Shown here: positions 1 to 64,000 of the stretch, piece by piece | How the letters are laid out: every line of letters starts with the position of its first letter | How positions within the stretch are numbered: position 1 is the stretch's first letter | From: Komagataeibacter sp. FNDCR2 | Lineage (GTDB): Bacteria > Pseudomonadota > Alphaproteobacteria > Acetobacterales > Acetobacteraceae | Direction of reading: 5' to 3' | Length of the DNA: 64,000 nucleotides | NCBI RefSeq assembly: GCF_021295395.1 | Contig: NZ_JAIWOU010000001.1 | Location: forward strand, 995,001-1,059,000 | Translations under genes and position numbers: made by a program | The notes under the pieces: model-generated | Seen by the model: only the letters and a program-made list of their open reading frames with translations | What the model was told of the DNA's origin: nothing | Database searches by the model: none

Positions 1-920
1 TCATAGACGCCATCCATGAACAGGTTTTCAAGGCGCGTGTATCCCTCGACATTGGACAGATAGACAACAGGAGGGTATGCGGCGGGCGTCCATGACGTTG
101 CGCCGGATGCAGGCACGATCTGGCCCGGTTGCCAGAATGCGATATCGCGTATCTGCGCGCCGCGTGACTGGATATCGTGGACATACACAGGGCTGCTTGT
201 CGTCTCATCAATATCGAACCATGTCCCGGTTGCCGAACTGATTGGACTGGAAGAATAATTTTCCATCCACCCGGAGCCCTGAAGTATGACAGGACACCCA
301 ATATTGATCTGGCTATCGATTACATAATGGCGTGGAAGCAGCCGCACCCTGCCACCGCCCGTTGCGCAGACGGCTGTGACAGCCTTCTGGATCCACGGCG
401 CGTCATCAGTGCCATTGTTCCCTGCTCCCTTGAGGTAATCCGGCACGACCTCATAGAGGGTGGACAGATATCCGGAAATATTGAAGTTCCCAACGGCATC
501 CATAACGCCAAGCTGCGTTCCAGTGCTGCTCAGAAAAGGCAGGGACGTGCCGGATTGTGTGATTTTGATAGCACCCACGGATGCATCCGTGAGAGTCTGT
601 GCCGCTGTCGTGCCCCCGGTAATCGTGGGAGCATTCAGTGCCTGGTTGCTGGACGTTCCGCCACTGATCGCTGGTGTCGTCAGTGTCTGGTTGATGGATG
701 TATCGCCTGACTTGTTGAGCTTGAGCCCCTCTATTGCTGTCGCTCGTGAAATTTCTTCCCCAAGCGCGGCACTGACTGATGCTCCATTGTAGAGCAGCGC
801 AGCCTGCCAGTCCTGCAGTGACGGGACATAATTCTGCGTCCACCGGGCCGGAGAGACCGGTTCGCGGGCCTGCGCGACCATAGGTAGTAGCAGGACCACT
901 GCCATCGCAATGCGTTTCAT
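1..920 (-). CDS. Phage tail spike, pectate-lyase-like fold (partial, C-terminus off window)
   Basis: The frame is open from the ATG at 920 to the window edge, about 306 codons, with no stop. The start overlaps the stop of the upstream adaptor gene as ATGA. Residues 1-18 look like a Sec signal peptide: MKR, then a hydrophobic stretch, ending AQA. Residues about 70-115 hold three imperfect repeats rich in Thr, Gly and Asn. From about residue 165 the sequence (GTDDAPWIQKAV, then a Gly-rich turn and LLPRHYVIDSQINI) resembles the start of a parallel beta-helix of the pectate-lyase/tail-spike kind. The likely role is receptor binding or polysaccharide degradation. A signal peptide on a tail protein is unusual and may be coincidental. 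Confidence 0.75.
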   Translation of the reverse strand, partial: MKRIAMAVVLLLPMVAQAREPVSPARWTQNYVPSLQDWQAALLYNGASVSAALGEEISRATAIEGLKLNKSGDTSINQTLTTPAISGGTSSNQALNAPTITGGTTAAQTLTDASVGAIKITQSGTSLPFLSSTGTQLGVMDAVGNFNISGYLSTLYEVVPDYLKGAGNNGTDDAPWIQKAVTAVCATGGGRVRLLPRHYVIDSQINIGCPVILQGSGWMENYSSSPISSATGTWFDIDETTSSPVYVHDIQSRGAQIRDIAFWQPGQIVPASGATSWTPAAYPPVVYLSNVEGYTRLENLFMDGVY

Positions 921-1876
921 TGTTCGGTCTCTCCTTCGCCAGGGTCGTCACCCAGGGCGATTGCGGCATGGTATGGCCTGCGCCACCCGACAGGTGTTGC
1001 CCCGATGGACAGAATGCCGATGCGGCTGTCGGGCGTGGCCGCAGGGATGTACTGGCTGTCGCGATTTGCAATATCGCGCGGCATGAGGCCAGCGGCAGGA
1101 ACGCCATTGAGCGTATCCGCAGGGGTCAGGTAAGCTGGCGCAGGGCTGGGCATAGCGCTATTGCCGACGATGAAACCGCCGGGGAATGTCTCGTTAACCT
1201 GCCGGATCGGATGCCATTCGTCGCGCAGCGCGGGCATTCCTCGCACCCTGATCCAATCTGGCACGTATTCGGCACTCTGCTGCTCAAGCACCTGATCGGC
1301 CTGCATGGCCTGCTGCAATGCCGCTGCTGCCATGCTGCGCATCTGGGCTGCTATCTCGCCACTTCCGGTTACGGCAATGGCGATTTCCGCCGCCAGCGCC
1401 CACGTGAATGCCTCGCGGAACTGCTGGCGCCAGTTGTCGATTGGCTGGGCGTTGGAGACGTACTGCACCTGCACGCTCGCATGATTGGTGCGGATGACGG
1501 GCCCGGTCGTATCCGTTCCGGCCGTCCCTACCCCTTCGCCAAACGGCAGACCGGTGCGGAATAGCGCATGTTGCGCCTCGCGGTCCATCGGGGGGCGGCG
1601 CGGTGCTATCGCGGGCAGCATCTTGTGCACCGTCACGCAGTCGGCTGGCCGCTGGAACTCGAACTGCCATTGCGGATCCGTGCTGGCCGCGCCGGTTCCG
1701 GTGGCAGTGACGCGACAGAAGCGCCACTGATAGGCCGAGAACAGCGTATCAAGGCACATCTGCCAGAATGCACCGCAGGCGGTTGCCTCAGCCGATCCAT
1801 CCGTCAGGGACGTGATCGTGCTGCGCGTTCCCGCCCGCAACAGTGCCGCGTTGCACAGGTCGATCTGCGTGGTCAC
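917..1876 (-). CDS. Phage head-tail adaptor / tail tubular protein A-like
   Basis: A 319-residue protein directly downstream of the small structural genes. The N-terminal 200 residues have the pattern of podovirus adaptor proteins (T7 gp11/TtpA class): an opening about 'cNAALLRAG', then a conserved 'A..F......LL....W.FC' helix and later a 'REAFTWALAAEIA' helix. The C-terminal third is Pro- and Ala-rich. Adaptors of this class link the portal ring to the tail. Its stop overlaps the tail spike start by four bases, so the two are probably translationally coupled. The family assignment rests on pattern and position. Confidence 0.6.
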   Translation of the reverse strand: MTTQIDLCNAALLRAGTRSTITSLTDGSAEATACGAFWQMCLDTLFSAYQWRFCRVTATGTGAASTDPQWQFEFQRPADCVTVHKMLPAIAPRRPPMDREAQHALFRTGLPFGEGVGTAGTDTTGPVIRTNHASVQVQYVSNAQPIDNWRQQFREAFTWALAAEIAIAVTGSGEIAAQMRSMAAAALQQAMQADQVLEQQSAEYVPDWIRVRGMPALRDEWHPIRQVNETFPGGFIVGNSAMPSPAPAYLTPADTLNGVPAAGLMPRDIANRDSQYIPAATPDSRIGILSIGATPVGWRRPYHAAIALGDDPGEGETEQ

Positions 1877-1886
1877 AGGCTGCGCC

Positions 1887-2105
1887 TTACTGGCCCTGCT
1901 TGTCGATCATCGCAGCGATGAAGCGGGGATCGGACGCGCTGATGCGCTGGCCGACCTGCTTCTGGTATTCTGCCATCTTCTTTTCGGCAGCCGCATCCAG
2001 CGGTTCCAGGTTGGAACTGGGGTTGCCGTCATACGCAATGATGGCCCCTGCTTCCTCGACCTTGCCGCCGATGTAGCTACGGATAAGAACCTTGTATTTC
2101 GCCAT
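1887..2105 (-). CDS. Small phage structural-region protein, unknown function
   Basis: A 72-residue protein beginning MAKYKVLIRSYIGGK. I chose the ATG at 2105, which has an AGG-containing Shine-Dalgarno seven bases upstream. An in-frame GTG at 2117 that overlaps the upstream stop is the alternative. The sequence is charged and probably soluble. Its place between the beta-rich structural protein and the adaptor suggests a virion or head-completion role, but I recognise no family. Confidence 0.6.
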   Translation of the reverse strand: MAKYKVLIRSYIGGKVEEAGAIIAYDGNPSSNLEPLDAAAEKKMAEYQKQVGQRISASDPRFIAAMIDKQGQ

Positions 2106-2113
2106 GGTGCGCC

Positions 2114-2785
2114 TCACGCCACGTAGTTGCGGGGATACGGGACGTTCGCGGGAACATCCAGGTTGATGCCGGCCGTGACTGTGCCCGCGTCAAGCGCTAC
2201 GGACGCCGTGTAGGTCAGCCGCATGTAGCGGTACAGCGTGTTGGAGAACGCTGGCTTGGCACGCACGAGAAACGGCGTACGCTGGGTCAGCCCCGTCAGG
2301 TCGATGCTGGGGAACTCCTCAAGCGTGTCCCAGTCCACCCCGTCCTGCGAAATCTGTACGGCCACGTCCATCGTGGGTTCGGCGGGCGCTGCAATCGTGA
2401 CCGTGGGCGCGGATGTGTATCCCGAACCACCGGCGGTGACCGTAATTCCGGTGACAACGCCGTTTTCCACCGTGGCCGTCGCTGTGGCCCCCGTCCCGCC
2501 GCCACCGGACAGGGTGACCGCTGGGGCGGTGGCATATCCCGAACCACCACTCGAAACGGCAATGGCGGTCACGGCTCCGGCGGTCTCGGTCGCGGTGGCA
2601 GTCGCTCCCGCGCTGTCCGCCACCGGCAGCGTGCCGCATTCGGCAAACACCTTGAACGGCCCAGTCGGGCCGAAATCGCGGTTCTGCGAGAAGTCGATAA
2701 TGTTGGTCGAGGGCGTGGCGACACCTGCCGCAAGGGCGGTCAGGTCCTGCGCGTTGCTGAACAGCAGCAGTCCGTCAATAATCAT
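2114..2785 (-). CDS. Phage structural protein with Gly/Thr-rich beta repeats
   Basis: A 223-residue protein immediately downstream of the capsid gene. Residues about 65-135 contain two copies of a 'GGSGYxxAPxVTxxGGGG.[19 protein letters not shown]' type unit, a Gly/Ala/Thr/Val repeat common in phage fibre and capsid-decoration proteins. The flanking regions look like beta-sandwich sequence, with a '[19 protein letters not shown]' stretch. It may be a capsid decoration or head-fibre protein; the exact role is not determinable. The start at 2785 has an AAGGAAA motif upstream. Confidence 0.65.
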
Positions 2786-2798
2786 CTGGGCGGTTTCC

Positions 2799-3851
2799 TT
2801 ACTGGACCGTTTCTTCGGTGTTCAGGATCTGGTCGCAGGTGCGGATGGGGATGCCACGGAAGGCCGTGACCGGCTTGCCGTCCCATTCCAGCATCTGCAG
2901 CAGCACGTTGGTCTTGTTGAGCGCCTGCAGGTCCAGCGCCGTGCCGAGCGTTCGGTTGACGTAGATGGCCGGACGCCCCCATGACAGCGGCTGTCCGCCC
3001 GTCGCCTGCGTGGCCGTCTGCACGTTGGTGACGCCGCGCGGCATGGTGGGGATCTTGTGCACGGCGGCCACCAGCATCGAAATCAGGTTGGCCGCGCTGT
3101 CGCCGGTCAGGCTATCCACGTCGATGTTGGCGATGCGGACCACGTAACGCCAGTCACGCACGGTCAGGCCGCAATCCCATTTGTAGTGGGACTGGTATGC
3201 CTGATACGGGTTGCCGTTGGCGTCCAGAACCGGCGCATCGGTCGTCACGTCATTGCGCTGCAGTCCGGCAATGCGCCCCTTGGGGAAAATGCCAAACGCT
3301 GTGGTCGGGCCCCAGCAGGTCAGCCACATCGAGGTGTTGCTGGTTCCCCGTCCACCCGCGTCAATCACATTGACGGCGTTTGCGGCCTTTTCCGCGTCCA
3401 CCGTGCTGTAGCGCGGCGCAAGCCCGGTGAAGGCCGGCAGGTCGCTCTGCTCGGTGCCGTAGAACAGCGTGCCCGCCATCTGCTGGTTCATGCCCTCGAT
3501 GAAGGCCATGTCCTCAGACAGGCGGAAGGCGGCCACGTCACCCTCAAGGTTCGCCAGATCCTTATCGACCAGCGAGTAGGTTTCCAGCATACCGCAGCTA
3601 TCAGTGATCTGCGCGGTCGTGCTCTTGGCGCGCGGCACACCGTAGTTGAGCATACGCCATGTGGCGGCCGGCAGGCCTGTGCGCACGGTCGTCTTGTTGC
3701 CCGTGGCGAGGTTGCCCTCCTTCCACAGCATGTCATCAAGGATTTCGTTGGTCTGGGACAGCAGGTTCACGATATCCGCGATCTCGCCGTCCTCGCGCCG
3801 CGCGGCCCAGTCGGCCAGCGTCAGGCAGGTGGTGCTGGAAATGGTTGCCAC
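2799..3851 (-). CDS. Phage major capsid protein (Epsilon15 gp7-like)
   Basis: A 350-residue protein lacking a long N-terminal delta domain. It opens with '[21 protein letters not shown]', then a region rich in Asn/Thr/Trp, and ends with '[18 protein letters not shown]'. Length, the '[18 protein letters not shown]' pattern and position just after a Pro/Glu-rich scaffold gene fit the HK97-fold major capsid proteins of Epsilon15/BPP-1-like phages. It should form the icosahedral shell. The start at 3851 follows the scaffold stop by three bases. Confidence 0.8.
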
Positions 3852-3854
3852 CGG

Positions 3855-4556
3855 TTATGCTCCTGCTTTTGCCGACTGGCCGTAAAGGCGCTGGGCAATG
3901 TCATCAAAACTGCTGCCACTGCGCTTTTCCGGCGCGGGCTTTCCTTTGTCGGGCGGTTCGGCCAGGCCCATCGCCTTGCCGATCTGCACGAAGGCACGGA
4001 TGACGGTGGGGTTGTTGCCCGCGCCCGTCTCGGTCAGCGCCTGCACAAGATCCTTGCCGCCATAGGACTGGATCACGCGATCGGCCGCTGCCTTGGCTTC
4101 CGGGTTCAGGCCGGTGCCATCGGACAGCGTGCGGTCGGACAGGACTTCCTGCCGCCACTTCATCGCCTGTTCGTGCTGGGCCTGACCGGCCTGTTCAAGC
4201 TGCTGCTGGACGAACTGCAGGCCATGCTGCGTGATGGCGCTGAACTGCTCCTGCGTCAGCCCGGCTTCACGTGCTGCGGCCTCGTAGTCGCCCATCGCCT
4301 TTTCATCGACGCTGAAACCCTCGGGCGGCGTGAATTCGTATTTCTCCGGGACAGCATGCTTTTCAGGCGGCTTTTCCTGTTCGCCGCTTTCCGGCGCGCC
4401 CTCACTGTTCGGGGCTGCACCTTCGGTCGCCGCTGCGCCGGCAGGAGGCTGCGCCTCGGTCGTCGTACTTTCCGCGCCGCCACCCAGAATGGTATCGGTT
4501 GCGCCACCAGTAGGGGCATCAGCAGGCGCAGCAGCGCTTGTGGGTTCATCACTCAT
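3855..4556 (-). CDS. Phage capsid scaffold protein
   Basis: A 233-residue acidic protein. Residues 1-75 are low-complexity Ala/Pro/Thr/Glu. The middle, about 80-150, is a predicted helical region rich in Gln and Glu ('LTQEQFSAITQHGLQFVQQQLEQAG'), and the basic C-terminus ends near 'FDDIAQRLYGQS'. Such composition just before the capsid gene is typical of scaffolds that template procapsid assembly and then leave. The start overlaps the previous stop by eight bases. Confidence 0.7.
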   Translation of the reverse strand: MSDEPTSAAAPADAPTGGATDTILGGGAESTTTEAQPPAGAAATEGAAPNSEGAPESGEQEKPPEKHAVPEKYEFTPPEGFSVDEKAMGDYEAAAREAGLTQEQFSAITQHGLQFVQQQLEQAGQAQHEQAMKWRQEVLSDRTLSDGTGLNPEAKAAADRVIQSYGGKDLVQALTETGAGNNPTVIRAFVQIGKAMGLAEPPDKGKPAPEKRSGSSFDDIAQRLYGQSAKAGA

Positions 4557-4851
4557 CCGCGTTCAGGCTCTCCATGAGGATCTTGCTCAGGATGCCTTCA
4601 CCTGCGTTTGTTAGTACCGTGTGCAGCTTGATGCCGATATCGCGCTGGCCTTCGCGAAATGCCGTTGCCATCGGGTCGCCCGGCACGAATGAGCCGCCCA
4701 TGAACTGCGTCTCGTTCAGGATACGCAGCAGCACGCGCCGGCCGCGCGGGTCGGATGCCACCCATGCAAGGTCAAACTGGTCAGTCGCGGCCCGGGCCTT
4801 GCGCCGCGTGCGCCGTTCGCGAACCTGTTCGGGATCGTGTGGGTCATACAT
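4549..4851 (-). CDS. Bbp19-like phage protein
   Basis: A 100-residue, Arg-rich protein between the portal and scaffold genes. The core 'FDLAWVASDPRGRRVLLRILNE', followed by 'G.SFVPGDPMATAFREGQRDIG', resembles the Bbp19 family found beside the portal in BPP-1-like phages; the function there is not established. The start overlaps the portal stop by one base (TGATG). Part of a 19-bp direct repeat (4605-4623) lies inside this coding region. Confidence 0.7.
   Translation of the reverse strand: MYDPHDPEQVRERRTRRKARAATDQFDLAWVASDPRGRRVLLRILNETQFMGGSFVPGDPMATAFREGQRDIGIKLHTVLTNAGEGILSKILMESLNADE
4605..4623. repeat. 19-bp direct repeat, copy A
   Basis: Plus-strand CGTTTGTTAGTACCGTGTG matches 6798-6816 exactly over 19 bases. 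This copy lies inside the Bbp19-like coding region. Together the copies bracket the portal gene, a 68-residue gene and most of the Bbp19-like gene. It could be a phage regulatory site or a trace of module exchange. Confidence 0.75.
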
Positions 4852-6572
4852 CAGCCCCCTCCCCCGATGCCGGACATGATCGCCTGCAATGCGTTCTGGC
4901 CACCGCCCACGTCCGTGTCGGACAGGTTCTTCGCACCTGCCGCCATCTGCTGGGCCTGTTCGGCTGCGGCCTGCTGCTGCTGGGCATATTCGCGCTGCTG
5001 GCGCATCTGGGCCACGGCCTGCGGGTCACGCATGATCGCCTGATTGATGCTGAGCAGGTTGCCGTAGATGTCTACCGCCTGATCAAGATCCACGTTGTCC
5101 ATCACACTCGGGTCCGCGCTGACCAGTCCGCCACAGAAGCGCACGAACTGTTCAATGCCCGTGGTCTCGGTCGCGCGCTGGGCCTGCGCCAGCACCGAGA
5201 TGTAATTGACCTTGAGCGGCCCGGTGCCCATCTGCTGCGGTCGCACGGGCAACAGCCCGCCACGCTCCATGATGCCCAGCGTCACGTTGATGATCGGGTT
5301 CAGGGCCTCGTTGTGGAACCGCTCCAGCACCGGGCCGAGGGCCAGCAGCTTTTCCTGCTGGCGCACGTTGATCTCGGCCGCCGTGGGTGGCTGTGCCTGA
5401 TCCATCTGGCTGACCATCAGGATCAGGTCATTCTTCAACGTGACGCGGATGGCCTCCTGAAATGCCTGGATGCGCTCGACCAGCGGCGCGATGTTGGGGC
5501 TGGTCTGGTACACCGGTCGCAGGCCAGCGCCATTTCCCATGGCGTTCAGCCCGGGAATGAAGTTGATACCGTTGGGGATAAGGCTGACCAGCCCGTTCTG
5601 CATCGCGGCATCGGCCTGCATCGGGGGGCGTGCGAACTTGTCCACCACTTCCGCGCATCGAAGCTGGGCAAGCTGCAGCGATTTCACATCGCCCAGCGCG
5701 TCCTCGGCAGGACCATGGCCATACGCGTCGTTGGATACGGCATGCCAGCGCGGGCAGATGAACGGCTTGTCGGGATAGCCCTCGACGCGCAGCACCGGTA
5801 CGCTGGGATTGCCGTATTCGTAATACACACCGATATAGGGCGCGCCCCGCCAGCCGATCGCGCCGGGAACGCGGTCGAGGTTGGGCATTATGGCATGCAC
5901 GACCGGGATTTCGCGTGTCAGCATGCGGCTGTCATACAGGCCCTGCACCGTGGGAGAGCAGTTCTCGTATCCGAACTTGCTGACCACCTGCCTGACGTTC
6001 TGCACATACTCGCGCACAAGCGTGTCGATCTCCATCCGCGCGTTCTGCATGATGAAGTATTCGCCAGCCGTGAGCGGGTAGAACCGCACCACATCCTCGT
6101 AATCCTGCTGGATGATGACAGCGCCCGTGCCGAAGCCTGCTATTTCCTCGTAAAGCTGGGCCATGGCGTTGTAGAAATTTCCGGTGGCGAACACGCGCTG
6201 CAGCCGCTTCTGTACGATGGCCAGCCACAGCTTTACGTCCGGGTCATCATTCAACTGGTCATTGTTGGTGGAAAGCTGGAACCAGTCACGCGCCGGGCTG
6301 GTGATGCCGGCCATCAGGAACGCTGCCAGATCCCCCACGCACTTGGTGGCCGTGCGGTCCACTATCTGCGTGCCCTTGGGCAGGCCGCGTGATCCCTGGT
6401 TGGGAAGCAGGTTGTTATACCGCCCCCGCGTGGGCATGATGTACCAAGTAATCTCACGCCATGTTTCCCGCCACGATGAGCGGTCCATGCGCATGAGAAC
6501 GATCAGGCGGTCTATCTCATCACGGGTTTTCTGCTCGGGACTGGTATCGTCAGACGGTGCCGCGCGCGCCAT
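4851..6572 (-). CDS. Phage portal (head-to-tail connector) protein
   Basis: A 573-residue protein of the podovirus 'head-to-tail connecting' family. Recognisable parts are 'SSWRETWREITWYIMPTRGRY' near the N-terminus, then 'IVDRTATKCVGDLAAFLMAGITSPARDWF'. The crown region is 'AGFGTGAVIIQQDYED' with 'RFYPLTAGEYFI', and the C-terminal stretch is Gln-rich. It should form the dodecameric DNA channel that docks the terminase and tail. I chose the ATG at 6572, with AGGTGG five bases upstream, over a GTG at 6581 that lacks a good ribosome site. Confidence 0.85.
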   Translation of the reverse strand: MARAAPSDDTSPEQKTRDEIDRLIVLMRMDRSSWRETWREITWYIMPTRGRYNNLLPNQGSRGLPKGTQIVDRTATKCVGDLAAFLMAGITSPARDWFQLSTNNDQLNDDPDVKLWLAIVQKRLQRVFATGNFYNAMAQLYEEIAGFGTGAVIIQQDYEDVVRFYPLTAGEYFIMQNARMEIDTLVREYVQNVRQVVSKFGYENCSPTVQGLYDSRMLTREIPVVHAIMPNLDRVPGAIGWRGAPYIGVYYEYGNPSVPVLRVEGYPDKPFICPRWHAVSNDAYGHGPAEDALGDVKSLQLAQLRCAEVVDKFARPPMQADAAMQNGLVSLIPNGINFIPGLNAMGNGAGLRPVYQTSPNIAPLVERIQAFQEAIRVTLKNDLILMVSQMDQAQPPTAAEINVRQQEKLLALGPVLERFHNEALNPIINVTLGIMERGGLLPVRPQQMGTGPLKVNYISVLAQAQRATETTGIEQFVRFCGGLVSADPSVMDNVDLDQAVDIYGNLLSINQAIMRDPQAVAQMRQQREYAQQQQAAAEQAQQMAAGAKNLSDTDVGGGQNALQAIMSGIGGGG

Positions 6573-6573
6573 G

Positions 6574-6780
6574 TCAGCCACCTAGCAATGTCTTGGGGGC
6601 GTTGGTGGCGGTCTGGCTCAGGCCGGAGGGCCCGGTCAGCATGGTTGACCCCATACCGCCCGCCATGCGCGCGGCCTGCGTGGTCGAGTTCTGCAGCCCT
6701 TGGACAGTATTGTTCACCGTCTGGCCCGCCATCGGTGCGGGCGTCGGGGTTACCACCTTCGGAGATTTGAAAATGCCCAT
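6574..6780 (-). CDS. Small phage protein upstream of portal, unknown function
   Basis: A 68-residue, Thr/Ala/Gly/Met-rich protein beginning MGIFKSPKVV and ending 'NAPKTLLGG'. Small Pro- and Ala-rich proteins of this type often sit just before podovirus portal genes; their function is not established. The stop lies one base from the portal ATG. The upstream spacer (6781-6819) contains copy B of a 19-bp repeat. Confidence 0.6.
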   Translation of the reverse strand: MGIFKSPKVVTPTPAPMAGQTVNNTVQGLQNSTTQAARMAGGMGSTMLTGPSGLSQTATNAPKTLLGG

Positions 6781-6797
6781 GACAGCCCTGTGCGGGC

Positions 6798-6816
6798 CGT
6801 TTGTTAGTACCGTGTG
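6798..6816. repeat. 19-bp direct repeat, copy B
   Basis: An exact match to 4605-4623, here in the 39-bp spacer between the terminase gene and the small pre-portal gene. On the minus strand it reads CACACGGTACTAACAAACG and lies about 18 bases upstream of the ATG at 6780, a position that could suit a regulatory site. Confidence 0.75.
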
Positions 6817-6819
6817 GTA

Positions 6820-7554
6820 TCAGGCGTATGGATCGTAGTCGCCCTGCACCGATGACCTGAAACCACCCTTCTCCAGATAGTTCGGCATGACCATCTCGAT
6901 GCTGGGCAGCATCACGACCAGGTAGCGCGTGGCATCCATGAGATGGTCGTTCTTCTTGACGATCTTACCATGGTCATCGCGCCGGTAGATGCGATATTCA
7001 GCCAGCCATGACTGCTGCGTGCTGAACACCTTGAGCCGACCGGACGACATTCGGTCCAGCACTTCCATGATCCCGGCTTCCACACCGTTCTTCGCCGGGA
7101 CCAATGTCAGTCCAAGGTCGATATAGTTCTGAAAAATCTGCTGACCATCCTTCTGGCCACGCCCGCGTGATGCCGGGTCTATGGTGCCATTCATCCACGC
7201 ACCACGCGCCTTGATGGCCTCGGCATGCACGGCAGGCTCTGCCTGCCCGCGGTAATGTTCGCTGTAGAGGTATAGGGTATCACTGTCCCGATCATGCGCA
7301 CCCCATATGGCTGCCGTCCGGTTCCAACCTACATCCAGTGCATAGGCGCGCGGCCAGAACGTGGGGATATCGAACGGAGCGCATACGATGTCGCTTTCCG
7401 GAACTGGATAGATGGCACCTGACCCGAGTTGTGGCACTCCCTTGGACCGCGCATCGCGCTGATACGGTGGCAGATCGCGCAGCAGGTCCGCCTTCTGTTC
7501 CGCACTCAGATGCGGCACGTCATCCCACGTGCAGGTGCCTACCCAACGGCTCAA
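6820..7554 (-). CDS. Terminase large subunit, C-terminal nuclease half (split by frameshift)
   Basis: A 244-residue frame beginning at a TTG at 7554, four bases before the end of the ATPase half. It carries the RNase H-like packaging nuclease: 'YALDVGWNRTAAIW' with the first metal-binding Asp near residue 73, and 'NDHLMDATRYLV' with a later Asp. Known Epsilon15-like terminases are single proteins of about 490 residues. The two halves together span 1,481 bases, one short of a whole number of codons. A single extra base near 7553-7555 would join them without a gap. No Shine-Dalgarno was seen for this half, so it is probably not made efficiently unless a -1 shift occurs. Confidence 0.8.
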   Translation of the reverse strand: MSRWVGTCTWDDVPHLSAEQKADLLRDLPPYQRDARSKGVPQLGSGAIYPVPESDIVCAPFDIPTFWPRAYALDVGWNRTAAIWGAHDRDSDTLYLYSEHYRGQAEPAVHAEAIKARGAWMNGTIDPASRGRGQKDGQQIFQNYIDLGLTLVPAKNGVEAGIMEVLDRMSSGRLKVFSTQQSWLAEYRIYRRDDHGKIVKKNDHLMDATRYLVVMLPSIEMVMPNYLEKGGFRSSVQGDYDPYA

Positions 7555-8300
7555 TCTTCACTCTCCGGCATCTTGCCATCCTCAAGGAACGACATGACCA
7601 CATCAGACATGCCTTCCAACGGTGTAAAGGTCATGATCACCATGCCATCCGTGGTCATGGTCCGGATCAGGGCCTCGGTATAGACATCCATCGGCGGTTC
7701 TTCATCGAGCCACACAAGATCCTGTTCGGTACCCTCAAAACTTCCGCGCCCCTGCTGGTACGCCTTCATGCCCAGCACGGACCATCCGCCTGACTGGTGC
7801 CGGACCTGGATGGTATCGGCAAGATCGGCAACGCCCTGTTTCCACGTCACGCTGCCTATGTCATCGCCCGGCACCAATCCGGTCCCACTGAACTGCTTGG
7901 ACTGCCCATTGCGCGACACACTTCCGAACAGCTTGGCCTGAATAATGTCGCGCGTCGTCTCGTTGGTCTTGCCCGCCGCCCACGCACGTATGGGGCGGTC
8001 AAACCGCCTGCCCTCCCACCAGTGCGGGTAACGTCCGGTCAGGTGTAGGGCAGTTTCATAGCCGCCCATCCCTTCCGTCTTGCCAACACGGTTGGCGGCC
8101 AGCATCAGCCGCTCGCGGTCCTTGAGCCCTGCACGGAAAAAGGCCATATGCTTCGGGTAGAGTTCCCGCCGCAATGGCCCATGATCCGGATAATAGGTAA
8201 ACAGCTTGCGGCGCGACTGGCGATACCGCTTCTCCTCAAGGATCGCCAGCATCTCACGCTTTTCGTCCGCGCTGAGCAGGTCAAGATTGATCGCCACCAC
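7551..8300 (-). CDS. Terminase large subunit, N-terminal ATPase half (split by frameshift)
   Basis: A 249-residue frame with the packaging ATPase: Walker A 'AANRVGKTEG' near residue 70 and Walker B 'DLVWLDEEPP' near residue 195, then 'MIMTFTPLEG', the coupling motif. It starts at GTG 8300 (or GTG 8297) inside the end of the small-subunit gene. The frame stops at 7551 just where homologues continue into the nuclease domain. With both halves separate, DNA packaging is probably lost, unless the base is a sequencing error or the site is recoded. Confidence 0.85.
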   Translation of the reverse strand: MVAINLDLLSADEKREMLAILEEKRYRQSRRKLFTYYPDHGPLRRELYPKHMAFFRAGLKDRERLMLAANRVGKTEGMGGYETALHLTGRYPHWWEGRRFDRPIRAWAAGKTNETTRDIIQAKLFGSVSRNGQSKQFSGTGLVPGDDIGSVTWKQGVADLADTIQVRHQSGGWSVLGMKAYQQGRGSFEGTEQDLVWLDEEPPMDVYTEALIRTMTTDGMVIMTFTPLEGMSDVVMSFLEDGKMPESED

Positions 8301-8718
8301 CCGCCTGCGCCATCAGCGCCTTGAGGCGCTTATCAAGCTGGTCATCCGGAACATCCGTCATGGCGACCTCACCAGAATGCTCAAGGTTGATTTTGTCACC
8401 ATACTGTTTGGGCAGCAGTTTGGACAGGATCCATTTGCGCGCATCCACACGAACGCGGGCGGCTGACGCACTGTCGCTGTCGCGTGCCGTATCTGCAATC
8501 TCGATGATCTCATCCGCGTGTTTCTCAAGGCCACGTTCGCGCGCGCGCGCGTATCTCGCTGCAAAGCCATCGTGGTCAGTCTGGACCCAATGCCTCACCG
8601 CGCCTTGAGAAGGCATGCCTTCCAACGCACAGATTGCAGACAGACCTTCACCGTCTTCCAGACGCTCAAGGATTTCCTCAGCAATCTCCGGCGTATAAAG
8701 GCGATGCTTCGGCGCCAT
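8281..8718 (-). CDS. Terminase small subunit
   Basis: A 145-residue protein with an N-terminal helix-turn-helix ('TPEIAEEILERLEDGEGLSAICALEGMPSQGAVRHWVQ') that should bind the packaging start site. A helical region ends with 'RKWILSKLLPKQYGDKINLEHSG', a pattern typical of phage small terminases that select concatemer DNA and hand it to the large subunit. Its end overlaps the large-subunit start by 20 bases. Confidence 0.85.
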   Translation of the reverse strand: MAPKHRLYTPEIAEEILERLEDGEGLSAICALEGMPSQGAVRHWVQTDHDGFAARYARARERGLEKHADEIIEIADTARDSDSASAARVRVDARKWILSKLLPKQYGDKINLEHSGEVAMTDVPDDQLDKRLKALMAQAGGGDQS

Positions 8719-8724
8719 GACAGA

Positions 8725-8931
8725 TCACCCCATCCCCACACGCTTGACCGCAGCCATATGTCCGATCCTGACGATCCGCTCGCGCATCTGCCCCACATTG
8801 GTGGCGATCTGCATGAACATCGGATCGCTGCGATGCATGGCCAGTTCCGCCGCTGCTTCCTCGGCATGCCGCAACCCGGCTACCATCTTCTCGTATGCGT
8901 CGTTCTCGCTATTGGTAACGCTGCGCCTCAT
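8725..8931 (-). CDS. Small phage protein, unknown function
   Basis: A 68-residue, mainly helical protein beginning MRRSVTNSENDAYEKMVAG. I place the start at 8931, where ATGA overlaps the stop of the winged-helix gene, instead of an in-frame ATG at 8964. No family is recognised. It lies between a regulator and the small terminase, probably in the same transcript. Confidence 0.55.
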   Translation of the reverse strand: MRRSVTNSENDAYEKMVAGLRHAEEAAAELAMHRSDPMFMQIATNVGQMRERIVRIGHMAAVKRVGMG

Positions 8932-9275
8932 CCCTGCTTCCTCACTGAAACGTAATACCCACATTCCCGCTCATTGCGGATTTCCACACGCCCCCGGCCA
9001 TCCATGCCGATCATGCAGATGACCCCGCGCAATTTGCTGATCTTCTCGCGGATCACGCGGCCCGGATCGTCCGGCTCATCATCCGGGTCAGGCCACACCG
9101 CCTGCGTGATTGCATCCTGAGACTGGATCACTCCCTCCCGCCGCATCAGCTTTTCCATGATGCGGAACGGCACCCGCGCCAGCAGGACTTCACCACGCGG
9201 GCCGGACAGCACATGGCGACCAAGATCGAGCGAAAGTTTGCCGACATGGTAGATTTCGTCCTGCATTACTGACAT
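8928..9275 (-). CDS. Stand-alone OmpR/PhoB-type winged-helix protein
   Basis: A 115-residue protein made only of a winged-helix domain of the response-regulator C-terminal type. 'LSLDLGRHVLSGPRGEVLLARVPFRIMEKLMRREG' matches the opening beta sheet and first helix, 'QDAITQAVWPDPDDEPDDPGRVIREKISKLRG' covers the recognition helix, and 'NERECGYYVSV' is the wing. There is no receiver domain. It is the first gene after dnaB and a promoter-like AT-rich spacer, so it may control the packaging and structural genes that follow. Confidence 0.75.
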   Translation of the reverse strand: MSVMQDEIYHVGKLSLDLGRHVLSGPRGEVLLARVPFRIMEKLMRREGVIQSQDAITQAVWPDPDDEPDDPGRVIREKISKLRGVICMIGMDGRGRVEIRNERECGYYVSVRKQG

Positions 9276-9344
9276 GCCTGCGCTCCGAACAATATCTGGA
9301 AATGGCCACCTGCATTATTCTGTTCGTTCAACAGGTCAGCTTAA

Positions 9345-9400
9345 ATAAACTTCTGCAGGCTGATTTTATTATATGGATACAGAAGTTGGTACGATTTTCT
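9345..9400 (-). promoter_or_regulatory. AT-rich promoter-like spacer after phage dnaB
   Basis: A perfect minus-strand TATAAT lies at 9368-9373 in an AT-rich pocket between dnaB and the winged-helix gene. No good -35 is visible 17 bases upstream. An inverted CTTCTG/CAGAAG pair (9350-9385) flanks it. This could be an activator-dependent promoter for the late genes; the call rests on one motif. Confidence 0.35.
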
Positions 9401-9402
9401 TC

Positions 9403-10890
9403 TTACCATGCCTCTGATCGCTCACCCGCACTCACATCACGGAACCACGTTGTGGGACCATCAAACAGCATGTCCACAATGCCTGTACGGCCACCCCGGT
9501 TTTTCAGCACGATGATCTCGGCTTTCCCGCGTGAGCGATCTAGCGCGTCACGAAACGCAACCCGGCGTTTTTCGTACACCGCATCCGTCTCGTTCGTGTT
9601 GCGCACCGGTTGCCCATCCGAGCCCATCCGCGTTTGCAGGACGTGTTCCTCACGGTAGAGCGCCATAACGCACCGGGCATCCTGTTCAATGGCGCCGGAA
9701 TCCCGCAGATCGGACAGGACAGGCCGCCTGTCCTCCCTGTTTTCGGACTGTCGGTTGAGCTGTGACAAAGCGATAACGGGCACCTTCAGTTCCCGCGCCA
9801 TGCGGGCGAGGTCTCCGCTGATCTCGGTCATTTCCAGCGTGCGATTGCCAGACCGGCGCGCCACCGTGGAACCGCGCAACAGACCCATGTAATCCACCAC
9901 GATGAACTTCAACCCCCGCTTTGAACGCTTCAACTGCCGCGCACGGGCAAGCAACTGGGCCACGGTGATGCCTTCCCGGTCATCAATCGAAAGCGGAATG
10001 TCCTTTAACGCCATGGAGGCCTCAACCATCCGGCTCATGTCATGCTGACTGATCCGCTCCGGCGTTGCCACCCGGTCGTTCATGCCGGTCAGCACCATAT
10101 CCAGCGGCATGCGGACCCTGGCCGCGATGACACGCCCCATCAACTCCTCGGCTGACATCTCGCCCGACCAGAAAAGACCCCGCCCGTTCAGTTGGGCCAT
10201 CCGCACCGCCAGCGACAGCGCAAGCCCTGATTTGCCAATGCCGGGCCGAGCGGCAACAACATACATCGCGCCCGGACGAAAGCCGCGAATCCGGTTGTTC
10301 AGTTCCGCAAAGCCGGTATCCAGCCCGGACAGGAACTGTCCCGCCTGCCAATGGCTGTTCGTTTCTTCCATCAATGCCTGCCCGGCTGCAAACGCCGTGA
10401 CGGTCGGCCTGCTGGCGTCAGTGCCCTTGGACAGGGCTTCCAGATGTTCCAATGCCTCGGTCAGGATGTCATCGGCCGTAGCTTCGGAATTGGCAGCCCG
10501 TGCCCGCATTTCGTCGGCATAGGACTGGATCGACCGCTTGACCCAGCAGGCGGCGACCGAACGCGCAGCCTCGCGGGCCATCCGCACGTCACCAGCGGAG
10601 AGGATACGAGGCAGGTTTTTCGCCTGCCACTCCGCACCCAGATATTCGTTCGACCGGATTTGCGGCGCGATGGTAACCGGCGAGACCTGCCGACCAGCCT
10701 TGATTTCACCCTGCACCAACCGGAACATCTCGGCCATGTCGGTGTGAAAGAAATGCTCCGGCTTCACCACGTCCGCCACGCTGTCATAGGCCGCGTTGTT
10801 CAGCAGGATTGACCCGATCACACAGGCTTCCGCCAGGGCGTTGGTCGGGGTTTCCTGCACCTTCGGCTCGAAATGCAGCACCTCAGCCAT
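9403..10890 (-). CDS. Phage replicative DNA helicase (DnaB family)
   Basis: A 495-residue protein with the DnaB layout. The N-terminal helical domain opens 'NALAEACVIGSILLNNAAYDSV'. The RecA-type motor has Walker A 'ARPGIGKSGLALSLA' near residue 220, 'FIVVDYMGLLRG' as Walker B, and 'SQLNRQSENREDRRPVLSDLRDSGAIEQDA' as the conserved motif before the DNA-binding loop. It should unwind phage DNA at the fork. Its start overlaps the end of the (restored) replication-protein frame by eight bases (ATGGCTGA). It is unlikely to be the host dnaB given its place among phage genes. Confidence 0.9.
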   Translation of the reverse strand: MAEVLHFEPKVQETPTNALAEACVIGSILLNNAAYDSVADVVKPEHFFHTDMAEMFRLVQGEIKAGRQVSPVTIAPQIRSNEYLGAEWQAKNLPRILSAGDVRMAREAARSVAACWVKRSIQSYADEMRARAANSEATADDILTEALEHLEALSKGTDASRPTVTAFAAGQALMEETNSHWQAGQFLSGLDTGFAELNNRIRGFRPGAMYVVAARPGIGKSGLALSLAVRMAQLNGRGLFWSGEMSAEELMGRVIAARVRMPLDMVLTGMNDRVATPERISQHDMSRMVEASMALKDIPLSIDDREGITVAQLLARARQLKRSKRGLKFIVVDYMGLLRGSTVARRSGNRTLEMTEISGDLARMARELKVPVIALSQLNRQSENREDRRPVLSDLRDSGAIEQDARCVMALYREEHVLQTRMGSDGQPVRNTNETDAVYEKRRVAFRDALDRSRGKAEIIVLKNRGGRTGIVDMLFDGPTTWFRDVSAGERSEAW

Positions 10891-11802
10891 CGACCAGCGC
10901 CTTCAACGGGAAATGCTCCGGTCGGGGTGACAGGCCCTCGTAGCCATTTTTCGCCCATTGCCGGGCCGCGTCGTCGTAGGCTGCCCTGTCGTATTTCACC
11001 TCATCCGCCGCCGGTTCGGAAAGCACGCCATCATCCGCCCAGCGCTCGTTGTTGAGCCAGGTTGCGGGATGGGGGATGTAAGTCGGATCGGCCGACCACG
11101 GCGTTGCGGCGATGGCAGCCAGCAGCGTTTCGAGGCTGGTGCTGCCAAGGGCTTTGGCAAATGCCCGGCGCGCCTTGGGCTTGCCACCTTCCGCGGATAG
11201 GCTGCCCAGAACTGCTCGAATGCAGCCTCGTCCGGCTGGGGTTTGCTGGCATGGCGGGTTTTGGGTTTGGGGGCGGATGGCCGTTCAGCCTCGTCGAAAA
11301 ATTCGTCCCCTGGCAAGGGGACTATAGGGGTATTTCTAGCTTCTAGCTTCTTGAGTTTATCCCCCGGCTTATCCTGACCCTTAACCGGGGGGTTAACCCC
11401 CTCCCCGTCATTTTCGGCATCATTATGGACCAGTGCGGGATTACCCCCCTTACGCCCATGTTCAGCCGAAATGTCAGAGTTTTCCTTGTCCCGCACCATG
11501 CGACGGGAGAAAATGAAGCCATCTTCATCGACGCTGAACACGCCATTTTCTTCGAGTTCGGCAAGCAGTTTTCTGACTTCCCGATCGCTTCCGTTTGTCA
11601 GTCCTGCAAGCTGTTTTTCACTGACTTTCCTACCGGAAATCTCGAAAAAACCGATGCGATCCGCAGCGTGCATGATGGCCAGCATCTCCATCCACAGGCC
11701 ACGCGCGGCGTAGGAACACGACTTCAGGGCAAGATCATTCTGCCAGTCCTTCCACCAGAACTTGGACCAGCCATAACGCTTTTTGCGGGTGGGGCGGCTC
11801 AT
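10883..11802 (-). pseudogene. Phage replication initiator / helicase-loader-like protein, frameshifted
   Basis: The frame from the ATG at 11802 gives a winged-helix N-terminus ('KKRYGWSKFWWKDWQND', 'AARGLWMEMLAIMHAADRIGFF') and a charged linker up to 'EQFWAAYPRKV' (about residue 200). After that it becomes Arg/Pro-rich nonsense and stops at 10996. Shifting frame at GTGGCAAG (11180-11187) restores a convincing tail: 'GKPKARRAFAKAL', 'YIPHPATWLNNERWADD', ending 'PLKALVDG' at 10883. That tail is the usual C-terminus of phage replisome organizers next to dnaB. The span of 920 bases is one short of 307 codons, so one base (a G in GTGG) seems lost. Confidence 0.85.
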
Positions 11803-12053
11803 CGCTCATCCTCCGCAAAATCACAGAAATAACCCAGCACCTTGCCGGTCATGGCTGCTTCCTCACGCATCATCTGAAGATCCGGGGCTGATCGCGCCGC
11901 TGCGATAAAGGCGCGGGAAAGTTCCTGCCGCGCCATGAACATGCGGGCGAGATCGGCCTTGTGGCCGCCCTGCATGAGCATATCGCGCATGACGGGATCT
12001 TCGGGAGAATGGCGGCTATTATGGCCGCGTCGGGGCATGGGAATGACGTTCAT
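11799..12053 (-). CDS. Small phage protein, unknown function
   Basis: An 84-residue protein beginning MNVIPMPRRGHNSRHSPED. It is helical with many Met and Ala, and ends 'LGYFCDFAEDER'. Both ends overlap neighbours as ATGA, so it is part of a tightly coupled early operon leading into the replication genes. No family is recognised. Confidence 0.6.
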   Translation of the reverse strand: MNVIPMPRRGHNSRHSPEDPVMRDMLMQGGHKADLARMFMARQELSRAFIAAARSAPDLQMMREEAAMTGKVLGYFCDFAEDER

Positions 12054-12139
12054 GCGTGTATTCCGCGCTGGGCCCGGGAGATGTTGACCGCCCGGGAAAC
12101 TTTATTGGGGATGATGGCGTCGTGTGCGTGGCCCCTCAT
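12050..12139 (-). CDS. Micro-ORF, 29 residues, in coupled early operon
   Basis: It starts with an ATGA overlap at 12139 and ends with another at 12050. The sequence begins MRGHAHDAIIPNKVSRAVNI and is basic. Evidence for coding is its perfect place in a chain of four-base stop/start overlaps. A longer in-frame reading to 12283 exists but would overlap other genes. The function is unknown. Confidence 0.4.
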   Translation of the reverse strand: MRGHAHDAIIPNKVSRAVNISRAQRGIHA

Positions 12140-12261
12140 CGGCGCGAGCGCCGGTGCCACAACTCGGCCCGCCATTTGGCAATTTCGGCATTGTGAATGT
12201 TGATGTGACAGATGGACCGCCAGCGAGCGGCCATCTTCAGGCAAAACCATTCCCAGATCAT
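12136..12261 (-). CDS. Micro-ORF, 41 residues, in coupled early operon
   Basis: The start ATG at 12261 overlaps the stop of the preceding gene as ATGA, and its own stop overlaps the next start the same way. It begins MIWEWFCLKMAARWRSICHI and is rich in Trp and Arg. No family is recognised. The coupling pattern is the main support. Confidence 0.45.
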   Translation of the reverse strand: MIWEWFCLKMAARWRSICHINIHNAEIAKWRAELWHRRSRR

Positions 12262-12554
12262 GCAGCCTCTTTCTTGAGCGCATCGAGACGTGCGCTTAGC
12301 AATTCGGCCTCAGCGATATGTCGTCGCTGTTCGGCCTCCAGGTGGGCCGCGAACCGGGCGCGCACGCGCAGCCATTCGCCTGCGGTGACACTCCTGATTT
12401 CGCGATAGATACAAGCGCGGACCCGCCGTTCCGTTAGGCCAAGAAGCCGCGCGGTATCGTGGATGGCCGCCTTCAGCCCGCACTTGGTCCTGCGGGCTTT
12501 CACGGCTTCCGTAACGATACTGGCGAATTCATTGACTGCGATTTCGGCTGTCAT
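12258..12554 (-). CDS. Phage early protein with helical DNA-binding-like core
   Basis: A 98-residue protein starting at the ATG at 12554, with AAGGGG a few bases upstream; the frame extends to 12608 but that part overlaps a tandem repeat. Residues about 25-65 ('KCGLKAAIHDTARLLGLTERRVRACIYREI') look like a helix-turn-helix of the transposase/regulator kind, followed by a long charged helix. It is probably a regulator or DNA-binding accessory of the early operon; the function is inferred from pattern only. Confidence 0.6.
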   Translation of the reverse strand: MTAEIAVNEFASIVTEAVKARRTKCGLKAAIHDTARLLGLTERRVRACIYREIRSVTAGEWLRVRARFAAHLEAEQRRHIAEAELLSARLDALKKEAA

Positions 12555-12558
12555 TTTT

Positions 12559-12621
12559 GCCCCTTGGACAAAATGCTCCACGCGCTTGGACGAAGTACTC
12601 CACGCCATTGGACAACTCCTG
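12559..12621. repeat. Degenerate 22-23 bp tandem repeats (three copies)
   Basis: Plus-strand units start at 12559 (23 bp), 12582 (22 bp) and 12604 (18 bp, degraded). The consensus is GC-N-CTTGGAC-RAA-RTR-CTCCAC; the third copy keeps ATTGGACAA-CTCC. They sit immediately upstream of the ATG at 12554. This looks like a set of protein-binding sites, either operator repeats or iterons, though a coding origin cannot be excluded. Confidence 0.6.
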
Positions 12622-12673
12622 ATGCAGAATTCCGGTTGTCGAGGCCGGAAGCAGCAACAGGACGAAGGAGCGT

Positions 12674-12937
12674 ATGGAGGAAACTGAAAAACGGAACGAT
12701 GCCGCGACGGGGCTGGATGCCCTGTCGCGCATCGATATGGCCCTGCTGGGACTGGCGCAACTGCGCGCCTAGGCCGGTGCGTATGAGTACGTGCAGGCCG
12801 CGAAGCTGTGTACGGCGCTGAGTGCTGCGATCCTGTCGCCCACCCTGCTGCCGGTCACCACCATTCCCATGGCGCCGGTCGTGAGCCAGCCGCTGAACCG
12901 GCTGATCCACGGGCTGCAGCATGTCGGGGTGGTTTAG
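12674..12937 (+). pseudogene. Small ORF interrupted by in-frame amber codon
   Basis: The ATG at 12674 is preceded by a clear GAAGGAG Shine-Dalgarno. The frame reads 32 codons (METEKR-like acidic start, ending 'GLAQLRA'). It then meets TAG at 12770-12772 and continues open for 54 more codons ('AGAYEYVQAAKL' onward) to TAG at 12935. The composition after the amber still looks coding. A CAG-to-TAG change would explain it. The first 32 codons alone could be a short protein. The function is unknown. Confidence 0.5.
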
Positions 12938-13054
12938 GGAAGGTTGAGCGCAGGACATCAACGGAAACTCATCTGCGCGGGGCAGCCAGCCAGAATGACT
13001 CTGCCGCCCCGCTGTGCCACCATGTGGTTGCTCAAGCCCACCATGGAGGAACCT

Positions 13055-13408
13055 GTGGAAAAACGAATTGCTGACCTCGAAGCTAAGGTCGAAGCACTGA
13101 TGGCGCGCAAAGAAACATACGACGCCGCCATAGAAATGGAGGTTGAGATTATCAATCGGCTGGTAGACATGGTTGCTTTGCTCATTTTCCATCAACCGCC
13201 TTCTGTGAAACGAGATGTGTTGAACGCATGGCGCATGACAGACGAAGCAAAAGGAGCAGAAAAGCCAGAAGAAGAAAAACCAGAATGGTACGATGCTTCT
13301 CTTGAGCATGTCCGGAAGACAATTCTGGATGCAGCAGCCCATTCGAAGTTAGCACTTCTGTCAGAGGCAGCGTCACGCGCGTTTTCGCCGCATCGGTTTC
13401 TGAGATAA
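13055..13408 (+). CDS. Small coiled-coil phage protein, unknown function
   Basis: I place the start at GTG 13055, with GGAGGA five bases upstream; an ATG at 13043 is in frame but overlaps that ribosome site. The protein is about 117 residues. The first 30 form a likely coiled coil ('KRIADLEAKVEALMARKETY'), the middle is hydrophobic, then comes an acidic Lys/Glu stretch, ending 'RAFSPHRFLR'. It is convergent with the Cro-like gene. No family is recognised. Confidence 0.55.
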   Translation: MEKRIADLEAKVEALMARKETYDAAIEMEVEIINRLVDMVALLIFHQPPSVKRDVLNAWRMTDEAKGAEKPEEEKPEWYDASLEHVRKTILDAAAHSKLALLSEAASRAFSPHRFLR

Positions 13409-13468
13409 AAATACCCCTGCCGCCTCTGATCGCGTCCGCATTTATTTCGGACCACATTTTGGGACGGC

Positions 13469-13714
13469 TCACCGCCCACTCTCCCCCTGCACAAGCTGCC
13501 CAGTGGCCCGCACAACCGTCACGCCATCGAACAGGTCCGGGCGGAGTTCTTCGCGGGGGATGCCGGTGGCCGCGTGAACACAATCTATCCGCGCCTCTGG
13601 TATCTTAGCTCGATACCTCCACCCAATGATGGACGGCGGGGCAATCCCAATGGCTTTCGCCAAAGCAGAGAGGCCGCCCGCTCTTGAAATCGCCTTATCG
13701 ATTATATCAGTCAT
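13469..13714 (-). CDS. Cro/YdaS-like helix-turn-helix regulator
   Basis: An 81-residue protein from the ATG at 13714 (a TTG at 13726 is less likely). 'AISRAGGLSALAKAIGIAPPSIIGWRYRAKIPEARIDCVHAATGI' is a compact HTH of the YdaS/Cro type. It is divergent from the XRE repressor at 13821, with TTAGCYAA sites between them. It is the first gene of the minus-strand early side, as Cro is in lambdoid phages. It probably shuts off the repressor and starts early transcription. Confidence 0.75.
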   Translation of the reverse strand: MTDIIDKAISRAGGLSALAKAIGIAPPSIIGWRYRAKIPEARIDCVHAATGIPREELRPDLFDGVTVVRATGQLVQGESGR

Positions 13715-13718
13715 AATA

Positions 13719-13768
13719 TTAGCCAATACCGCCTGAAAATCAGGGGATCAAGAAAATAAGTTAGCTAA
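13719..13768. promoter_or_regulatory. Candidate operator region between divergent regulators
   Basis: TTAGCCAA occurs at 13719-13726, just upstream of the Cro-like start. The palindrome TTAGCTAA occurs at 13761-13768, within AATAAGTTAGCTAATTTTATT, an AT-rich stretch upstream of the XRE gene. Similar sites recur at 14340-14360. Repetition of the same 8-base palindrome around two divergent HTH genes suggests repressor binding sites. Confidence 0.55.
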
Positions 13769-13820
13769 TTTTATTTTTTGGATTTCTGCTACGATATGCT
13801 CATCAAGGAGAGTTGGAAAA

Positions 13821-14321
13821 ATGTCGATTGGCAGTCGTATGCGCGAAGCCAGATTAAAGCTTGGATTAGGACAAGCTGCCGTAGCGGCAGAGATAGGTGT
13901 CTCCATCCCTACGGTTAGCGAGTGGGAACGAGGGAAGAAATTGCCATCCGAGGATAAGTGGGAATCTATTGCAGCTTTTTTAAGAGCCCCCATGGAAGAA
14001 ATATTTATTCTTGATGATGAGGAAAAATACAATAAGATAAAATACAGGAAAAAGAAACGAACGCGCCTGTATCCTTCCGATTCTATATCTAATGATTATT
14101 CATTCATTGCTAAAATGTTAGCAAATGCATGCGGCATACAACGAGATTTAGAGAATGAGCTTTTTGAAGAGCTTGAAAAAGAATATGGGGATAGCCTCAG
14201 CCCCCACATCAAGAAAATTATCAGTTTAATGAAAAACATTCAGGAATTCGGCAAAACCTTTACCGAAGAAGTCGCGATCAACGAAGCTCAAGAGAACGGG
14301 GAAGAAGACAAATTTGCATAA
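13821..14321 (+). CDS. XRE-family phage repressor-like regulator
   Basis: A 166-residue protein. Residues 5-60 form a classic XRE helix-turn-helix ('MREARLKLGLGQAAVAAEIGVSIPTVSEWERGKKLPSEDKW'). The rest is helical and charged, without the Ser/Lys self-cleavage domain of CI/LexA-type repressors. AAGGAG lies upstream of the ATG. The gene is much more AT-rich than its neighbours, suggesting separate acquisition. It probably maintains lysogeny by binding the TTAGCYAA sites that flank it. Confidence 0.75.
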   Translation: MSIGSRMREARLKLGLGQAAVAAEIGVSIPTVSEWERGKKLPSEDKWESIAAFLRAPMEEIFILDDEEKYNKIKYRKKKRTRLYPSDSISNDYSFIAKMLANACGIQRDLENELFEELEKEYGDSLSPHIKKIISLMKNIQEFGKTFTEEVAINEAQENGEEDKFA

Positions 14322-14338
14322 TTTAACCATTGATTTTT

Positions 14339-14360
14339 ATTAGCCTAATATGTTAGCTAA
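14339..14360. promoter_or_regulatory. Second TTAGC(C)TAA operator-like pair
   Basis: ATTAGCCTAAT at 14339-14349 and TTAGCTAA at 14353-14360 lie just after the XRE gene and about 100 bases before the RHH gene. They match the sites at 13719 and 13761. A CCACGG/CCGTGG hairpin follows at 14391-14407. The pair could let the repressor control the downstream plus-strand genes. Confidence 0.5.
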
Positions 14361-14462
14361 TTCCATCACCTGCTGACGGAGCGGCTGAACCCACGGAAAT
14401 CCCGTGGCCGATATACCTCCTGACGCTGGTGAGACACTCATTCTGAGTCGGGAGAGGCTTAT

Positions 14463-14708
14463 ATGTCAGGACGACACGGACGGATCGAGGGTGCGCGATT
14501 TCACTTTCGCCTACCGCCAGACCTCAAGCGGTGGCTTGAGGACCGCGCGGCAGGTCGGGTCCGGACCATGACCACTGAGCTGGTCGATATTCTTGAAAAG
14601 ACACGCAGCGCCGAAAAGGATCTCACAAGTATTGAGACCCTTGGCAGGAAACAAACCTATCCTGCCGACGCGTCCCTTGCCCTCTGCCATGAAGGAGGTG
14701 CGGCATGA
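14463..14708 (+). CDS. Arc-like ribbon-helix-helix protein
   Basis: An 81-residue protein. 'GARFHFRLPPDLKRWLEDRAAGRVRTMTTELVDILEK' matches the Arc/MetJ ribbon-helix-helix pattern: a short strand, then two helices. GGGAG precedes the ATG, in the arm of a small ACTCA/TGAGT hairpin. It overlaps the ORF6N gene by four bases. It is a likely DNA-binding partner controlling the ORF6N gene, as Arc controls Ant in phage P22. Confidence 0.7.
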   Translation: MSGRHGRIEGARFHFRLPPDLKRWLEDRAAGRVRTMTTELVDILEKTRSAEKDLTSIETLGRKQTYPADASLALCHEGGAA

Positions 14709-15333
14709 GCAACGTCACGATCAATGGGCGGCCGGTATCCATTCTGGAATATCGTGGGCAGCGCGTTATCACCTTCGCCATGGTTGATGCCCTGCACCAG
14801 CGGGCCGAGGACACGGCAGGACGTAATTTCCGCGCCAACCGAAAACGCTTCATCGAAGGCACGGATTTCTTCTCCGTTTGCGCCGACGAAATTCGTCGGG
14901 ACAAAATTATGGAGATTTCCGCCAAAGCGCGCGGCGAAATCATCCTGCTGACCGAAAGCGGTTACCTGATGCTGGTGAAGTCCTTCACGGATGACCTGGC
15001 ATGGACGGTGCAGCGCGAACTGGTCACCGGCTACTTTCGCGCGCCCCGGCAGCCGGAGCTGCCACGCAATACGCTGGCCACCATGGAACCGACCGAACTG
15101 AACGCCCGCATCGGCGCATGTCGGCAGGCTTCCCGCCAGTGGGGCAAGTCAGCCGGGGCGTGGGCATGGATGAAAGCGGGGCTGCCCCGAGACCGCCGCG
15201 GGAACTGCTCAGCATGGCCGAGAACGCGGTGCTGGATGCCGTGGACGGCATCAGGCCCGTACCGCCGGTGCAGCGCCGGATCATGATTATCGAGGATATG
15301 CAGGGCAGATCGGTCCCTACCCCGTTCCCCTGA
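14705..15333 (+). pseudogene. ORF6N-domain (antirepressor-type) protein, frameshifted near C-terminus
   Basis: Residues 1-115 form an ORF6N domain ('NFRANRKRFIEGTDFF', 'LLTESGYLMLVKSF', 'AWTVQRELVTGYF'), a DNA-binding domain common in phage antirepressors. The annotated frame runs to 15286, but after 'WAWMKAGLP' it turns into Arg/Trp/Ser-rich nonsense. Shifting frame at the C run (15185-15188) restores 'PRELLSMAENAVLDAVDGI' to a stop at 15333. The span is 629 bases, one short of 210 codons, so one C seems missing. The DNA-binding domain is intact, so partial function is possible. Confidence 0.75.
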
Positions 15334-15412
15334 GCCGTCCACCCTGAACAAGTAATAAATCCTGATTGGCTACCATTACCAGCCTGACACAAGTATTCAA
15401 GGAAATCGAAAA

Positions 15413-15694
15413 ATGTCCGAAACCCTCTCACGCCCGAAGTGCGTCCAGACGCCTGCGCCTGCCGTTGTTGTGGAGGACCAGATTGACCGGGTTCTGGATC
15501 AGGCTGCACGCCCGGCTCCGGTTCAGCCCCCGGTTGACCTGCTTGCTTTTGCCACGCCGACACAGGTCGGGCGGCGGTTGGCATTGCTACAGAAAAAACT
15601 GGAAGAGCTCGAAAAAAACAAGCGTTTATGTTCACCTATCTATGATCGACACTATGAAGAGCGCGAGCATTTCTGGGCCTCATCCTCACAATGA
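15413..15694 (+). CDS. Small phage protein with C-terminal coiled coil
   Basis: A 93-residue protein. It has a Pro/Val/Ala-rich N-terminus with a PVQPPVDLLAF stretch, then a short coiled coil 'RRLALLQKKLEELEKNK' and an aromatic tail. AAGGAAA lies upstream of the ATG. The stop overlaps the next start by four bases. No family is recognised. Confidence 0.6.
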   Translation: MSETLSRPKCVQTPAPAVVVEDQIDRVLDQAARPAPVQPPVDLLAFATPTQVGRRLALLQKKLEELEKNKRLCSPIYDRHYEEREHFWASSSQ

Positions 15695-16869
15695 AGCCTG
15701 AGAATCTGCATGATGTAACAGCAGTTCTCTGCGCGACGATCGATCCGCTCACCATGCTCGGAGATCACGAACTGGACCGAGAAAACGTAGCGAAATACAC
15801 CCTTCAGGTGCAGCGCGGCGTTTACAATACAATCAGGTTCCTATGCGGTTTAGGCATCGATGCAGATGCGCTGGCACCAATGGATGTCCCTCATGAACTT
15901 GAACGCATTCTCGGCACGGAAGCCGAAGTCACGCCATCGGCCCTGCGCGATCTGGCCGATACGATGGAGCGGCAGTTTGTCGAGATCGGAAATGTCCCCG
16001 ATGACGAGTGGCCTTTCGACAACGGCCCGCAGGTTCTCATAGACTATTGGGGCAATGTGACTGCCACACAGAAGCAGACCGTCCATTCGGCTGAAGATGT
16101 GGTCAGTCTGGCACGTATTGCCCGCACGATCGAAAATTCCACTGCTGAAGGCGACGAATGCCCCGCTTTGGACAACATCCACCGCATGCTGGTTTCGGCC
16201 ATTCTGGATGGGCACCTGCCCTCCCCGGCTGGCCGGGATGCGTCGATCATAGCGAAGGCGACGGCGGCCACGGCATTCGGACGACATGTCGATGATGTGG
16301 CCCACCGTATCCCCGGCGATGATGCCGGCGACGCAGCCATGGCACAACTGGTGAACAGGCGGGAGGACATGCTGGATGACCTGATACGCTGCAAGCCGAC
16401 TTCCCTGCAGGGCTTTTCTGCCGTGGCACAGGCCATCGTGGAGTCCGATCCCGGCGTGAAGGAAGGTGGTGAGCCGATATCCGACTCCAAACATCTGGCA
16501 GCTTTCGCACGCCATCTGGCCTCCATCGCTCCACAATCAGGCGTCAGCCCGGACATTGCCTTGATCAATGACTGCAATCGCGCCTGTGCGATTGTCGCGC
16601 AGCAAAACAGGCGGATTGAAGCAGCTCATACCACTGCTGAAGAAGCCGCCGCCGAAGCAGAAAACGAACAGTTTGAGGATGAGCGCTGCGCGCTGATGGA
16701 GCGGATCACGACACAGAAAGCCCATACACTGACGGGTAACGTCGCCCGGGCCCGTGCCATCCAGCTTTTTGCGGATGAACTTGTCACCCTTTGCGAACAT
16801 AAGGACCACGCCAGAAACATGCTGGCCGCCCTCGCCCGCGACACGCTGGCTATGGGAGCCTCGGCATGA
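15691..16869 (+). CDS. Large acidic helical phage protein, unknown function
   Basis: A 392-residue protein with no recognised domain. It is predicted mostly helical, without membrane segments or a signal peptide. Residues about 310-335 are a Glu/Ala-rich coiled coil ('AAHTTAEEAAAEAENEQFEDE'). There are repeated short 'LA.FARHLASIA' and 'LARIARTIE' like helices. It is coupled by ATGA overlaps to the genes on both sides, so the cluster 15413-17823 is one transcript. It is the largest unknown gene of the lysogenic module and a candidate cargo gene. Confidence 0.7.
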   Translation: MKPENLHDVTAVLCATIDPLTMLGDHELDRENVAKYTLQVQRGVYNTIRFLCGLGIDADALAPMDVPHELERILGTEAEVTPSALRDLADTMERQFVEIGNVPDDEWPFDNGPQVLIDYWGNVTATQKQTVHSAEDVVSLARIARTIENSTAEGDECPALDNIHRMLVSAILDGHLPSPAGRDASIIAKATAATAFGRHVDDVAHRIPGDDAGDAAMAQLVNRREDMLDDLIRCKPTSLQGFSAVAQAIVESDPGVKEGGEPISDSKHLAAFARHLASIAPQSGVSPDIALINDCNRACAIVAQQNRRIEAAHTTAEEAAAEAENEQFEDERCALMERITTQKAHTLTGNVARARAIQLFADELVTLCEHKDHARNMLAALARDTLAMGASA

Positions 16870-17129
16870 GCGATGATCTCGACAACATCTCGATCACGCC
16901 CCGCGGCATGGGGGTGCTGATTGCGGAACTGGGGGCAGCAGATAACGAAGCCGCATTCTGCCTGCGCCTGCAGGGCCACCTGCTAAGCATGGTCCGCAGC
17001 TACACACAGCAGGGCTACTCGGATAAAGAAATCGTCGGGTTCGTGCGGCAGATCGCCGATGACGCCACCTTCCGCCGCGATGAACTGCGGTCGATTGCCA
17101 ACATCCATCACACGCCGGGCCATGCGTAA
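16866..17129 (+). CDS. Small phage protein, unknown function
   Basis: An 87-residue acidic protein, 'MSDDLDNISITPRGMGVLIAE...', with a helix ending 'DKEIVGFVRQIADD'. It overlaps the 392-residue gene as ATGA, and its stop overlaps the next ATG as TAATG. No family is recognised. Confidence 0.6.
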   Translation: MSDDLDNISITPRGMGVLIAELGAADNEAAFCLRLQGHLLSMVRSYTQQGYSDKEIVGFVRQIADDATFRRDELRSIANIHHTPGHA

Positions 17130-17605
17130 TGTCTGCCCGCAAGCTCAACCGTCGCTACATGCCGCAGGACGATGCCCTGATCCGCTCCATGCGGGCGGAA
17201 GGCCGGACCTGGACGGATATCGGCAGGGTGTTCGGCGTGCATGGCACCTCCATTCACCAGCGCCTGATCCGCGTGTTGCAGGAAGACGACCCGCACCCCG
17301 ATGCCGAAGGCCTGCGCGAGGCAGCACGCCGCAGGCAGGCAGCACAGCGGGAAGCCACCCCGCCCCGGCAGCCCCTCACCCTCCGCACGCGTGATGGCGC
17401 GTTCAGTATAGCAGCCCTGCAGATGCTCCACCACCAGCAGGCGGCAACAGCAGGCCATATCCGCGCCACCATGCAGGAAATCACGACATGGGCCCGCACC
17501 AACAGGTTGCCGCCCGCCTGCCGGGGCACGCTGACCCATATCAACGCATGGCGTGTGCGGGAAGGACTGCCGCCCTTCATGCTCCAGCAGGAGAAAATAT
17601 CGTGA
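17129..17605 (+). CDS. SANT/Myb-like helix-turn-helix phage protein
   Basis: A 158-residue basic protein. Residues 8-48 ('YMPQDDALIRSMRAEGRTWTDIGRVFGVHGTSIHQRLIRVL') match a SANT/GcrA-like HTH of the 'W.e...' kind often seen in phage and alphaproteobacterial regulators. The C-terminal half has a second basic helical region. It could be a transcription regulator of the plus-strand operon. Its stop lies within the GTGA of the next gene. Confidence 0.55.
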   Translation: MSARKLNRRYMPQDDALIRSMRAEGRTWTDIGRVFGVHGTSIHQRLIRVLQEDDPHPDAEGLREAARRRQAAQREATPPRQPLTLRTRDGAFSIAALQMLHHQQAATAGHIRATMQEITTWARTNRLPPACRGTLTHINAWRVREGLPPFMLQQEKIS

Positions 17606-17823
17606 CTGACCTTAGCATGGGCGATGAAGTGCCCCGCCCCGAATTCGAACCCGAGCCACATGCCTATGATCGCAAGGCACGCAACATCCCCATGACCAAA
17701 CCCACGATCGCACAATCACTCCGCATGCTGGCCCGGTGCTGGGCCACATTGCACCCAAGCGCCACCATTGAGGAACGGCAATACCTCGCAGCACTCGTGG
17801 CTACGGAAATAGCGGGGCGATAG
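17602..17823 (+). CDS. Small phage protein with GTG start
   Basis: A 73-residue protein starting at GTG 17602, with AGGAG eight bases upstream and a GTGA overlap with the previous stop. The first part is acidic and Pro-rich, the second a helix 'SLRMLARCWATLHPSATIEERQYLAAL'. No family is recognised. Confidence 0.55.
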   Translation: MTDLSMGDEVPRPEFEPEPHAYDRKARNIPMTKPTIAQSLRMLARCWATLHPSATIEERQYLAALVATEIAGR

Positions 17824-17827
17824 CGGC

Positions 17828-18184
17828 ATGGACACCATCCCCCAGATCACGCAGCGGGTGCGTCTGGCCGATGTCGCGCGGATCACCACCCTTTCCACCC
17901 GTCAGGTCCAGAAACTGGCTGCAGCCGGACAGATACCGGGCGCGGCCAAGTTCGGCCGGATCTGGACGTTCGACCCCATCAAGATCCACGCATGGATCAA
18001 TAATCAGGAGGCCAGCGTTTGTCAGGCCGCACCAACGCCAACATCTACCTTCGGAGTAAAACATATTGGGGGCGGGTCCAGATTGCCGGCCGCGAGCATA
18101 GAAGCAGCCTACGCACGACTGACCCGCGGGAAGCGCGCCGAAGGCTCAGGCAATGGAAGACGGAACTCGAACGCGAGGCGGTAA
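17828..18184 (+). CDS. Excisionase-like MerR/HTH_17 protein
   Basis: A 118-residue protein directly before the integrase. Residues 10-60 ('VRLADVARITTLSTRQVQKLAAAGQIPGAAKFGRIWTFDPIKIHAWIN') are a small winged HTH of the excisionase type. The tail 'SRLPAASIEAAYARL' also looks conserved among such proteins, from memory. The last 166 bases overlap the integrase in another frame. It probably assists excision and directs the integrase. Confidence 0.75.
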   Translation: MDTIPQITQRVRLADVARITTLSTRQVQKLAAAGQIPGAAKFGRIWTFDPIKIHAWINNQEASVCQAAPTPTSTFGVKHIGGGSRLPAASIEAAYARLTRGKRAEGSGNGRRNSNARR

Positions 18185-19077
18185 CGGGCGACAGCGACCA
18201 GCTTTTTGAGGAAGCCGTCATCCGCTGGATTACCGAAGTGCTGGAAACCTCGGTCAAGGCCCAGACCATGCGACGTTACACCATCTCCATCCGTAGTCTG
18301 GAAGGAACATTCAAGGGCGTCCGTGTACGCGACATTACCACCCGCCTGATCTCCAATTTCGTATCGGGCCGGTCGGGCAGCGTGACCAACGCCACGATTC
18401 GCCGGGACCTGACCGCCCTGTCCCGCCTACTGTCGGCCTGCGTGGCGTGGGGCTGGATCACCAGCAATCCCGCCCTGTCCTTTGACCGTACGATCATCCG
18501 CGAACGGCGCGACCCGATTACACCGCCCTGCCCCGATTCGGTGGCGCGCATCAAAGCCGCCTGCCCGCCGGGAATGGCCGCGATTCTCAACCTGCTGGAA
18601 CAGACCGGCATGCGGGAGAATGAAGCCGTGAACCTGACGGCTGACAATGTTGATCATGGCCGCCAGCAAATCCGACTGCTTCGCACCAAGACGAGTCGGC
18701 CCCGCACGATCGCATGGGTCACGCCTGGCGGAAACGCCACAGCACTACTGGAACAGACACCTCGCAGCGGCTTCCTGTTCCCGAACCGTGACGGCCAGCC
18801 TTACCGCAACGCGGCCTCGAACTACGGGCAGGTCATGCGCCGGGTCGCGGCACGCTGTGAGGTCAAGGGGATTCCCTTCACCCGCTTCCGCATCCATGAC
18901 CTCCGCCACGCCTTTGCCATCCGCTGGCTCAAGACAGGTGGAGACATCTACCGTCTGAGCCGCCATCTGGGCCACACATCGGTCAAGACGACTGAAATCT
19001 ATCTGTTCGCCCTGACGGCGGATGAACTGGACCGGGTACTGCATGTCGGCACAAAAGACGGCACAGAAGCCCCATGA
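18019..19077 (+). CDS. int: Tyrosine site-specific integrase
   Basis: A 352-residue protein starting at TTG 18019, chosen because AGGAGG lies seven bases upstream. The N-terminal arm-binding region is followed by a core-binding domain (about 65-150). The catalytic domain has 'TGMRENEAVNL' (first Arg), 'RIHDLRHAFAIRW' (His-x-x-Arg), 'LSRHLGHTSVKTTEIYLF' (second His and nucleophile Tyr). It should recombine attP with attB. It ends 66 bases before tRNA-Ser, consistent with an attachment site there. Confidence 0.92.
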   Translation: MSGRTNANIYLRSKTYWGRVQIAGREHRSSLRTTDPREARRRLRQWKTELEREAVTGDSDQLFEEAVIRWITEVLETSVKAQTMRRYTISIRSLEGTFKGVRVRDITTRLISNFVSGRSGSVTNATIRRDLTALSRLLSACVAWGWITSNPALSFDRTIIRERRDPITPPCPDSVARIKAACPPGMAAILNLLEQTGMRENEAVNLTADNVDHGRQQIRLLRTKTSRPRTIAWVTPGGNATALLEQTPRSGFLFPNRDGQPYRNAASNYGQVMRRVAARCEVKGIPFTRFRIHDLRHAFAIRWLKTGGDIYRLSRHLGHTSVKTTEIYLFALTADELDRVLHVGTKDGTEAP

Positions 19078-19143
19078 ATGTAGCGGTTTTTGTGCGGAGT
19101 AACATCTAGACGGCGGCGGAATACCTAGCTAAACAGACGATAT

Positions 19144-19233
<90 letters not shown>

Positions 19234-19535
19234 AACTGACTCCCCCCATCCGGCATCAGTCTGTTTCAGAAGGCGTGGCTGTCTCCCCTTCTGTCGGCAT
19301 TGCCTGCATCTGTCGTTCCTATTTTGTTTTATGGCGTTCCATCCCTTTGCGGGCACGCGACGATCAGGACATATCGGCCTGCAGATACTGGGGGATTGCC
19401 CTGCTGCCACACTGGCGGTCTGGATAAGGTATTGCCGTTTCGGCTTTTTCACCTACCACAGCCTTGATGCTATTTATAAAACAAAATGGCAACAGTTTGT
19501 ACGGTATTAAATAACAAACAAATACAGAAAAAGTA
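19234..19535. other. Intergenic region downstream of tRNA-Ser, no gene seen
   Basis: About 300 bases between tRNA-Ser and the helicase terminator. Short frames here lack ribosome sites and known features. The last 80 bases are AT-rich. No repeat, promoter or remnant was recognised. Confidence 0.6.
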
Positions 19536-19570
19536 AAAAAGCATCCGACCTGTATGGCCGGATGCTTTTC
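19536..19570. terminator. Bidirectional rho-independent terminator
   Basis: AAAAGCATCCG (19537-19547) pairs with CGGATGCTTTT (19559-19569) around an 11-base loop. The stem is flanked by A and T runs, so it can stop transcription from the minus-strand helicase gene and from the plus strand. Confidence 0.8.
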
Positions 19571-19623
19571 CAGTAAACCATCTCCGGGCTTCTTTCCGGC
19601 AATGCGAAAAGAAGCGTCATGGA

Positions 19624-20976
19624 TCAGACCGCGCGGCGGTTACCCCCGCCCGAACGGCTGCCACCACCGGGGCGACCACCACCGGGTCGGCCACCGCGTG
19701 CGCCCGCGGGCGGGCGACCGCCACCTGCCGGACGGCCACCACCACCGGGGCGTCCGCCGCCGGGGCGACCTCCACCCCCGCCACCACGGCCACGACCACC
19801 GCCCAGAACCGGGGGCCGCATGGTTGAATTCTCAGCCGCTTCCGAATGGTAGGGATGCTCGGACACGACGGGGATGTTCTTGCCGATATTCTTTTCGATA
19901 TCGCGCAGCCATGCCCGCTGTTCCGCATCGCATAGCGAGACGGCCCAGCCCTCACGCCCCGCACGCGCCGTACGGCCAATGCGGTGCACATAGCTTTCCG
20001 GCACGTTGGGCAGGTCGTAGTTGAACACGTGGGTCACGTCATCGACATCAATGCCACGGGCCGCGATGTCGGTCGCTACCAGCACCTTCACATTGCCCGA
20101 ACGGAAGCCGGACATGGCCCGCTCACGCGCGCCCTGCGACTTGTTGCCGTGAATGGCCTCCGCCGTAATGCCGTGTTCGCTCAGGAAGGCCGCGACCTTG
20201 TTGGCCTCATGCTTCATCAGCGTGAACACCACGGCGCGTTCAACCTTGGGTGAATCGACCAGCAGCTTCAACGCCTCGCGCTTGTTGCCCGTATCGACAA
20301 ACATCACGGCCTGACGGATACGGTCCACCGTGCTGGACGGCGGTGTCACCTGCACGGTGGCCGGGTCACGCAGCAGGCCATGCGCCAGGTCGGCGATGCT
20401 CTTGGGCATGGTGGCCGAGAACAGCAGGGTCTGCCGGTCGGTCGGAAGGGCGGCCACAATCTTGCGGATGTCGCGCACGAAACCCATGTCCAGCATGCGG
20501 TCCGCTTCATCAAGCACCAGCACTTCAAGCCCGGACAGGTCAACATGGCCCTGACCCATCAGGTCAAGCAGGCGGCCGGGGGCGGCCACGAGCACGTCCA
20601 CGCCACGGCGCAGGGCCTCGATCTGGCGCCCCTGCCCCACGCCACCGAATACGACAGCGTAAGTGAAGCGCATGTGGCGGGCGTAGGATGCGAAGCTCTC
20701 CCCGATCTGGGATGCGAGTTCGCGCGTGGGCGCCAGCACCAGGGCGCGTGCGCCCTTCGGGTTGGCGCGTCCCTTCTCACGCAGCAGGCGGTCAAGGATG
20801 GGCAGCGCGAAAGCCGCGGTCTTGCCCGTGCCGGTCTGTGCCAGACCAAGCAGATCACGCCCTTCCAGCAGGTAAGGGATAGCCCCGGCCTGAATGGGGG
20901 TCGGGGTGGCGTAGCCTTCCTCGTCCAGAGCGCGCAGCAGCGGCTCCGCAAGATGAAGATCGGCAAACGTTGTCAT
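19624..20976 (-). CDS. DEAD-box ATP-dependent RNA helicase (RhlE-like)
   Basis: A 450-residue protein with all helicase motifs: Q motif region, 'AQTGTGKT', 'PTRELA', 'VLDEADRMLD', 'FSAT', 'ARGIDV' and 'HRIGRTARAGREG'. The last 55 residues are an Arg/Gly/Pro-rich tail with repeated GGGRP units, which in related helicases binds RNA. I chose the ATG at 20976, with AGGAGG eight bases upstream, although the frame extends to 21180. It probably remodels rRNA or mRNA structure, often important in the cold. It is the first chromosomal gene right of the prophage. Confidence 0.9.
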   Translation of the reverse strand: MTTFADLHLAEPLLRALDEEGYATPTPIQAGAIPYLLEGRDLLGLAQTGTGKTAAFALPILDRLLREKGRANPKGARALVLAPTRELASQIGESFASYARHMRFTYAVVFGGVGQGRQIEALRRGVDVLVAAPGRLLDLMGQGHVDLSGLEVLVLDEADRMLDMGFVRDIRKIVAALPTDRQTLLFSATMPKSIADLAHGLLRDPATVQVTPPSSTVDRIRQAVMFVDTGNKREALKLLVDSPKVERAVVFTLMKHEANKVAAFLSEHGITAEAIHGNKSQGARERAMSGFRSGNVKVLVATDIAARGIDVDDVTHVFNYDLPNVPESYVHRIGRTARAGREGWAVSLCDAEQRAWLRDIEKNIGKNIPVVSEHPYHSEAAENSTMRPPVLGGGRGRGGGGGGRPGGGRPGGGGRPAGGGRPPAGARGGRPGGGRPGGGSRSGGGNRRAV

Positions 20977-21298
20977 GAATGGCGCCTCCTGGCGCGAAAA
21001 AACGGGGCCGCAGGCCGTGCGGCAGGCAGCATGCCCGGATAGCGAACCAACAGACATACCCGGCCCCGGACCCGTATTGGCCGGGGGCGCACAGTCTGCC
21101 GTCGCAAGGATATCATGTGAGAAATAAAGGCCGGTCCAGTCTGCGTTTCTGCGTGTTCCCCGCGTCAAGAACACGTGCAATCAAACCAGCAACAGGAACA
21201 GGCGCGGTCCGTTCCCAAGCGCGATGCTGTACTGCGTTGCGTGGGCAACCGCAAGCATTTTCACGCAGGCCACGCCATATTCCGTGTTTTCACCCCGT
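20977..21298. other. Intergenic region between helicase and nitroreductase
   Basis: 322 bases upstream of the helicase and downstream of the nitroreductase. It should hold the helicase promoter and possibly a long 5' leader, but I see no clear -35/-10 pair or structured element. The small frames here do not look coding. Confidence 0.5.
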
Positions 21299-21910
21299 TC
21301 AGGCGGCAGGGAAACGGTCGGTCAGGATCACTTCACTCTCGGCCAGCTTGCCCACGCGCGGCAGGGCCGCCTCCGTCCCCTTGCCAATGACGACGAACAT
21401 CGCCACCACATGGTTTTCGGGCAGGTTGATCAGCTTGCCCACGGCTTCATAATCAAAACCGTCCATCGGGCAGGACTGGTAGCCCATGTCCGTGGCCGCC
21501 AGCATCAGGGTCTGGGCCGCCAGGCCGCAACTGCGCATGGTCTCGTCCTGCTGGACCCATTCACGGCCTTCGTAATAGTTTCGTATCATCCCGGCCATGT
21601 GCTGTTTCACATCCTCGGGCGCGCCTTCGAAATAGCGCGCGGGATTGTCCTTCCACGCATCACGGTCGGCACAGATCACGACCAGAGCGGAGGCATCGGT
21701 CACATGGGGCTGATCCCACGCCACCTTGCGCAGTTCACGCCGCAGTTCCGCATCCCTGACCACCACGAAACGGCAATGCTGGATATTGAACGCGGATGGC
21801 GCCAGCCGCGCGGCCGAGAGCATGGCGTGCAGTTCGGCATCGCTGATCCGGTGGTCCGGGTCATAGGCGCGTATGGCGCGCCGGTTCCGGATCGCCTCAA
21901 GAGTATCCAT
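21299..21910 (-). CDS. Nitroreductase-family FMN oxidoreductase
   Basis: A 203-residue protein with the nitroreductase fold. 'IRNRRAIRAYDPDHRISDAEL' is the N-terminal FMN phosphate-binding region, 'APSAFNIQHCRFVVV' follows, and 'AATDMGYQSCPMDGFD' with 'IGKG' toward the end is the flavin-binding part. Family members reduce nitro compounds or quinone-like substrates with NAD(P)H; the true substrate is unknown. It is transcribed in the same direction as metW and may be cotranscribed. Confidence 0.85.
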   Translation of the reverse strand: MDTLEAIRNRRAIRAYDPDHRISDAELHAMLSAARLAPSAFNIQHCRFVVVRDAELRRELRKVAWDQPHVTDASALVVICADRDAWKDNPARYFEGAPEDVKQHMAGMIRNYYEGREWVQQDETMRSCGLAAQTLMLAATDMGYQSCPMDGFDYEAVGKLINLPENHVVAMFVVIGKGTEAALPRVGKLAESEVILTDRFPAA

Positions 21911-21937
21911 TATCGCATCTCCCCGCCGTGGCGTTTT

Positions 21938-22552
21938 TTATGTCCGTCGGGTGTCCTTGCGCCGCAACAGAAACAGCGCCTGTTCACCAAACAGGTTGGC
22001 CAGCCGGATCGAGCGCCGCCACGGTGCGCGTTCGCCGTCTTCATCCACAGCCATCCATTGCTGGACAACATAACCCTCATCCCGGCACAGCGTCAAAAAG
22101 TCGAGGATCGTGCAGGGGTGGATGTTGGGCGTATCGTACCACGGCGTATTCCACACCGTGGTCATGGGCATGCGCCCGCGCAGGAGCATCTGCACGCGCA
22201 GCCGCCAGTGCCCGAAATTGGGAAAGGACACGATGGCGTAGCGCCCGATACGCAGCATCTGGCGCAGCACCTCACGCGGGCGCTCCACGGCCTGGAGCGT
22301 GCGCTGCAGCACCACGTAATCGAATGCGTTGTCGGGATAATGCGCAAGGTCATGGTCCGCGTCGCCATGCATGACCGGCAGGCCATGGGCGACCGCGCGC
22401 GTCACTTCCTTCATGTCGATCTCGATGCCACGGGCGTCGCACCCGCTGTTGCGGAACAGGTAGTCCAGCAGCGCGCCGTCGCCACTGCCCACATCCAGCA
22501 CGCGTGTCCGGGGCCGGATCATTCCGGCGATCAGCCTTTGGTCAAGGCGCAT
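21938..22552 (-). CDS. metW: Methionine biosynthesis protein MetW
   Basis: A 204-residue SAM-dependent methyltransferase-fold protein. 'RVLDVGSGDGALLDYL' is motif I. 'GIEIDMKEVTRAVAHGLPVMHGDADHDLAHYPDNAFDYVVLQRTLQ' covers the substrate-binding core typical of MetW. It begins two bases after metX, so the pair is a metXW operon. MetW is thought to support homoserine acyltransferase activity in methionine synthesis, but its mechanism is not settled. Confidence 0.92.
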   Translation of the reverse strand: MRLDQRLIAGMIRPRTRVLDVGSGDGALLDYLFRNSGCDARGIEIDMKEVTRAVAHGLPVMHGDADHDLAHYPDNAFDYVVLQRTLQAVERPREVLRQMLRIGRYAIVSFPNFGHWRLRVQMLLRGRMPMTTVWNTPWYDTPNIHPCTILDFLTLCRDEGYVVQQWMAVDEDGERAPWRRSIRLANLFGEQALFLLRRKDTRRT

Positions 22553-22554
22553 GG

Positions 22555-23718
22555 TCAGGCAATCCCGGCATGTTCGGCGGCTCCGGCCAGGAAGCCACGG
22601 ATGGTGCGGTCAAAATCCGGCTCGTCAAGCAGGAAGGCGTCATGGCCCTTGTCACTGTCGATCTCGACAAAGGACACATTCGCCGCCACCCGGTTGAGCG
22701 CACGCGCCACCAGCCGCGCCTGCGACGTGGGGAACAGCCAGTCGGAGGAAAAGGAGATGATGCAGAACCGCGTGCGCGTACCGGCAAACGGACGCGACAT
22801 GTCGCCATCATGCTCCGCGCCCAGATCGAAATAATCCATGGCGCGTGTGATGGTCAGGTAGGAATTGGCGTCAAAGCGCCGCACGAAGGAGGAGCCCTGA
22901 TGGCGCAGGTAGCTTTCCACCTCGAACATCTCGCCAAACAGGGCGCCCGGCACCCCGCCCCGCCCCGGTTCCTGACGCACGCGGCGACCGAATTTGCGCG
23001 TAAGGGCCGCTTCGGACATGTAGGTGATGTGCGCCATCATGCGCGCGACCGCGAGCCCACGGGCCGGCACCTCGTTACATTCCCAGTAACGGCCGCCATG
23101 CCATTGCGGGTCGGCGAAGATGGCCTGGCGGCTGACCTCGTTGAATGCGATATTCTGGGCCGAGTGGAAGGGAGAGGTCGCGATCGGCATGGCCGCGAAC
23201 ACGCAGCCGGGATACGTCGCGGTCCATTCCAGCACCTGCATGCCCCCCATGGAGCCGCCCACCACGGCCAGAAGCCGGTCAATGCCCATATGGTCGATCA
23301 GCAGTTTCTGGGCGCGCACCATGTCGCGGATGGTGATGGCGGGGAAAGCGGTGCCCCATGGCTCCTCCGTCCCGTCCTCGCGCCGGTGCAGGCTGCGCGG
23401 GCCGGTTGACCCCATGCACCCGCCCAGCACGTTGACGCAGATGACAAAAAACCTGTCCGTGTCGATGGGCAGCCCGGGGCCGACCATGCGGTTCCACCAG
23501 CCGGGCTTGCCTGTCAGCGGATGGGGGTCGGCCACGTACTGGTCACCCGTCAGCGCGTGGCAGACAAGGATGGCGTTGTCCCGCCTGTCGGATAGCGTGC
23601 CGTAGGTGCGATAGGCCACATCCACCGGCGCCAGATGGAATCCACAATCCAGACGTAATCCGTCCGGAAAGGTCACATGCTGGTGCGACAGGTTATTGAC
23701 TGAAACGGTCTGGTCCAT
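22555..23718 (-). CDS. metX: Homoserine O-acyltransferase MetX
   Basis: A 387-residue alpha/beta-hydrolase. The nucleophile elbow '[14 protein letters not shown]' gives the catalytic Ser near residue 150. '[11 protein letters not shown]' and 'DKGHDAFLL' hold the catalytic Asp and His. 'HALTGDQYV' near residue 55 is typical. It acylates homoserine as the first committed step to methionine. Whether it uses acetyl- or succinyl-CoA cannot be told by eye. The 145-base leader up to dnaE was checked for a SAM-II-type riboswitch; none was recognised. Confidence 0.93.
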
Positions 23719-23863
23719 TCTGTATCCGGCATTGCGTCGACAGGGACGATGAAAACGACAGGCCCGTGACCGGCCCGCTGCGCGGACCGCCTGCCGGTAC
23801 AGCGTATGACATTACAGGCTTATACATGCAAGGTTCATGGCCATATCATCCAGTTCCACCGCC

Positions 23864-26800
23864 TCAGAACTGCTCTACCCTACCCACGCCCTCGATCGCC
23901 TTGATCATCTGCGCCACGCGCGGGGTTACGCGGTACCGCTCGGCCAGGGTCAGTTCCACATCGCGTGTCTCGGCCACGGATGGCAGCAGGATAACCCGCC
24001 CGCGCCCGCCGCCATTGCCGTGCAGCACATCGCGGATCGGCTCAAGGGCCGCCGCCTGATCGAACCAGATGCGCAGTTCCGCCGCCGCCTCCGCCGCCGC
24101 CTGTTCCAGCTCCATCACATCGGACGCGGTAATGCGCAGGGCCTCGCCTTCCAGCTTCAGGTCCGCACTCACCACCACGGCGTTGCCTGCCGCGAGGATT
24201 TCACGCGAGCGGGACAGCACCTCCGAAAAGAAGGTGACTTCACACCCGCCACTGGCGTCGGACAGGCGCACCCATGCCATCTTGTTGCCGGTGCGTGTGG
24301 GGCGCTCCTTGCGGTCCACCACGCAGCCCGCGATCTTGACCCGGCCGATCCCGGCCTGCGCCGCCGCTTCCAGCCCCGTGGCGCGCACAACGCCCAGCCT
24401 GCGCATGAGCGGGCCATAGGAATCGAGCGGGTGGCCGGTCAGGTGGAAGCCTATGGCGTCGGCTTCCATGTTCAGCCGCTCGAATTCAGGCCAGTCCGCC
24501 GTGCGGGGCAGGCGTAGCGGTTCACGCTGTGCCGGTCCGCCCCCCCCACCGCCAAACAGGCCGATCTGGCCGCTGGCGGCTTCCTGTGCATTGGCCTGCG
24601 CGCGGCGCATCACGGTTTCCGCCGCGCCGCAGGCCTGCGCCCGGTTGGGCAGGATCGTGTCGAACGCGCCCGCGCGGGCAAGGTTTTCAAGCTGCATCTT
24701 GTTGACCTGCCGCGAGTCAAGCCGGGCGGCCAGATCCTCAAGGTCGGTAAACGGCCTGTCGCCGCGCCGGGCGACAAGGCTTTCCATCGCGCCCAAACCC
24801 ACCTTCTTGACCGCGGCCAGTGCGTAGCGGATGCCGTAGGTTACGCCATCGGGCAGTTTTTCAACTGTGAAATCAGGTCCGGAGGCATTGATGTCGGGCG
24901 GCAGCACGCGAATGCCCAGCCGCTCGGCCTCCTGCCGCAGGGCGGCCAGCTTGTCCGTTTTTTCCCGTGCCAGCGACATGCACGCGGCAAGGAAGGCGAC
25001 GGGGTGGTTCGCCTTCATCCACGCGGTCTGGTACGACACCAGCGCGTAGGCGGCGGCATGGGATTTGTTGAACCCGTAATCCGCGAACTTGGCCATGAGG
25101 TCGAACACCTCGGCCGCCTTCTCGCTCCCGATCCCGCGCTTCGTCGCCCCTTCGGTAAAGATTTCGCGCTGGCGGTCCATCTCGGCGCGGATTTTCTTGC
25201 CCATGGCGCGCCGCAGCAGGTCCGCCCCGCCCAGGCTGTAGCCCGCCATTTTCTGGGCGATCTGCATCACCTGTTCCTGATAGACCATGATGCCATAGGT
25301 CTCTTCGAGGATATCGCGGATTTCCTCGTGCGGGGGCTCCCATGCCTCGCCATGCTTGCGGCGGCAGTAATCGGGAATATTGGCCATGGGGCCGGGGCGG
25401 TACAGCGCCACGGCGGCGATCAGGTCCTCCAGCCGGGTCGGGCGCATCTGCTTGAGGACATCGCGCATCCCCGCCCCTTCGAACTGGAACACGCCGCCGG
25501 TATCGCCACGCGCCAGCATGTCGTATGTCAGGGCATCATCCAGCGGCAGGGCCGACAGATCCACCTCTATGCCCATGCCATGCAGGAATTTCACGGCGCG
25601 TTGCAAGATGGTAAGCGTGGTAAGGCCAAGGAAGTCGAATTTGACCAGTCCCGCCTGCTCCACGAACTTCATGTTGTACTGCGTGACCAGCATCTCGCTT
25701 TTCGGGTCACGGTACAGCGGCACCAGTTCCACCAGTTCGCGGTCACCGATCACCACGCCCGCGGCATGCGTGCTGGCGTGGCGGAACAGGCCCTCAAGCT
25801 GCTGGCCGATTTCCAGCAGGCGGCGGATGGCTTCGTCCTCGTCGCGCATTTCCTGCAGGCGCGGCTCCCCCTCGATCGCGGCCTTGAGCGTGACCGGCTG
25901 CGCGGGGTTGTTGGGGATCAGTTCCGCCACGCGGTTGACCATGCCATAGGGCAGGCCCAGCACGCGCCCCACGTCGCGCACGGCGGCGCGGGCCTGCAGC
26001 TTACCGAACGTGATAATCTGGGCCACGCGGTCCGGCCCGTATTCCTGCCGGACATAGCGGATCACCTCATCACGCCGGTCCTGACAGAAATCAATATCGA
26101 AATCCGGCATCGACACGCGTTCGGGGTTCAGGAACCGTTCGAACAGCAGGTTGAAGGGAATGGGGTCGATATCGGTAATGGTCAGCGCCCACGCGGCCAG
26201 CGAACCCGCGCCCGAGCCACGCCCCGGCCCCACGGGAATGTCATGCGCCTTGGCCCACTGGATGAAGTCGGCCACGATCATGAAATAACCGGGGAAGCCC
26301 ATCTGCGCGATGATGTCGAGTTCAAAGGCCAGGCGTTCCTCGTACTTTTTACGGGTCTCCTCATCCACCTTCATGCGTGACAGGCGGTGGCCAAGGCCGG
26401 TGATGGCCATGTTCCGCAGGGTTTCGTCCTCGGTCCTGCCTTTCTGCACCTTGGGGCACATGGGCAGCAGCGGCTTGCGCGTTTCCACCTGCACGGCGCA
26501 GCGCCGCGCGATTTCCAGCGTATTGTCACAGGCTTCGGGCAGGTCGGCGAAGAGTTCGCGCATCACCTCCGGCGGCTTGAACCAGTGTTCGGGGGTGACG
26601 CGCCAGCGATCGCGCTCGGCCATGGTACGGCCCTGCGCGATGCACAGCAGCGCGTCATGCGCCTCGTACATATCCGGCCGGGGGAAGAAACATTCATTCG
26701 TGGCCACCAGCGGCAGGCCCATGCGGTCGGCCATGGCGATCATGCCCGGCTCCACCGCCTGCTCGGCCGCGCGGCCGTGGCGGTGCAGTTCAACCGCCAT

Positions 26801-27298
26801 GTTGGTCCCATATGCCTCATGCAGCCGGGCCATCAGGCGGGTGGCTTCCGGCTCCTGCCCTTCGGCCAGCATGTTGAACAGTGGGCCCCGGCTGCCGCCC
26901 GTCAGCAAAAACAGGCCGCCCGCATGTTGGCACAGCAGGTCGAGGCTTACCGTCGGCTCATCCGTCTCATGCTGCAGAAAGCCCGCGGAGGACAGGATCT
27001 GGAGATTGGCCAGCCCCTGCGCGTCGCGCGCCAGCAGCACGACCGGCTCGGCCGGGGTGCCGGGCTTGTCGCTACGCGCCGGCAGGGCGACCTGGCAGCC
27101 GATGATGGGCTGCACGCCCTTCTTGCCGCAATATTGCGAGAATTCCAGCGCCCCGAACATGTTGCCCGTATCGGTGATCGCGACGGCGGGCATGTGCATG
27201 TCATGCGCCAGCGCCACCAGTTCGGGCACGCGGATGGCGCCCTGGCTGAGGGAATAGGCGGAATGGACGCGCAGGTGAATGAAATCGGCATGGGACAT
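23864..27298 (-). CDS. dnaE: DNA polymerase III alpha subunit DnaE
   Basis: A 1,144-residue protein, the normal length. The PHP domain opens with 'FIHLRVHSAYSLSQGAI' (metal-binding His pair). The polymerase core carries 'PDFDIDFCQDRRDEVIRYV' with the catalytic Asp pair near residue 410, and 'FNKSHAAAYALVSYQTAWMKANHP' of the fingers. The C-terminus holds an OB-fold region that binds single-stranded DNA. This is the replicative polymerase, acting with beta clamp and epsilon. The frame is intact over 3.4 kb. Confidence 0.97.
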   Translation of the reverse strand: MSHADFIHLRVHSAYSLSQGAIRVPELVALAHDMHMPAVAITDTGNMFGALEFSQYCGKKGVQPIIGCQVALPARSDKPGTPAEPVVLLARDAQGLANLQILSSAGFLQHETDEPTVSLDLLCQHAGGLFLLTGGSRGPLFNMLAEGQEPEATRLMARLHEAYGTNMAVELHRHGRAAEQAVEPGMIAMADRMGLPLVATNECFFPRPDMYEAHDALLCIAQGRTMAERDRWRVTPEHWFKPPEVMRELFADLPEACDNTLEIARRCAVQVETRKPLLPMCPKVQKGRTEDETLRNMAITGLGHRLSRMKVDEETRKKYEERLAFELDIIAQMGFPGYFMIVADFIQWAKAHDIPVGPGRGSGAGSLAAWALTITDIDPIPFNLLFERFLNPERVSMPDFDIDFCQDRRDEVIRYVRQEYGPDRVAQIITFGKLQARAAVRDVGRVLGLPYGMVNRVAELIPNNPAQPVTLKAAIEGEPRLQEMRDEDEAIRRLLEIGQQLEGLFRHASTHAAGVVIGDRELVELVPLYRDPKSEMLVTQYNMKFVEQAGLVKFDFLGLTTLTILQRAVKFLHGMGIEVDLSALPLDDALTYDMLARGDTGGVFQFEGAGMRDVLKQMRPTRLEDLIAAVALYRPGPMANIPDYCRRKHGEAWEPPHEEIRDILEETYGIMVYQEQVMQIAQKMAGYSLGGADLLRRAMGKKIRAEMDRQREIFTEGATKRGIGSEKAAEVFDLMAKFADYGFNKSHAAAYALVSYQTAWMKANHPVAFLAACMSLAREKTDKLAALRQEAERLGIRVLPPDINASGPDFTVEKLPDGVTYGIRYALAAVKKVGLGAMESLVARRGDRPFTDLEDLAARLDSRQVNKMQLENLARAGAFDTILPNRAQACGAAETVMRRAQANAQEAASGQIGLFGGGGGGPAQREPLRLPRTADWPEFERLNMEADAIGFHLTGHPLDSYGPLMRRLGVVRATGLEAAAQAGIGRVKIAGCVVDRKERPTRTGNKMAWVRLSDASGGCEVTFFSEVLSRSREILAAGNAVVVSADLKLEGEALRITASDVMELEQAAAEAAAELRIWFDQAAALEPIRDVLHGNGGGRGRVILLPSVAETRDVELTLAERYRVTPRVAQMIKAIEGVGRVEQF

Positions 27299-27550
27299 GT
27301 CGGCACTCTACCCTACTGACAGCCCGATTTACACCATCCCCGACATGTTCCGGCGGGGCATCCGATGCCACGGGATATGGCCTGGCGAAGGATTCCATGA
27401 TACGTACAGCCCATGTTGCGGCCTTTGTGCGGGAAGCCTTACAATAGTGCTGGCTTCAGCTTTAGATACCCGTGATGAATCGGCAATACATACCTGTTTT
27501 TGCAATGACAGCACTGATATTGTGTGGTAAAGCTCGTTCACATATAGATC

Positions 27551-27579
27551 TTATGCAATATTATTTCATAGTGTATAAT
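27551..27579 (+). promoter_or_regulatory. Sigma-70-like promoter for the GT25 gene
   Basis: TATAAT at 27574-27579 lies 17 bases after TTATGC (27551-27556), in an AT-rich pocket. A transcript would begin near 27586, only a few bases before the ATG at 27594. This leaves no room for a Shine-Dalgarno and suggests a leaderless or nearly leaderless message. Confidence 0.5.
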
Positions 27580-27593
27580 TGAACTAAACAACA

Positions 27594-28442
27594 ATGAATA
27601 ACAAAAAAAACTATAAGGAATATACTTTCCCACCAATTATTATTATCAGCCTGCCGCGCGCTGTAGAACGCCGACGGACATTAACGCTACAACTTACCTG
27701 CCTTGGGCTGGATTTTGAATTCTGGGACGCGGTTGATGCCCTTGACCTGACCGACCGCGATTACGAGATCTATAATAGCCGTAGACGCCGGATTTTCATG
27801 GGCAAGGATCTCTATTCGGGGGAAATAGCCTGCCTGCTGTCGCATAAAAAAGCCATACAGCGGATCGCGACCGAGGACACGCCGTGTATCGTGCTGGAAG
27901 ACGACGTCCTTCTTTCCCCTGACTGGCCCCATGTCGTACGCGCCCTGATGGCCCGGCGCGACAAATGGGAATTCGTGCGTTTTTTTGGTGATGAGAAACA
28001 CGCCACCCGCCGGCAGCGCAAACTTGTCCCGCTGGGGCGCGATTACTGGCTGACCCGGATTTCCACAACACCCGGCGGGGCCCATGCCTATCTGATCAGC
28101 CCGTCTGGTGCGCGCAAAATCCTGCGTTGCCTGCATTACACGGCCACCCCGATCGACACATTGATGGGACAGCCTTGGAAAACCGGCCTTGGCGCCCTGA
28201 GCGTCTGGCCCGGAGTGGCGCGGGAGAACGACAAATTCCCCTCCTATATCGGTAATGCCCGTTTTGCCAGCACGCCCACCACCACGGGACTGGAACGCGC
28301 GCTGTATTTCGCGGCCAATCCTGGCCTGCGGCTGGTGGAAAACATACTCAAGCGCGGGTTTTATTACGGCCACGCATTACCCGACCTGTGGCGCAGACCC
28401 GAACCGGAGGCTGAAGCCTCCCACGCACCGGCACGCCCCTGA
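27594..28442 (+). CDS. Glycosyltransferase family 25 (LPS-type) protein
   Basis: A 282-residue protein. 'IISLPRAVERRRTLTLQLTCLGLDFEFWDAVD' is the typical opening of GT25 enzymes such as LPS galactosyltransferases. 'GEIACLLSHKKAIQRI' and 'CIVLEDDVLLSPDW' hold the sugar-nucleotide and metal-binding acidic motif. 'GAHAYLISPSGARKIL' is also conserved. It probably adds a hexose to lipopolysaccharide or another surface glycan. It is an isolated plus-strand gene between minus-strand operons, with an AT-rich start. Confidence 0.85.
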   Translation: MNNKKNYKEYTFPPIIIISLPRAVERRRTLTLQLTCLGLDFEFWDAVDALDLTDRDYEIYNSRRRRIFMGKDLYSGEIACLLSHKKAIQRIATEDTPCIVLEDDVLLSPDWPHVVRALMARRDKWEFVRFFGDEKHATRRQRKLVPLGRDYWLTRISTTPGGAHAYLISPSGARKILRCLHYTATPIDTLMGQPWKTGLGALSVWPGVARENDKFPSYIGNARFASTPTTTGLERALYFAANPGLRLVENILKRGFYYGHALPDLWRRPEPEAEASHAPARP

Positions 28443-28512
28443 TTCGCCTGAACCGAACGTCCCTCTCCCGTCCTGCCCGCAGCGATCGGATGATGGAGGC
28501 AACACCGTAGAC

Positions 28513-28539
28513 CGCGGGTGATCAGGCCGTCACCCCGCG
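28513..28539. terminator. GC-rich hairpin between convergent genes
   Basis: CGCGGGTGA (28513-28521) pairs with TCACCCCGCG (28530-28539), allowing one bulge. It lies between the glycosyltransferase gene and the end of lolD and overlaps the lolD stop. No T run follows, so termination is only possible. Confidence 0.35.
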
Positions 28540-29243
28540 CCCCGTGCGTCTTCCAACGGTACGACCTGCCCATCGCGCAGGGTCACAACACGGTCCATCC
28601 GTCGCGCAAGGTCCATGTTATGGGTCGCGATCAGGGCTGCGACGCCATGCGCCCGCACGGTGCCCAGCAGCGCGTCGAACACAGCATCGGACGTATGGAC
28701 ATCCAGATTGCCCGTCGGCTCATCGGCCAGCAGCACATGGGGCTGGTTGGCCAGCGCGCGCGCAATGGCCACGCGCTGCTTCTCGCCGCCGGACAGCTTG
28801 CCGGGCAGGTGCTCCAGCCTGTGCTCCAGCCCGAACGCGCCCAGCAGCTCATCCGCCCGCGCACGGGCGTTGCGCCGCGCGACGCCCGCGATCATCTGCG
28901 GCAGCATGACGTTTTCCCGCGCGCTGAATTCCGCCAGCAGGTGATGGAACTGGTACACGAACCCGATCCGGTCACGCCGGAGCTGTGTGCGCTCCCGATC
29001 CGCCAGCGCGCCCGCGTCCTGTCCCGCCAGCAGGACGCACCCGGCATCCGGTTTTTCCAACAGCCCGGCCAGATGCAGGAGCGTGGACTTGCCCGTGCCC
29101 GAAGGGGCGACCAGCGCCACGATCTCACCCGGATGGAGGGTAAGGTCCGCCCCGCGCAGCACATCGAGCGTTTCCTCGCCGCTGATATAGCGCCGCGCCA
29201 CGCCATCAAGGCGCAGCGGGGGCGCGTTGACCACCTCATTCAT
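28530..29243 (-). CDS. lolD: Lipoprotein-releasing ABC transporter ATPase LolD
   Basis: A 237-residue ABC ATPase, from the ATG at 29243. Walker A is '[11 protein letters not shown]', signature '[15 protein letters not shown]', Walker B '[12 protein letters not shown]', with a switch His in 'ATHNMD'. It powers extraction of lipoproteins from the inner membrane for LolA. It overlaps the membrane-subunit gene by eight bases, so the two form an operon. Confidence 0.93.
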
Positions 29244-30480
29244 GGCGCAGGGCCTCCACCGGGTCGGTTCTGGCGGCCCGCCATGATGGGTAGAGCGTGG
29301 CCAGCAGCGAGAGCGCAAGCGCCATCGCGATCACCTCCGCCACCTGCGACCAGATCAGCTTGGCGGGCAGGTGTTCAAGATAATACACCTCGGCATTGAA
29401 CAGGTCCGTGCCGGTGATGCGCTGCAGGACCTGACGGATATGCTCGATATTCAGGCAGAACACGATTCCCAGCCCCGTGCCCACCACGGTGCCCGTCACC
29501 CCGACCGACGCCCCGCACATGAGGAAGATGCGCATGATCGCGCCCCGCGTGGCCCCCAGCGTGCGCAGCACGGCGATATCGGCGCTCTTGTCCTTGACCA
29601 TCATGATCAGCGAGGAAATCACATTGAACGCGGCGACAAGGATGATCAGCGTCAGGATCAGGAACATCACGTTCTGTTCCACCTGCACCGCGCCGAAAAA
29701 GGCGTTGTTGCTCTGCGTCCAGTCCATGACGCGGACATCGCCGTTCATGGCCTTTTCAATGGCCTGACGGACCGGGATGACATTTTCCGCATCCCGGGTC
29801 ATGACCTGCACCTGCGTGACCTGTCCGGGCAACTGGAAATAGACCTGTGCGGCATGCAGGGGCAGGAAGACGTAACCGGCATTGTAGTCGTTCACCCCGG
29901 CATCAAAAATCCCCACCACACGGTAGGCGCGCACGCGCGGCATGGTGCCAAAGGCCGTCGCCGCCCCCTGGGGCGAAACAAGGGTCAGCCTGCCGCCCAC
30001 GGTCAGCCCCGCGCGTTCGGCCAGCGTGGTGCCGACGATGATGGTGTCGTCATCGCCAAAATCATCCATGGAGCCCGCGACAAGGTTGTCACTAACCTCA
30101 TGCAGGCCGATCAGGTCATGACGGGTCATGCCCCGCACCAGCCCGCCCGCGTTGTAATTGCCCGAATTGAGCAGCACCTGCGATTCCACCAGGGGCGCCG
30201 CCGAGACCACGCCGGGCACGCCGCGCACGCGGGCCGCCACATCATCATAATCGCTGATGGTGCGGGAAATGCCGTACACGCTCAGATCCCCGTTCAGGCC
30301 AAGGATACGCCCCAGCAGATCGGCCTTGAACCCGTTCATGACCGACATGACGATGATGAGTGTTGCGACGCCAAGCGCGATCCCCACAAGCGAGAAGATC
30401 GCGATGACGGAAACGAAGCGTTCCCCGCGCCGGGCATGCAGGTAGCGCCCGGCGACCATCCGCTCAAAGGGGCCGAACAT
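29236..30480 (-). CDS. lolC: Lipoprotein-releasing ABC transporter membrane subunit LolC/E
   Basis: A 414-residue MacB-like permease: one membrane helix near residues 22-48, a large periplasmic domain (about 50-265), and three C-terminal helices from about 270 to 400. '[36 protein letters not shown]' and '[22 protein letters not shown]' (coupling region) are typical. One gene takes the place of separate lolC and lolE, as is common in alphaproteobacteria. It overlaps the proS stop by one base. Confidence 0.93.
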
Positions 30481-31802
30481 CAGCCCGGTGTTTTCATGAC
30501 AAGGGCCAGGGCGCCTTCGGGCGTATCCTCGGTGCGCTCACCCGTGCGGCGGTTCTTGATCTCGACCTTGCCATCCTTCGCCCCGCGCGGGCCGACAATC
30601 AACTGCCACGGGTGCCCCATCAGGTCCGCATCGGCAAACTTCGCGCCGGCGCGTTCCGCGCGGTCATCGTATAGGAAATGCTCCGGGGCGGCGGCGTACA
30701 GCTTCTCGCACATGGCGTCACATACGCTGTCGCCACTCTTGAGGTTGATGATCACAGCGCGGAAGGGGGCGACGGATTCGGGCCAGATGATGCCGTTTTC
30801 ATCATGGCTGGCCTCGATAATGGCGGCGACGAGACGCGAGACGCCAATGCCGTAAGACCCCATTTCCGGGAATAGCGGCGCGCCATCCGGCCCGCTGACC
30901 GTGATGTCCATGGACTCGGTATATTTGCGCCCGAAATGGAAGATGTGCCCGACCTCGATGCCCCGTCCCTCGCGCTGGCGCGCGGCGGGAACCTGCGCCC
31001 ATGCGGCGGTGTCGTGCTTTTCATCGGTGGCGGCGTAGAACGAGGTCATGCGCGTGAAGAACTGCTCCAGCGACTGGCGGTCGGCAATATCCACATCCTG
31101 CCCCAGCCAGTCCTGCTCCTCCAGCGCGCTGTCAAAGAACACGCCACTTTCCCCCGTGGGGGCGAGGATCAGGAATTCATGGCTCAGCTCGCCCCCGATC
31201 GGCCCCGTATCGGCCAGCATCGGGATGGCGCGCACGCCCAGACGCTGGAACGTGCGCAGATAGGCCAGCATCATCCGCCGGTAGGTATCGACCGAGGAGT
31301 CATAGTCCAGATCGAAACTGTAGGCGTCCTTCATGTAGAATTCGCGCCCGCGCATCACGCCAAAACGGGGGCGCACCTCGTCACGGAACTTCCACTGGAT
31401 GTGATAGAGAACCTGCGGCAGTTCCTTGTAGGACTTGATGACCTGGCCGAACAGGTCGGTAATCATTTCCTCATTGGTCGGTCCATACAGCATGTCACGC
31501 TCATGGCGGTCACGGATGCGCAGCATTTCCGGGCCATAGGCGTCATAACGCCCCGACCGCTTCCACAGCTCGGCGGACTGGAGGGTGGGCATCAGCAGTT
31601 CCTGCGCGCCCACGGCGTTCTGTTCCTGGCGCACGATTTCCGCGATATTCTGCAAGACCCGCCATCCGGCCGGCAGCCAGGCGTAGATGCCCGCGGCAGT
31701 CTGGCGGATCAGGCCCGCACGCAGCATGAGCCGGTGCGAGGTAATCTGGGCCTCGGCCGGATTTTCCTTGAGGGTAGGCAGAAAACTGCGGGACAGACGC
31801 AT
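30480..31802 (-). CDS. proS: Prolyl-tRNA synthetase
   Basis: A 440-residue class II synthetase of the short form without an editing insertion, usual in alphaproteobacteria. Class II motif 2 '[30 protein letters not shown]' and motif 3 '[17 protein letters not shown]' are clear. The C-terminal anticodon-binding domain contains '[26 protein letters not shown]'. It charges tRNA-Pro. It starts the proS-lolC-lolD unit, with an intergenic leader of about 300 bases. Confidence 0.95.
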
Positions 31803-32109
31803 ATCCGTATGAACCTTGAAGTAGGGGAACCAGTGATGCGACGGACCCTAGACCAATCGGAACCCGCGTGGAATGGGGCATGTGCGCCCCCCACATTCCC
31901 GCCACACCAAAGCGTGATGGCTTCCCGCCCCCATGGTGTAAACATCCGCGTGAGGGGGAGTAGCCGCCCCACCGTGGCAGGGCTAATGTGCGCGGGCAAA
32001 TCTGGTTGCGTAAAAGACGCCGGGTTTAGGGAAAACGTACCAAATAAAAATGGCAGGAAACGGTCAGCCGCTTCCTGCCATAATCATTTCCGGCCCCTGT
32101 GCGCCGTGG
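31803..32109. other. Intergenic region between proS and RNase J gene
   Basis: About 307 bases. It should hold the proS promoter and, at 32051-32080, the RNase J terminator. In many alphaproteobacteria this space carries a small DUF1467 gene; no such frame is visible here. No other feature was recognised. Confidence 0.5.
32051..32080 (-). terminator. Rho-independent terminator of the RNase J gene
   Basis: TGGCAGGAA (32051-32059) pairs with TTCCTGCCA (32072-32080). Read on the minus strand the stem is followed by TTTTTATTTG, a good U tract. Confidence 0.8.
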
Positions 32110-33753
32110 TCAGACGCGCAGCAGGTGCACATCCACCAGCGGGCGCTTTTGCAGCTTGCGGCCCAGCGCCCGGCGCAGGGCGGTTTTCGCGGCCTCGCGG
32201 AAGGTCGCGTCGTTCGCGCGCAGTTCATCGGGAATTTCATCCAGCGCATTGCCGAATTCTTCCGTGATGCGCAGGGTTTCGGGGTCTTCCATATCCAGCA
32301 GGCCGGGCGCGCTGACCTTCGGGTCACCGATCAGGTAACCTTCATCGTCCACGGCAAAACTGCCCAGCACCATGCCATTGAACAGCATGCGCCGCCGGGC
32401 CGACAGCACACCCCCGTTCATGGGCAGGATACGGCCGCCATCCAGCACCAGCCGCCCGGTCGGCGCGGTATCGCCCACCTCCACGCCATTGGCGCGGATA
32501 TCAAGGATGTCACCATCCTCCAGCAGGACCGGCTCGATATCGAGTTCCTGCGCAATGGCGGCATTGGCGGTCAGGTGACGCCACTCACCATGCACGGGAA
32601 TGAGAAAGCGCGGACGCACAAGGTCATACAGCATGCGCACATCGCCACCCGTGGCGTGGCCCGATACATGCACCAGATGATCCTTGTCCGTAATCACCTG
32701 CACGCCACGACGGGTCAGGTTGTCCTGCACCTGGATCACCGCCTGCTCGTTGCCGGGGATCATGCGGCTGCTGTAGATGACCGTATCGTTTTCACCCAGC
32801 GAGATGTTGGGGTGGGTGTCGGACGCAATGCGCGACAGGGCGGAACGCGGTTCACCCTGGCTACCCGTCACGATCAGGAGGATCTGGTCCTCATGAACGG
32901 AATTCGCCTCCTGTTCGGACAGGAAGGGCGGCACGTCGGACAGATAACCGCATTCGCGCGCCGCGACCTCCAGGTTGCGCAGGCTGCGCCCCACCACGGC
33001 CACCTTGCGACCCGCCGCATGCGCGGCCTTGGCCAGCGTTTCCACACGCGCCACGTTACTGGCGAAGCACGTCACCGCGATCCGCCCCTCAAGCGAGGCG
33101 ATCAGGCGGGTCATTTCGCGCCGCACATCCGCTTCCGACGCGGAAGGCCCCTCGGTCCGGACATTGGTGCTGTCACACACCATGGCCAGCACACCCTCGC
33201 GCCCCAGCGCGGCGAAGGTTTCAAGGTCGGTTGGCGGCCCCACCTGCGGGTTGGGGTCGATCTTCCAGTCGCCTGTATGGATGATGATACCCTGCGGCGT
33301 GCGCAGCACCAGCGACTGCGACTCGGGCACCGAATGGGTCACGGAAATGAAGCGCAGGTCGAACGGACCAACGGTAAACGCACTGCCCGGCGCCACGACA
33401 TGGATCGGCACCTGCTGGAGCAACTGCGCCTCGCCCAGCTTGCGCCGCAGCACGGCGGCGGCGAACGGCGTCACGTAAACCGGACAGCCCAGTTGCGGCC
33501 ACAGATGGGCGATGGCGCCCAGATGGTCCTCATGCGCATGGGTGACGACAAGCCCGGCCAGCGCCTTTTTGCGTTCGGCGATGAAGACCGGATCCGGCAG
33601 GAGAATCTCCGCCTCCGGCGTGTCGTTGCCGCTGAAGCCGATACCGCAGTCAACCGCAAGCCATGCCTCTCCCTGCCGGTAGAGGTTGAGGTTCATGCCA
33701 ATTTCGCCTGTTCCGCCCAGCGGAAGGAATGAAACGCCTGTTATATCATTCAT
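32110..33753 (-). CDS. rnj: Ribonuclease J
   Basis: A 547-residue metallo-beta-lactamase/beta-CASP RNase from the ATG at 33753, with AGGA seven bases upstream. 'VVTHAHEDHLGAIAHLWPQ' is the zinc-binding HxHxDH motif near residue 75. 'VHVSGHATGGDVRMLYDLVRPRFLIPVHGEWRH' carries the beta-CASP residues. It has 5'-3' exo- and endonuclease roles in rRNA and mRNA processing, and in alphaproteobacteria works beside RNase E. Confidence 0.93.
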   Translation of the reverse strand: MNDITGVSFLPLGGTGEIGMNLNLYRQGEAWLAVDCGIGFSGNDTPEAEILLPDPVFIAERKKALAGLVVTHAHEDHLGAIAHLWPQLGCPVYVTPFAAAVLRRKLGEAQLLQQVPIHVVAPGSAFTVGPFDLRFISVTHSVPESQSLVLRTPQGIIIHTGDWKIDPNPQVGPPTDLETFAALGREGVLAMVCDSTNVRTEGPSASEADVRREMTRLIASLEGRIAVTCFASNVARVETLAKAAHAAGRKVAVVGRSLRNLEVAARECGYLSDVPPFLSEQEANSVHEDQILLIVTGSQGEPRSALSRIASDTHPNISLGENDTVIYSSRMIPGNEQAVIQVQDNLTRRGVQVITDKDHLVHVSGHATGGDVRMLYDLVRPRFLIPVHGEWRHLTANAAIAQELDIEPVLLEDGDILDIRANGVEVGDTAPTGRLVLDGGRILPMNGGVLSARRRMLFNGMVLGSFAVDDEGYLIGDPKVSAPGLLDMEDPETLRITEEFGNALDEIPDELRANDATFREAAKTALRRALGRKLQKRPLVDVHLLRV

Positions 33754-34070
33754 CAAGAAGTCCTGTTTCTATTGAGATGCTTTGAGATGGATTCGAAAAA
33801 ATGGACGCGGAACGCCTGCTCCGTGTCGAATGGCATGCCCTGTTGTCAGCCCATTCAGGCCAGTAATCCCGTTCGTCGCCAGCCCGTTGCCGACATGTGG
33901 CCTGACCTGCACGGTGGACCCGGCTCACTTCCCCATGCCCCACCGGATGGATCGGATGGCTGGAAATGGCGTTCAACACCACGCAGGCTTTCAGGCCGAC
34001 GCTACTAATTCTTGCACGGGATTATCATGTAATCCCGCGAACTTAAATCTCTTTCCTCGGTCCGCCCCGA
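33754..34070. other. Intergenic region between RNase J gene and birA
   Basis: About 317 bases without a supportable gene. In related alphaproteobacteria coaX (type III pantothenate kinase) usually sits here. The frames were read on the minus strand and none resembled CoaX. It contains a perfect hairpin at 34017-34037. Confidence 0.55.
34017..34037. terminator. Perfect 8-bp hairpin downstream of birA
   Basis: CGGGATTA (34017-34024) and TAATCCCG (34030-34037) form a perfect stem around TCATG. It lies about 35 bases past the birA stop. There is no T run on either strand, so it may be an attenuating or stabilising 3' hairpin, not a classic terminator. Confidence 0.4.
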
Positions 34071-34865
34071 TTATTCTTGTCCCACAGGGGACAGCAGCAC
34101 TTCCCCCGTTACGACACGCCGCAGGCCGGATGGCGTTTGCAGCAGCAGGATGCCATCGTCGGCCAGACCATAAAAATGACCACTGAACTGCTGGTTTCCC
34201 GCCCTTACGCCAATAGGTGTGCCAACCGGATGCGCGCGTTCCAGCCATGCGGTACGGATCGCGTCAAATCCACTGGTAGCGTAACGAAGCAGCCATGTAT
34301 CCAGTTCCTGCAGCAAAGCCCGGGCCATCACGGGCGCAGCCGGAACGTCAGGCCCATAATCCGCCAGGCAGGCCAGTTCACGGCCCGCGATCAGCGGGGC
34401 CTGCCGCAGGTTGGCGCCAATCCCGATCACCTGCCACGCCACATCCGCCGTGGTCCCGGTCTCGATCAGGATACCCGCCATCTTGCGGCCCGCCAGCAGC
34501 AGGTCATTAGGCCATTTGAGTTCCAGCATTTCATCCGTGGGCAGGAAACGGGCCACGGAGTCATACAGCGCCAGTCCGGCAATGAAGGGCCACAGCCCCA
34601 CGGGCACGCTCGTCCCCTGCCCTGTCAGCATGATGGACAGGGCGAGATTGCCCCCCGGGTCGGCCCATTCACGCCCCCGGCTGCCGCGTCCGGCTGTCTG
34701 TTCCAGTGCGAGGATCGCGACACCATTCGCGCCCTCCCCCGCTTCCAGCCGGGTCTTGCACAGGTCGGAAGTTGATCCCAGCCGGTCATGCACTTCCAGC
34801 CGCCATGCATCCCCGCATGCGCGGGGAAGCAGGATGGCGGAGGAAGCGGCCGGGATATCTGGCAT
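34071..34865 (-). CDS. birA: Biotin--[acetyl-CoA-carboxylase] ligase
   Basis: A 264-residue enzyme. 'TAGRGSRGREWADPGGNLALSIML' is the biotin/ATP-binding GRGxxGRxW loop near residue 58, and 'ELKWPNDLLLAGRKMAGILIE' the Lys-containing catalytic segment. There is no N-terminal DNA-binding domain, so it is a pure ligase and not a repressor. It attaches biotin to acetyl-CoA carboxylase. It starts three bases after nuoN and is probably the last gene of the nuo transcript. Confidence 0.93.
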   Translation of the reverse strand: MPDIPAASSAILLPRACGDAWRLEVHDRLGSTSDLCKTRLEAGEGANGVAILALEQTAGRGSRGREWADPGGNLALSIMLTGQGTSVPVGLWPFIAGLALYDSVARFLPTDEMLELKWPNDLLLAGRKMAGILIETGTTADVAWQVIGIGANLRQAPLIAGRELACLADYGPDVPAAPVMARALLQELDTWLLRYATSGFDAIRTAWLERAHPVGTPIGVRAGNQQFSGHFYGLADDGILLLQTPSGLRRVVTGEVLLSPVGQE

Positions 34866-34868
34866 ATG

Positions 34869-36293
34869 TTACCTGAACAGGGCGGCGGCCGCAGCCTGCG
34901 CCGCCGTGGAGACGGGGCCAAGCCCGACCATGAAGAACACGGTCACCAGCCCCATCCCGACCGATACGAACGAAACGGAAACAGGCGAACGGTCCAGCGC
35001 GGGAGCCGCCGCATCAAAGAACATGACCTTGACGATACGGATATAATAATACGCCCCGATCACGCTGCTGATGATACCGATCGCCGCCAGCCCGTAAAGC
35101 TGCGCATTGATCGCGGAATAGAACACCATGAGCTTGCCGAAGAAGCCCGCCAGCGGCGGCGCGCCCGCCATGCTGAACATGAACACCGCCATGGCCAGCG
35201 CCATGCCGGGGTCCGTACGCCCCAGCCCCGCCAGGTCGCTGATGCGCGAGACCTCGCGCCCCTTGCGGCGCATGGCGACAATACCGGCAAAGGCGCCGAC
35301 ATTCATGAACAGGTAGGTCACAAGATAGACCAGCGTGCCCCGCGTGCCCTCAGCCGTACCCGCGGCCATGCCGATCATGGCGTACCCCATATGCCCGATG
35401 GAGGAATAGGCCATGAGCCGCTTGATGTTCACCTGAGGAATGGCGGCCAGCGAACCGAACACCATGGACGCGGCGGACACCACCTCGATCAGCAGCTGCC
35501 ATTGCGGCGTCATGCTGCCAAACGGTCCGGCCATGACCCGCAGCAGCACGGCGAAGGCCGCGATCTTGGGCGCACCGGCCATGTAGGAGGTAACCGGTGT
35601 CGGCGCCCCCTGGTAGACATCGGGCGTCCACATATGGAACGGCACCATGGACAGCTTGAAGCACAGCCCCACCAGCACGAACACGATGCCAACCATCAGC
35701 CCGGCGGGCAGCACGGCGCTACCGCGCACGGCCTGCTGCAACCCGGCATATTCCAGCGTTCCGGCAAAGCCGTAAGCCAGCGAAATACCATAAAGCAGGA
35801 TGCCCGACGCCAGCGACCCAAGCACGAAATACTTGAGCCCCGCCTCCGCCGCCGTAACCCGGTCCCGTGCGAAGGCGCACAGGATGTAGATGGACAGCGA
35901 GGAAAGTTCCAGCCCGACAAACAGCGTCATGAGGTTGCCGGAGGAGGCCATGATCATGGTCCCCAGCGTGGAGAACAGGATCAGGATCGGGAATTCGAAC
36001 TTGTCGATCTCCATTTCCCGCGCATAGCCCACGCTCAGCACCAGTGACAGCGCCGCACCGCTCAGGCTCAGCACCTTCATGAAGCGGGCAAAACCGTCAT
36101 TGACAAAAACATGGCCGTAGCCGGTGCCATCAGGCGACATGACGACAAGGATGCCCGTGACGACAAAGGCCAGCAGCGTCATCATCGCACAGGAGAAGAA
36201 AGCCTGCCCGCGCTTTTGCATCACCCCGGCAAGCAGGATGGCCAGCCCGGACAGGGCCAGCACGATTTCGGGCAGAGCAAGTGTCCAGTTCAT
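34869..36293 (-). CDS. nuoN: NADH-quinone oxidoreductase subunit N
   Basis: A 474-residue membrane protein with about 14 helices. 'LELSSLSIYILCAFARDRVTAAEAGLKYFVLGSLASGILLYG' and 'FKLSMVPFHMWTPDVYQGAPTPVTSYMAGAPKIAAFAVLLR' are characteristic of NuoN (proton-channel Lys/Glu), and exclude NuoM. I chose the ATG at 36293, with AGGG nine bases upstream, over the ATG at 36311. It is a proton-pumping subunit of complex I. Directly upstream is nuoL, not nuoM. Confidence 0.95.
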   Translation of the reverse strand: MNWTLALPEIVLALSGLAILLAGVMQKRGQAFFSCAMMTLLAFVVTGILVVMSPDGTGYGHVFVNDGFARFMKVLSLSGAALSLVLSVGYAREMEIDKFEFPILILFSTLGTMIMASSGNLMTLFVGLELSSLSIYILCAFARDRVTAAEAGLKYFVLGSLASGILLYGISLAYGFAGTLEYAGLQQAVRGSAVLPAGLMVGIVFVLVGLCFKLSMVPFHMWTPDVYQGAPTPVTSYMAGAPKIAAFAVLLRVMAGPFGSMTPQWQLLIEVVSAASMVFGSLAAIPQVNIKRLMAYSSIGHMGYAMIGMAAGTAEGTRGTLVYLVTYLFMNVGAFAGIVAMRRKGREVSRISDLAGLGRTDPGMALAMAVFMFSMAGAPPLAGFFGKLMVFYSAINAQLYGLAAIGIISSVIGAYYYIRIVKVMFFDAAAPALDRSPVSVSFVSVGMGLVTVFFMVGLGPVSTAAQAAAAALFR

Positions 36294-36319
36294 TGGTAGT
36301 GGCCCTGACATCCTTGGGG

Positions 36320-38260
36320 TTAGCGGGAAAACAGCATGGTGGACAGCAGAACCACCAGGCCGATCAACATGGAAAAGGCATAAACCGCGATGGAGCCCGT
36401 CTGGATCCGCACGGCCTGCCCGGCCGTACCGGACGTAAGGCGGGCCAGCCCTTCGGGTATGCCCTCGACCACACCTTCATCCGCGCCTTTCCACAGCACA
36501 CGCGCCAGCGCGCGGTAGGGGCGCACGATCACGGCGTCATACAGCTCATCGAAATACCACTTGTTCAACAGGAACAGGTACACCGGGCGCAGGCTGCGGG
36601 CCATTGCCGCCGGGATACCGGGGCTTGCGATGTAGCATACATAAGCCACCCCGATGCCCAGAACGGCGGCAATGGTCGGCACCAGCGCGATAAGCCCCGG
36701 TGTCTGTTCAAGCCGGGCAATCACGTCGTGACCGGGAATGCTGGCGATCGCCCCATTCCAGAACGCGGCCTGATGCGCACCGATATACAGCGGCTCCAGC
36801 GCCACACCCGCCACAACCGCGCCAAAGGACAGCAGGACGACCGGCAGCATCATGGATGGCGGGCTTTCATGCGCGCCCTCATACAGATGTTCATCACGGG
36901 GTTTGCCATGGAAGACCAGGAAGATCAGCCGCCAGCTATACAGCGCGGTCAGGAAGGCGGTAAGGCACCCCATGACCCAGCCGTAATGCCCCATGGCGCT
37001 ATCGGACATCCACGCGGCTTCCAGGATCGCATCCTTCGACCAGTAACCCGCAAACGGGAAGATACCGGCCAGGGCAAGACTGCCGATCCACATGCCCGCA
37101 TAGGTCAGCGGGATCTTGCGCCACAGCCCGCCCATGCGGAACATGTTCTGCTCGTCATGCACGGCATGGATCACACAGCCCGCCCCCAGGAACAGCAGCG
37201 CCTTGAAAAAGGCATGCGTGGTCAGGTGGAACATGGAAGCCTGATAGGCCCCGACCCCGACCGCCACGAACATGTAGCCAAGCTGCGAACAGGTGGAATA
37301 GGCGATGCTGCGCTTGATGTCCGGCTGTACCAGCCCGACAGTGGCGGCGAAGAAGCTGGTGGTGCCACCGATCAGCACGATCAGGTCGCGCGTGACGGGC
37401 GCCAGTTCCACCAGCGGCGACATCCGCACCATAAGGAAGACACCGGCCGTGACCATCGTGGCCGCATGGATCAGGGCGGAAACCGGGGTAGGCCCTTCCA
37501 TCGCATCCGGCAGCCAGGTGTGCAGGAACAGCTGGGCCGACTTACCCATCGCGCCGATAAACAGCAGTGTCGCGATCACCTCCAGCAGCGGATGCGTACC
37601 GAACAGATGGAACGTATCATTCACATGCGCGGGGATGTCGGCAAAAATGTCATCGTAGGACACGCTGCCGAAACGGATGAAGATGAGCGAAATGCCGACA
37701 AGGAAAAACAGGTCCGCCACGCGGTTGACGACAAACGCCTTGATTGCCGCCTGCGCTGCGGAAGGACGGTCATACCAGTAGCCGATCAGCAGGTAACTGG
37801 CGAGACCAACCCCTTCCCACCCGAAAAAGAGCTGGAGCAGGTTGTCCGACGTCACCAGCATGAGCATCGCGAACGTGAACAGCGACAGGTAGGAGAAGAA
37901 CCGGTACACCGGCGCGCTCTCATGCGCCATGTAGCCAACGCTGTACACATGGACCAGCAGCGAGACCACGGTCACCATGGCCACCAGACTGACCGACAGC
38001 GCATCCATGCGCAGTTGCCAGTCCGCCGTAAAGCCCGCCGCGTGGATCCACTCGGCCACGGGCACGATGACCGTGTTCATGCCGCCACCCATCTCGAAGC
38101 CCAGCACACCGATCGCCGACAGCGCCGCACAGGTCATGAGCCCGATGGTGGTCAGTCGTGCCGCGCCGTCACCCATCAGGTGGCCAAAGCCACCGGCGAC
38201 GAGGAACCCGATAAGGGGCGCGAACACCGCCACCTCGAACAGGAGGGATGCCATCTGCAT
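36320..38260 (-). CDS. nuoL: NADH-quinone oxidoreductase subunit L
   Basis: A 646-residue membrane protein of about 16 helices. 'FFGWEGVGLASYLLIGYWYDRPSAAQAAIKAFVVNRVADL' and 'KSAQLFLHTWLPDAMEGPTPVSALIHAATMVTAGVFLM' are the NuoL signatures. The C-terminal 'YFDELYDAVIVRPYRALARVLWKG' is part of the lateral helix that clasps NuoM and NuoN. It is a proton-pumping subunit. Its stop is only nine bases before the ATG at 36311, with no nuoM between. Confidence 0.96.
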   Translation of the reverse strand: MQMASLLFEVAVFAPLIGFLVAGGFGHLMGDGAARLTTIGLMTCAALSAIGVLGFEMGGGMNTVIVPVAEWIHAAGFTADWQLRMDALSVSLVAMVTVVSLLVHVYSVGYMAHESAPVYRFFSYLSLFTFAMLMLVTSDNLLQLFFGWEGVGLASYLLIGYWYDRPSAAQAAIKAFVVNRVADLFFLVGISLIFIRFGSVSYDDIFADIPAHVNDTFHLFGTHPLLEVIATLLFIGAMGKSAQLFLHTWLPDAMEGPTPVSALIHAATMVTAGVFLMVRMSPLVELAPVTRDLIVLIGGTTSFFAATVGLVQPDIKRSIAYSTCSQLGYMFVAVGVGAYQASMFHLTTHAFFKALLFLGAGCVIHAVHDEQNMFRMGGLWRKIPLTYAGMWIGSLALAGIFPFAGYWSKDAILEAAWMSDSAMGHYGWVMGCLTAFLTALYSWRLIFLVFHGKPRDEHLYEGAHESPPSMMLPVVLLSFGAVVAGVALEPLYIGAHQAAFWNGAIASIPGHDVIARLEQTPGLIALVPTIAAVLGIGVAYVCYIASPGIPAAMARSLRPVYLFLLNKWYFDELYDAVIVRPYRALARVLWKGADEGVVEGIPEGLARLTSGTAGQAVRIQTGSIAVYAFSMLIGLVVLLSTMLFSR

Positions 38261-38266
38261 TTTCCC

Positions 38267-38590
38267 TTACCCCTTCATCATCGTAATGTCGTCGACTTCG
38301 ATCGAGCCGCGATTACGGAAATAGACCGTGACAATAGCCAGCCCGATGGCGGATTCCGCCGCCGCGATGGTCAGCACGAACAGGGTCATCACCTGCCCCG
38401 ACAGATCGCCGGTCGCCGCTGAAAACGCCACGAAATTGATATTGGCCGAAAGCAGGATCAGCTCGATCGACATCAGGATGATGATGACGTTCTTGCGGTT
38501 CAGGAAAATGCCGAACACCCCCAGAACCAGCAGGATCGCGCCCACACTCAGGTATGGCGCAAGGCCAATCCCCTCAATCGCGTTATCCAT
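38267..38590 (-). CDS. nuoK: NADH-quinone oxidoreductase subunit K
   Basis: A 107-residue protein with three membrane helices from the ATG at 38590. '[32 protein letters not shown]' holds the conserved membrane Glu, and '[27 protein letters not shown]' the second. It forms part of the membrane proton path of complex I. It overlaps nuoJ by eight bases. Confidence 0.95.
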
Positions 38591-39356
38591 TGTCCTGTCC
38601 TTTCGTCCCGTCCACCGGCGCCACAACCACCAGGGCGGTCTGTCTTTCTTCCGCCGCCTCGCACTGGCGCCAGGCCTCGGTCCCGTAGGTTCCGGGCACG
38701 GCCGCCACATCGTAGGAGTCACGTGGGCGCAGGAAGCCACCCTGGGCCGCGACCCCGGCACCCAGCGGCACCTGCAACATTTCAAGGGAATCCTGCGGCA
38801 CACGATCGTGCTGGCGGTCGATGTTCTGCCTGCGTCCCGTGGGCCGGTCGCGCAGGGTCAGCACGATCGCACCGATCATGGCCACCAGCAGGACAAGGGC
38901 ACATGCCTGGAACAGGAAAATATAGTGGGTATAGATCACGTCACCCAGGGCAGCGGTATTGGTCCGCGTGGGGGATGAGGGCACAAGATGCCTGATCTGC
39001 CCGATATTGCCCGCGACCCGCCAGTGAGCGAACGCCATGAGCAGTTCCACCAGCAGCACGCCACCAACCGCCGCCCCGATGGGGGCGTAACGCTGCATGC
39101 CCTCGCGCATCTGCGCGAAGCGGACATCCAGCATCATGACGACGAACAGGAAAAGAACCGCGACCGCGCCGACATAGACGATGATCAGCGTCATGGCCAG
39201 GAATTCGGCCCCCGCGATCAGGAACAGTCCCGCCGCATTGAAAAACGCCAGTATGAGGAACAGCACCGAATGCACCGGGTTACGGGCACACACCACCATG
39301 GTGGCGGACAGAACCAGAACCGCCGCGAAAACATAAAAGACGATTTGGGTCATCAT
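38583..39356 (-). CDS. nuoJ: NADH-quinone oxidoreductase subunit J, C-terminally extended
   Basis: A 257-residue protein from the ATG at 39356 (39353 also possible). Five membrane helices, with '[37 protein letters not shown]' as the family core, end near residue 175. Alphaproteobacterial NuoJ is usually near 200 residues. Here about 45 extra residues, soluble and rich in Ala, Glu and Val ('[20 protein letters not shown]'), follow the normal end. It forms the E-channel of complex I with NuoH and NuoK. Confidence 0.92.
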
Positions 39357-39434
39357 GGGTGAGCTTCCTGCCGCATGGATGTTTCCTCCTGCTGGCATGG
39401 CGGCCACGGCCTGCGCCGGGGCGGCCGTGCAATG

Positions 39435-39923
39435 TCAGCGGTATGGGGCATCAAGCTCGAGCCTGCGGGCGAGAACGCTTTCCCAGCGGTCGCCATTGGC
39501 CAGGAGCTTGTCCTTGTTGTACATAAGTTCTTCGCGGGTTTCGGTCGCGAATTCATAATTCGGCCCTTCGACAATCGCATCGACCGGGCAGGCTTCCTCG
39601 CACAGGCCGCAATAGATGCACTTGGTCATATCAATGTCGTAGCGCGTGGTGCGGCGTGAGCCGTCATCGCGCGGTTCGGCCTCGATGGTTATGGCTTCCG
39701 CCGGGCACGTCGCCTCGCACAGCTTGCACGCAATGCAGCGTTCTTCCCCGTTGGGGTAGCGCCGCAGCGCATGCTCCCCACGGAAGCGGGGCGAAAGCAC
39801 ACCCTTTTCATACGGGTAGTTGATCGTGACCTTTGGCTTGAACATCGCCCGAAATGTCACGCTCATGCCCGCCACCAGTTCGGACAGGAGCATGGAGCGG
39901 GCGGTTTTGCTTAACTTTCCCAT
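39435..39923 (-). CDS. nuoI: NADH-quinone oxidoreductase subunit I
   Basis: A 162-residue ferredoxin-like protein from the ATG at 39923, which overlaps the nuoH stop by one base (TAATG). Two 4Fe-4S motifs are clear: '[16 protein letters not shown]' and '[16 protein letters not shown]'. It passes electrons through clusters N6a and N6b toward NuoB. A longer frame to 39986 is unlikely. Confidence 0.96.
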
Positions 39924-40945
39924 TAACCTGCTCCTCCGGGCAGAAGGCCCGTAACCATCAGGAATCCCGCGCTCAGCACCATCCACGCCAGCGAGAAAGG
40001 CAGGAACACCTTCCAGCCCAGCCGCATGAGCTGGTCATAACGGAAGCGGGGGAATGTCGCGCGGACCCAGATGAACACAAACAGGCAGAACAGGATCTTG
40101 GCGATCAGCCACAGCGGCCCCGGTATCCACGTCAGGGGTGCGATCCCCAGCGGCGGCAGCCACCCCCCGAGGAACAGGATGCTGACCATGCCCGACATAA
40201 GGAACATGTTCGCGTATTCACCCAGAAAGAACAGGCCGAACGCAAGTGCCGAATATTCGACGAAAAAGCCCGCGACCAGTTCACTCTCACCTTCGGGCAG
40301 ATCGAACGGAGCACGGTTCGTCTCGGCCAGCGCGGAGATGAAAAACACGATGAACATGGGGAACATGGGCAGACAGAACCAGACGTGGCGCTGCGCCAGC
40401 ACAATGTCGTTCAGGTTCAGGCTTCCCACCGCCAGCAGGACCGACACGATCACCAGACCGATCGAGACCTCGTAGGACACCATCTGCGCGGCTGAACGCA
40501 GCCCGCCCAGAAAGGCGTATTTGGAATTGGACGCCCAGCCCGCGATCAGCATGCCGTAAACACCCAGCGACGAAATCGCCAGCAGGTACAGGATACCCAC
40601 ATTGATATTGGCGATCGCCAGCCCGTTACCCGTCGGGATGACCGCCCAGGCGATCATGGCCAGCGAGAAGGTCAGGAACGGTGCGAACAGGAACAGCATC
40701 CGGTTCGCGCCCGATGGGATGACCGTCTCCTTCGTCAGCATCTTGATCGCGTCGGCAAAGGCCTGCAGCACGCCGAACGGGCCGTTCACATTCGGCCCCT
40801 TGCGCAACTGCATGGCGGCCATCACCTTGCGTTCCGCCAGTGTAAGATACGCCACGCCCAGCAACAGGGGCGCGAGCACCGCCAGTGATTCAAGCACGAT
40901 CAGCAGGAGCTGGCCGATAAGGGTGTGAAAAAAGAAATAAGCCAT
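39923..40945 (-). CDS. nuoH: NADH-quinone oxidoreductase subunit H
   Basis: A 340-residue protein with about eight membrane helices. '[38 protein letters not shown]' and '[27 protein letters not shown]' are the quinone-site signatures. It forms the quinone chamber and links the peripheral arm to the membrane arm. It ends at the nuoI start. Confidence 0.96.
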
Positions 40946-40949
40946 CTAC

Positions 40950-43016
40950 CTACTCCGCAGCCTCAATGGCGGGGTGCACGTAAACCCCCGAACAGGTTTC
41001 CATGGTCGGGCTTGCACGGCACACGGCATGGGTCAGGTAATAATCGGCAATGACCGGCCGGAACGGCGCGTTCGATACCGGAACCTTGCCCGCCTGCGGG
41101 GAAGCGGTATCCGACGTGCCATGGCGGTTCCACTCCGCCTGCCCGAATACGGGATTGGCCTGCACCAGGCGCGCGCGCAGGGCCTCCAGCGTGTCATAAG
41201 GCAGCTTGCGGCCCGCGACTTCGGAAAAGGCCCGCAGGATACGCCAGTCTTCCCGGGCGTCTCCCGGGGGCATGACGGCGCGGAACGCCTGCTGCACCCG
41301 GCCCTCGGTATTGGTGTAAGTGCCGGGCTTTTCGGCATAAAGCGTGCCCGGCAGGATCACATCCGCCCGCGCCGCACCCGCATCGCCATGATGGCCCTGA
41401 TAGACCACAAAGGTCTTCGGCCCGATCTGGTCGGTCGGGAACTCATCCGCGCCCAGCAGCCACAGCACATCCACCCCGCCCTTGAGCATGCCCGCCACGT
41501 CGCGACCCTTCGGGCCGGGCAGGAAACCAAGGTCCAGCCCCGCCACGCGGCTGGCGGCCACATGCAGGACATTGAAACCGTGCCAGTCCGGGGTGATTGC
41601 GCCCACCTGCGCCGCCAGCTCCCAGCACGCGCGCGCTATGGCCTGTCCGTCGGGACGGGTCAGCGCGCCATGCCCCACGATGATCATCGGCTTTTTCGCC
41701 TTGGCCAGCACATCGGCGAACGGCAGCTTGCCAGCGGCCAGGGCCGCCAGCGTGTCCGGCCCGTTCCCCAGCACCTCGGCCGCATAGGTCGGGTCGGCAT
41801 TGGGCGCGCCGATCATGGCGATGGGAAAGCCGCCGCGCCCGGCCGCCAGATAACGCTTGCGGATGCGGGCATTGAGCACGGGCGCTTCCTGCCGGGGGAT
41901 CGACCCCACGATCAGCAGGGCATCCGCCTCCTCAATCCCGGTGATGCCGGTATTGAAGGTGTAGAAATCGCGGCGGGACGTATCGTATTTCGCCCCGTCC
42001 TGCCGGCAGTCGATGTTGCCGGACCCCAATGTCTCCATGAGATCCTTCAGCGCCATCATGCTCTCGGCATCGCACATGTCGCCCGCGATCGCACCGATAC
42101 GCTGGCCCGGCACATCCTTCAGCCGGGTTGCGATGGTGGCGAAGGCGTCCTGCCAGCTTGCGGGCTGGAGCTTGCCATCCACCCGCACCCATGGGCGGTC
42201 AAGGCGGCGACGGCGGAAACCGTCAACGACAAAGCGCCCCTTGTCGGCCAGCCATTCCTCATTCACCTCGTCATTGATGCGCGGCACGATACGCAGCACG
42301 CTTGCGCCGCGCGCATGCATGACGATGTTTGTGCCGACCGCATCGCATACGTCGATGGAGTCCGTACGCTTCAGTTCCCATGACCGCGCCGTGAACGCAT
42401 AAGGCTGCGAGGTCAGCGCCCCGACGGGACAGACATCGATCAGGTTGCCCGACAGTTCGGAGGTCAGCGCCTTTTCGACATAGTTGGTGATTTCAAGGTT
42501 TTCACCCCGCGAGACACCACCCAGCTCCGGCACGCCCGCGATCTCGGTCGAAAAACGGATGCAGCGCGTGCACTGGATGCAGCGCGTCATCACGGTCTTT
42601 ACCAGCGGACCAAGATACTTATCCGTGACCGCGCGTTTGTTCTCACGGTAGCGGGAATGGTCGGCGCCATACCCGAAGGCCTGGTCCTGCAGATCGCATT
42701 CACCACCCTGATCGCAGATCGGGCAATCGAGCGGATGGTTGATCAGCAGGAACTCCATCACCGCGCGGCGGGCGCGACGCACCACCTCGGTATCGGTGAA
42801 GATCTGCATGCCATCATTTACCGGGAACCCGCACGACGCGACCGGCTTGCGCCCGCCCGCGACCTCTACCAGGCACATCCGGCAGTTACCCGCCACCGAG
42901 AGGCGCTCATGATAGCAGAAACGCGGGATTTCCTTGCCTGCGGCCTCACATGCCTGCAGGGCGCTGGAACCTGGGGGAACCTCTACCGAGATACCGTCAA
43001 CGGTTACTTTCACCAC
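40950..43016 (-). CDS. nuoG: NADH-quinone oxidoreductase subunit G
   Basis: A 688-residue protein. The N-terminal 2Fe-2S domain has 'CYHERLSVAGNCRMCLVEV', followed by a His/Cys 4Fe-4S ligand set ('HPLDCPICDQGGECDLQD') and 'CIQCTRCIRF...GVSRG' with 'NLIDVCPVGALTS'. The rest is a molybdopterin-oxidoreductase-like fold without a cofactor. It holds clusters N1b, N4 and N5 of complex I. Length and frame are normal. Confidence 0.96.
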   Translation of the reverse strand: MVKVTVDGISVEVPPGSSALQACEAAGKEIPRFCYHERLSVAGNCRMCLVEVAGGRKPVASCGFPVNDGMQIFTDTEVVRRARRAVMEFLLINHPLDCPICDQGGECDLQDQAFGYGADHSRYRENKRAVTDKYLGPLVKTVMTRCIQCTRCIRFSTEIAGVPELGGVSRGENLEITNYVEKALTSELSGNLIDVCPVGALTSQPYAFTARSWELKRTDSIDVCDAVGTNIVMHARGASVLRIVPRINDEVNEEWLADKGRFVVDGFRRRRLDRPWVRVDGKLQPASWQDAFATIATRLKDVPGQRIGAIAGDMCDAESMMALKDLMETLGSGNIDCRQDGAKYDTSRRDFYTFNTGITGIEEADALLIVGSIPRQEAPVLNARIRKRYLAAGRGGFPIAMIGAPNADPTYAAEVLGNGPDTLAALAAGKLPFADVLAKAKKPMIIVGHGALTRPDGQAIARACWELAAQVGAITPDWHGFNVLHVAASRVAGLDLGFLPGPKGRDVAGMLKGGVDVLWLLGADEFPTDQIGPKTFVVYQGHHGDAGAARADVILPGTLYAEKPGTYTNTEGRVQQAFRAVMPPGDAREDWRILRAFSEVAGRKLPYDTLEALRARLVQANPVFGQAEWNRHGTSDTASPQAGKVPVSNAPFRPVIADYYLTHAVCRASPTMETCSGVYVHPAIEAAE

Positions 43017-43021
43017 TGTTC

Positions 43022-44347
43022 CTACTCCGCAGCTTCAACCATGCCAGCCGGCACCTGCACGCTCCGGCCACTGCCATGCGCCACCTTGTAGGCGCGGATG
43101 CGCTCTTCCATCACCGGGCGGAAACGACGGATCAGCCCCTGGATCGGCCAGGCCGCCGCATCACCCAGCGCGCAGATGGTGTGCCCCTCCACCTGACGGG
43201 TCACCTGCTCGAGCATGTCGATTTCCTCGATCTCGGCGCGGCCTTCGACCATGCGGTCCATAATCCGCATCATCCAGCCGGTACCTTCGCGGCACGGGGT
43301 GCACTGCCCGCAGCTTTCATGCTTGAAGAACTTGGAGAACCGCGCGATGGCCGCGATGATGTCCGTGGACTTGTCCATCACGATCATGCATCCGGTGCCA
43401 AGGCCGGAACCTTCGGCGCGCAGGCTGTCATAATCCATCAGCACCGTATCGCAGACCGAACGCGGCAACATGGGCACCGAACAGCCACCGGGGATGACCG
43501 CCAGCAGGTTATCCCACCCGCCGCGCACGCCACCGCCATGCTTTTCGATGATTTCCTTCATCGGAACGCCAAGTTCTTCTTCAAACACGCAGGGCGTGTT
43601 CACATGGCCCGATATGGCCATGAGCTTGCTGCCCGCATTGTTGGGGCGCCCCAGCCCGGCGAACCATGCCGCGCCGCGACGCAGGATGGTGGCGGCAACC
43701 GCGATGCTTTCCACATTGTTGACCGTAGTGGGACAACCATACAGGCCCATCGCCGCGGGAAAGGGCGGCTTCATGCGCGGCTGGCCCTTCTTGCCCTCAA
43801 GGCTTTCCAGCAGGGCCGTTTCCTCGCCGCAGATATACGCACCCGCGCCGCGATGGATGTAGAAATCGAAATCCCACCCCGAACCGCAGGCGTTCTTGCC
43901 GATCAGGCCCGCGGCATAGGCTTCGTCAATCGCGACCTGGAGATGTTCGGCCTCGTTATAGAACTCACCGCGGATATAGACATAGGCCGCATGCGCGCCC
44001 ATGGCGAAGGAAGCGATCAGCGCGCTTTCCACCAGCTTGTGCGGGTCATGGCGCAGGATTTCGCGGTCCTTGCAGGTACCCGGCTCCGACTCATCACCAT
44101 TGATGACGAGGTAATGCGGCCGACCATCGTTCTTTTTGGGCATGAACGACCATTTGACGCCGGTGGGAAAGCCTGCCCCGCCACGCCCACGCAACCCGGA
44201 AGCCTTCATCTCGTTAATGATGGCATCAGGCCCACGGGCCAGAATGGCGGCCGTATTGTCCCAGTCGCCGCGTGCGCGCGCACCCGCCAGTTTCCAGTCG
44301 TTCTGACCATACAGGTTGGTAAAGATGCGGTCCTTGTCCTGAAGCAT
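43022..44347 (-). CDS. nuoF: NADH-quinone oxidoreductase subunit F
   Basis: A 441-residue protein from the ATG at 44347. '[19 protein letters not shown]' near residue 60 binds NADH, '[27 protein letters not shown]' FMN, and '[16 protein letters not shown]' the N3 4Fe-4S cluster. It is the NADH entry point of complex I. It starts four bases after the nuoE stop. Confidence 0.96.
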
Positions 44348-44351
44348 GATC

Positions 44352-45011
44352 CTACCCCTGCCCCTGCGGCTTCTGCGCCGCGTCACCGACCAGCACCTTG
44401 CGCCCACCCGCCGGGGCCGACGTCATGCGTCCGGTGGTGGAGCCGGCCGGGGGCCGTTCACCGCGACGCAGCGCCTCGATCAGTTCGTGGGTGCGCGGAC
44501 CGTCGAGATCCTCGTAATAATCATTGTCAACCTGCAGGACCGGCGCATTGGCGCAGGCGCCAAGGCATTCGACCTCGGTCAGGGTGAACAGGCCGTCCTT
44601 GCTGGTTTCACCAAAATTGCTGATGCCCGTGGCGGCCTTGCAGGCGGCGGTGACATCATCGGAGCCACGCAGCCAGCATGACGTGGTGGTGCATACCTGC
44701 AGATGGTAGCGGCCAATCGGCTGGGTATTGAACATGAAATAGAAGGTCGCGACCTCATAAACACGGATCGGCGCCACCTCAAGCCGCGCCGCCACGACAT
44801 CCATGGCAATACGGGGCACCCACGCACTTCCCGTGGTACGCCCCATCTGGTTCTGCACCACATAGAGCAGCGGCAGCGTGCCGCTCGCCTTGCGCTCGGG
44901 CGGATACTTGGCAAGGATCGTAGCGATCTGCCGTTCGCTTTCCTCGTCAAATGCGAAATGGGTCGGTTCCACGCCCTGGGGCGCGTCGGACTGGACGGAC
45001 ATTTTGGTCAC
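44352..45011 (-). CDS. nuoE: NADH-quinone oxidoreductase subunit E
   Basis: A 219-residue thioredoxin-like protein. '[13 protein letters not shown]' and '[15 protein letters not shown]' supply the four Cys of the N1a 2Fe-2S cluster. The C-terminal tail of about 50 residues is Gly/Pro-rich. The start is GTG 45011, which overlaps the nuoD stop as GTGA, or ATG 45002. It pairs with NuoF. Confidence 0.95.
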
Positions 45012-46270
45012 CTGTCAATCTCGCCAAACACCAGATCAAGTGATCCGATAATGGCTACGGCATCAGCCAGCATGTGCCGACGCGACATTTCGTCGATTGC
45101 CTGGAGATGGGCAAAACCCGTGGGCCGGATCTTGCAGCGGTACGGCCGGTTACTGCCATCGGCCACCAGATACACGCCAAACTCCCCCTTGGGGGTTTCG
45201 ACCGTGGTGTAAGTGGCGCCCGGCGGCACGTGATAGCCTTCGGTAAAGAGCTTGAAGTGATGGATCAGCGCTTCCATGGAGCGTTTCATCTCACGGCGTG
45301 GCGGTGGCGAGATCTTGTGATCCTGCACCTTCACCGGGCCGGGGCGAATCTGCTCCAGGCACTGGTTGATGATGCGCACGCTCTCACGCAGTTCCGCCAC
45401 ACGGATCAGGTAACGGTCATAGCAGTCGCCCTGCCGCCCCACCGGTACGTTGAACTGCACCTTGTCGTAATTGTCATATGGCTGGCTGCGCCGCAGGTCC
45501 CATGGCACGCCCGATGCGCGCAGGCAGGGACCGCTGAAGCCCCAGGCCAGCGCCTGTTCGGTGGTGAACACGCCGATACCGACTGTGCGCTGTTTCCAGA
45601 TGCGATTGCCCGTCAGCAGCGATTCCAGATCGTCGATCCACTGGGGGAAAGTGCGCGCCCAGTCGGCAATACGCTCCTCCAGCCCGGCGGGCAGATCGCG
45701 TGCGACACCACCGGGACGGAAGTAGTTGGCATGAAAGCGCGCGCCGCATACGGCCTCGTAAAACTCCATCAGTTTTTCGCGCTCTTCATATCCCCACAGC
45801 GCCGGTGTCAGCGCACCGCAATCCAGCCCCAGCGCCGTCACGTTAAGGATATGGTTCAGGATGCGGGTGATCTCGGCGAACATGACCCGGATCCAGCGGG
45901 CGCGATCCGGGGCCTCGATACCCAGCAGCTTTTCAACCGCCAGCGCGAAGGCATGCTCCTCACACATCGGGGAGACATAATCGAGCCGGTCAAAATACGG
46001 CAGCGCCTTCGGGTACGTCTTGTACTCGATCAGCTTTTCCGTGCCGCGATGCAACAGGCCGACATGCGGAATGGCGCGGGCGACGACTTCGCCCTCCATT
46101 TCCAGCACCAGCCGGAGCACACCATGCGCGGATGGGTGCTGCGGGCCGAAATTGACCGCGTGGGAGTCGATCTCCACCACATGCCGCTTTACTTCGCCCT
46201 TGTCGTCCTCCGGCAGGAGTGAATCCGGAACAGCCACATCGCTGCGAAGGGTTACGTCGCTATCGCTCAT
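45008..46270 (-). CDS. nuoD: NADH-quinone oxidoreductase subunit D
   Basis: A 420-residue [NiFe]-hydrogenase-like subunit. '[22 protein letters not shown]' near the N-terminus and '[31 protein letters not shown]' line the quinone pocket. It is separate from nuoC, unlike the fused CD of enterobacteria. It forms the quinone-reduction site with NuoB. Confidence 0.96.
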
Positions 46271-46277
46271 CTGTCGC

Positions 46278-46952
46278 CTATCCCTGCCGTTTCAAATTCT
46301 GGCGGTCCGCATGCGCCTTTTCGTCGCCGGGCAGCGTCAGGATACCTTCCCAGGGCGATTCAAAATCGAAATTACGGAAATCCTGCACCAGATCGACCGG
46401 CTCATAGACAACCTGCCGCCGCTCCTCGTCATAACGCATTTCGACATACCCGGTCAGGGGGAAGTCCTTGCGCAGCGGGTACCCCTCGAACCCGTAATCC
46501 GTCAGGATGCGGCGCAGGTCGGGCTGGTCGGTGAACAGGATGCCGAACATGTCGTAGCATTCCCGCTCCCACCACGTGGCGGCGGGCCAGAGCCGGTGCA
46601 TGGACGGCACGGGGCTGGTCTCATCCGTTGTCACGATCACGCGGATGCGGTGGTTATGGGTGACGGACAGCAGGTTGTAGACCACGTCGAACCGTTCGGC
46701 ACGGTCGGGAAAGTCCACGCCGCATACATCCATGACCTGTTCACAGGCGTAACGCGGGTCGTCACGCAGCATGAGCATGAGCGCCGCAAGCCGGTCGCGC
46801 GTGGTCTGCACCACCAGTTCGCCCTTTTCAATACCGGCGGAAATGATGCCCGGAACCGTGGTGGACAGACGGAAGGCGATAACCCCCAGCCCACCGGACA
46901 CCACGCCCGGCATGGCCGCCGCCGCTACGGGAGCATTTTGTGGATCAGCCAC
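46278..46952 (-). CDS. nuoC: NADH-quinone oxidoreductase subunit C
   Basis: About 224 residues. '[40 protein letters not shown]' is the NuoC signature. I favour the GTG at 46952, which overlaps the nuoB stop by eight bases and has AGGGA about ten bases upstream; an ATG at 47003 would overlap nuoB by 59 bases. It is a structural subunit between NuoB and NuoD. Confidence 0.9.
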
Positions 46953-47523
46953 GGCGTATTGTCCCTGTCCTGCGAATTTTCTTCTGCAATTGCAGAATTC
47001 CATAAATCAGCGCCTCGGCCGTCGGGGGGCAGCCGGGCACGTACACATCAACCGGCACGATCCGGTCGCAGCCGCGCACCACGGAATAGGAATAATGATA
47101 ATACCCGCCGCCATTGGCGCAGGATCCCATGGAAATAACCCAGCGCGGTTCGGCCATCTGATCGTAAACCCGGCGCAGGGCGGGTGCCATCTTGTTGGTC
47201 AGCGTACCCGCCACGATCATGACATCCGACTGGCGGGGCGACCCGCGCGGGATGATCCCCATGCGGTCCAGATCGTAGCGCGGCATGTAGGCGTGAATCA
47301 TTTCCACCGCGCAGCACGCCAGCCCGAAGGACATGGGCCACAGGCTTCCGGTGCGCCCCCAGTTCACCAATTTATCAAGATTGGCGACCACAAAGCCCTT
47401 TTCGGTAATTTCCCCGGTAATGCCCTTGATTACCGCATCCTGTTCCGCCCCCGGCGGCAGCATTTCGCGGTTCCAGGCAATGCTGTCAGCGGGCCGGTCC
47501 GGCCCGGATATGTCATGGCCCAT
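46945..47523 (-). CDS. nuoB: NADH-quinone oxidoreductase subunit B
   Basis: A 192-residue protein from the ATG at 47523, preceded by GGGGAGG. '[21 protein letters not shown]', '[35 protein letters not shown]' supply the Cys ligands of the terminal N2 4Fe-4S cluster. It transfers electrons to quinone. Upstream in-frame starts at 47544 and 47577 lack good ribosome sites. Confidence 0.95.
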
Positions 47524-47546
47524 TGGTGCGCCTCCCCTTGTCATGT

Positions 47547-47912
47547 TCAATCCCAGTCCAGCGCGCCCTTGCTCCATTCATAGATGAAGCCAACCACCAG
47601 AACACCCAGAAAGCCCATCATGGACAGGAATCCGAACCACCCGATCCGTGACAGACTGAGCGCCCATGGAAAAAGGAATGCAACCTCGAGATCGAAAATG
47701 ATGAAAAGAATTGCAACCAGATAGAACCGCACGTCAAACTGATGACGTGCGTCGTCAAATGCCTCGAAACCACATTCATATGCGGACGTTTTCTCGGCAT
47801 AGGGCTTCTGATGGCCGAACAGCAGCGAACTGCCCAGCATCGCGCCTGCGATCACCACTGCGATGCACCCGAATATCAGCACGGGTAAATAATCAGCGAT
47901 AACGGAATGCAT
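47547..47912 (-). CDS. nuoA: NADH-quinone oxidoreductase subunit A
   Basis: A 121-residue, three-helix membrane protein from the ATG at 47912. '[45 protein letters not shown]' is the family signature with the conserved Cys loop. It is the first gene of the operon. Confidence 0.95.
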
Positions 47913-48190
47913 GTTCCGTGTTCCCAACCTGTTAATGCGCCACTCAGTGTCTTTATCGACTCAATGTCTGGCACGGGAGATGCTAGACCCTACACCCCGC
48001 AGGGAACAGTTGGTTAGGCATGTTATTTTAGGAACATTACTGTGAGGTAAGGTACAGGACCAAAACGGTCAATATTTGATAAACAAGAGTTTACCGCCAT
48101 TTTTTACTTCATTTTTTCGTGTATAGTGCACAAAAAAAAGCACCAGACCTGCGTATCAGGAATGGCGCGAAAGAAAATGAATTCGGAATA
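47913..48190. other. Leader and probable promoter region of the nuo operon
   Basis: 278 bases between tRNA-Asp and nuoA. The first 150 bases on the tRNA side are AT-rich, with several T and A runs (48003-48150), a suitable place for the nuo promoter. No clean -35/-10 pair stands out. No gene is visible. Confidence 0.5.
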
Positions 48191-48267
<77 letters not shown>

Positions 48268-48309
48268 ATGGTGCTGTCCCCTACCCCCATGAAGGGAGCG
48301 GGAAGAATA

Positions 48310-48384
48310 TGGTGGGCGATGACGGGATCGAACCGCCGACCCTCTCGGTGTAAACGAGACGCTCTACCGCTGAGCTAATCGCCC
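48310..48384 (-). tRNA. tRNA-Val(TAC)
   Basis: A 75-base tRNA. On the minus strand it starts GGGCGAT, which pairs with ATCGCCC. The anticodon loop TTTACAC gives TAC, the T arm contains GGTTCGATC, and CCA is encoded. It lies between HU and tRNA-Asp, all on the minus strand. Confidence 0.95.
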
Positions 48385-48405
48385 GCGACCCTACTAGGCG
48401 ATTGT

Positions 48406-48447
48406 AAAAAAAGGGGCAACCCATAAAATGGATTACCCCCTTTTTTT
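48406..48447 (-). terminator. Rho-independent terminator of hup
   Basis: AAAAAAAGGGG (48406-48416) pairs with CCCCCTTTTTTT (48436-48447), with T and A runs on both sides. It lies 14 bases past the hup stop and can act in either direction. Confidence 0.8.
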
Positions 48448-48461
48448 GGAAAGAAGCAGTC

Positions 48462-48749
48462 TTACTTGCTGACGGCTTCTTTCAGGTTCTTGCCGGGCTT
48501 GAAGCGCACGGATGTGGAAGCCGGAATGTCCAGCGGCTCGCCAGTGCGGGGGTTACGCCCCTTGGCCGCCTTGCGGGTCGCCGTCACGAAGGTACCGAAA
48601 CCGACCAGACGGACTTCCTGCTTGCTTGCCAGCGCCTTTTCAATCGCACCGAAAACCGCATCAACCACTTCGCTGGCCTTTGCCTTGGCCAGATCGGCTT
48701 CCTCGGCTACCGCAGCGACGAGTTCCTGCTTGTTAAGTGGCTTCTCCAT
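48462..48749 (-). CDS. hup: HU-family DNA-binding protein
   Basis: A 95-residue protein from the ATG at 48749, with AAAGG upstream. 'LNKQELVAAVAEEADLAKAKASEVVDAVFGAIEKAL' are the dimer helices and 'GFGTFVTATRKAAKGRNPRTGEPLDIPASTSVRFKPGKNLKEA' the DNA-binding arm. It bends and compacts DNA. The lon-hup order is common in proteobacteria. Confidence 0.95.
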   Translation of the reverse strand: MEKPLNKQELVAAVAEEADLAKAKASEVVDAVFGAIEKALASKQEVRLVGFGTFVTATRKAAKGRNPRTGEPLDIPASTSVRFKPGKNLKEAVSK

Positions 48750-48854
48750 TTTACGCCTTTCTTTGTACTGTGCGCCCACGCAATCGTTTAAAAGTCGCGC
48801 CGCATTTCTGCACGCACTATGCCGCTGTTTTTTCTCACGTCAACCAACAGAATT

Positions 48855-48886
48855 AGAGGAATGACAGAGATATCTGTCATTCCTCT
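48855..48886 (-). terminator. Strong hairpin downstream of lon
   Basis: AGAGGAATGACAGA (48855-48868) and TCTGTCATTCCTCT (48873-48886) form a perfect 14-bp stem around GATA. It lies 44 bases past the lon stop on the minus strand and is followed by AATTCTGTT. It is a likely terminator or mRNA-end hairpin. Confidence 0.6.
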
Positions 48887-48930
48887 CCTTCATGTCACAT
48901 TTGCGACGCTACCCCGTGCCCCATTATCGC

Positions 48931-51417
48931 CTAATGCGTCAATGCGGGCGTTGCCGTGCTTTCGGTGCCGGTGGGGGTGACGGGTTCCGTCCACTCGATC
49001 GGTTCGGGCTTTTCCACCAGCGCCTGGCCGATCACCTCATCCACATGTGAAACCGGCAGGATGGTCAGCGCCCCCTTCACCGCGTCGGGAATGTCGATCA
49101 GGTCCTTCTCGTTATCCTTGGGGATGAAGATGGTGGTCAGCCCCGCACGATGGGCCGCCAGCAGCTTTTCCTTCAGCCCGCCAATCGGCAGGACACGGCC
49201 ACGCAGCGTAATCTCGCCCGTCATGCCCACATCCCTGCGCACGGGAATGCCCGTCATCACGCTGACCAGCGATGTCGCCATGGCGATACCGGCGGACGGC
49301 CCATCCTTGGGCGTGGCACCTTCGGGCACATGCACGTGCAGGTCGCGCTTTTCAAACAGGTCGGGGCTGATGCCGAATGTCACCGCGCGGCTGCGCACGT
49401 AGGACAGGGCGGCCGCGACACTCTCCTTCATCACGTCCCCGAGCTTGCCCGTCAGCTTGATGTTCCCCTTGCCGGGCACCATCACACTTTCGATGGTCAG
49501 GATTTCACCGCCGACCTCGGTCCAGGCCAGCCCGGTCACGACTCCGACCATGTCTTCCGACTCGGTCTCGCCATGGCGGAAGCGTTTCACCCCTGCGTAT
49601 TTCTCAAGGTTCTCGGCCGTGATTTCCACGGTCTTGGCCTTGCCGGTCACGATTTCGGTCACGGCCTTGCGGGCCAGCGTCGCGATTTCGCGCTCCAGGT
49701 TACGCACGCCCGCCTCACGCGTGTAGCTGCGTATCAGCTCGCGCAGGGCATCGTCCGTGACGGACCACTCACCGGGCTTGAGATTGTTCGCCGCCGTCTG
49801 CTTGGACAGCAGGTGCCGCTTCGCGATCTCGACCTTCTCATCTTCCGTGTAGCCGGACAGGCGGATGATCTCCATGCGGTCCAGCAGTGGCTGGGGCATG
49901 TTCAGGCTGTTGGCCGTGGTGATGAACATCACATCCGACAGGTCGTAATCCACCTCCAGATAGTGATCCCCGAACGTGGCGTTCTGCTCGGGATCCAGCA
50001 CTTCCAGCAGCGCGGATGACGGATCGCCACGCCAGTCGGCGCCGAGCTTGTCGATCTCATCGAGCAGGAACAGCGGATTCGATGTTTTCGCCTTCTTCAT
50101 GCCCTGGATGATCTTGCCCGGCATGGAGCCGATATAGGTGCGGCGATGCCCCCTGATCTCGGCCTCGTCACGCATGCCACCAAGCGACATGCGGACATAC
50201 TGCCGTCCCGTCGCCTTGGCGATGGAGCGCGCCAGCGAGGTCTTGCCCACGCCCGGCGGCCCCACGAGGCACAGGATCGGGCCCTTGAGTTTCTGCGCGC
50301 GACTCTGCACGGCCAGATACTCGATAATCCGCTCCTTGACCTTCTCCAGCCCGTAATGATCCTTGTCCAGCACCTCCTGCGCCTCGGACAGGTCATGACG
50401 CACCTTGGAGCGCTTCTTCCACGGAATGGCCAGAATCCAGTCGAGATAGTTGCGCACCACCGTCGACTCCGCCGACATCGGGCTCATGCTCCGCAGCTTC
50501 TTCAGCTCGGCCACCGCCTTCTCGCGCGCTTCCTTGCTCAGCTTGGTCTTGGCGATCTTTTCCTCAAGCTCGGCGGTCTCGTCCTTGCCTTCCTCGCCTT
50601 CGCCCAGTTCCTTCTGGATCGCCTTGAGCTGCTCGTTCAGGTAGTACTCGCGCTGCGTCTTTTCCATCTGCCGCTTGACGCGGTTGCGGATGCGCTTTTC
50701 GACCTGAAGCACGCCGATCTCGGCTTCCATATGCGCGAAAACGCGCTCCAGCCGGGCATTCACATCCTGAATTTCAAGGATTTCCTGCTTTTCCGGAATC
50801 TTCAGGTTCAGGTGGCTGGCAATGGTGTCGGCCAGCTTGGACAGATCATCGATCTGGTTGAGCGAGACCAGCACCTCCGGCGCGATCTTCTTGTTCAGCT
50901 TGATATACTGCTCGAACTGCCCGATCAGTGTGCGGCCGATCGCCTCGGCTTCCTTGCCGTCGGTTTCCTGCTCCGGCACGTCCGCGATCTCGGCCTCGAA
51001 ATGGCCATCGACCTCGTGCAGCGCGGTGATATGGGCGCGCCTGCCACCTTCGACCAGAACCTTGACCGTCCCGTCCGGCAGCTTGAGGAGCTGCAGAATG
51101 GTGGAGACCGTACCGTAGCGATAGATATCGTCCGGCGTGGGGTCATCCTGGGCGGCGTTTTTCTGGGCGACGAGCAGGATCTGCTTGTCGCTGCGCGTTA
51201 CGGCTTCCAGCGCGCGCACCGATTTTTCCCGCCCGACGAACAGCGGCACGATCATGTGGGGGAACACGACGATATCCCGCAGGGGCAGCACGGCGATCGT
51301 GTCATGCCCGCTAGTGACATCTTCGGGTTCACGGGTCGCGGGAACCGGAGTCCCCGCCGTATTTTCGAGAGATTCCGTCCCTTCGGGAACGGGTGTCAGT
51401 CTGTCAGTGTCAGACAT
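48931..51417 (-). CDS. lon: ATP-dependent protease Lon
   Basis: An 828-residue protein from the ATG at 51417, preceded by AGGAGG. The N-terminal substrate domain has '[22 protein letters not shown]'. The AAA+ domain has '[20 protein letters not shown]' (Walker A) and '[11 protein letters not shown]'. The protease domain has '[15 protein letters not shown]' (catalytic Ser) and '[20 protein letters not shown]' (catalytic Lys). It degrades misfolded and regulatory proteins. It sits with clpX, clpP and tig as in many alphaproteobacteria. Confidence 0.97.
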
Positions 51418-51482
51418 TTTTTTGACCTCCTGATGGACGATCCCGGATGGACACCCGCTCTGCGGCCTGCCCATCCGTTGCG

Positions 51483-51511
51483 CCGCATATGCGACAACCT
51501 ACAGCTTCATG
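51483..51511 (-). promoter_or_regulatory. Possible sigma-32 (heat-shock) promoter for lon
   Basis: Minus-strand CATGAAG (51505-51511) and GCATATG (51486-51492), about 12-13 bases apart, resemble the CTTGAA / CATAT heat-shock pattern, with one mismatch in the first. The region is about 70 bases upstream of the lon ATG. Weak evidence from sequence only. Confidence 0.3.
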
Positions 51512-51575
51512 TTGTCACGACGCCCCGCCACCACAACCCCGGTGATGGCAGTTTGCGCGAACCGGAACTGCCGAC

Positions 51576-52835
51576 CTAGGCGGACTGCTCGGTCGGCTGG
51601 TTCTTGCCATAGACGTAAACGGGCTGCGCCTTGCCTTCCGCCACTTCTTTGTTGACCACCACTTCCTCGACATTCTTCAGGCCCGGCAGGTCGAACATGG
51701 TCAGGAGCAGGATGCTTTCCAGAATGGCGCGCAGGCCGCGCGCGCCGGTACGCCGCGCAATCGCGCGCTGGGCGACCTGGCGCAATGCATCCTCGGTAAA
51801 GGTAAGCTGCACGTCTTCCATCTGGAACAGGCGCGCGTACTGCTTGACCAGCGCGTTCTTGGGCTTGGTAAGGATCTCGATCAGGGCCGCCTCATCCAGA
51901 TCCTCAAGCGTGGCGACAACCGGCAGGCGCCCGATGAATTCCGGGATCAGGCCGAATTTCAGCAGATCCTCGGGCTCCACGTCCCGCAGCACCGCACCCG
52001 TGCGGCGTTCATCGGGGGACTGGACATCCGCCCCGAAGCCAATGCCCGACCCCTTGCCGCGCGCACTGATGATCTTGTCGAGTCCGGCAAAGGCGCCACC
52101 GCAGATGAACAGCATATTGGTGGTGTCCACCTGCAGGAATTCCTGCTGCGGATGCTTGCGCCCGCCCTGCGGCGGCACGGACGCGACGGTGCCTTCCATG
52201 ATCTTCAGCAGCGCCTGCTGCACACCCTCCCCACTCACGTCGCGCGTGATGGAGGGGTTGTCCGACTTGCGGGAGATCTTGTCGATCTCATCGATGTAGA
52301 CAATGCCGCGCTGGGCTTTTTCCACATTGTAATCAGCGGCCTGAAGCAGCTTGAGGATGATGTTCTCGACATCCTCGCCCACGTAGCCCGCCTCTGTCAG
52401 CGTGGTGGCGTCAGCCATGGTGAAGGGCACATCGAGGATGCGCGCAAGGGTCTGGGCCAGCAGGGTCTTGCCCGAACCCGTCGGCCCGATCAGCATGATG
52501 TTGGATTTCGCAATCTCGACATCGTTGTTCTTCTGCGCATGCGCGAGGCGCTTGTAGTGGTTATGCACCGCCACCGACAGCACCTTTTTCGCATGGCTCT
52601 GCCCGATGACGTAATCATCCAGAATCTTGCAGATTTCCCGCGGCGTAGGCACCCCATCGCGCGATTTGACCAGATGCGTCTTGTGCTCCTCACGGATGAT
52701 ATCCATGCACAGCTCGACGCATTCATCGCAAATGAACACGGTGGGACCGGCGATCAGTTTGCGGACCTCGTGCTGCGACTTGCCGCAGAACGAGCAGTAA
52801 AGCGTATTTTTGGAATCGCCGGATTTGTTGTTCAT
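51576..52835 (-). CDS. clpX: ClpX ATPase subunit of ClpXP
   Basis: A 419-residue protein from the ATG at 52835. The N-terminal zinc finger has '[19 protein letters not shown]' and 'CDECVELC'. '[18 protein letters not shown]' is Walker A, '[17 protein letters not shown]' Walker B, and the IGF-type loop docks ClpP. It unfolds tagged substrates and feeds them to ClpP. It lies between clpP and lon on the same strand. Confidence 0.97.
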
Positions 52836-52965
52836 AACCGCTCCTATTCCCGCAGGGGGAACTTCTCCATACCTTGCAGCCGGACTGCACCATCCCGGCA
52901 CGCCGCAGGTGACCTGACCCATACGGGCGGGGAGCGCGCCTGCGCACGCCCTCCCCTGTTATCGG

Positions 52966-53607
52966 CTATTCCGCCGGTTTGGATGCCGTGTTGCGGCGGA
53001 CGACTTCATCCACAATGCCGAACGCCTGCGCTTCTTCCGCCGACATATAGCTGTCACGTTCCAGCTTCTGCTCGATTTCCTCAAGCGTGCGGCCGGTATG
53101 CTCCTTGTAGATCTCGTTCAGGCGCTGGCGGATCGTCAGGATTTCCTGCGCCTGAATCTCGATATCGCTGGCCTGCCCCTGCGCCCCGCCCGAAGGCTGG
53201 TGCACCATCACGCGCGCGTTCGGCAGGGCGAAGCGCCGCCCCTTTTCACCGCCAGCCAGCAGCAGCGACCCCATGGAGGCCGCCTGCCCGATACACACCG
53301 TGCTGACGGGGCAGCGGATGTACTGCATGGTATCGTAAATCGCGAGTCCAGCCGACACCACGCCACCGGGGCTGTTGATGTAGAACGATATTTCCTTGCT
53401 GGGGTTGACGCTTTCCAGATAAAGCAACTGGGCCGACACCACAGCGGACACCTGGTCATAGACCGGCCCGGTCAGAAAGATGATCCGTTCCTGCAGAAGG
53501 CGGGAATAGATGTCGAATGCCCGTTCCCCGCGGGAGGTCTGTTCAACCACCATCGGTACCAGAGCGTTATTGAAGATCTCTACGGGATCCCGATCCCTCA
53601 TAGCCAT
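52966..53607 (-). CDS. clpP: ClpP protease subunit
   Basis: About 213 residues from the ATG at 53607 (53601 equally plausible, giving [10 protein letters not shown]). '[14 protein letters not shown]' holds the catalytic Ser and '[10 protein letters not shown]' the His. '[21 protein letters not shown]' is the family opening. It forms the tetradecameric chamber used with ClpX. A GC-rich hairpin (52929-52956) lies in the gap before clpX. Confidence 0.97.
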
Positions 53608-53806
53608 ATTCCCGATCCTGAAAAGCAAGGGGCCGTTCCGCCTCCCTTACCCGGCGCGCACACGCACGGGCAGTTATGGATGCGGCCGGTCCCTTCCCGG
53701 TTACTTATGACAAAATAGAGACAAACACGCCAGATACCACCCCATTCCTGTCTTTTTACCGGAAACGGGCTCCACAATCTGCGTGTCGCTGCCCTGCCCG
53801 CAAACA

Positions 53807-53844
53807 CATACGGCGCACGGAAGTCCCCTTCCGTGCGCCGTATG
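53807..53844 (-). terminator. 17-bp perfect hairpin downstream of tig
   Basis: CATACGGCGCACGGAAG (53807-53823) and its exact complement (53828-53844) form a 17-bp stem around TCCC, 25 bases past the tig stop. On the minus strand TGTTTGC follows. It is probably the tig terminator separating it from clpP. Confidence 0.7.
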
Positions 53845-53868
53845 GGCCATCCATACCGTGTGAACGGA

Positions 53869-55206
53869 TCAGACGTCGGCTTCCGGCATTTCCGCCAGTT
53901 CTTCAGGTGTCACGGTCTTGTCATCGACCTTGGCCAGCTCGACAATGTAGTCGATGACCTTGTTTTCGAAGATCGGACCGCGCAGGCCATCAGCCGCCTG
54001 CGGATTCTTGCTGAAGAATTCGAACACGGCCTGTTCCTGGCCGGGGTAGCGCATCGCCTCGGCGCGGACGGCCTGCATCATCTCGTCGGGCGTGACGGTG
54101 ATGGTGTTGGCGCGACCGATCTCGGCCAGCAGCAGGCCCAGCTTCACACGACGGTCGGCAATGCGGCGATAGTCGGCGCGCAGCGTGTCGTCGTCCTTTT
54201 CCTTGTCTTCCACATCAAGGCGCCCGGCCTTGCGGTCTTCCTCAATGCGGTTCCAGATCTGCTCGAACTCGGACTCGACCATGCCCGGAGGGGCCTGGAA
54301 ATCCGTCTTTTCAGCCAGCTTGTCCAGCAGTTCGCGCTTCAGGCGCAGGCGGGAAAGCTGGTCGTATTCCTGCGTCACCTGCTTGGTGATCAGTTCACGT
54401 ACCTGCTCCAGCCCCTCGAATCCGAGCTTCTTGGCCAGGTCATCGTCAATCTTGGCGTCGATCGGGCGCTTGAGTTCCTTCACCTTGATGTCGAAGGTCG
54501 CTTCCTTGCCCGCCAGATGCTCCGCGCCGTAATCGGCGGGGAAGGTGACGGTGATCATTTTTTCGTCACCGGCCTTCATGCCCTCGATCTGCTCGGCGAA
54601 ACCGGGGATGAATCCGGCGCCGCCCAGCTCGACATTCACATCGTCGGCCGAACCACCCTCGAACGCGGTGCCATCCACCTTGCCCACGAAGTCCACCACC
54701 ACGACATCGCCATTGGCGGCGGGGCGGTCTTCCTCGATCTTCTCGAACTCACGCTGGCGGCTGGCGATTTCCTGCAGCGCCTTGTCCACGGTCTCGGCGT
54801 TCACTTCGGCCTTGAGGCGCTCAAGCGACAGGGTGGACAGGTCCGGAATCGTGATTTCGGGCAGAACCTCGAATTCGACGGTGAACTTCAGGTCGTCCTT
54901 GCTGTCCGGCTCACCGCCGGACACGACATCGACCTTGGGCTGCATGGCGGGACGCAGGCCGCGTTCGTCCAGCAGGCCACGGGTCGCCTCGCTGACAACC
55001 TGCTCCATGACCTCGCCCTGAACGGCTTCGCCATAACGCTGCTGCAGGATGCTCATGGGCACCTTGCCGGGGCGGAAACCCGGCAGCTTCATGGTCTGTC
55101 CAACTTCTTTCAGGCGCGCGGTGCGCTTGCTCTCGATTCCCGCCGCCGGCACCGTAACGGTAAACCCGCGCTTCAGGCCCTCGGAAAGCGTTTCAGTAAC
55201 CTGCAT
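53869..55206 (-). CDS. tig: Trigger factor
   Basis: A 445-residue chaperone from the ATG at 55206 (MQVTETLSEGLKRGF). 'LPGFRPGKVPMSILQQRYGEAV' is the ribosome-binding signature near residue 40. 'GDVVVVDFVGKVDGTAFEGGSADDVNVELGGAGFIPGFAEQIEGM' is the FKBP-type isomerase domain, followed by the C-terminal chaperone arms. It binds nascent chains at the ribosome exit. The frame extends to 55344 but that part overlaps the tRNA-Leu. Confidence 0.96.
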   Translation of the reverse strand: MQVTETLSEGLKRGFTVTVPAAGIESKRTARLKEVGQTMKLPGFRPGKVPMSILQQRYGEAVQGEVMEQVVSEATRGLLDERGLRPAMQPKVDVVSGGEPDSKDDLKFTVEFEVLPEITIPDLSTLSLERLKAEVNAETVDKALQEIASRQREFEKIEEDRPAANGDVVVVDFVGKVDGTAFEGGSADDVNVELGGAGFIPGFAEQIEGMKAGDEKMITVTFPADYGAEHLAGKEATFDIKVKELKRPIDAKIDDDLAKKLGFEGLEQVRELITKQVTQEYDQLSRLRLKRELLDKLAEKTDFQAPPGMVESEFEQIWNRIEEDRKAGRLDVEDKEKDDDTLRADYRRIADRRVKLGLLLAEIGRANTITVTPDEMMQAVRAEAMRYPGQEQAVFEFFSKNPQAADGLRGPIFENKVIDYIVELAKVDDKTVTPEELAEMPEADV

Positions 55207-55302
55207 CTGCCAGGCCATCCTCTCGGTCAGTAACGTGTCAAAGAACGCAAGAGGCCGCTCGGGCCACCGCGCCTGCTCGCATAACGCGACTTGCCGGGAT
55301 CT

Positions 55303-55387
<85 letters not shown>

Positions 55388-55467
55388 ACTGTGCCCAGGC
55401 TGTAAGCGCGCGGCTTTAGCGCACGATGGGCCACGGGGCAAGATCCCACGGGAAACGAATGCCGTTT

Positions 55468-56931
55468 TCAGGCGAAAACTTTTTGCGCCATCGCCTCCGC
55501 CCGCGCCCGCGCGGCCCCCACATGCAGGTCGAACGCTTCGGCCACAGGCCAGTCCCCGGCATGAAGGGCGGCGTCCCCATGCAGCCACACCCCCGCGCAG
55601 GCGGCGTCCCACCGGGGCATGCCCGCCGCCAGCAGCGCCGCGATGATGCCCGTCAGCGTATCGCCCGAACCCGCGGTTCCCAGCATGGGGGTCGCATGGT
55701 CGTTAATGGCCACGCGCCCATCGGGGGCGGCGATGATGGTATCGGGGCCCTTCAGCACCGTCACCGCGCCGGTTCGGGCCGCCGCCTGCCGGGCGGCCGC
55801 GAGCCGGTCCACCCCCGGTTTGCCGAACACGCGCGAGAACTCCCCTATATGCGGTGTGATGATGGCGGCCCCGCGCAGCCGCTCCGGCTGGTCCGCCGCC
55901 AGGGTGAAGGCCCCCGCATCCGCGATCACGTCGCGCCCCGCGCGCACCAGCACCGGCAGGCTCGCCGCGACTTCCTCCACCGACAGGCCGGGACCGCACA
56001 CCCATACATGGCGGCGCGAATCCTTCAGCAGTTCATCAAGCGGCCCGGAATCCACGATCAGGCCCGGCGGCGCGGTCATGCGGTAATCCGGCGCGCTGTC
56101 GCCCGCCGCCAGCCGCACCAGCCCCGCGCCCGCCGCCCGCGCGCCCGCGGCGGACAGGCGCGCCGCCCCCGGCATCTCGCGCCCGCCGCATATGCTCACG
56201 ATCCCACGGCTGTATTTATAGCTGTCCACCCCGCAGGCCGGCGTGCGCCACAGGCCCGGCTCGTTACGCCATGTCCGAATCGGCTGGGACTCCACCACGC
56301 CTTCCGGAATGCCGATATCCGCCAGCACGGTACGCCCGCACAGGGTGCGTCCGGGCAGGAGCAGGTGCCCCGGCTTGAGGCGGCAGAACGTTACCGTCAG
56401 TTCCGCCTGCGGCGCGTACCCACGCACCGCACCCGTCGCCCCGTCCACGCCGGTGGGCATGTCGATGGCGACCACACGGCGCGCGGCCCCCAGCACGCTG
56501 GCCACGTCCGGCCCGATGTCCCGGCTCAGCCCCGCGCCGAACAGCGCATCCACCACCAGATCGAATCGGGCGACGCTCTGGGGCGTGAAGGGCACGACGG
56601 GGCCGCGCCACAGCGCCGCCGCCCGCGCGGCATCCCCGCCGGGATGCGGGGCGGCCAGGGCGGCGATGGAAACCGGCCAGCCTTCTTCCGCCAGCCTTCG
56701 GGCGGTCACGTAGCCATCACCGCCGTTATTGCCGGGGCCGCACAGCACCAGCACCCGGCAGGGGCGCGTATGCCGCCGGATGGCGCGGGCGACGGCGCGG
56801 CCCGCGTTTTCCATCAGGACCGTGACGCTGATGCCGCGCGCCGCCGCCGCGTCGATCCGCCCCATCTCCGCCGGGTCGGGCAGCATGAAGCGCGCGTGGA
56901 TGGTGGCCTGTTCTGGTTCGGCTATGGACAT
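55468..56931 (-). CDS. nnrD: Bifunctional NAD(P)H-hydrate epimerase / ADP-dependent dehydratase
   Basis: A 487-residue fusion from the ATG at 56931, preceded by GGGAGGG. The N-terminal epimerase (YjeF_N, about 1-210) has 'MENAGRAVARAI' and 'LCGPGNNGGDGYVTARRL'. The C-terminal kinase-like dehydratase (about 230-487) has 'GGREMPGAARLSAAGARAAGAGLV', 'LKGPDTIIAAPDGR' and 'LGTAGSGDTLTGIIAALLAAG'. It repairs hydrated NADH and NADPH. It lies divergently from the membrane protein gene. Confidence 0.95.
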   Translation of the reverse strand: MSIAEPEQATIHARFMLPDPAEMGRIDAAAARGISVTVLMENAGRAVARAIRRHTRPCRVLVLCGPGNNGGDGYVTARRLAEEGWPVSIAALAAPHPGGDAARAAALWRGPVVPFTPQSVARFDLVVDALFGAGLSRDIGPDVASVLGAARRVVAIDMPTGVDGATGAVRGYAPQAELTVTFCRLKPGHLLLPGRTLCGRTVLADIGIPEGVVESQPIRTWRNEPGLWRTPACGVDSYKYSRGIVSICGGREMPGAARLSAAGARAAGAGLVRLAAGDSAPDYRMTAPPGLIVDSGPLDELLKDSRRHVWVCGPGLSVEEVAASLPVLVRAGRDVIADAGAFTLAADQPERLRGAAIITPHIGEFSRVFGKPGVDRLAAARQAAARTGAVTVLKGPDTIIAAPDGRVAINDHATPMLGTAGSGDTLTGIIAALLAAGMPRWDAACAGVWLHGDAALHAGDWPVAEAFDLHVGAARARAEAMAQKVFA

Positions 56932-57063
56932 TTCCCTCCCCTTTCCAACAACTTTGACTGCGAAAACCGCCTTGCGCATGATAGAGGAAACAGGAAAACG
57001 GGCATGGCGCGCCTGCCAGCGTCCCCTGTCCCTGATTTATCCATACCCCGGCAAGGAGGCCTC

Positions 57064-57516
57064 GTGTCCCACCCCATAGTCTGGAGCCTTGTGCTCGCAC
57101 TCCACATTACCGGCATGACGGCATGGGTCGGCGGCATGATCTATGCGGCCTTCGTACTCAAGCCCAGCCTCGGGCTGCTTGACGCGACACAGCGCGCCTC
57201 GATCCACCTGCAGACGCTGAGCCGCTTCTTCCGCATCGTATGGCATACCATGCCTACGGTGCTGGTTACGGGCTGGCTCCTGATTTTTCATTATGGCGGG
57301 TTTGCGGTCATGCCATGGCAGATCAACGTCATGCAGCTTTTCGGGCTGATCATGGCGGGGATTTTCGCGCGCATCTATTTCGGCCCCTACCAGAAGGCCC
57401 GCCGCGCCATCCGCCCGCAGCCCGGCGTGTTCGACTCGATCCGTTCGCTGATCGTGCTCAATACCGGGCTGGGCGTCCTGACCATTATCGCGGCCTGCCT
57501 GGCCCATCCTTTCTGA
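57064..57516 (+). CDS. CopD-like integral membrane protein
   Basis: A 150-residue protein from GTG 57064, with AAGGAGG upstream. It has four membrane helices at roughly residues 5-27, 58-78, 85-105 and 125-148. 'LHITGMTAWVGGMIYAAFVLKPSL' with a conserved His/Trp pair in the first helix and 'VWHTMPTVLVTGW' resemble the CopD/cytochrome-like membrane family. A copper or heme role is possible but not shown. Confidence 0.75.
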   Translation: MSHPIVWSLVLALHITGMTAWVGGMIYAAFVLKPSLGLLDATQRASIHLQTLSRFFRIVWHTMPTVLVTGWLLIFHYGGFAVMPWQINVMQLFGLIMAGIFARIYFGPYQKARRAIRPQPGVFDSIRSLIVLNTGLGVLTIIAACLAHPF

Positions 57517-57594
57517 ATTTCTGGCCCCCGCCCGGAATTACGGGACTGAACGCTCACGCCCCCTTGATTTCCATTGCAAAGGTGGATAGGCACA

Positions 57595-57640
57595 GGGAAT
57601 GTGGCGCATGAGGGGTCTGTCCCCGTCATGTCACATTCCC
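57595..57640. repeat. Long imperfect inverted repeat
   Basis: GGGAATGTG (57595-57603) pairs with CACATTCCC (57632-57640), and inside it ATGA-GGGG pairs with CCCC-GTCAT around TCTGT. The result is a 46-base extended hairpin about 80 bases past the membrane gene and about 90 bases before the helicase start. It may be a terminator of the first or a leader structure of the second; no T run follows. Confidence 0.55.
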
Positions 57641-57731
57641 CTTCCCTGCATTGCTGCAGGTACATCAGGGACGGCAGCCTGATACAGCGCGACACGGTGG
57701 CAATCGGACGGGGCCATATCCATCTGCTGAT

Positions 57732-59306
57732 ATGTTCGAGAGTAATTTGAGCGCCAAAAAAACTTCCTCCGCCCCCGCACGTTCCGCAAAGACGGCGGCA
57801 GCCGCAGTTCCCGCCGCCAGCATCGACGGGGCCGCCTCCAGTGACACGCCAGCAGAAACAGCCAGCCCGGAACAGGCCCAGCCCCTGTTTTCCGAACTCG
57901 GCCTGTCCCAACCCATCCAGCAGGCCATAGATGAGATGGGATACCGTCATCCCACCCCCATCCAGGCCCAGGCCATTCCCTATGTGCTGATGGGGCGCGA
58001 CGTTCTGGGCGTGGCCCAGACGGGCACCGGCAAGACCGCGTCCTTCACCCTGCCCATGCTTGAGATTCTGTCCGGCTCCCGCGCCCGCGCGCGCATGCCG
58101 CGTTCGCTGATTCTGGAGCCGACGCGTGAACTCGCCCTGCAGGTGGCGGAGAATTTTGTCGATTACGGCAAATACCTCAAGCTGACGCACGCGCTGCTGA
58201 TCGGCGGCGAAAGCATGGCCGAGCAGAAGGAAGTGCTCAACCGGGGCGTTGACGTGCTGATCGCCACCCCCGGCCGCCTGATCGACCTGTTCGAACGCGG
58301 CGGGCTGCTGCTGACACAGACGCGCCTGCTGGTGATCGATGAGGCGGACCGCATGCTCGATATGGGATTCATTCCCGATATCGAGAAGATCGTGAGCATG
58401 CTCTCCCCGCTACGCCAGACCATGTTCTTCTCGGCCACGATGGCGCCGGAAATCCGGCGGCTGGCCGATATGTTCCTGAGCAACCCGAAGGAAATCACGG
58501 TCAGCCGCCCTTCCTCCGTCGCCACCACCATCGAGACCGGCCTTGCGATCGTGGATGCCCATGACAAGCGCCGCGCCCTGCGCAAGATGCTGCGTGGGGC
58601 CGACATGCAGAACGCCATCGTGTTCTGCAACCGCAAGCGCGATGTGGATGTTCTGTGCAAATCACTGATCAAGCATGGTTTTTCCGCAGGCGCCCTGCAT
58701 GGTGACCTGCCGCAGTCCACACGGTTCGCCACCCTTGAGGCGTTCAAGACCGGAAGCCTGCAGATCCTGGTCTGTTCGGACATCGCGGCGCGTGGCATCG
58801 ACATTGGCGGCCTGTCGCATGTCTTCAATTTCGACCTGCCCTTCCATGCCGAGGATTATGTCCACCGCATCGGCCGCACCGGCCGTGCGGGCCGCACCGG
58901 GCATGCCTACAGCCTGGCCACCCCCGATGAGGAAGGTCTGGCGCAGGCGATCGAGAAGCTGACTGGCAAGCCCATCCCCCGAATCGAGGTCAATGGCGTG
59001 GATAATCAGGACTGGTCCGCTGAACCGCGCGCCGCTGGCGGCCGGCGCAAGTCCCGTCATGACAGCGCGGCACAGCGTGGCGCGGCTCCGGCGGCACCGC
59101 AGGCAACACCTGCCACCCCTGCCGCGCCTGCCGAAAAGCCACCCCGCAAAAGCCGCAAGTCCGATACGGCGGCTGCGCCCTCACGGCGCGATTCCGGGCT
59201 GCTGCCAGCCGCGCCCGAACATGGCATCGTCGGGTTTGGCGAGGATATTCCGGCCTTCATGCAGCTTCCGCGCCGTGAGAAGACCGTCATCCCGGCGGAT
59301 GAATAA
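57732..59306 (+). CDS. DEAD-box ATP-dependent RNA helicase
   Basis: A 524-residue protein from the ATG at 57732; no Shine-Dalgarno is evident and the frame extends upstream to 57651. An Ala/Ser-rich N-terminal extension of about 50 residues precedes the core: 'AQTGTGKTASFTLP', 'EPTRELALQV', 'VIDEADRMLDMGF', 'FSATMAPEIRRL', 'ARGIDIGGLSHVFNFDLP' and 'HRIGRTGRAGRTG'. The tail is basic and Ala/Pro-rich. It is a second helicase besides the one at 19624, with a different tail. Confidence 0.93.
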   Translation: MFESNLSAKKTSSAPARSAKTAAAAVPAASIDGAASSDTPAETASPEQAQPLFSELGLSQPIQQAIDEMGYRHPTPIQAQAIPYVLMGRDVLGVAQTGTGKTASFTLPMLEILSGSRARARMPRSLILEPTRELALQVAENFVDYGKYLKLTHALLIGGESMAEQKEVLNRGVDVLIATPGRLIDLFERGGLLLTQTRLLVIDEADRMLDMGFIPDIEKIVSMLSPLRQTMFFSATMAPEIRRLADMFLSNPKEITVSRPSSVATTIETGLAIVDAHDKRRALRKMLRGADMQNAIVFCNRKRDVDVLCKSLIKHGFSAGALHGDLPQSTRFATLEAFKTGSLQILVCSDIAARGIDIGGLSHVFNFDLPFHAEDYVHRIGRTGRAGRTGHAYSLATPDEEGLAQAIEKLTGKPIPRIEVNGVDNQDWSAEPRAAGGRRKSRHDSAAQRGAAPAAPQATPATPAAPAEKPPRKSRKSDTAAAPSRRDSGLLPAAPEHGIVGFGEDIPAFMQLPRREKTVIPADE

Positions 59307-59333
59307 GCCGTCCGTCCTTCAAGCGATCGTATA

Positions 59334-60608
59334 ATGGAAAACGCAGTGGCCGAGGCCATCCGGGTGGTGGCGCTCGGCAATGATGGGGATGGCGTGGCCC
59401 AGACCCCACAGGGGCGGGTGTTCATACCGGGCACCTTACCGGGGGATGAAGTCCTACTAGCTGGCGGAAATGGCGTTCATGCCGCGCTGGAGCAGGTTGT
59501 CTCCCCCGGTCCCGACCGGGTGGCGCCGCCGTGCCACCTGTCCGGTACCTGTGGCGGATGCCGCCTTCAGCACATGGCCCTGCCCGCGATCGCGGCATGG
59601 AAAACCGCCCGCGTGGTCGAGGCGCTGCAACGCACCGGATTCGCGACCATTCCCGCCCCGGCAACCCACCAGGTCGCACCCTATGGCAGGCGGCGCGTTG
59701 ACCTGGCCTTTCGCCGTGTGGACAGGCGGATTGTCCTTGGCCTCCACCGCCGTCGCGGCGATGTGGTGGACATGACCCAGTGCACGGTGCTGGACCCCGC
59801 ACTCTTCGCGCTGCTTGCACCACTACGGCAGATGCTGCATTCGCTGCCAGCGGTGCATGCGGGGGGTGACCTCCAGATCAACCTGCTCGATAGCGGGCCT
59901 GACCTGCTGATTACGCTGGATGGCACGCCAGACGCCAATGACCGGCGGATTCTGGCCCAGTTCGGCAAAAATCACGGCATACCGCGCATTTCCCTGCGCG
60001 CCCAGCCGCCGGAAACGCTGGCACTGACCGGGCCGGTCTTTCATCATTTTGACACTGCGCGCGTTGTTCCCCCGCCCGGCGCCTTCCTTCAGGTGGCGCG
60101 TGATGGGGAAGCCGCGATCAAGACCGCGGTTCTGGCTGGCCTGCCGCGCAAGGGGCTGAAGGCTGGCATCATCGAATTATACGCAGGCTGCGGCACCCTG
60201 TCCTTCGCACTGGCGGAACATGCCAAGGTCAATGCCTATGAAGGGGATCGCGCGGCTTTCGCATGCCTGAAGCAGGCCAGCGGGGGCACCCGGGTCCTGC
60301 CCGCGCTGCGGGATCTCAACCGCCAGCCTGTCATGGCGGCCGACCTGGCCAAGGCGGCTACGGTCGTACTGGACCCACCCCATGCCGGCGCGGGGGCGCA
60401 GATGGCGCAGATCGTGGCGGGCAGGCCCCGGCATGTCATTTATATCAGTTGCAACCCCGTGGCACTCCAGCGCGATCTCACCCCACTCCGGCAGGCAGGC
60501 TACCGGCTGGAGAGCCTGACGGTCATTGACCAGTTCCTGTGGTCGGCGGAGGTGGAGTCCGTATGCGTGCTGACCCTGCCCGGCACGACACGGCACGCCA
60601 GACGCTAG
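59334..60608 (+). CDS. TrmA/RlmD-family RNA uracil methyltransferase
   Basis: A 424-residue SAM-dependent enzyme. An N-terminal TRAM-like region (about 1-65) is followed by a 4Fe-4S Cys set 'CHLSGTCGGCRLQHM' near residue 65. The methyltransferase domain has 'IELYAGCGTLSFALAEHA' (motif I), 'VVLDPPHAGA' and 'VIYISCNPVALQRDLTPL' with the catalytic Cys and base. It probably makes 5-methyluridine in 23S rRNA or tRNA; the target is not determinable by eye. Confidence 0.9.
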   Translation: MENAVAEAIRVVALGNDGDGVAQTPQGRVFIPGTLPGDEVLLAGGNGVHAALEQVVSPGPDRVAPPCHLSGTCGGCRLQHMALPAIAAWKTARVVEALQRTGFATIPAPATHQVAPYGRRRVDLAFRRVDRRIVLGLHRRRGDVVDMTQCTVLDPALFALLAPLRQMLHSLPAVHAGGDLQINLLDSGPDLLITLDGTPDANDRRILAQFGKNHGIPRISLRAQPPETLALTGPVFHHFDTARVVPPPGAFLQVARDGEAAIKTAVLAGLPRKGLKAGIIELYAGCGTLSFALAEHAKVNAYEGDRAAFACLKQASGGTRVLPALRDLNRQPVMAADLAKAATVVLDPPHAGAGAQMAQIVAGRPRHVIYISCNPVALQRDLTPLRQAGYRLESLTVIDQFLWSAEVESVCVLTLPGTTRHARR

Positions 60609-60619
60609 GTTGCGCTGGT

Positions 60620-60643
60620 GCTTCCATGCTCAGACATGGAAGC
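60620..60643. terminator. Hairpin between convergent methyltransferase and suf genes
   Basis: GCTTCCATG (60620-60628) pairs with CATGGAAGC (60635-60643) around CTCAGA. It overlaps the last codons and stop of the sufA-like gene. No T run. It is a possible bidirectional stop for the two convergent genes. Confidence 0.4.
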
Positions 60644-61007
60644 TCTCACCGCAACCACAGCGGCCTTTTTCATTGGGGTTGGTGAAGGTAAAGCCCGCCT
60701 CAAGCTCCTTGACCTCATAATCCATGACCGAGCCGATCAGGAACAGGGTCGCCTTGCGGTCGACAAGCAGGGTTACCCCCTTGTCCGTCACCACCTCATC
60801 ACCGGGGCCGGAGTGTTCGACAAAGGTCATGTCATAGGCATTGCCGGAGCACCCCTTGGTCGAAACACCAATGCGCAGCAGGTGCCCCGCATGGTTGGTC
60901 CGGTACAGGGTCTCCAGCCGTTGCGCCGCGCGGTCGGTCAGTGACAGGAGCGGCGGCAGCGCACGGCGGGCGGGGGCCTTGGTGGTCACGGTATTCTGTT
61001 CGGTCAT
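60630..61007 (-). CDS. A-type iron-sulfur carrier (SufA/IscA family)
   Basis: A 125-residue protein. 'LTDRAAQRLETLYRTN' opens the HesB/IscA domain, and the three Cys ligands are in 'STKGCSGNAYDMTFV' and 'EKGRCGCGESF'. It receives clusters from the SUF scaffold and hands them to target proteins. It is the last gene of the suf operon, 21 bases after the sufT-like gene. Confidence 0.9.
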   Translation of the reverse strand: MTEQNTVTTKAPARRALPPLLSLTDRAAQRLETLYRTNHAGHLLRIGVSTKGCSGNAYDMTFVEHSGPGDEVVTDKGVTLLVDRKATLFLIGSVMDYEVKELEAGFTFTNPNEKGRCGCGESFHV

Positions 61008-61028
61008 GGCACGTTCCCCTTGCTGGGT

Positions 61029-61490
61029 TCAGAACATGTTCAGGGCGAGGCGCGCGTCTTCACTCATGCGCGACATATCCCATGGCGGTTCCCACACGAT
61101 TTCCACCGTCGCGCTGGTGACCGTATCGAGCTTTTCCACGGCCTCCTTCACCTGCAGGGGCAGTTCCTGCGCGCTGGGGCAATTGGGGGCCGTCAGGGTC
61201 ATTTCAACCTTGACCGACCCGTCATCATGCAGGTCAATGGCGTAAATCAGCCCAAGTTCATAAATATTGACCGGAATTTCAGGGTCATACACGGTCGCGA
61301 TCGCCTCGATGACGGCATCTTCATCCGGCGCGGTGGCCTGTGTACTGCCTTCCGGCGGCTTTTCGCCATCGGGCGTCCAGGTCGATACGGGTTCGGTCCG
61401 GGCCACGGGCGTATCCTCGGCCTCAAGGGAGAAAGGTCCGGCTCCCTGTGCCATGCCGATGGCGGGCTCTACCTGATTTTTCTCTTCCAT
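61029..61490 (-). CDS. sufT: SUF-associated DUF59 (SufT/MIP18-like) protein
   Basis: A 153-residue protein from the ATG at 61490, with AGGTG nine bases upstream. The first 50 residues are Pro/Glu/Thr-rich. The DUF59 domain has 'IATVYDPEIPVNIYELGLIYAIDLHDDGSVKVEMTLTAPNCPSAQELP' with the conserved Cys. It acts in late Fe-S maturation. It follows the sufU-like gene closely in the operon. Confidence 0.88.
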   Translation of the reverse strand: MEEKNQVEPAIGMAQGAGPFSLEAEDTPVARTEPVSTWTPDGEKPPEGSTQATAPDEDAVIEAIATVYDPEIPVNIYELGLIYAIDLHDDGSVKVEMTLTAPNCPSAQELPLQVKEAVEKLDTVTSATVEIVWEPPWDMSRMSEDARLALNMF

Positions 61491-61497
61491 GAGGCTT

Positions 61498-61926
61498 TCA
61501 CCTGTCCCTGTCATCATTGAGCATCTCAATCAGTGCCGTCCATGGCAGCATGGCGCAGCGGATACGGGAACGGTGCCGGTGCAGGGGGGCGAACGCCGAA
61601 AGTTCGCCCAGTCCCTCCGGGGCCGTGCCCGTTTCCACCGCCGCCGCGAGATCGGCATGGATCTGCCTGATCCGTGCCGGTTCCTGCCCCGTCACCCCCT
61701 CCGCCATCAGATCGGCGGAGGCGGCACAAATGGCGCAGCCCCGGGTTTCATGCCGTATCCGGTCGATACGTCCCTGCGCATCAACTACCGCATGAAGGTG
61801 AACCCGGTCCCCGCATAGCGGATTCGTCCCCTGCCCCTGCGCGTTCGCTTCCGCCAGCGCGCCTGCGAAATGGGGGGCTTTGGCGCGCTGCAGTACAACG
61901 GTGCGGTACAGATCGTCCTGAGTCAT
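61498..61926 (-). CDS. sufU: SufU/NifU-type iron-sulfur scaffold
   Basis: A 142-residue protein from the ATG at 61926 (upstream TTG and GTG codons are also in frame). 'NPLCGDRVHLHAVVD', 'RGCAICAASADLMAEGV' and 'RIRCAMLPWTALIEML' give the three Cys and an acidic residue of the U-type site. In firmicutes SufU activates SufS by taking persulfide sulfur; a similar role is likely here. It is next to sufS. Confidence 0.88.
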   Translation of the reverse strand: MTQDDLYRTVVLQRAKAPHFAGALAEANAQGQGTNPLCGDRVHLHAVVDAQGRIDRIRHETRGCAICAASADLMAEGVTGQEPARIRQIHADLAAAVETGTAPEGLGELSAFAPLHRHRSRIRCAMLPWTALIEMLNDDRDR

Positions 61927-61933
61927 CACACCG

Positions 61934-63187
61934 TCAGACAAAGAAACCGCGTATCTGCACCAGTGTCGCGGCCAGCATGTCTATTTCCTCTGGCGTGGTG
62001 TAGATGCCAAAGCTGGCCCGCGCGGTGGCCGAGACCCCCAGCCTGCGCATGAGCGGCTCGGCGCAGTGATGCCCCGCCCGTACCGCAATGCCGTTACGGT
62101 CCAGAAGCGTCGCGATGTCATGCGGATGAACATCCGCCATGGTGAACGAAATGACCCCGCCACGTTCCGGCGCGGTTCCGATCACCTTCAGCCCGTTCAC
62201 CTGCCCCAGCGCATCGAGCGCGTGGGCGGTCAGGGCCTCCTCATGCGCGCCGATCCGGTCGAAGCCGATGGATTCGATATAGCTGATGGCCGCACCCAGC
62301 CCGATGGTCTCGATAATGGCGGGCGTCCCGGCTTCGAACTTGTGCGGCACGGGCGCCCAGGTCGACTGCGCGAAGGACACGGTGGAAATCATGTCCCCGC
62401 CCCCCAGGAAGGGCGGCATCTCATCCAGTATCTCGCGCCGTGCCCACAGCACGCCAATACCGGTCGGGCCATACAGCTTGTGGCCGGTCAGCACATAGAA
62501 ATCCGCATCCAGTTCGCGCACGTTCACCCGACGGTGGACGGCAAGCTGGCTGCCATCGAACAGGACCTTGGCGCCAGCGGCATGCGCCATGTCGGCAATG
62601 GCCCGCGCATCCGTGATCGTGCCCAGCACGTTGGACATATGCGTGATCGCGACCAGCGCCACCTTGCCATCGGACAGGTTGCGCCCAAGGGCTTCCATGT
62701 CCAGCGCGCCATCATCGGTAACGGGGGTCACGCGCAGTTCGATCCCCGCGCGGTCACGCAGCATCTGCCAGGGCACGATATTGGCGTGATGCTCCATTTC
62801 CGAGATCAGTACCACCTGCCCCGGCCGGAGCAGCGCGCCATAGGAATGCGCGACCAGGTTGATGGCTTCGGTGCTGTTACGGGTGAAAATGATTTCTTCG
62901 CGCGCCGACGCCCCCAGAAAACCCGCGACCTGATCGCGCACACCCTCATACGCCTCGGTCGTGCGCTCGCTCATCCAGTACAGGCCACGGTGGATATTGG
63001 CGTACTGGGTGCGCATGGTGTCGGCCATGCAGTCAATGACCTGCCGGGGTTTCTGCGCGGAGGCCGCGCTGTCCAGAAACACCAGATCCCTGCCATGCAC
63101 CTTCTGCGACAGGATCGGAAAATCCGCCCGGACGTGCCGGAGGCTTCCGGCGGCATCGGCGGCCCGTGTCACGATCTGGTCCATCAT
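61934..63187 (-). CDS. sufS: Cysteine desulfurase SufS
   Basis: About 417 residues from the ATG at 63187, which overlaps the sufD stop as ATGA (63184 is also possible). 'FLDSAASAQKP' opens the fold, 'VLTGHKLYGPTGIGVLW' holds the PLP Lys, and 'RAGHHCAEPLMRRLGV' the persulfide Cys. It takes sulfur from cysteine for cluster assembly. Group II desulfurase of the SUF type. Confidence 0.94.
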   Translation of the reverse strand: MMDQIVTRAADAAGSLRHVRADFPILSQKVHGRDLVFLDSAASAQKPRQVIDCMADTMRTQYANIHRGLYWMSERTTEAYEGVRDQVAGFLGASAREEIIFTRNSTEAINLVAHSYGALLRPGQVVLISEMEHHANIVPWQMLRDRAGIELRVTPVTDDGALDMEALGRNLSDGKVALVAITHMSNVLGTITDARAIADMAHAAGAKVLFDGSQLAVHRRVNVRELDADFYVLTGHKLYGPTGIGVLWARREILDEMPPFLGGGDMISTVSFAQSTWAPVPHKFEAGTPAIIETIGLGAAISYIESIGFDRIGAHEEALTAHALDALGQVNGLKVIGTAPERGGVISFTMADVHPHDIATLLDRNGIAVRAGHHCAEPLMRRLGVSATARASFGIYTTPEEIDMLAATLVQIRGFFV

Positions 63188-64000
63188 GCCGCCCCCCGCT
63201 TCCACCATGCTTCCACGGCAAGGTTGAGGCTGTCCTTCAGCCGCTGGTCATCGATCTCGTCCACCACATCATGCAGGAATGCGCGGATCAGCATGGAGCG
63301 CGCGACATCATCCGGGATGCCACGGCTGCGCAGGTAGAAAAGCTGGTCATCATCCAGCGCGCCCACAGTGGCGCCGTGGCTGCATTTCACGTCATCGGCG
63401 TAGATTTCAAGCTCGGGCTTGGCGTCGATTTCCGCGCCATCCGACAGGAGCAGCGCCTGGTTCATCTGGTAGCCATCGGTCTTCTGGGCAATCCGTTCCA
63501 CAAGGATCTTGCCCTGAAACACCCCGCGCGCCTGATCGGACAGGACATTCTTGACCGTCTGGCGCGAGACGCAACCGGGTGCGGCATGGGTGATCACGCT
63601 GGTCAGATCCCCGTGCTGGCGGCCCGCCAGAAGCTGCGCGCCATTGACATGCACATGCGCGCCCGGCCGCGATAGCGCGGCATGCACTTCATGCCGCGAC
63701 AGGCTCCCCCCCAGCGTAAGCGTGAAGCTGTCGTACACGCCCTCCGCCGCGACGGTTACGTGGCTTACGGCAAGATGCACCGCCAGCCCGCCTTCCGCCT
63801 GGATACGGGCATGGGACAGATAGCCCTTATCCGCCACCGCAATGTCATGGAGCGGATTATGCAGGTAATACCCCTGCCCGACGGCGGCATCCAGCACGGC
63901 CAGCCTGCCACCCTTTTCCACCACGATGCGATGGCGCGGATGAAACGAGACCGGCGCGTCATCCGCCGTAAGCCCGATGCTGACCAGCAGCAGGCAACCG
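63184..64000 (-). CDS. sufD: SufD scaffold subunit (partial, N-terminus off window)
   Basis: The frame is open to the window edge, about 271 codons. 'RGIPDDVARSMLIRAFLHDVVDEI' and 'YADDVKCSHGATVGALDDDQLFYLRSRG' are the SufB/SufD C-terminal signatures with the conserved Cys and His. With SufB and SufC, presumably to the right, it forms the cluster-building scaffold. Confidence 0.93.
   Translation of the reverse strand, partial: GCLLLVSIGLTADDAPVSFHPRHRIVVEKGGRLAVLDAAVGQGYYLHNPLHDIAVADKGYLSHARIQAEGGLAVHLAVSHVTVAAEGVYDSFTLTLGGSLSRHEVHAALSRPGAHVHVNGAQLLAGRQHGDLTSVITHAAPGCVSRQTVKNVLSDQARGVFQGKILVERIAQKTDGYQMNQALLLSDGAEIDAKPELEIYADDVKCSHGATVGALDDDQLFYLRSRGIPDDVARSMLIRAFLHDVVDEIDDQRLKDSLNLAVEAWWKRGAA

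Follow-up and report, generated by a model that had tools for sequence, protein, structure and literature searches.

Displacement of nuoM from the main complex I operon in Komagataeibacter and related acetic acid bacteria

Complex I gene arrangements in acetic acid bacteria

The genes of complex I are not always kept together: in the Rickettsiales, nuo clusters are split, and complex I genes are spread over several loci. Among the acetic acid bacteria, a separate nuoM has been listed for Acetobacter pasteurianus SKU1108 (PMC5158111), where, in the sections drawn on here, the loci are named and the split, its spread, and its origin are not discussed. Two types of complex I have been described in acetic acid bacteria, including Asaia and Gluconacetobacter, with one nuo operon being common in these bacteria and a second probably gained by transfer (PMC4596401); the tree in the cited part of that study used nuoHIJKLN, with nuoM not among the genes named. 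A pair consisting of a clade A (alphaproteobacterial) and a clade E (E. coli-like) complex I occurs within one Rhodobacter sphaeroides genome (PMC4859585), and the word “nuoM” occurs 0 times in the main text of that paper. Two papers on Gluconacetobacter diazotrophicus (PMC2765452 and PMC9368920) treat nuoA-nuoN as a single set, in which nuoM is named by one of the two; the set in PMC9368920 has a fused nuoCD and probably corresponds to the second, E. coli-like operon. Finally, a large survey of complex I (PMC12361115) describes Nuo subunits encoded on plasmids in K. saccharivorans and, in the portion cited, makes no mention of a displaced nuoM. We found no discussion in the open literature of the split, its spread, or a diverged NuoM clade. 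The separate nuoM of A. pasteurianus is already in print; our searches of open papers did not turn up the single diverged clade that the displaced NuoMs form, together with an extra NuoM from a genus whose operon copy is retained.

An operon without nuoM and a lone nuoM in one genome

The window (that is, the whole 64,000-nt stretch of Komagataeibacter DNA that was analyzed) corresponds to C1:995001-1059000 of a 3.29-Mb genome in 5 contigs and carries a nuo operon on the minus strand. Open frames at 38267-47927 were named nuoA to nuoK by eye: nuoA (47547-47927), nuoB (46945-47577), nuoC (46278-47003), and nuoD (45008-46270) belong to the portion running from nuoJ to nuoA (38583..47927), and nuoK (38267..38590, with its ATG at 38590) adjoins it, its query also finding matches beside nuoL in relatives. 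The next gene, nuoL (36320..38260, P0002), scores 783.6 bits against TIGR01974 (cut-off, 407.5) and ends in a TAA at 36322-36320, directly after which comes nuoN, with nuoM absent between them. The sequence-only reading of this DNA had described the same junction and had taken the protein at 34869 for NuoN and not NuoM, and profile searches bear out both points: P0003 (34869..36311) reaches 465.8 bits against the NuoN profile TIGR01770 (cut-off, 332.6) but only 143 bits against the NuoM profile TIGR01972 (cut-off, 263.8). Of the two in-frame ATG codons for nuoN, at 36311 and 36293, we agree with that reading in judging 36293 the likelier start, since ATG-AAC-TGG is present there in many relatives; the nuoL–nuoN gap would then be 26 bases (36294..36319), which is the site of nuoM in other alphaproteobacteria. 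Directly downstream of nuoN, also on the minus strand, is a birA-like gene (34071..34865, named by eye). In all 20 other genomes from which the junction was fetched, nuoL and nuoN are adjacent, with a spacing of -4 to 70 bases from the nuoL stop to the aligned nuoN start, and a birA-like relative lies beyond nuoN in 20/20 of these loci (at locus L179 of this comparison, the contig stops within nuoL).

Across the whole genome, the antiporter-domain profile PF00361 matches 7 places: the window's own NuoL and NuoN, three subunits of a second nuo operon, one weak match under the cut-off, and one lone place at C1:1517 kb. The lone place is an intact, full-length nuoM (C1:1516737-1518281), about 0.49 Mb from the nuoN of the window, whose product has 513 residues when read from its ATG, or 515 if translation begins at a TTG further upstream (P0001). 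Against TIGR01972, this protein scores 543.3 bits (cut-off, 263.8), and the suggestion of the sequence-only reading that nuoM had moved elsewhere is supported. The score against the NF004499 equivalog, 583.2, is just below the cut-off of 585; the best match of known structure is 8qby_M (E 3.3e-128), and the closest named relative among the records scanned, which may omit the window's own or nearest records, is from Komagataeibacter melaceti (97%), in agreement with the Acetobacteraceae to which the sequence-only reading had looked for relatives. The displaced nuoM lies 133 bases after mutL and is convergent with parE (both neighbors named by eye). Past its stop, folding finds a strong, terminator-like hairpin with a U run (-39.7 kcal/mol; z, -6.7) that the terminator scan missed, and a sigma-70 scan at the locus returned no site on the nuoM strand. 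Upstream, an alignment of 12 Komagataeibacter stretches contains a conserved (T/C)ATAATGTGA box, which in the window's genome reads TAGAATGTGA and sits about 55-65 bases before the nuoM ATG; this box could be a −10 element.

The second nuo operon, at C1 about 1424-1439 kb, is E. coli-like and has its own nuoM. The genome is therefore like those described in PMC4596401 in having two nuo operons of unlike kind and, judging from our NuoM and NuoL+NuoN trees, the pair appears to resemble the clade A and clade E isozymes reported for R. sphaeroides (PMC4859585).

Spread of the split and membership in the main complex I

Among the matches listed, 50 of the 77 named loci (L071-L119, L127) have mutL and/or parE beside nuoM, while nuoL and nuoN are both absent from the stretch covered; these loci include Komagataeibacter, Novacetimonas, Gluconacetobacter, Acetobacter, Commensalibacter, and Lichenicoccus. 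The other 27 listed loci have nuoL and/or nuoN nearby in 26 cases (nuoL being on the opposite strand in two), and at L141, one of the 77, no query matched except NuoM. The order nuoL, nuoM, nuoN is found in 30/30 other loci of the family (L011-L040, the top scorers among 187 matching genomes), and nuoM is likewise situated between L and N in 28/28 loci from other families of alphaproteobacteria (the top scorers among 92 matching genomes). The split is old: in this sample, it is common to 11 genera, comprising acetic acid bacteria and their near kin. The mutL-nuoM-parE neighborhood looks derived because mutL and parE are apart outside the clade: they are far apart in four one-contig cases (G100, G157, G062, and G045) and are not neighbors in three NuoM-free genomes (on different contigs in G054 and G032, and far apart in G066). 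In the drafts G043, G080, G306, G099, and G002, the two genes are on different contigs, which is uninformative on distance.

Every one of the 19 genus genomes searched contains the displaced nuoM (89-100% identity) along with a NuoN over its cut-off. In seven of them (G203, G205, G184, G207, G060, G211, and G212), the displaced NuoM is the only one, and the remaining 12 have an E. coli-like NuoM in addition. An in-frame TAG in G213, considered as a possible disruption, lies two codons before the aligned end and is an ordinary stop. In a set of 60 genomes, 22 have a NuoM of the displaced type (assigned by score and genus), which is the sole NuoM over the cut-off in 17. At limits of E <= 1e-100 for NuoM and E <= 1e-80 for NuoN, the 299 genomes of the family divide into 242 with both proteins, 49 with neither, 2 with NuoM only (G004 and G091), and 6 with NuoN only (G082, G098, G120, G133, G221, and G293); the discordant eight are all drafts in some 290 or more contigs, and no displaced-nuoM genus is represented among them. 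Outside the displaced genera, such co-occurrence proves little because nuoM and nuoN are normally linked there. In 40 of these 242 (40/40 genomes from 11 genera), however, both are present yet unlinked (on different contigs or separated by 188 kb or more), with nuoM away from its usual position between nuoL and nuoN, so co-occurrence in those genomes does not come from linkage.

Five genomes from five genera (G022, G025, G085, G046, and G008) have, by score, only an E. coli-like NuoM. Their mutL and parE are neighbors, 0.9-2.6 kb apart; other open frames occupy the intervening DNA, which contains no match to NuoM at E <= 1 (a 43-residue NuoN match in the gap of G008, at E 0.06, is at chance level). 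This neighborhood suggests that the five, which are counted as genomes and not as independent losses, belong to the displaced-nuoM clade. In the genomes examined, the displaced NuoM occurs where the other parts of the main complex I occur and is missing where they are missing.

The displaced gene is under purifying selection, with dN/dS as low as in nuoL and nuoN: for three genome pairs, values are 0.066-0.113 in nuoM, 0.078-0.114 in nuoL, and 0.066-0.079 in nuoN. Six channel residues, E144, K234, K265, H322, H348, and E407 (E. coli numbering), are kept in 32/32 displaced rows. The first four are among the NuoM residues named in PMC9271201, where the distal residue is given as glutamate (E407) in E. 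coli NuoM and as lysine in NuoL and NuoN.

A proteomics table for A. pasteurianus (PMC10742644) assigns NuoM the tag 1610 and the operon the tags 3342-3354, with nuoI at 3350 and nuoN at 3354 and only three tags between them to cover J, K, and L; from this, we infer that tag 1610 is the displaced nuoM. The ratios reported are 0.62, 0.33, 2.16, and 1.78 for NuoM; 0.93 (not called changed), 0.31, 2.22, and 2.12 for NuoN; and 0.39, 0.24, 2.72, and 2.05 for NuoB. NuoM thus changes in the same direction as these two operon subunits. Because SdhC, SucA, and AcnA shift in the direction of NuoM too, this co-variation is not special to complex I, and the cited data show that NuoM of A. pasteurianus is made and is regulated with energy metabolism, which is not proof of its place in the complex. 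The sequence-only reading had named, as grounds for giving up a reduced complex, a nuoM elsewhere in the genome with matching expression: the gene is there, and the information on its expression is this table from a related genus.

Taken together, these observations make it very probable that the organism assembles a complete proton-pumping complex I, with NuoM supplied by a separate gene ~0.49 Mb away between mutL and parE. NuoM would be made from the mutL–parE interval, with the terminator-like hairpin after it, and would take its usual place between NuoL and NuoN in the complex. Other accounts of the junction fare poorly. That it is an assembly collapse, a possibility raised from the sequence, is next to inconceivable given the same adjacency in 20/20 other genomes and the intact nuoM elsewhere in this one. 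A reduced complex I, with NuoL and NuoN as its only antiporter-like subunits, was the alternative that the sequence-only reading had offered; the main operon itself indeed lacks nuoM, but the genome encodes an intact and conserved NuoM at another locus, where it is under purifying selection and co-occurs with the complex, and in A. pasteurianus a NuoM whose tag is unlinked to the operon has been reported at the protein level (PMC10742644), making such a reduction very improbable. It is just as hard to credit that NuoM is drawn from the second, E. coli-like operon while the displaced gene does something else: the genome does have that operon with its own nuoM, but the seven genus genomes without a second NuoM keep a main-type NuoN and the displaced nuoM, the displaced type is the only NuoM over the cut-off in 17/22 genomes of its type, and the five genomes with only an E. 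coli-like NuoM (by score) are without the displaced gene.

Divergence and origin of the displaced NuoM

Two NuoM trees and one NuoL+NuoN tree were compared. The first NuoM tree comprised 31 displaced, 30 operon, and 3 extra rows, chosen by hand from 129 extracted NuoM (L130, L131, and L142 having been left out before the choice), plus the two NuoMs of the window's genome, that of E. coli, and one E. coli-like row. In this tree, where E. coli-like and Acidobacterial rows are on the outside, the displaced clade branches next to the operon copies of the whole family, and the NuoM of E. coli and the second NuoM of the window's genome stand apart. The second, better-rooted tree (75 rows, also picked by hand, careful search, 23 of 28 alphaproteobacterial loci as outgroups) nests the displaced clade inside the family, and we take its earlier placement as a long-branch effect. 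Support for the displaced rows as a group is 61/82 in the first tree and 92/86 in the better-rooted one, and the clade that they form with an extra NuoM of genus g100 has the operon NuoM of g44/g80 as its sister (85/92). In the NuoL+NuoN tree (quick search, with other alphaproteobacteria as the outgroup and no E. coli-like NuoL or NuoN rows), the window's proteins fall inside the family, and the 11 displaced-nuoM genera form one clade (100), again with g44/g80 as sister (98), on a stem of 0.24. The stem of the NuoM clade formed by the displaced rows and the g100 extra NuoM is 1.04 (1.16 with extras left out); thus, NuoM changed over four times more than NuoL/NuoN on the stem of the displaced clade (1.04 versus 0.24).

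The g100 genome (2.7 Mb) has a normal L-M-N operon plus an extra NuoM, whose gene is about 25 kb from parE, the neighbor of the displaced gene. The extra copy joins the displaced NuoM at 100/100 in both NuoM trees, the g100 operon NuoM falling apart from this clade, and an AU test rejects grouping the extra with the g100 operon copy (p 1.3e-103, although long branches bias the test). Other stray NuoMs occur in G102 and G159 (g4) and in G011 (g12): each has two NuoM matches, one of which is without nuoL or nuoN within the 13 kb fetched, and these three strays are a clade of their own (100/100) in the 75-row tree. When displaced rows are left out, the g100 extra NuoM joins them.

Defining a derived position as one at which 80% or more of 21 displaced-clade rows agree on the letter, we count 20 derived states for the displaced clade, of which g100 has the same letter at 14, g12 at 10, and g4 at 3; the g100 extra NuoM shares 14 derived states with g12 and 11 with g4. 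Among them, H248 to Y is common to four groups (the displaced clade and three other groups of stray NuoMs), the position being histidine in 49/49 reference rows and E. coli. The central lysine is lost in the g4 and g12 strays (K265 to N, 3/3) and is kept in the displaced clade and the g100 extra. Eight of the 20 derived positions are within E. coli 229-264, before the central lysine, where 34 of the 219 conserved columns lie. The hypergeometric p is 0.005, although the region was picked once the data had been inspected; a count of 8 in some 36-residue window was reached by 22 of 2000 permutations.

How the gene came to its present place is a closer call. We lean modestly toward a history in which nuoM was duplicated, the stray copy diverged rapidly, and the operon copy was then lost, with g100 representing a lineage that would have kept both operon and diverged copies; this sequence of events would explain the longer stem of NuoM compared with NuoL/NuoN. 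The joining of the g100 extra to the displaced NuoM at 100/100 suggests such a replacement by a diverged paralogue, with long branches as a caveat, and 14 of the 20 derived states shared with g100 and, more as a hint, the ~25 kb between its extra nuoM and parE likewise speak against a plain relocation. Yet a single move of nuoM with no duplicate stage, followed by fast evolution in the new place, is only somewhat less than an even prospect; in that case, the g100 extra would have been transferred later or been grouped wrongly by the tree. In favor of such a move, both the NuoM and the NuoL+NuoN tree place g44/g80, and not g100, as the sister group of the displaced clade; a duplication in a common ancestor would then require losses, unless g100 gained its copy by transfer. 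The paralogue step is further weakened by the long-branch behavior of the g100 copy, which goes to g4 and g12 without the displaced rows, and by the overlap of shared states, its 14 in common with g12 equaling those shared with the displaced clade. That a diverged paralogue displaced the operon copy and that its burst of changes, concentrated ahead of the central lysine and with H248 to Y among them, altered the pump (e.g., in proton input or coupling), perhaps fitting an acid life, is a doubtful extension.

The displacement is real and consistent, its outcome is ordinary (most likely a complete complex I), and the case is of moderate evolutionary interest. It illustrates that reading an operon by itself can miss a subunit, and it corrects a likely misreading of vinegar bacteria as having a “two-pump complex I.” If replacement by a paralogue is true, these bacteria would present a natural swap of the central pump subunit for a diverged copy in which 20 sites that are otherwise conserved have changed. 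Along with g100, a genus holding both copies, they would then offer a ready set for studying NuoM residues in coupling.

NuoM genes away from nuoL and nuoN

Genera g4 and g12 of the family carry stray NuoM genes with no adjoining nuoL or nuoN (loci L189, at ~6066 to 7646 on the minus strand, L190, and L191), and in all three the central lysine is replaced by asparagine. Genus g100 has an intact operon plus an extra NuoM (loci L148, at 5128 to 6660 on the plus strand, L150, and L151), which is close to the displaced type found between mutL and parE; in genomes G100 and G157, parE lies ~25 kb from this extra gene.

Open frames of the window genome

A long open frame in locus L010 (contig C1, 1139 to 1152 kb) matches the antiporter domain weakly, scoring 19.3 bits (below the cut-off of 21.5). 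Within the window, an open frame at 27594 to 28442 (plus strand) was read by eye as a putative family 25 glycosyltransferase.

Second nuo operon and E. coli-like NuoM

The same genome contains a second nuo operon, situated outside the window at ~1424 to 1439 kb of contig C1 (locus L008, 4205 to 18709), in which reading by eye suggests that a 593-residue frame is a fused nuoCD. The NuoM of this operon groups with E. coli NuoM in the NuoM tree and is present in 12 of the 19 genus genomes searched.

Main-type complex I is absent from the Acetobacteraceae genomes G022 and G025, each of which carries two NuoM genes, both E. coli-like in score.
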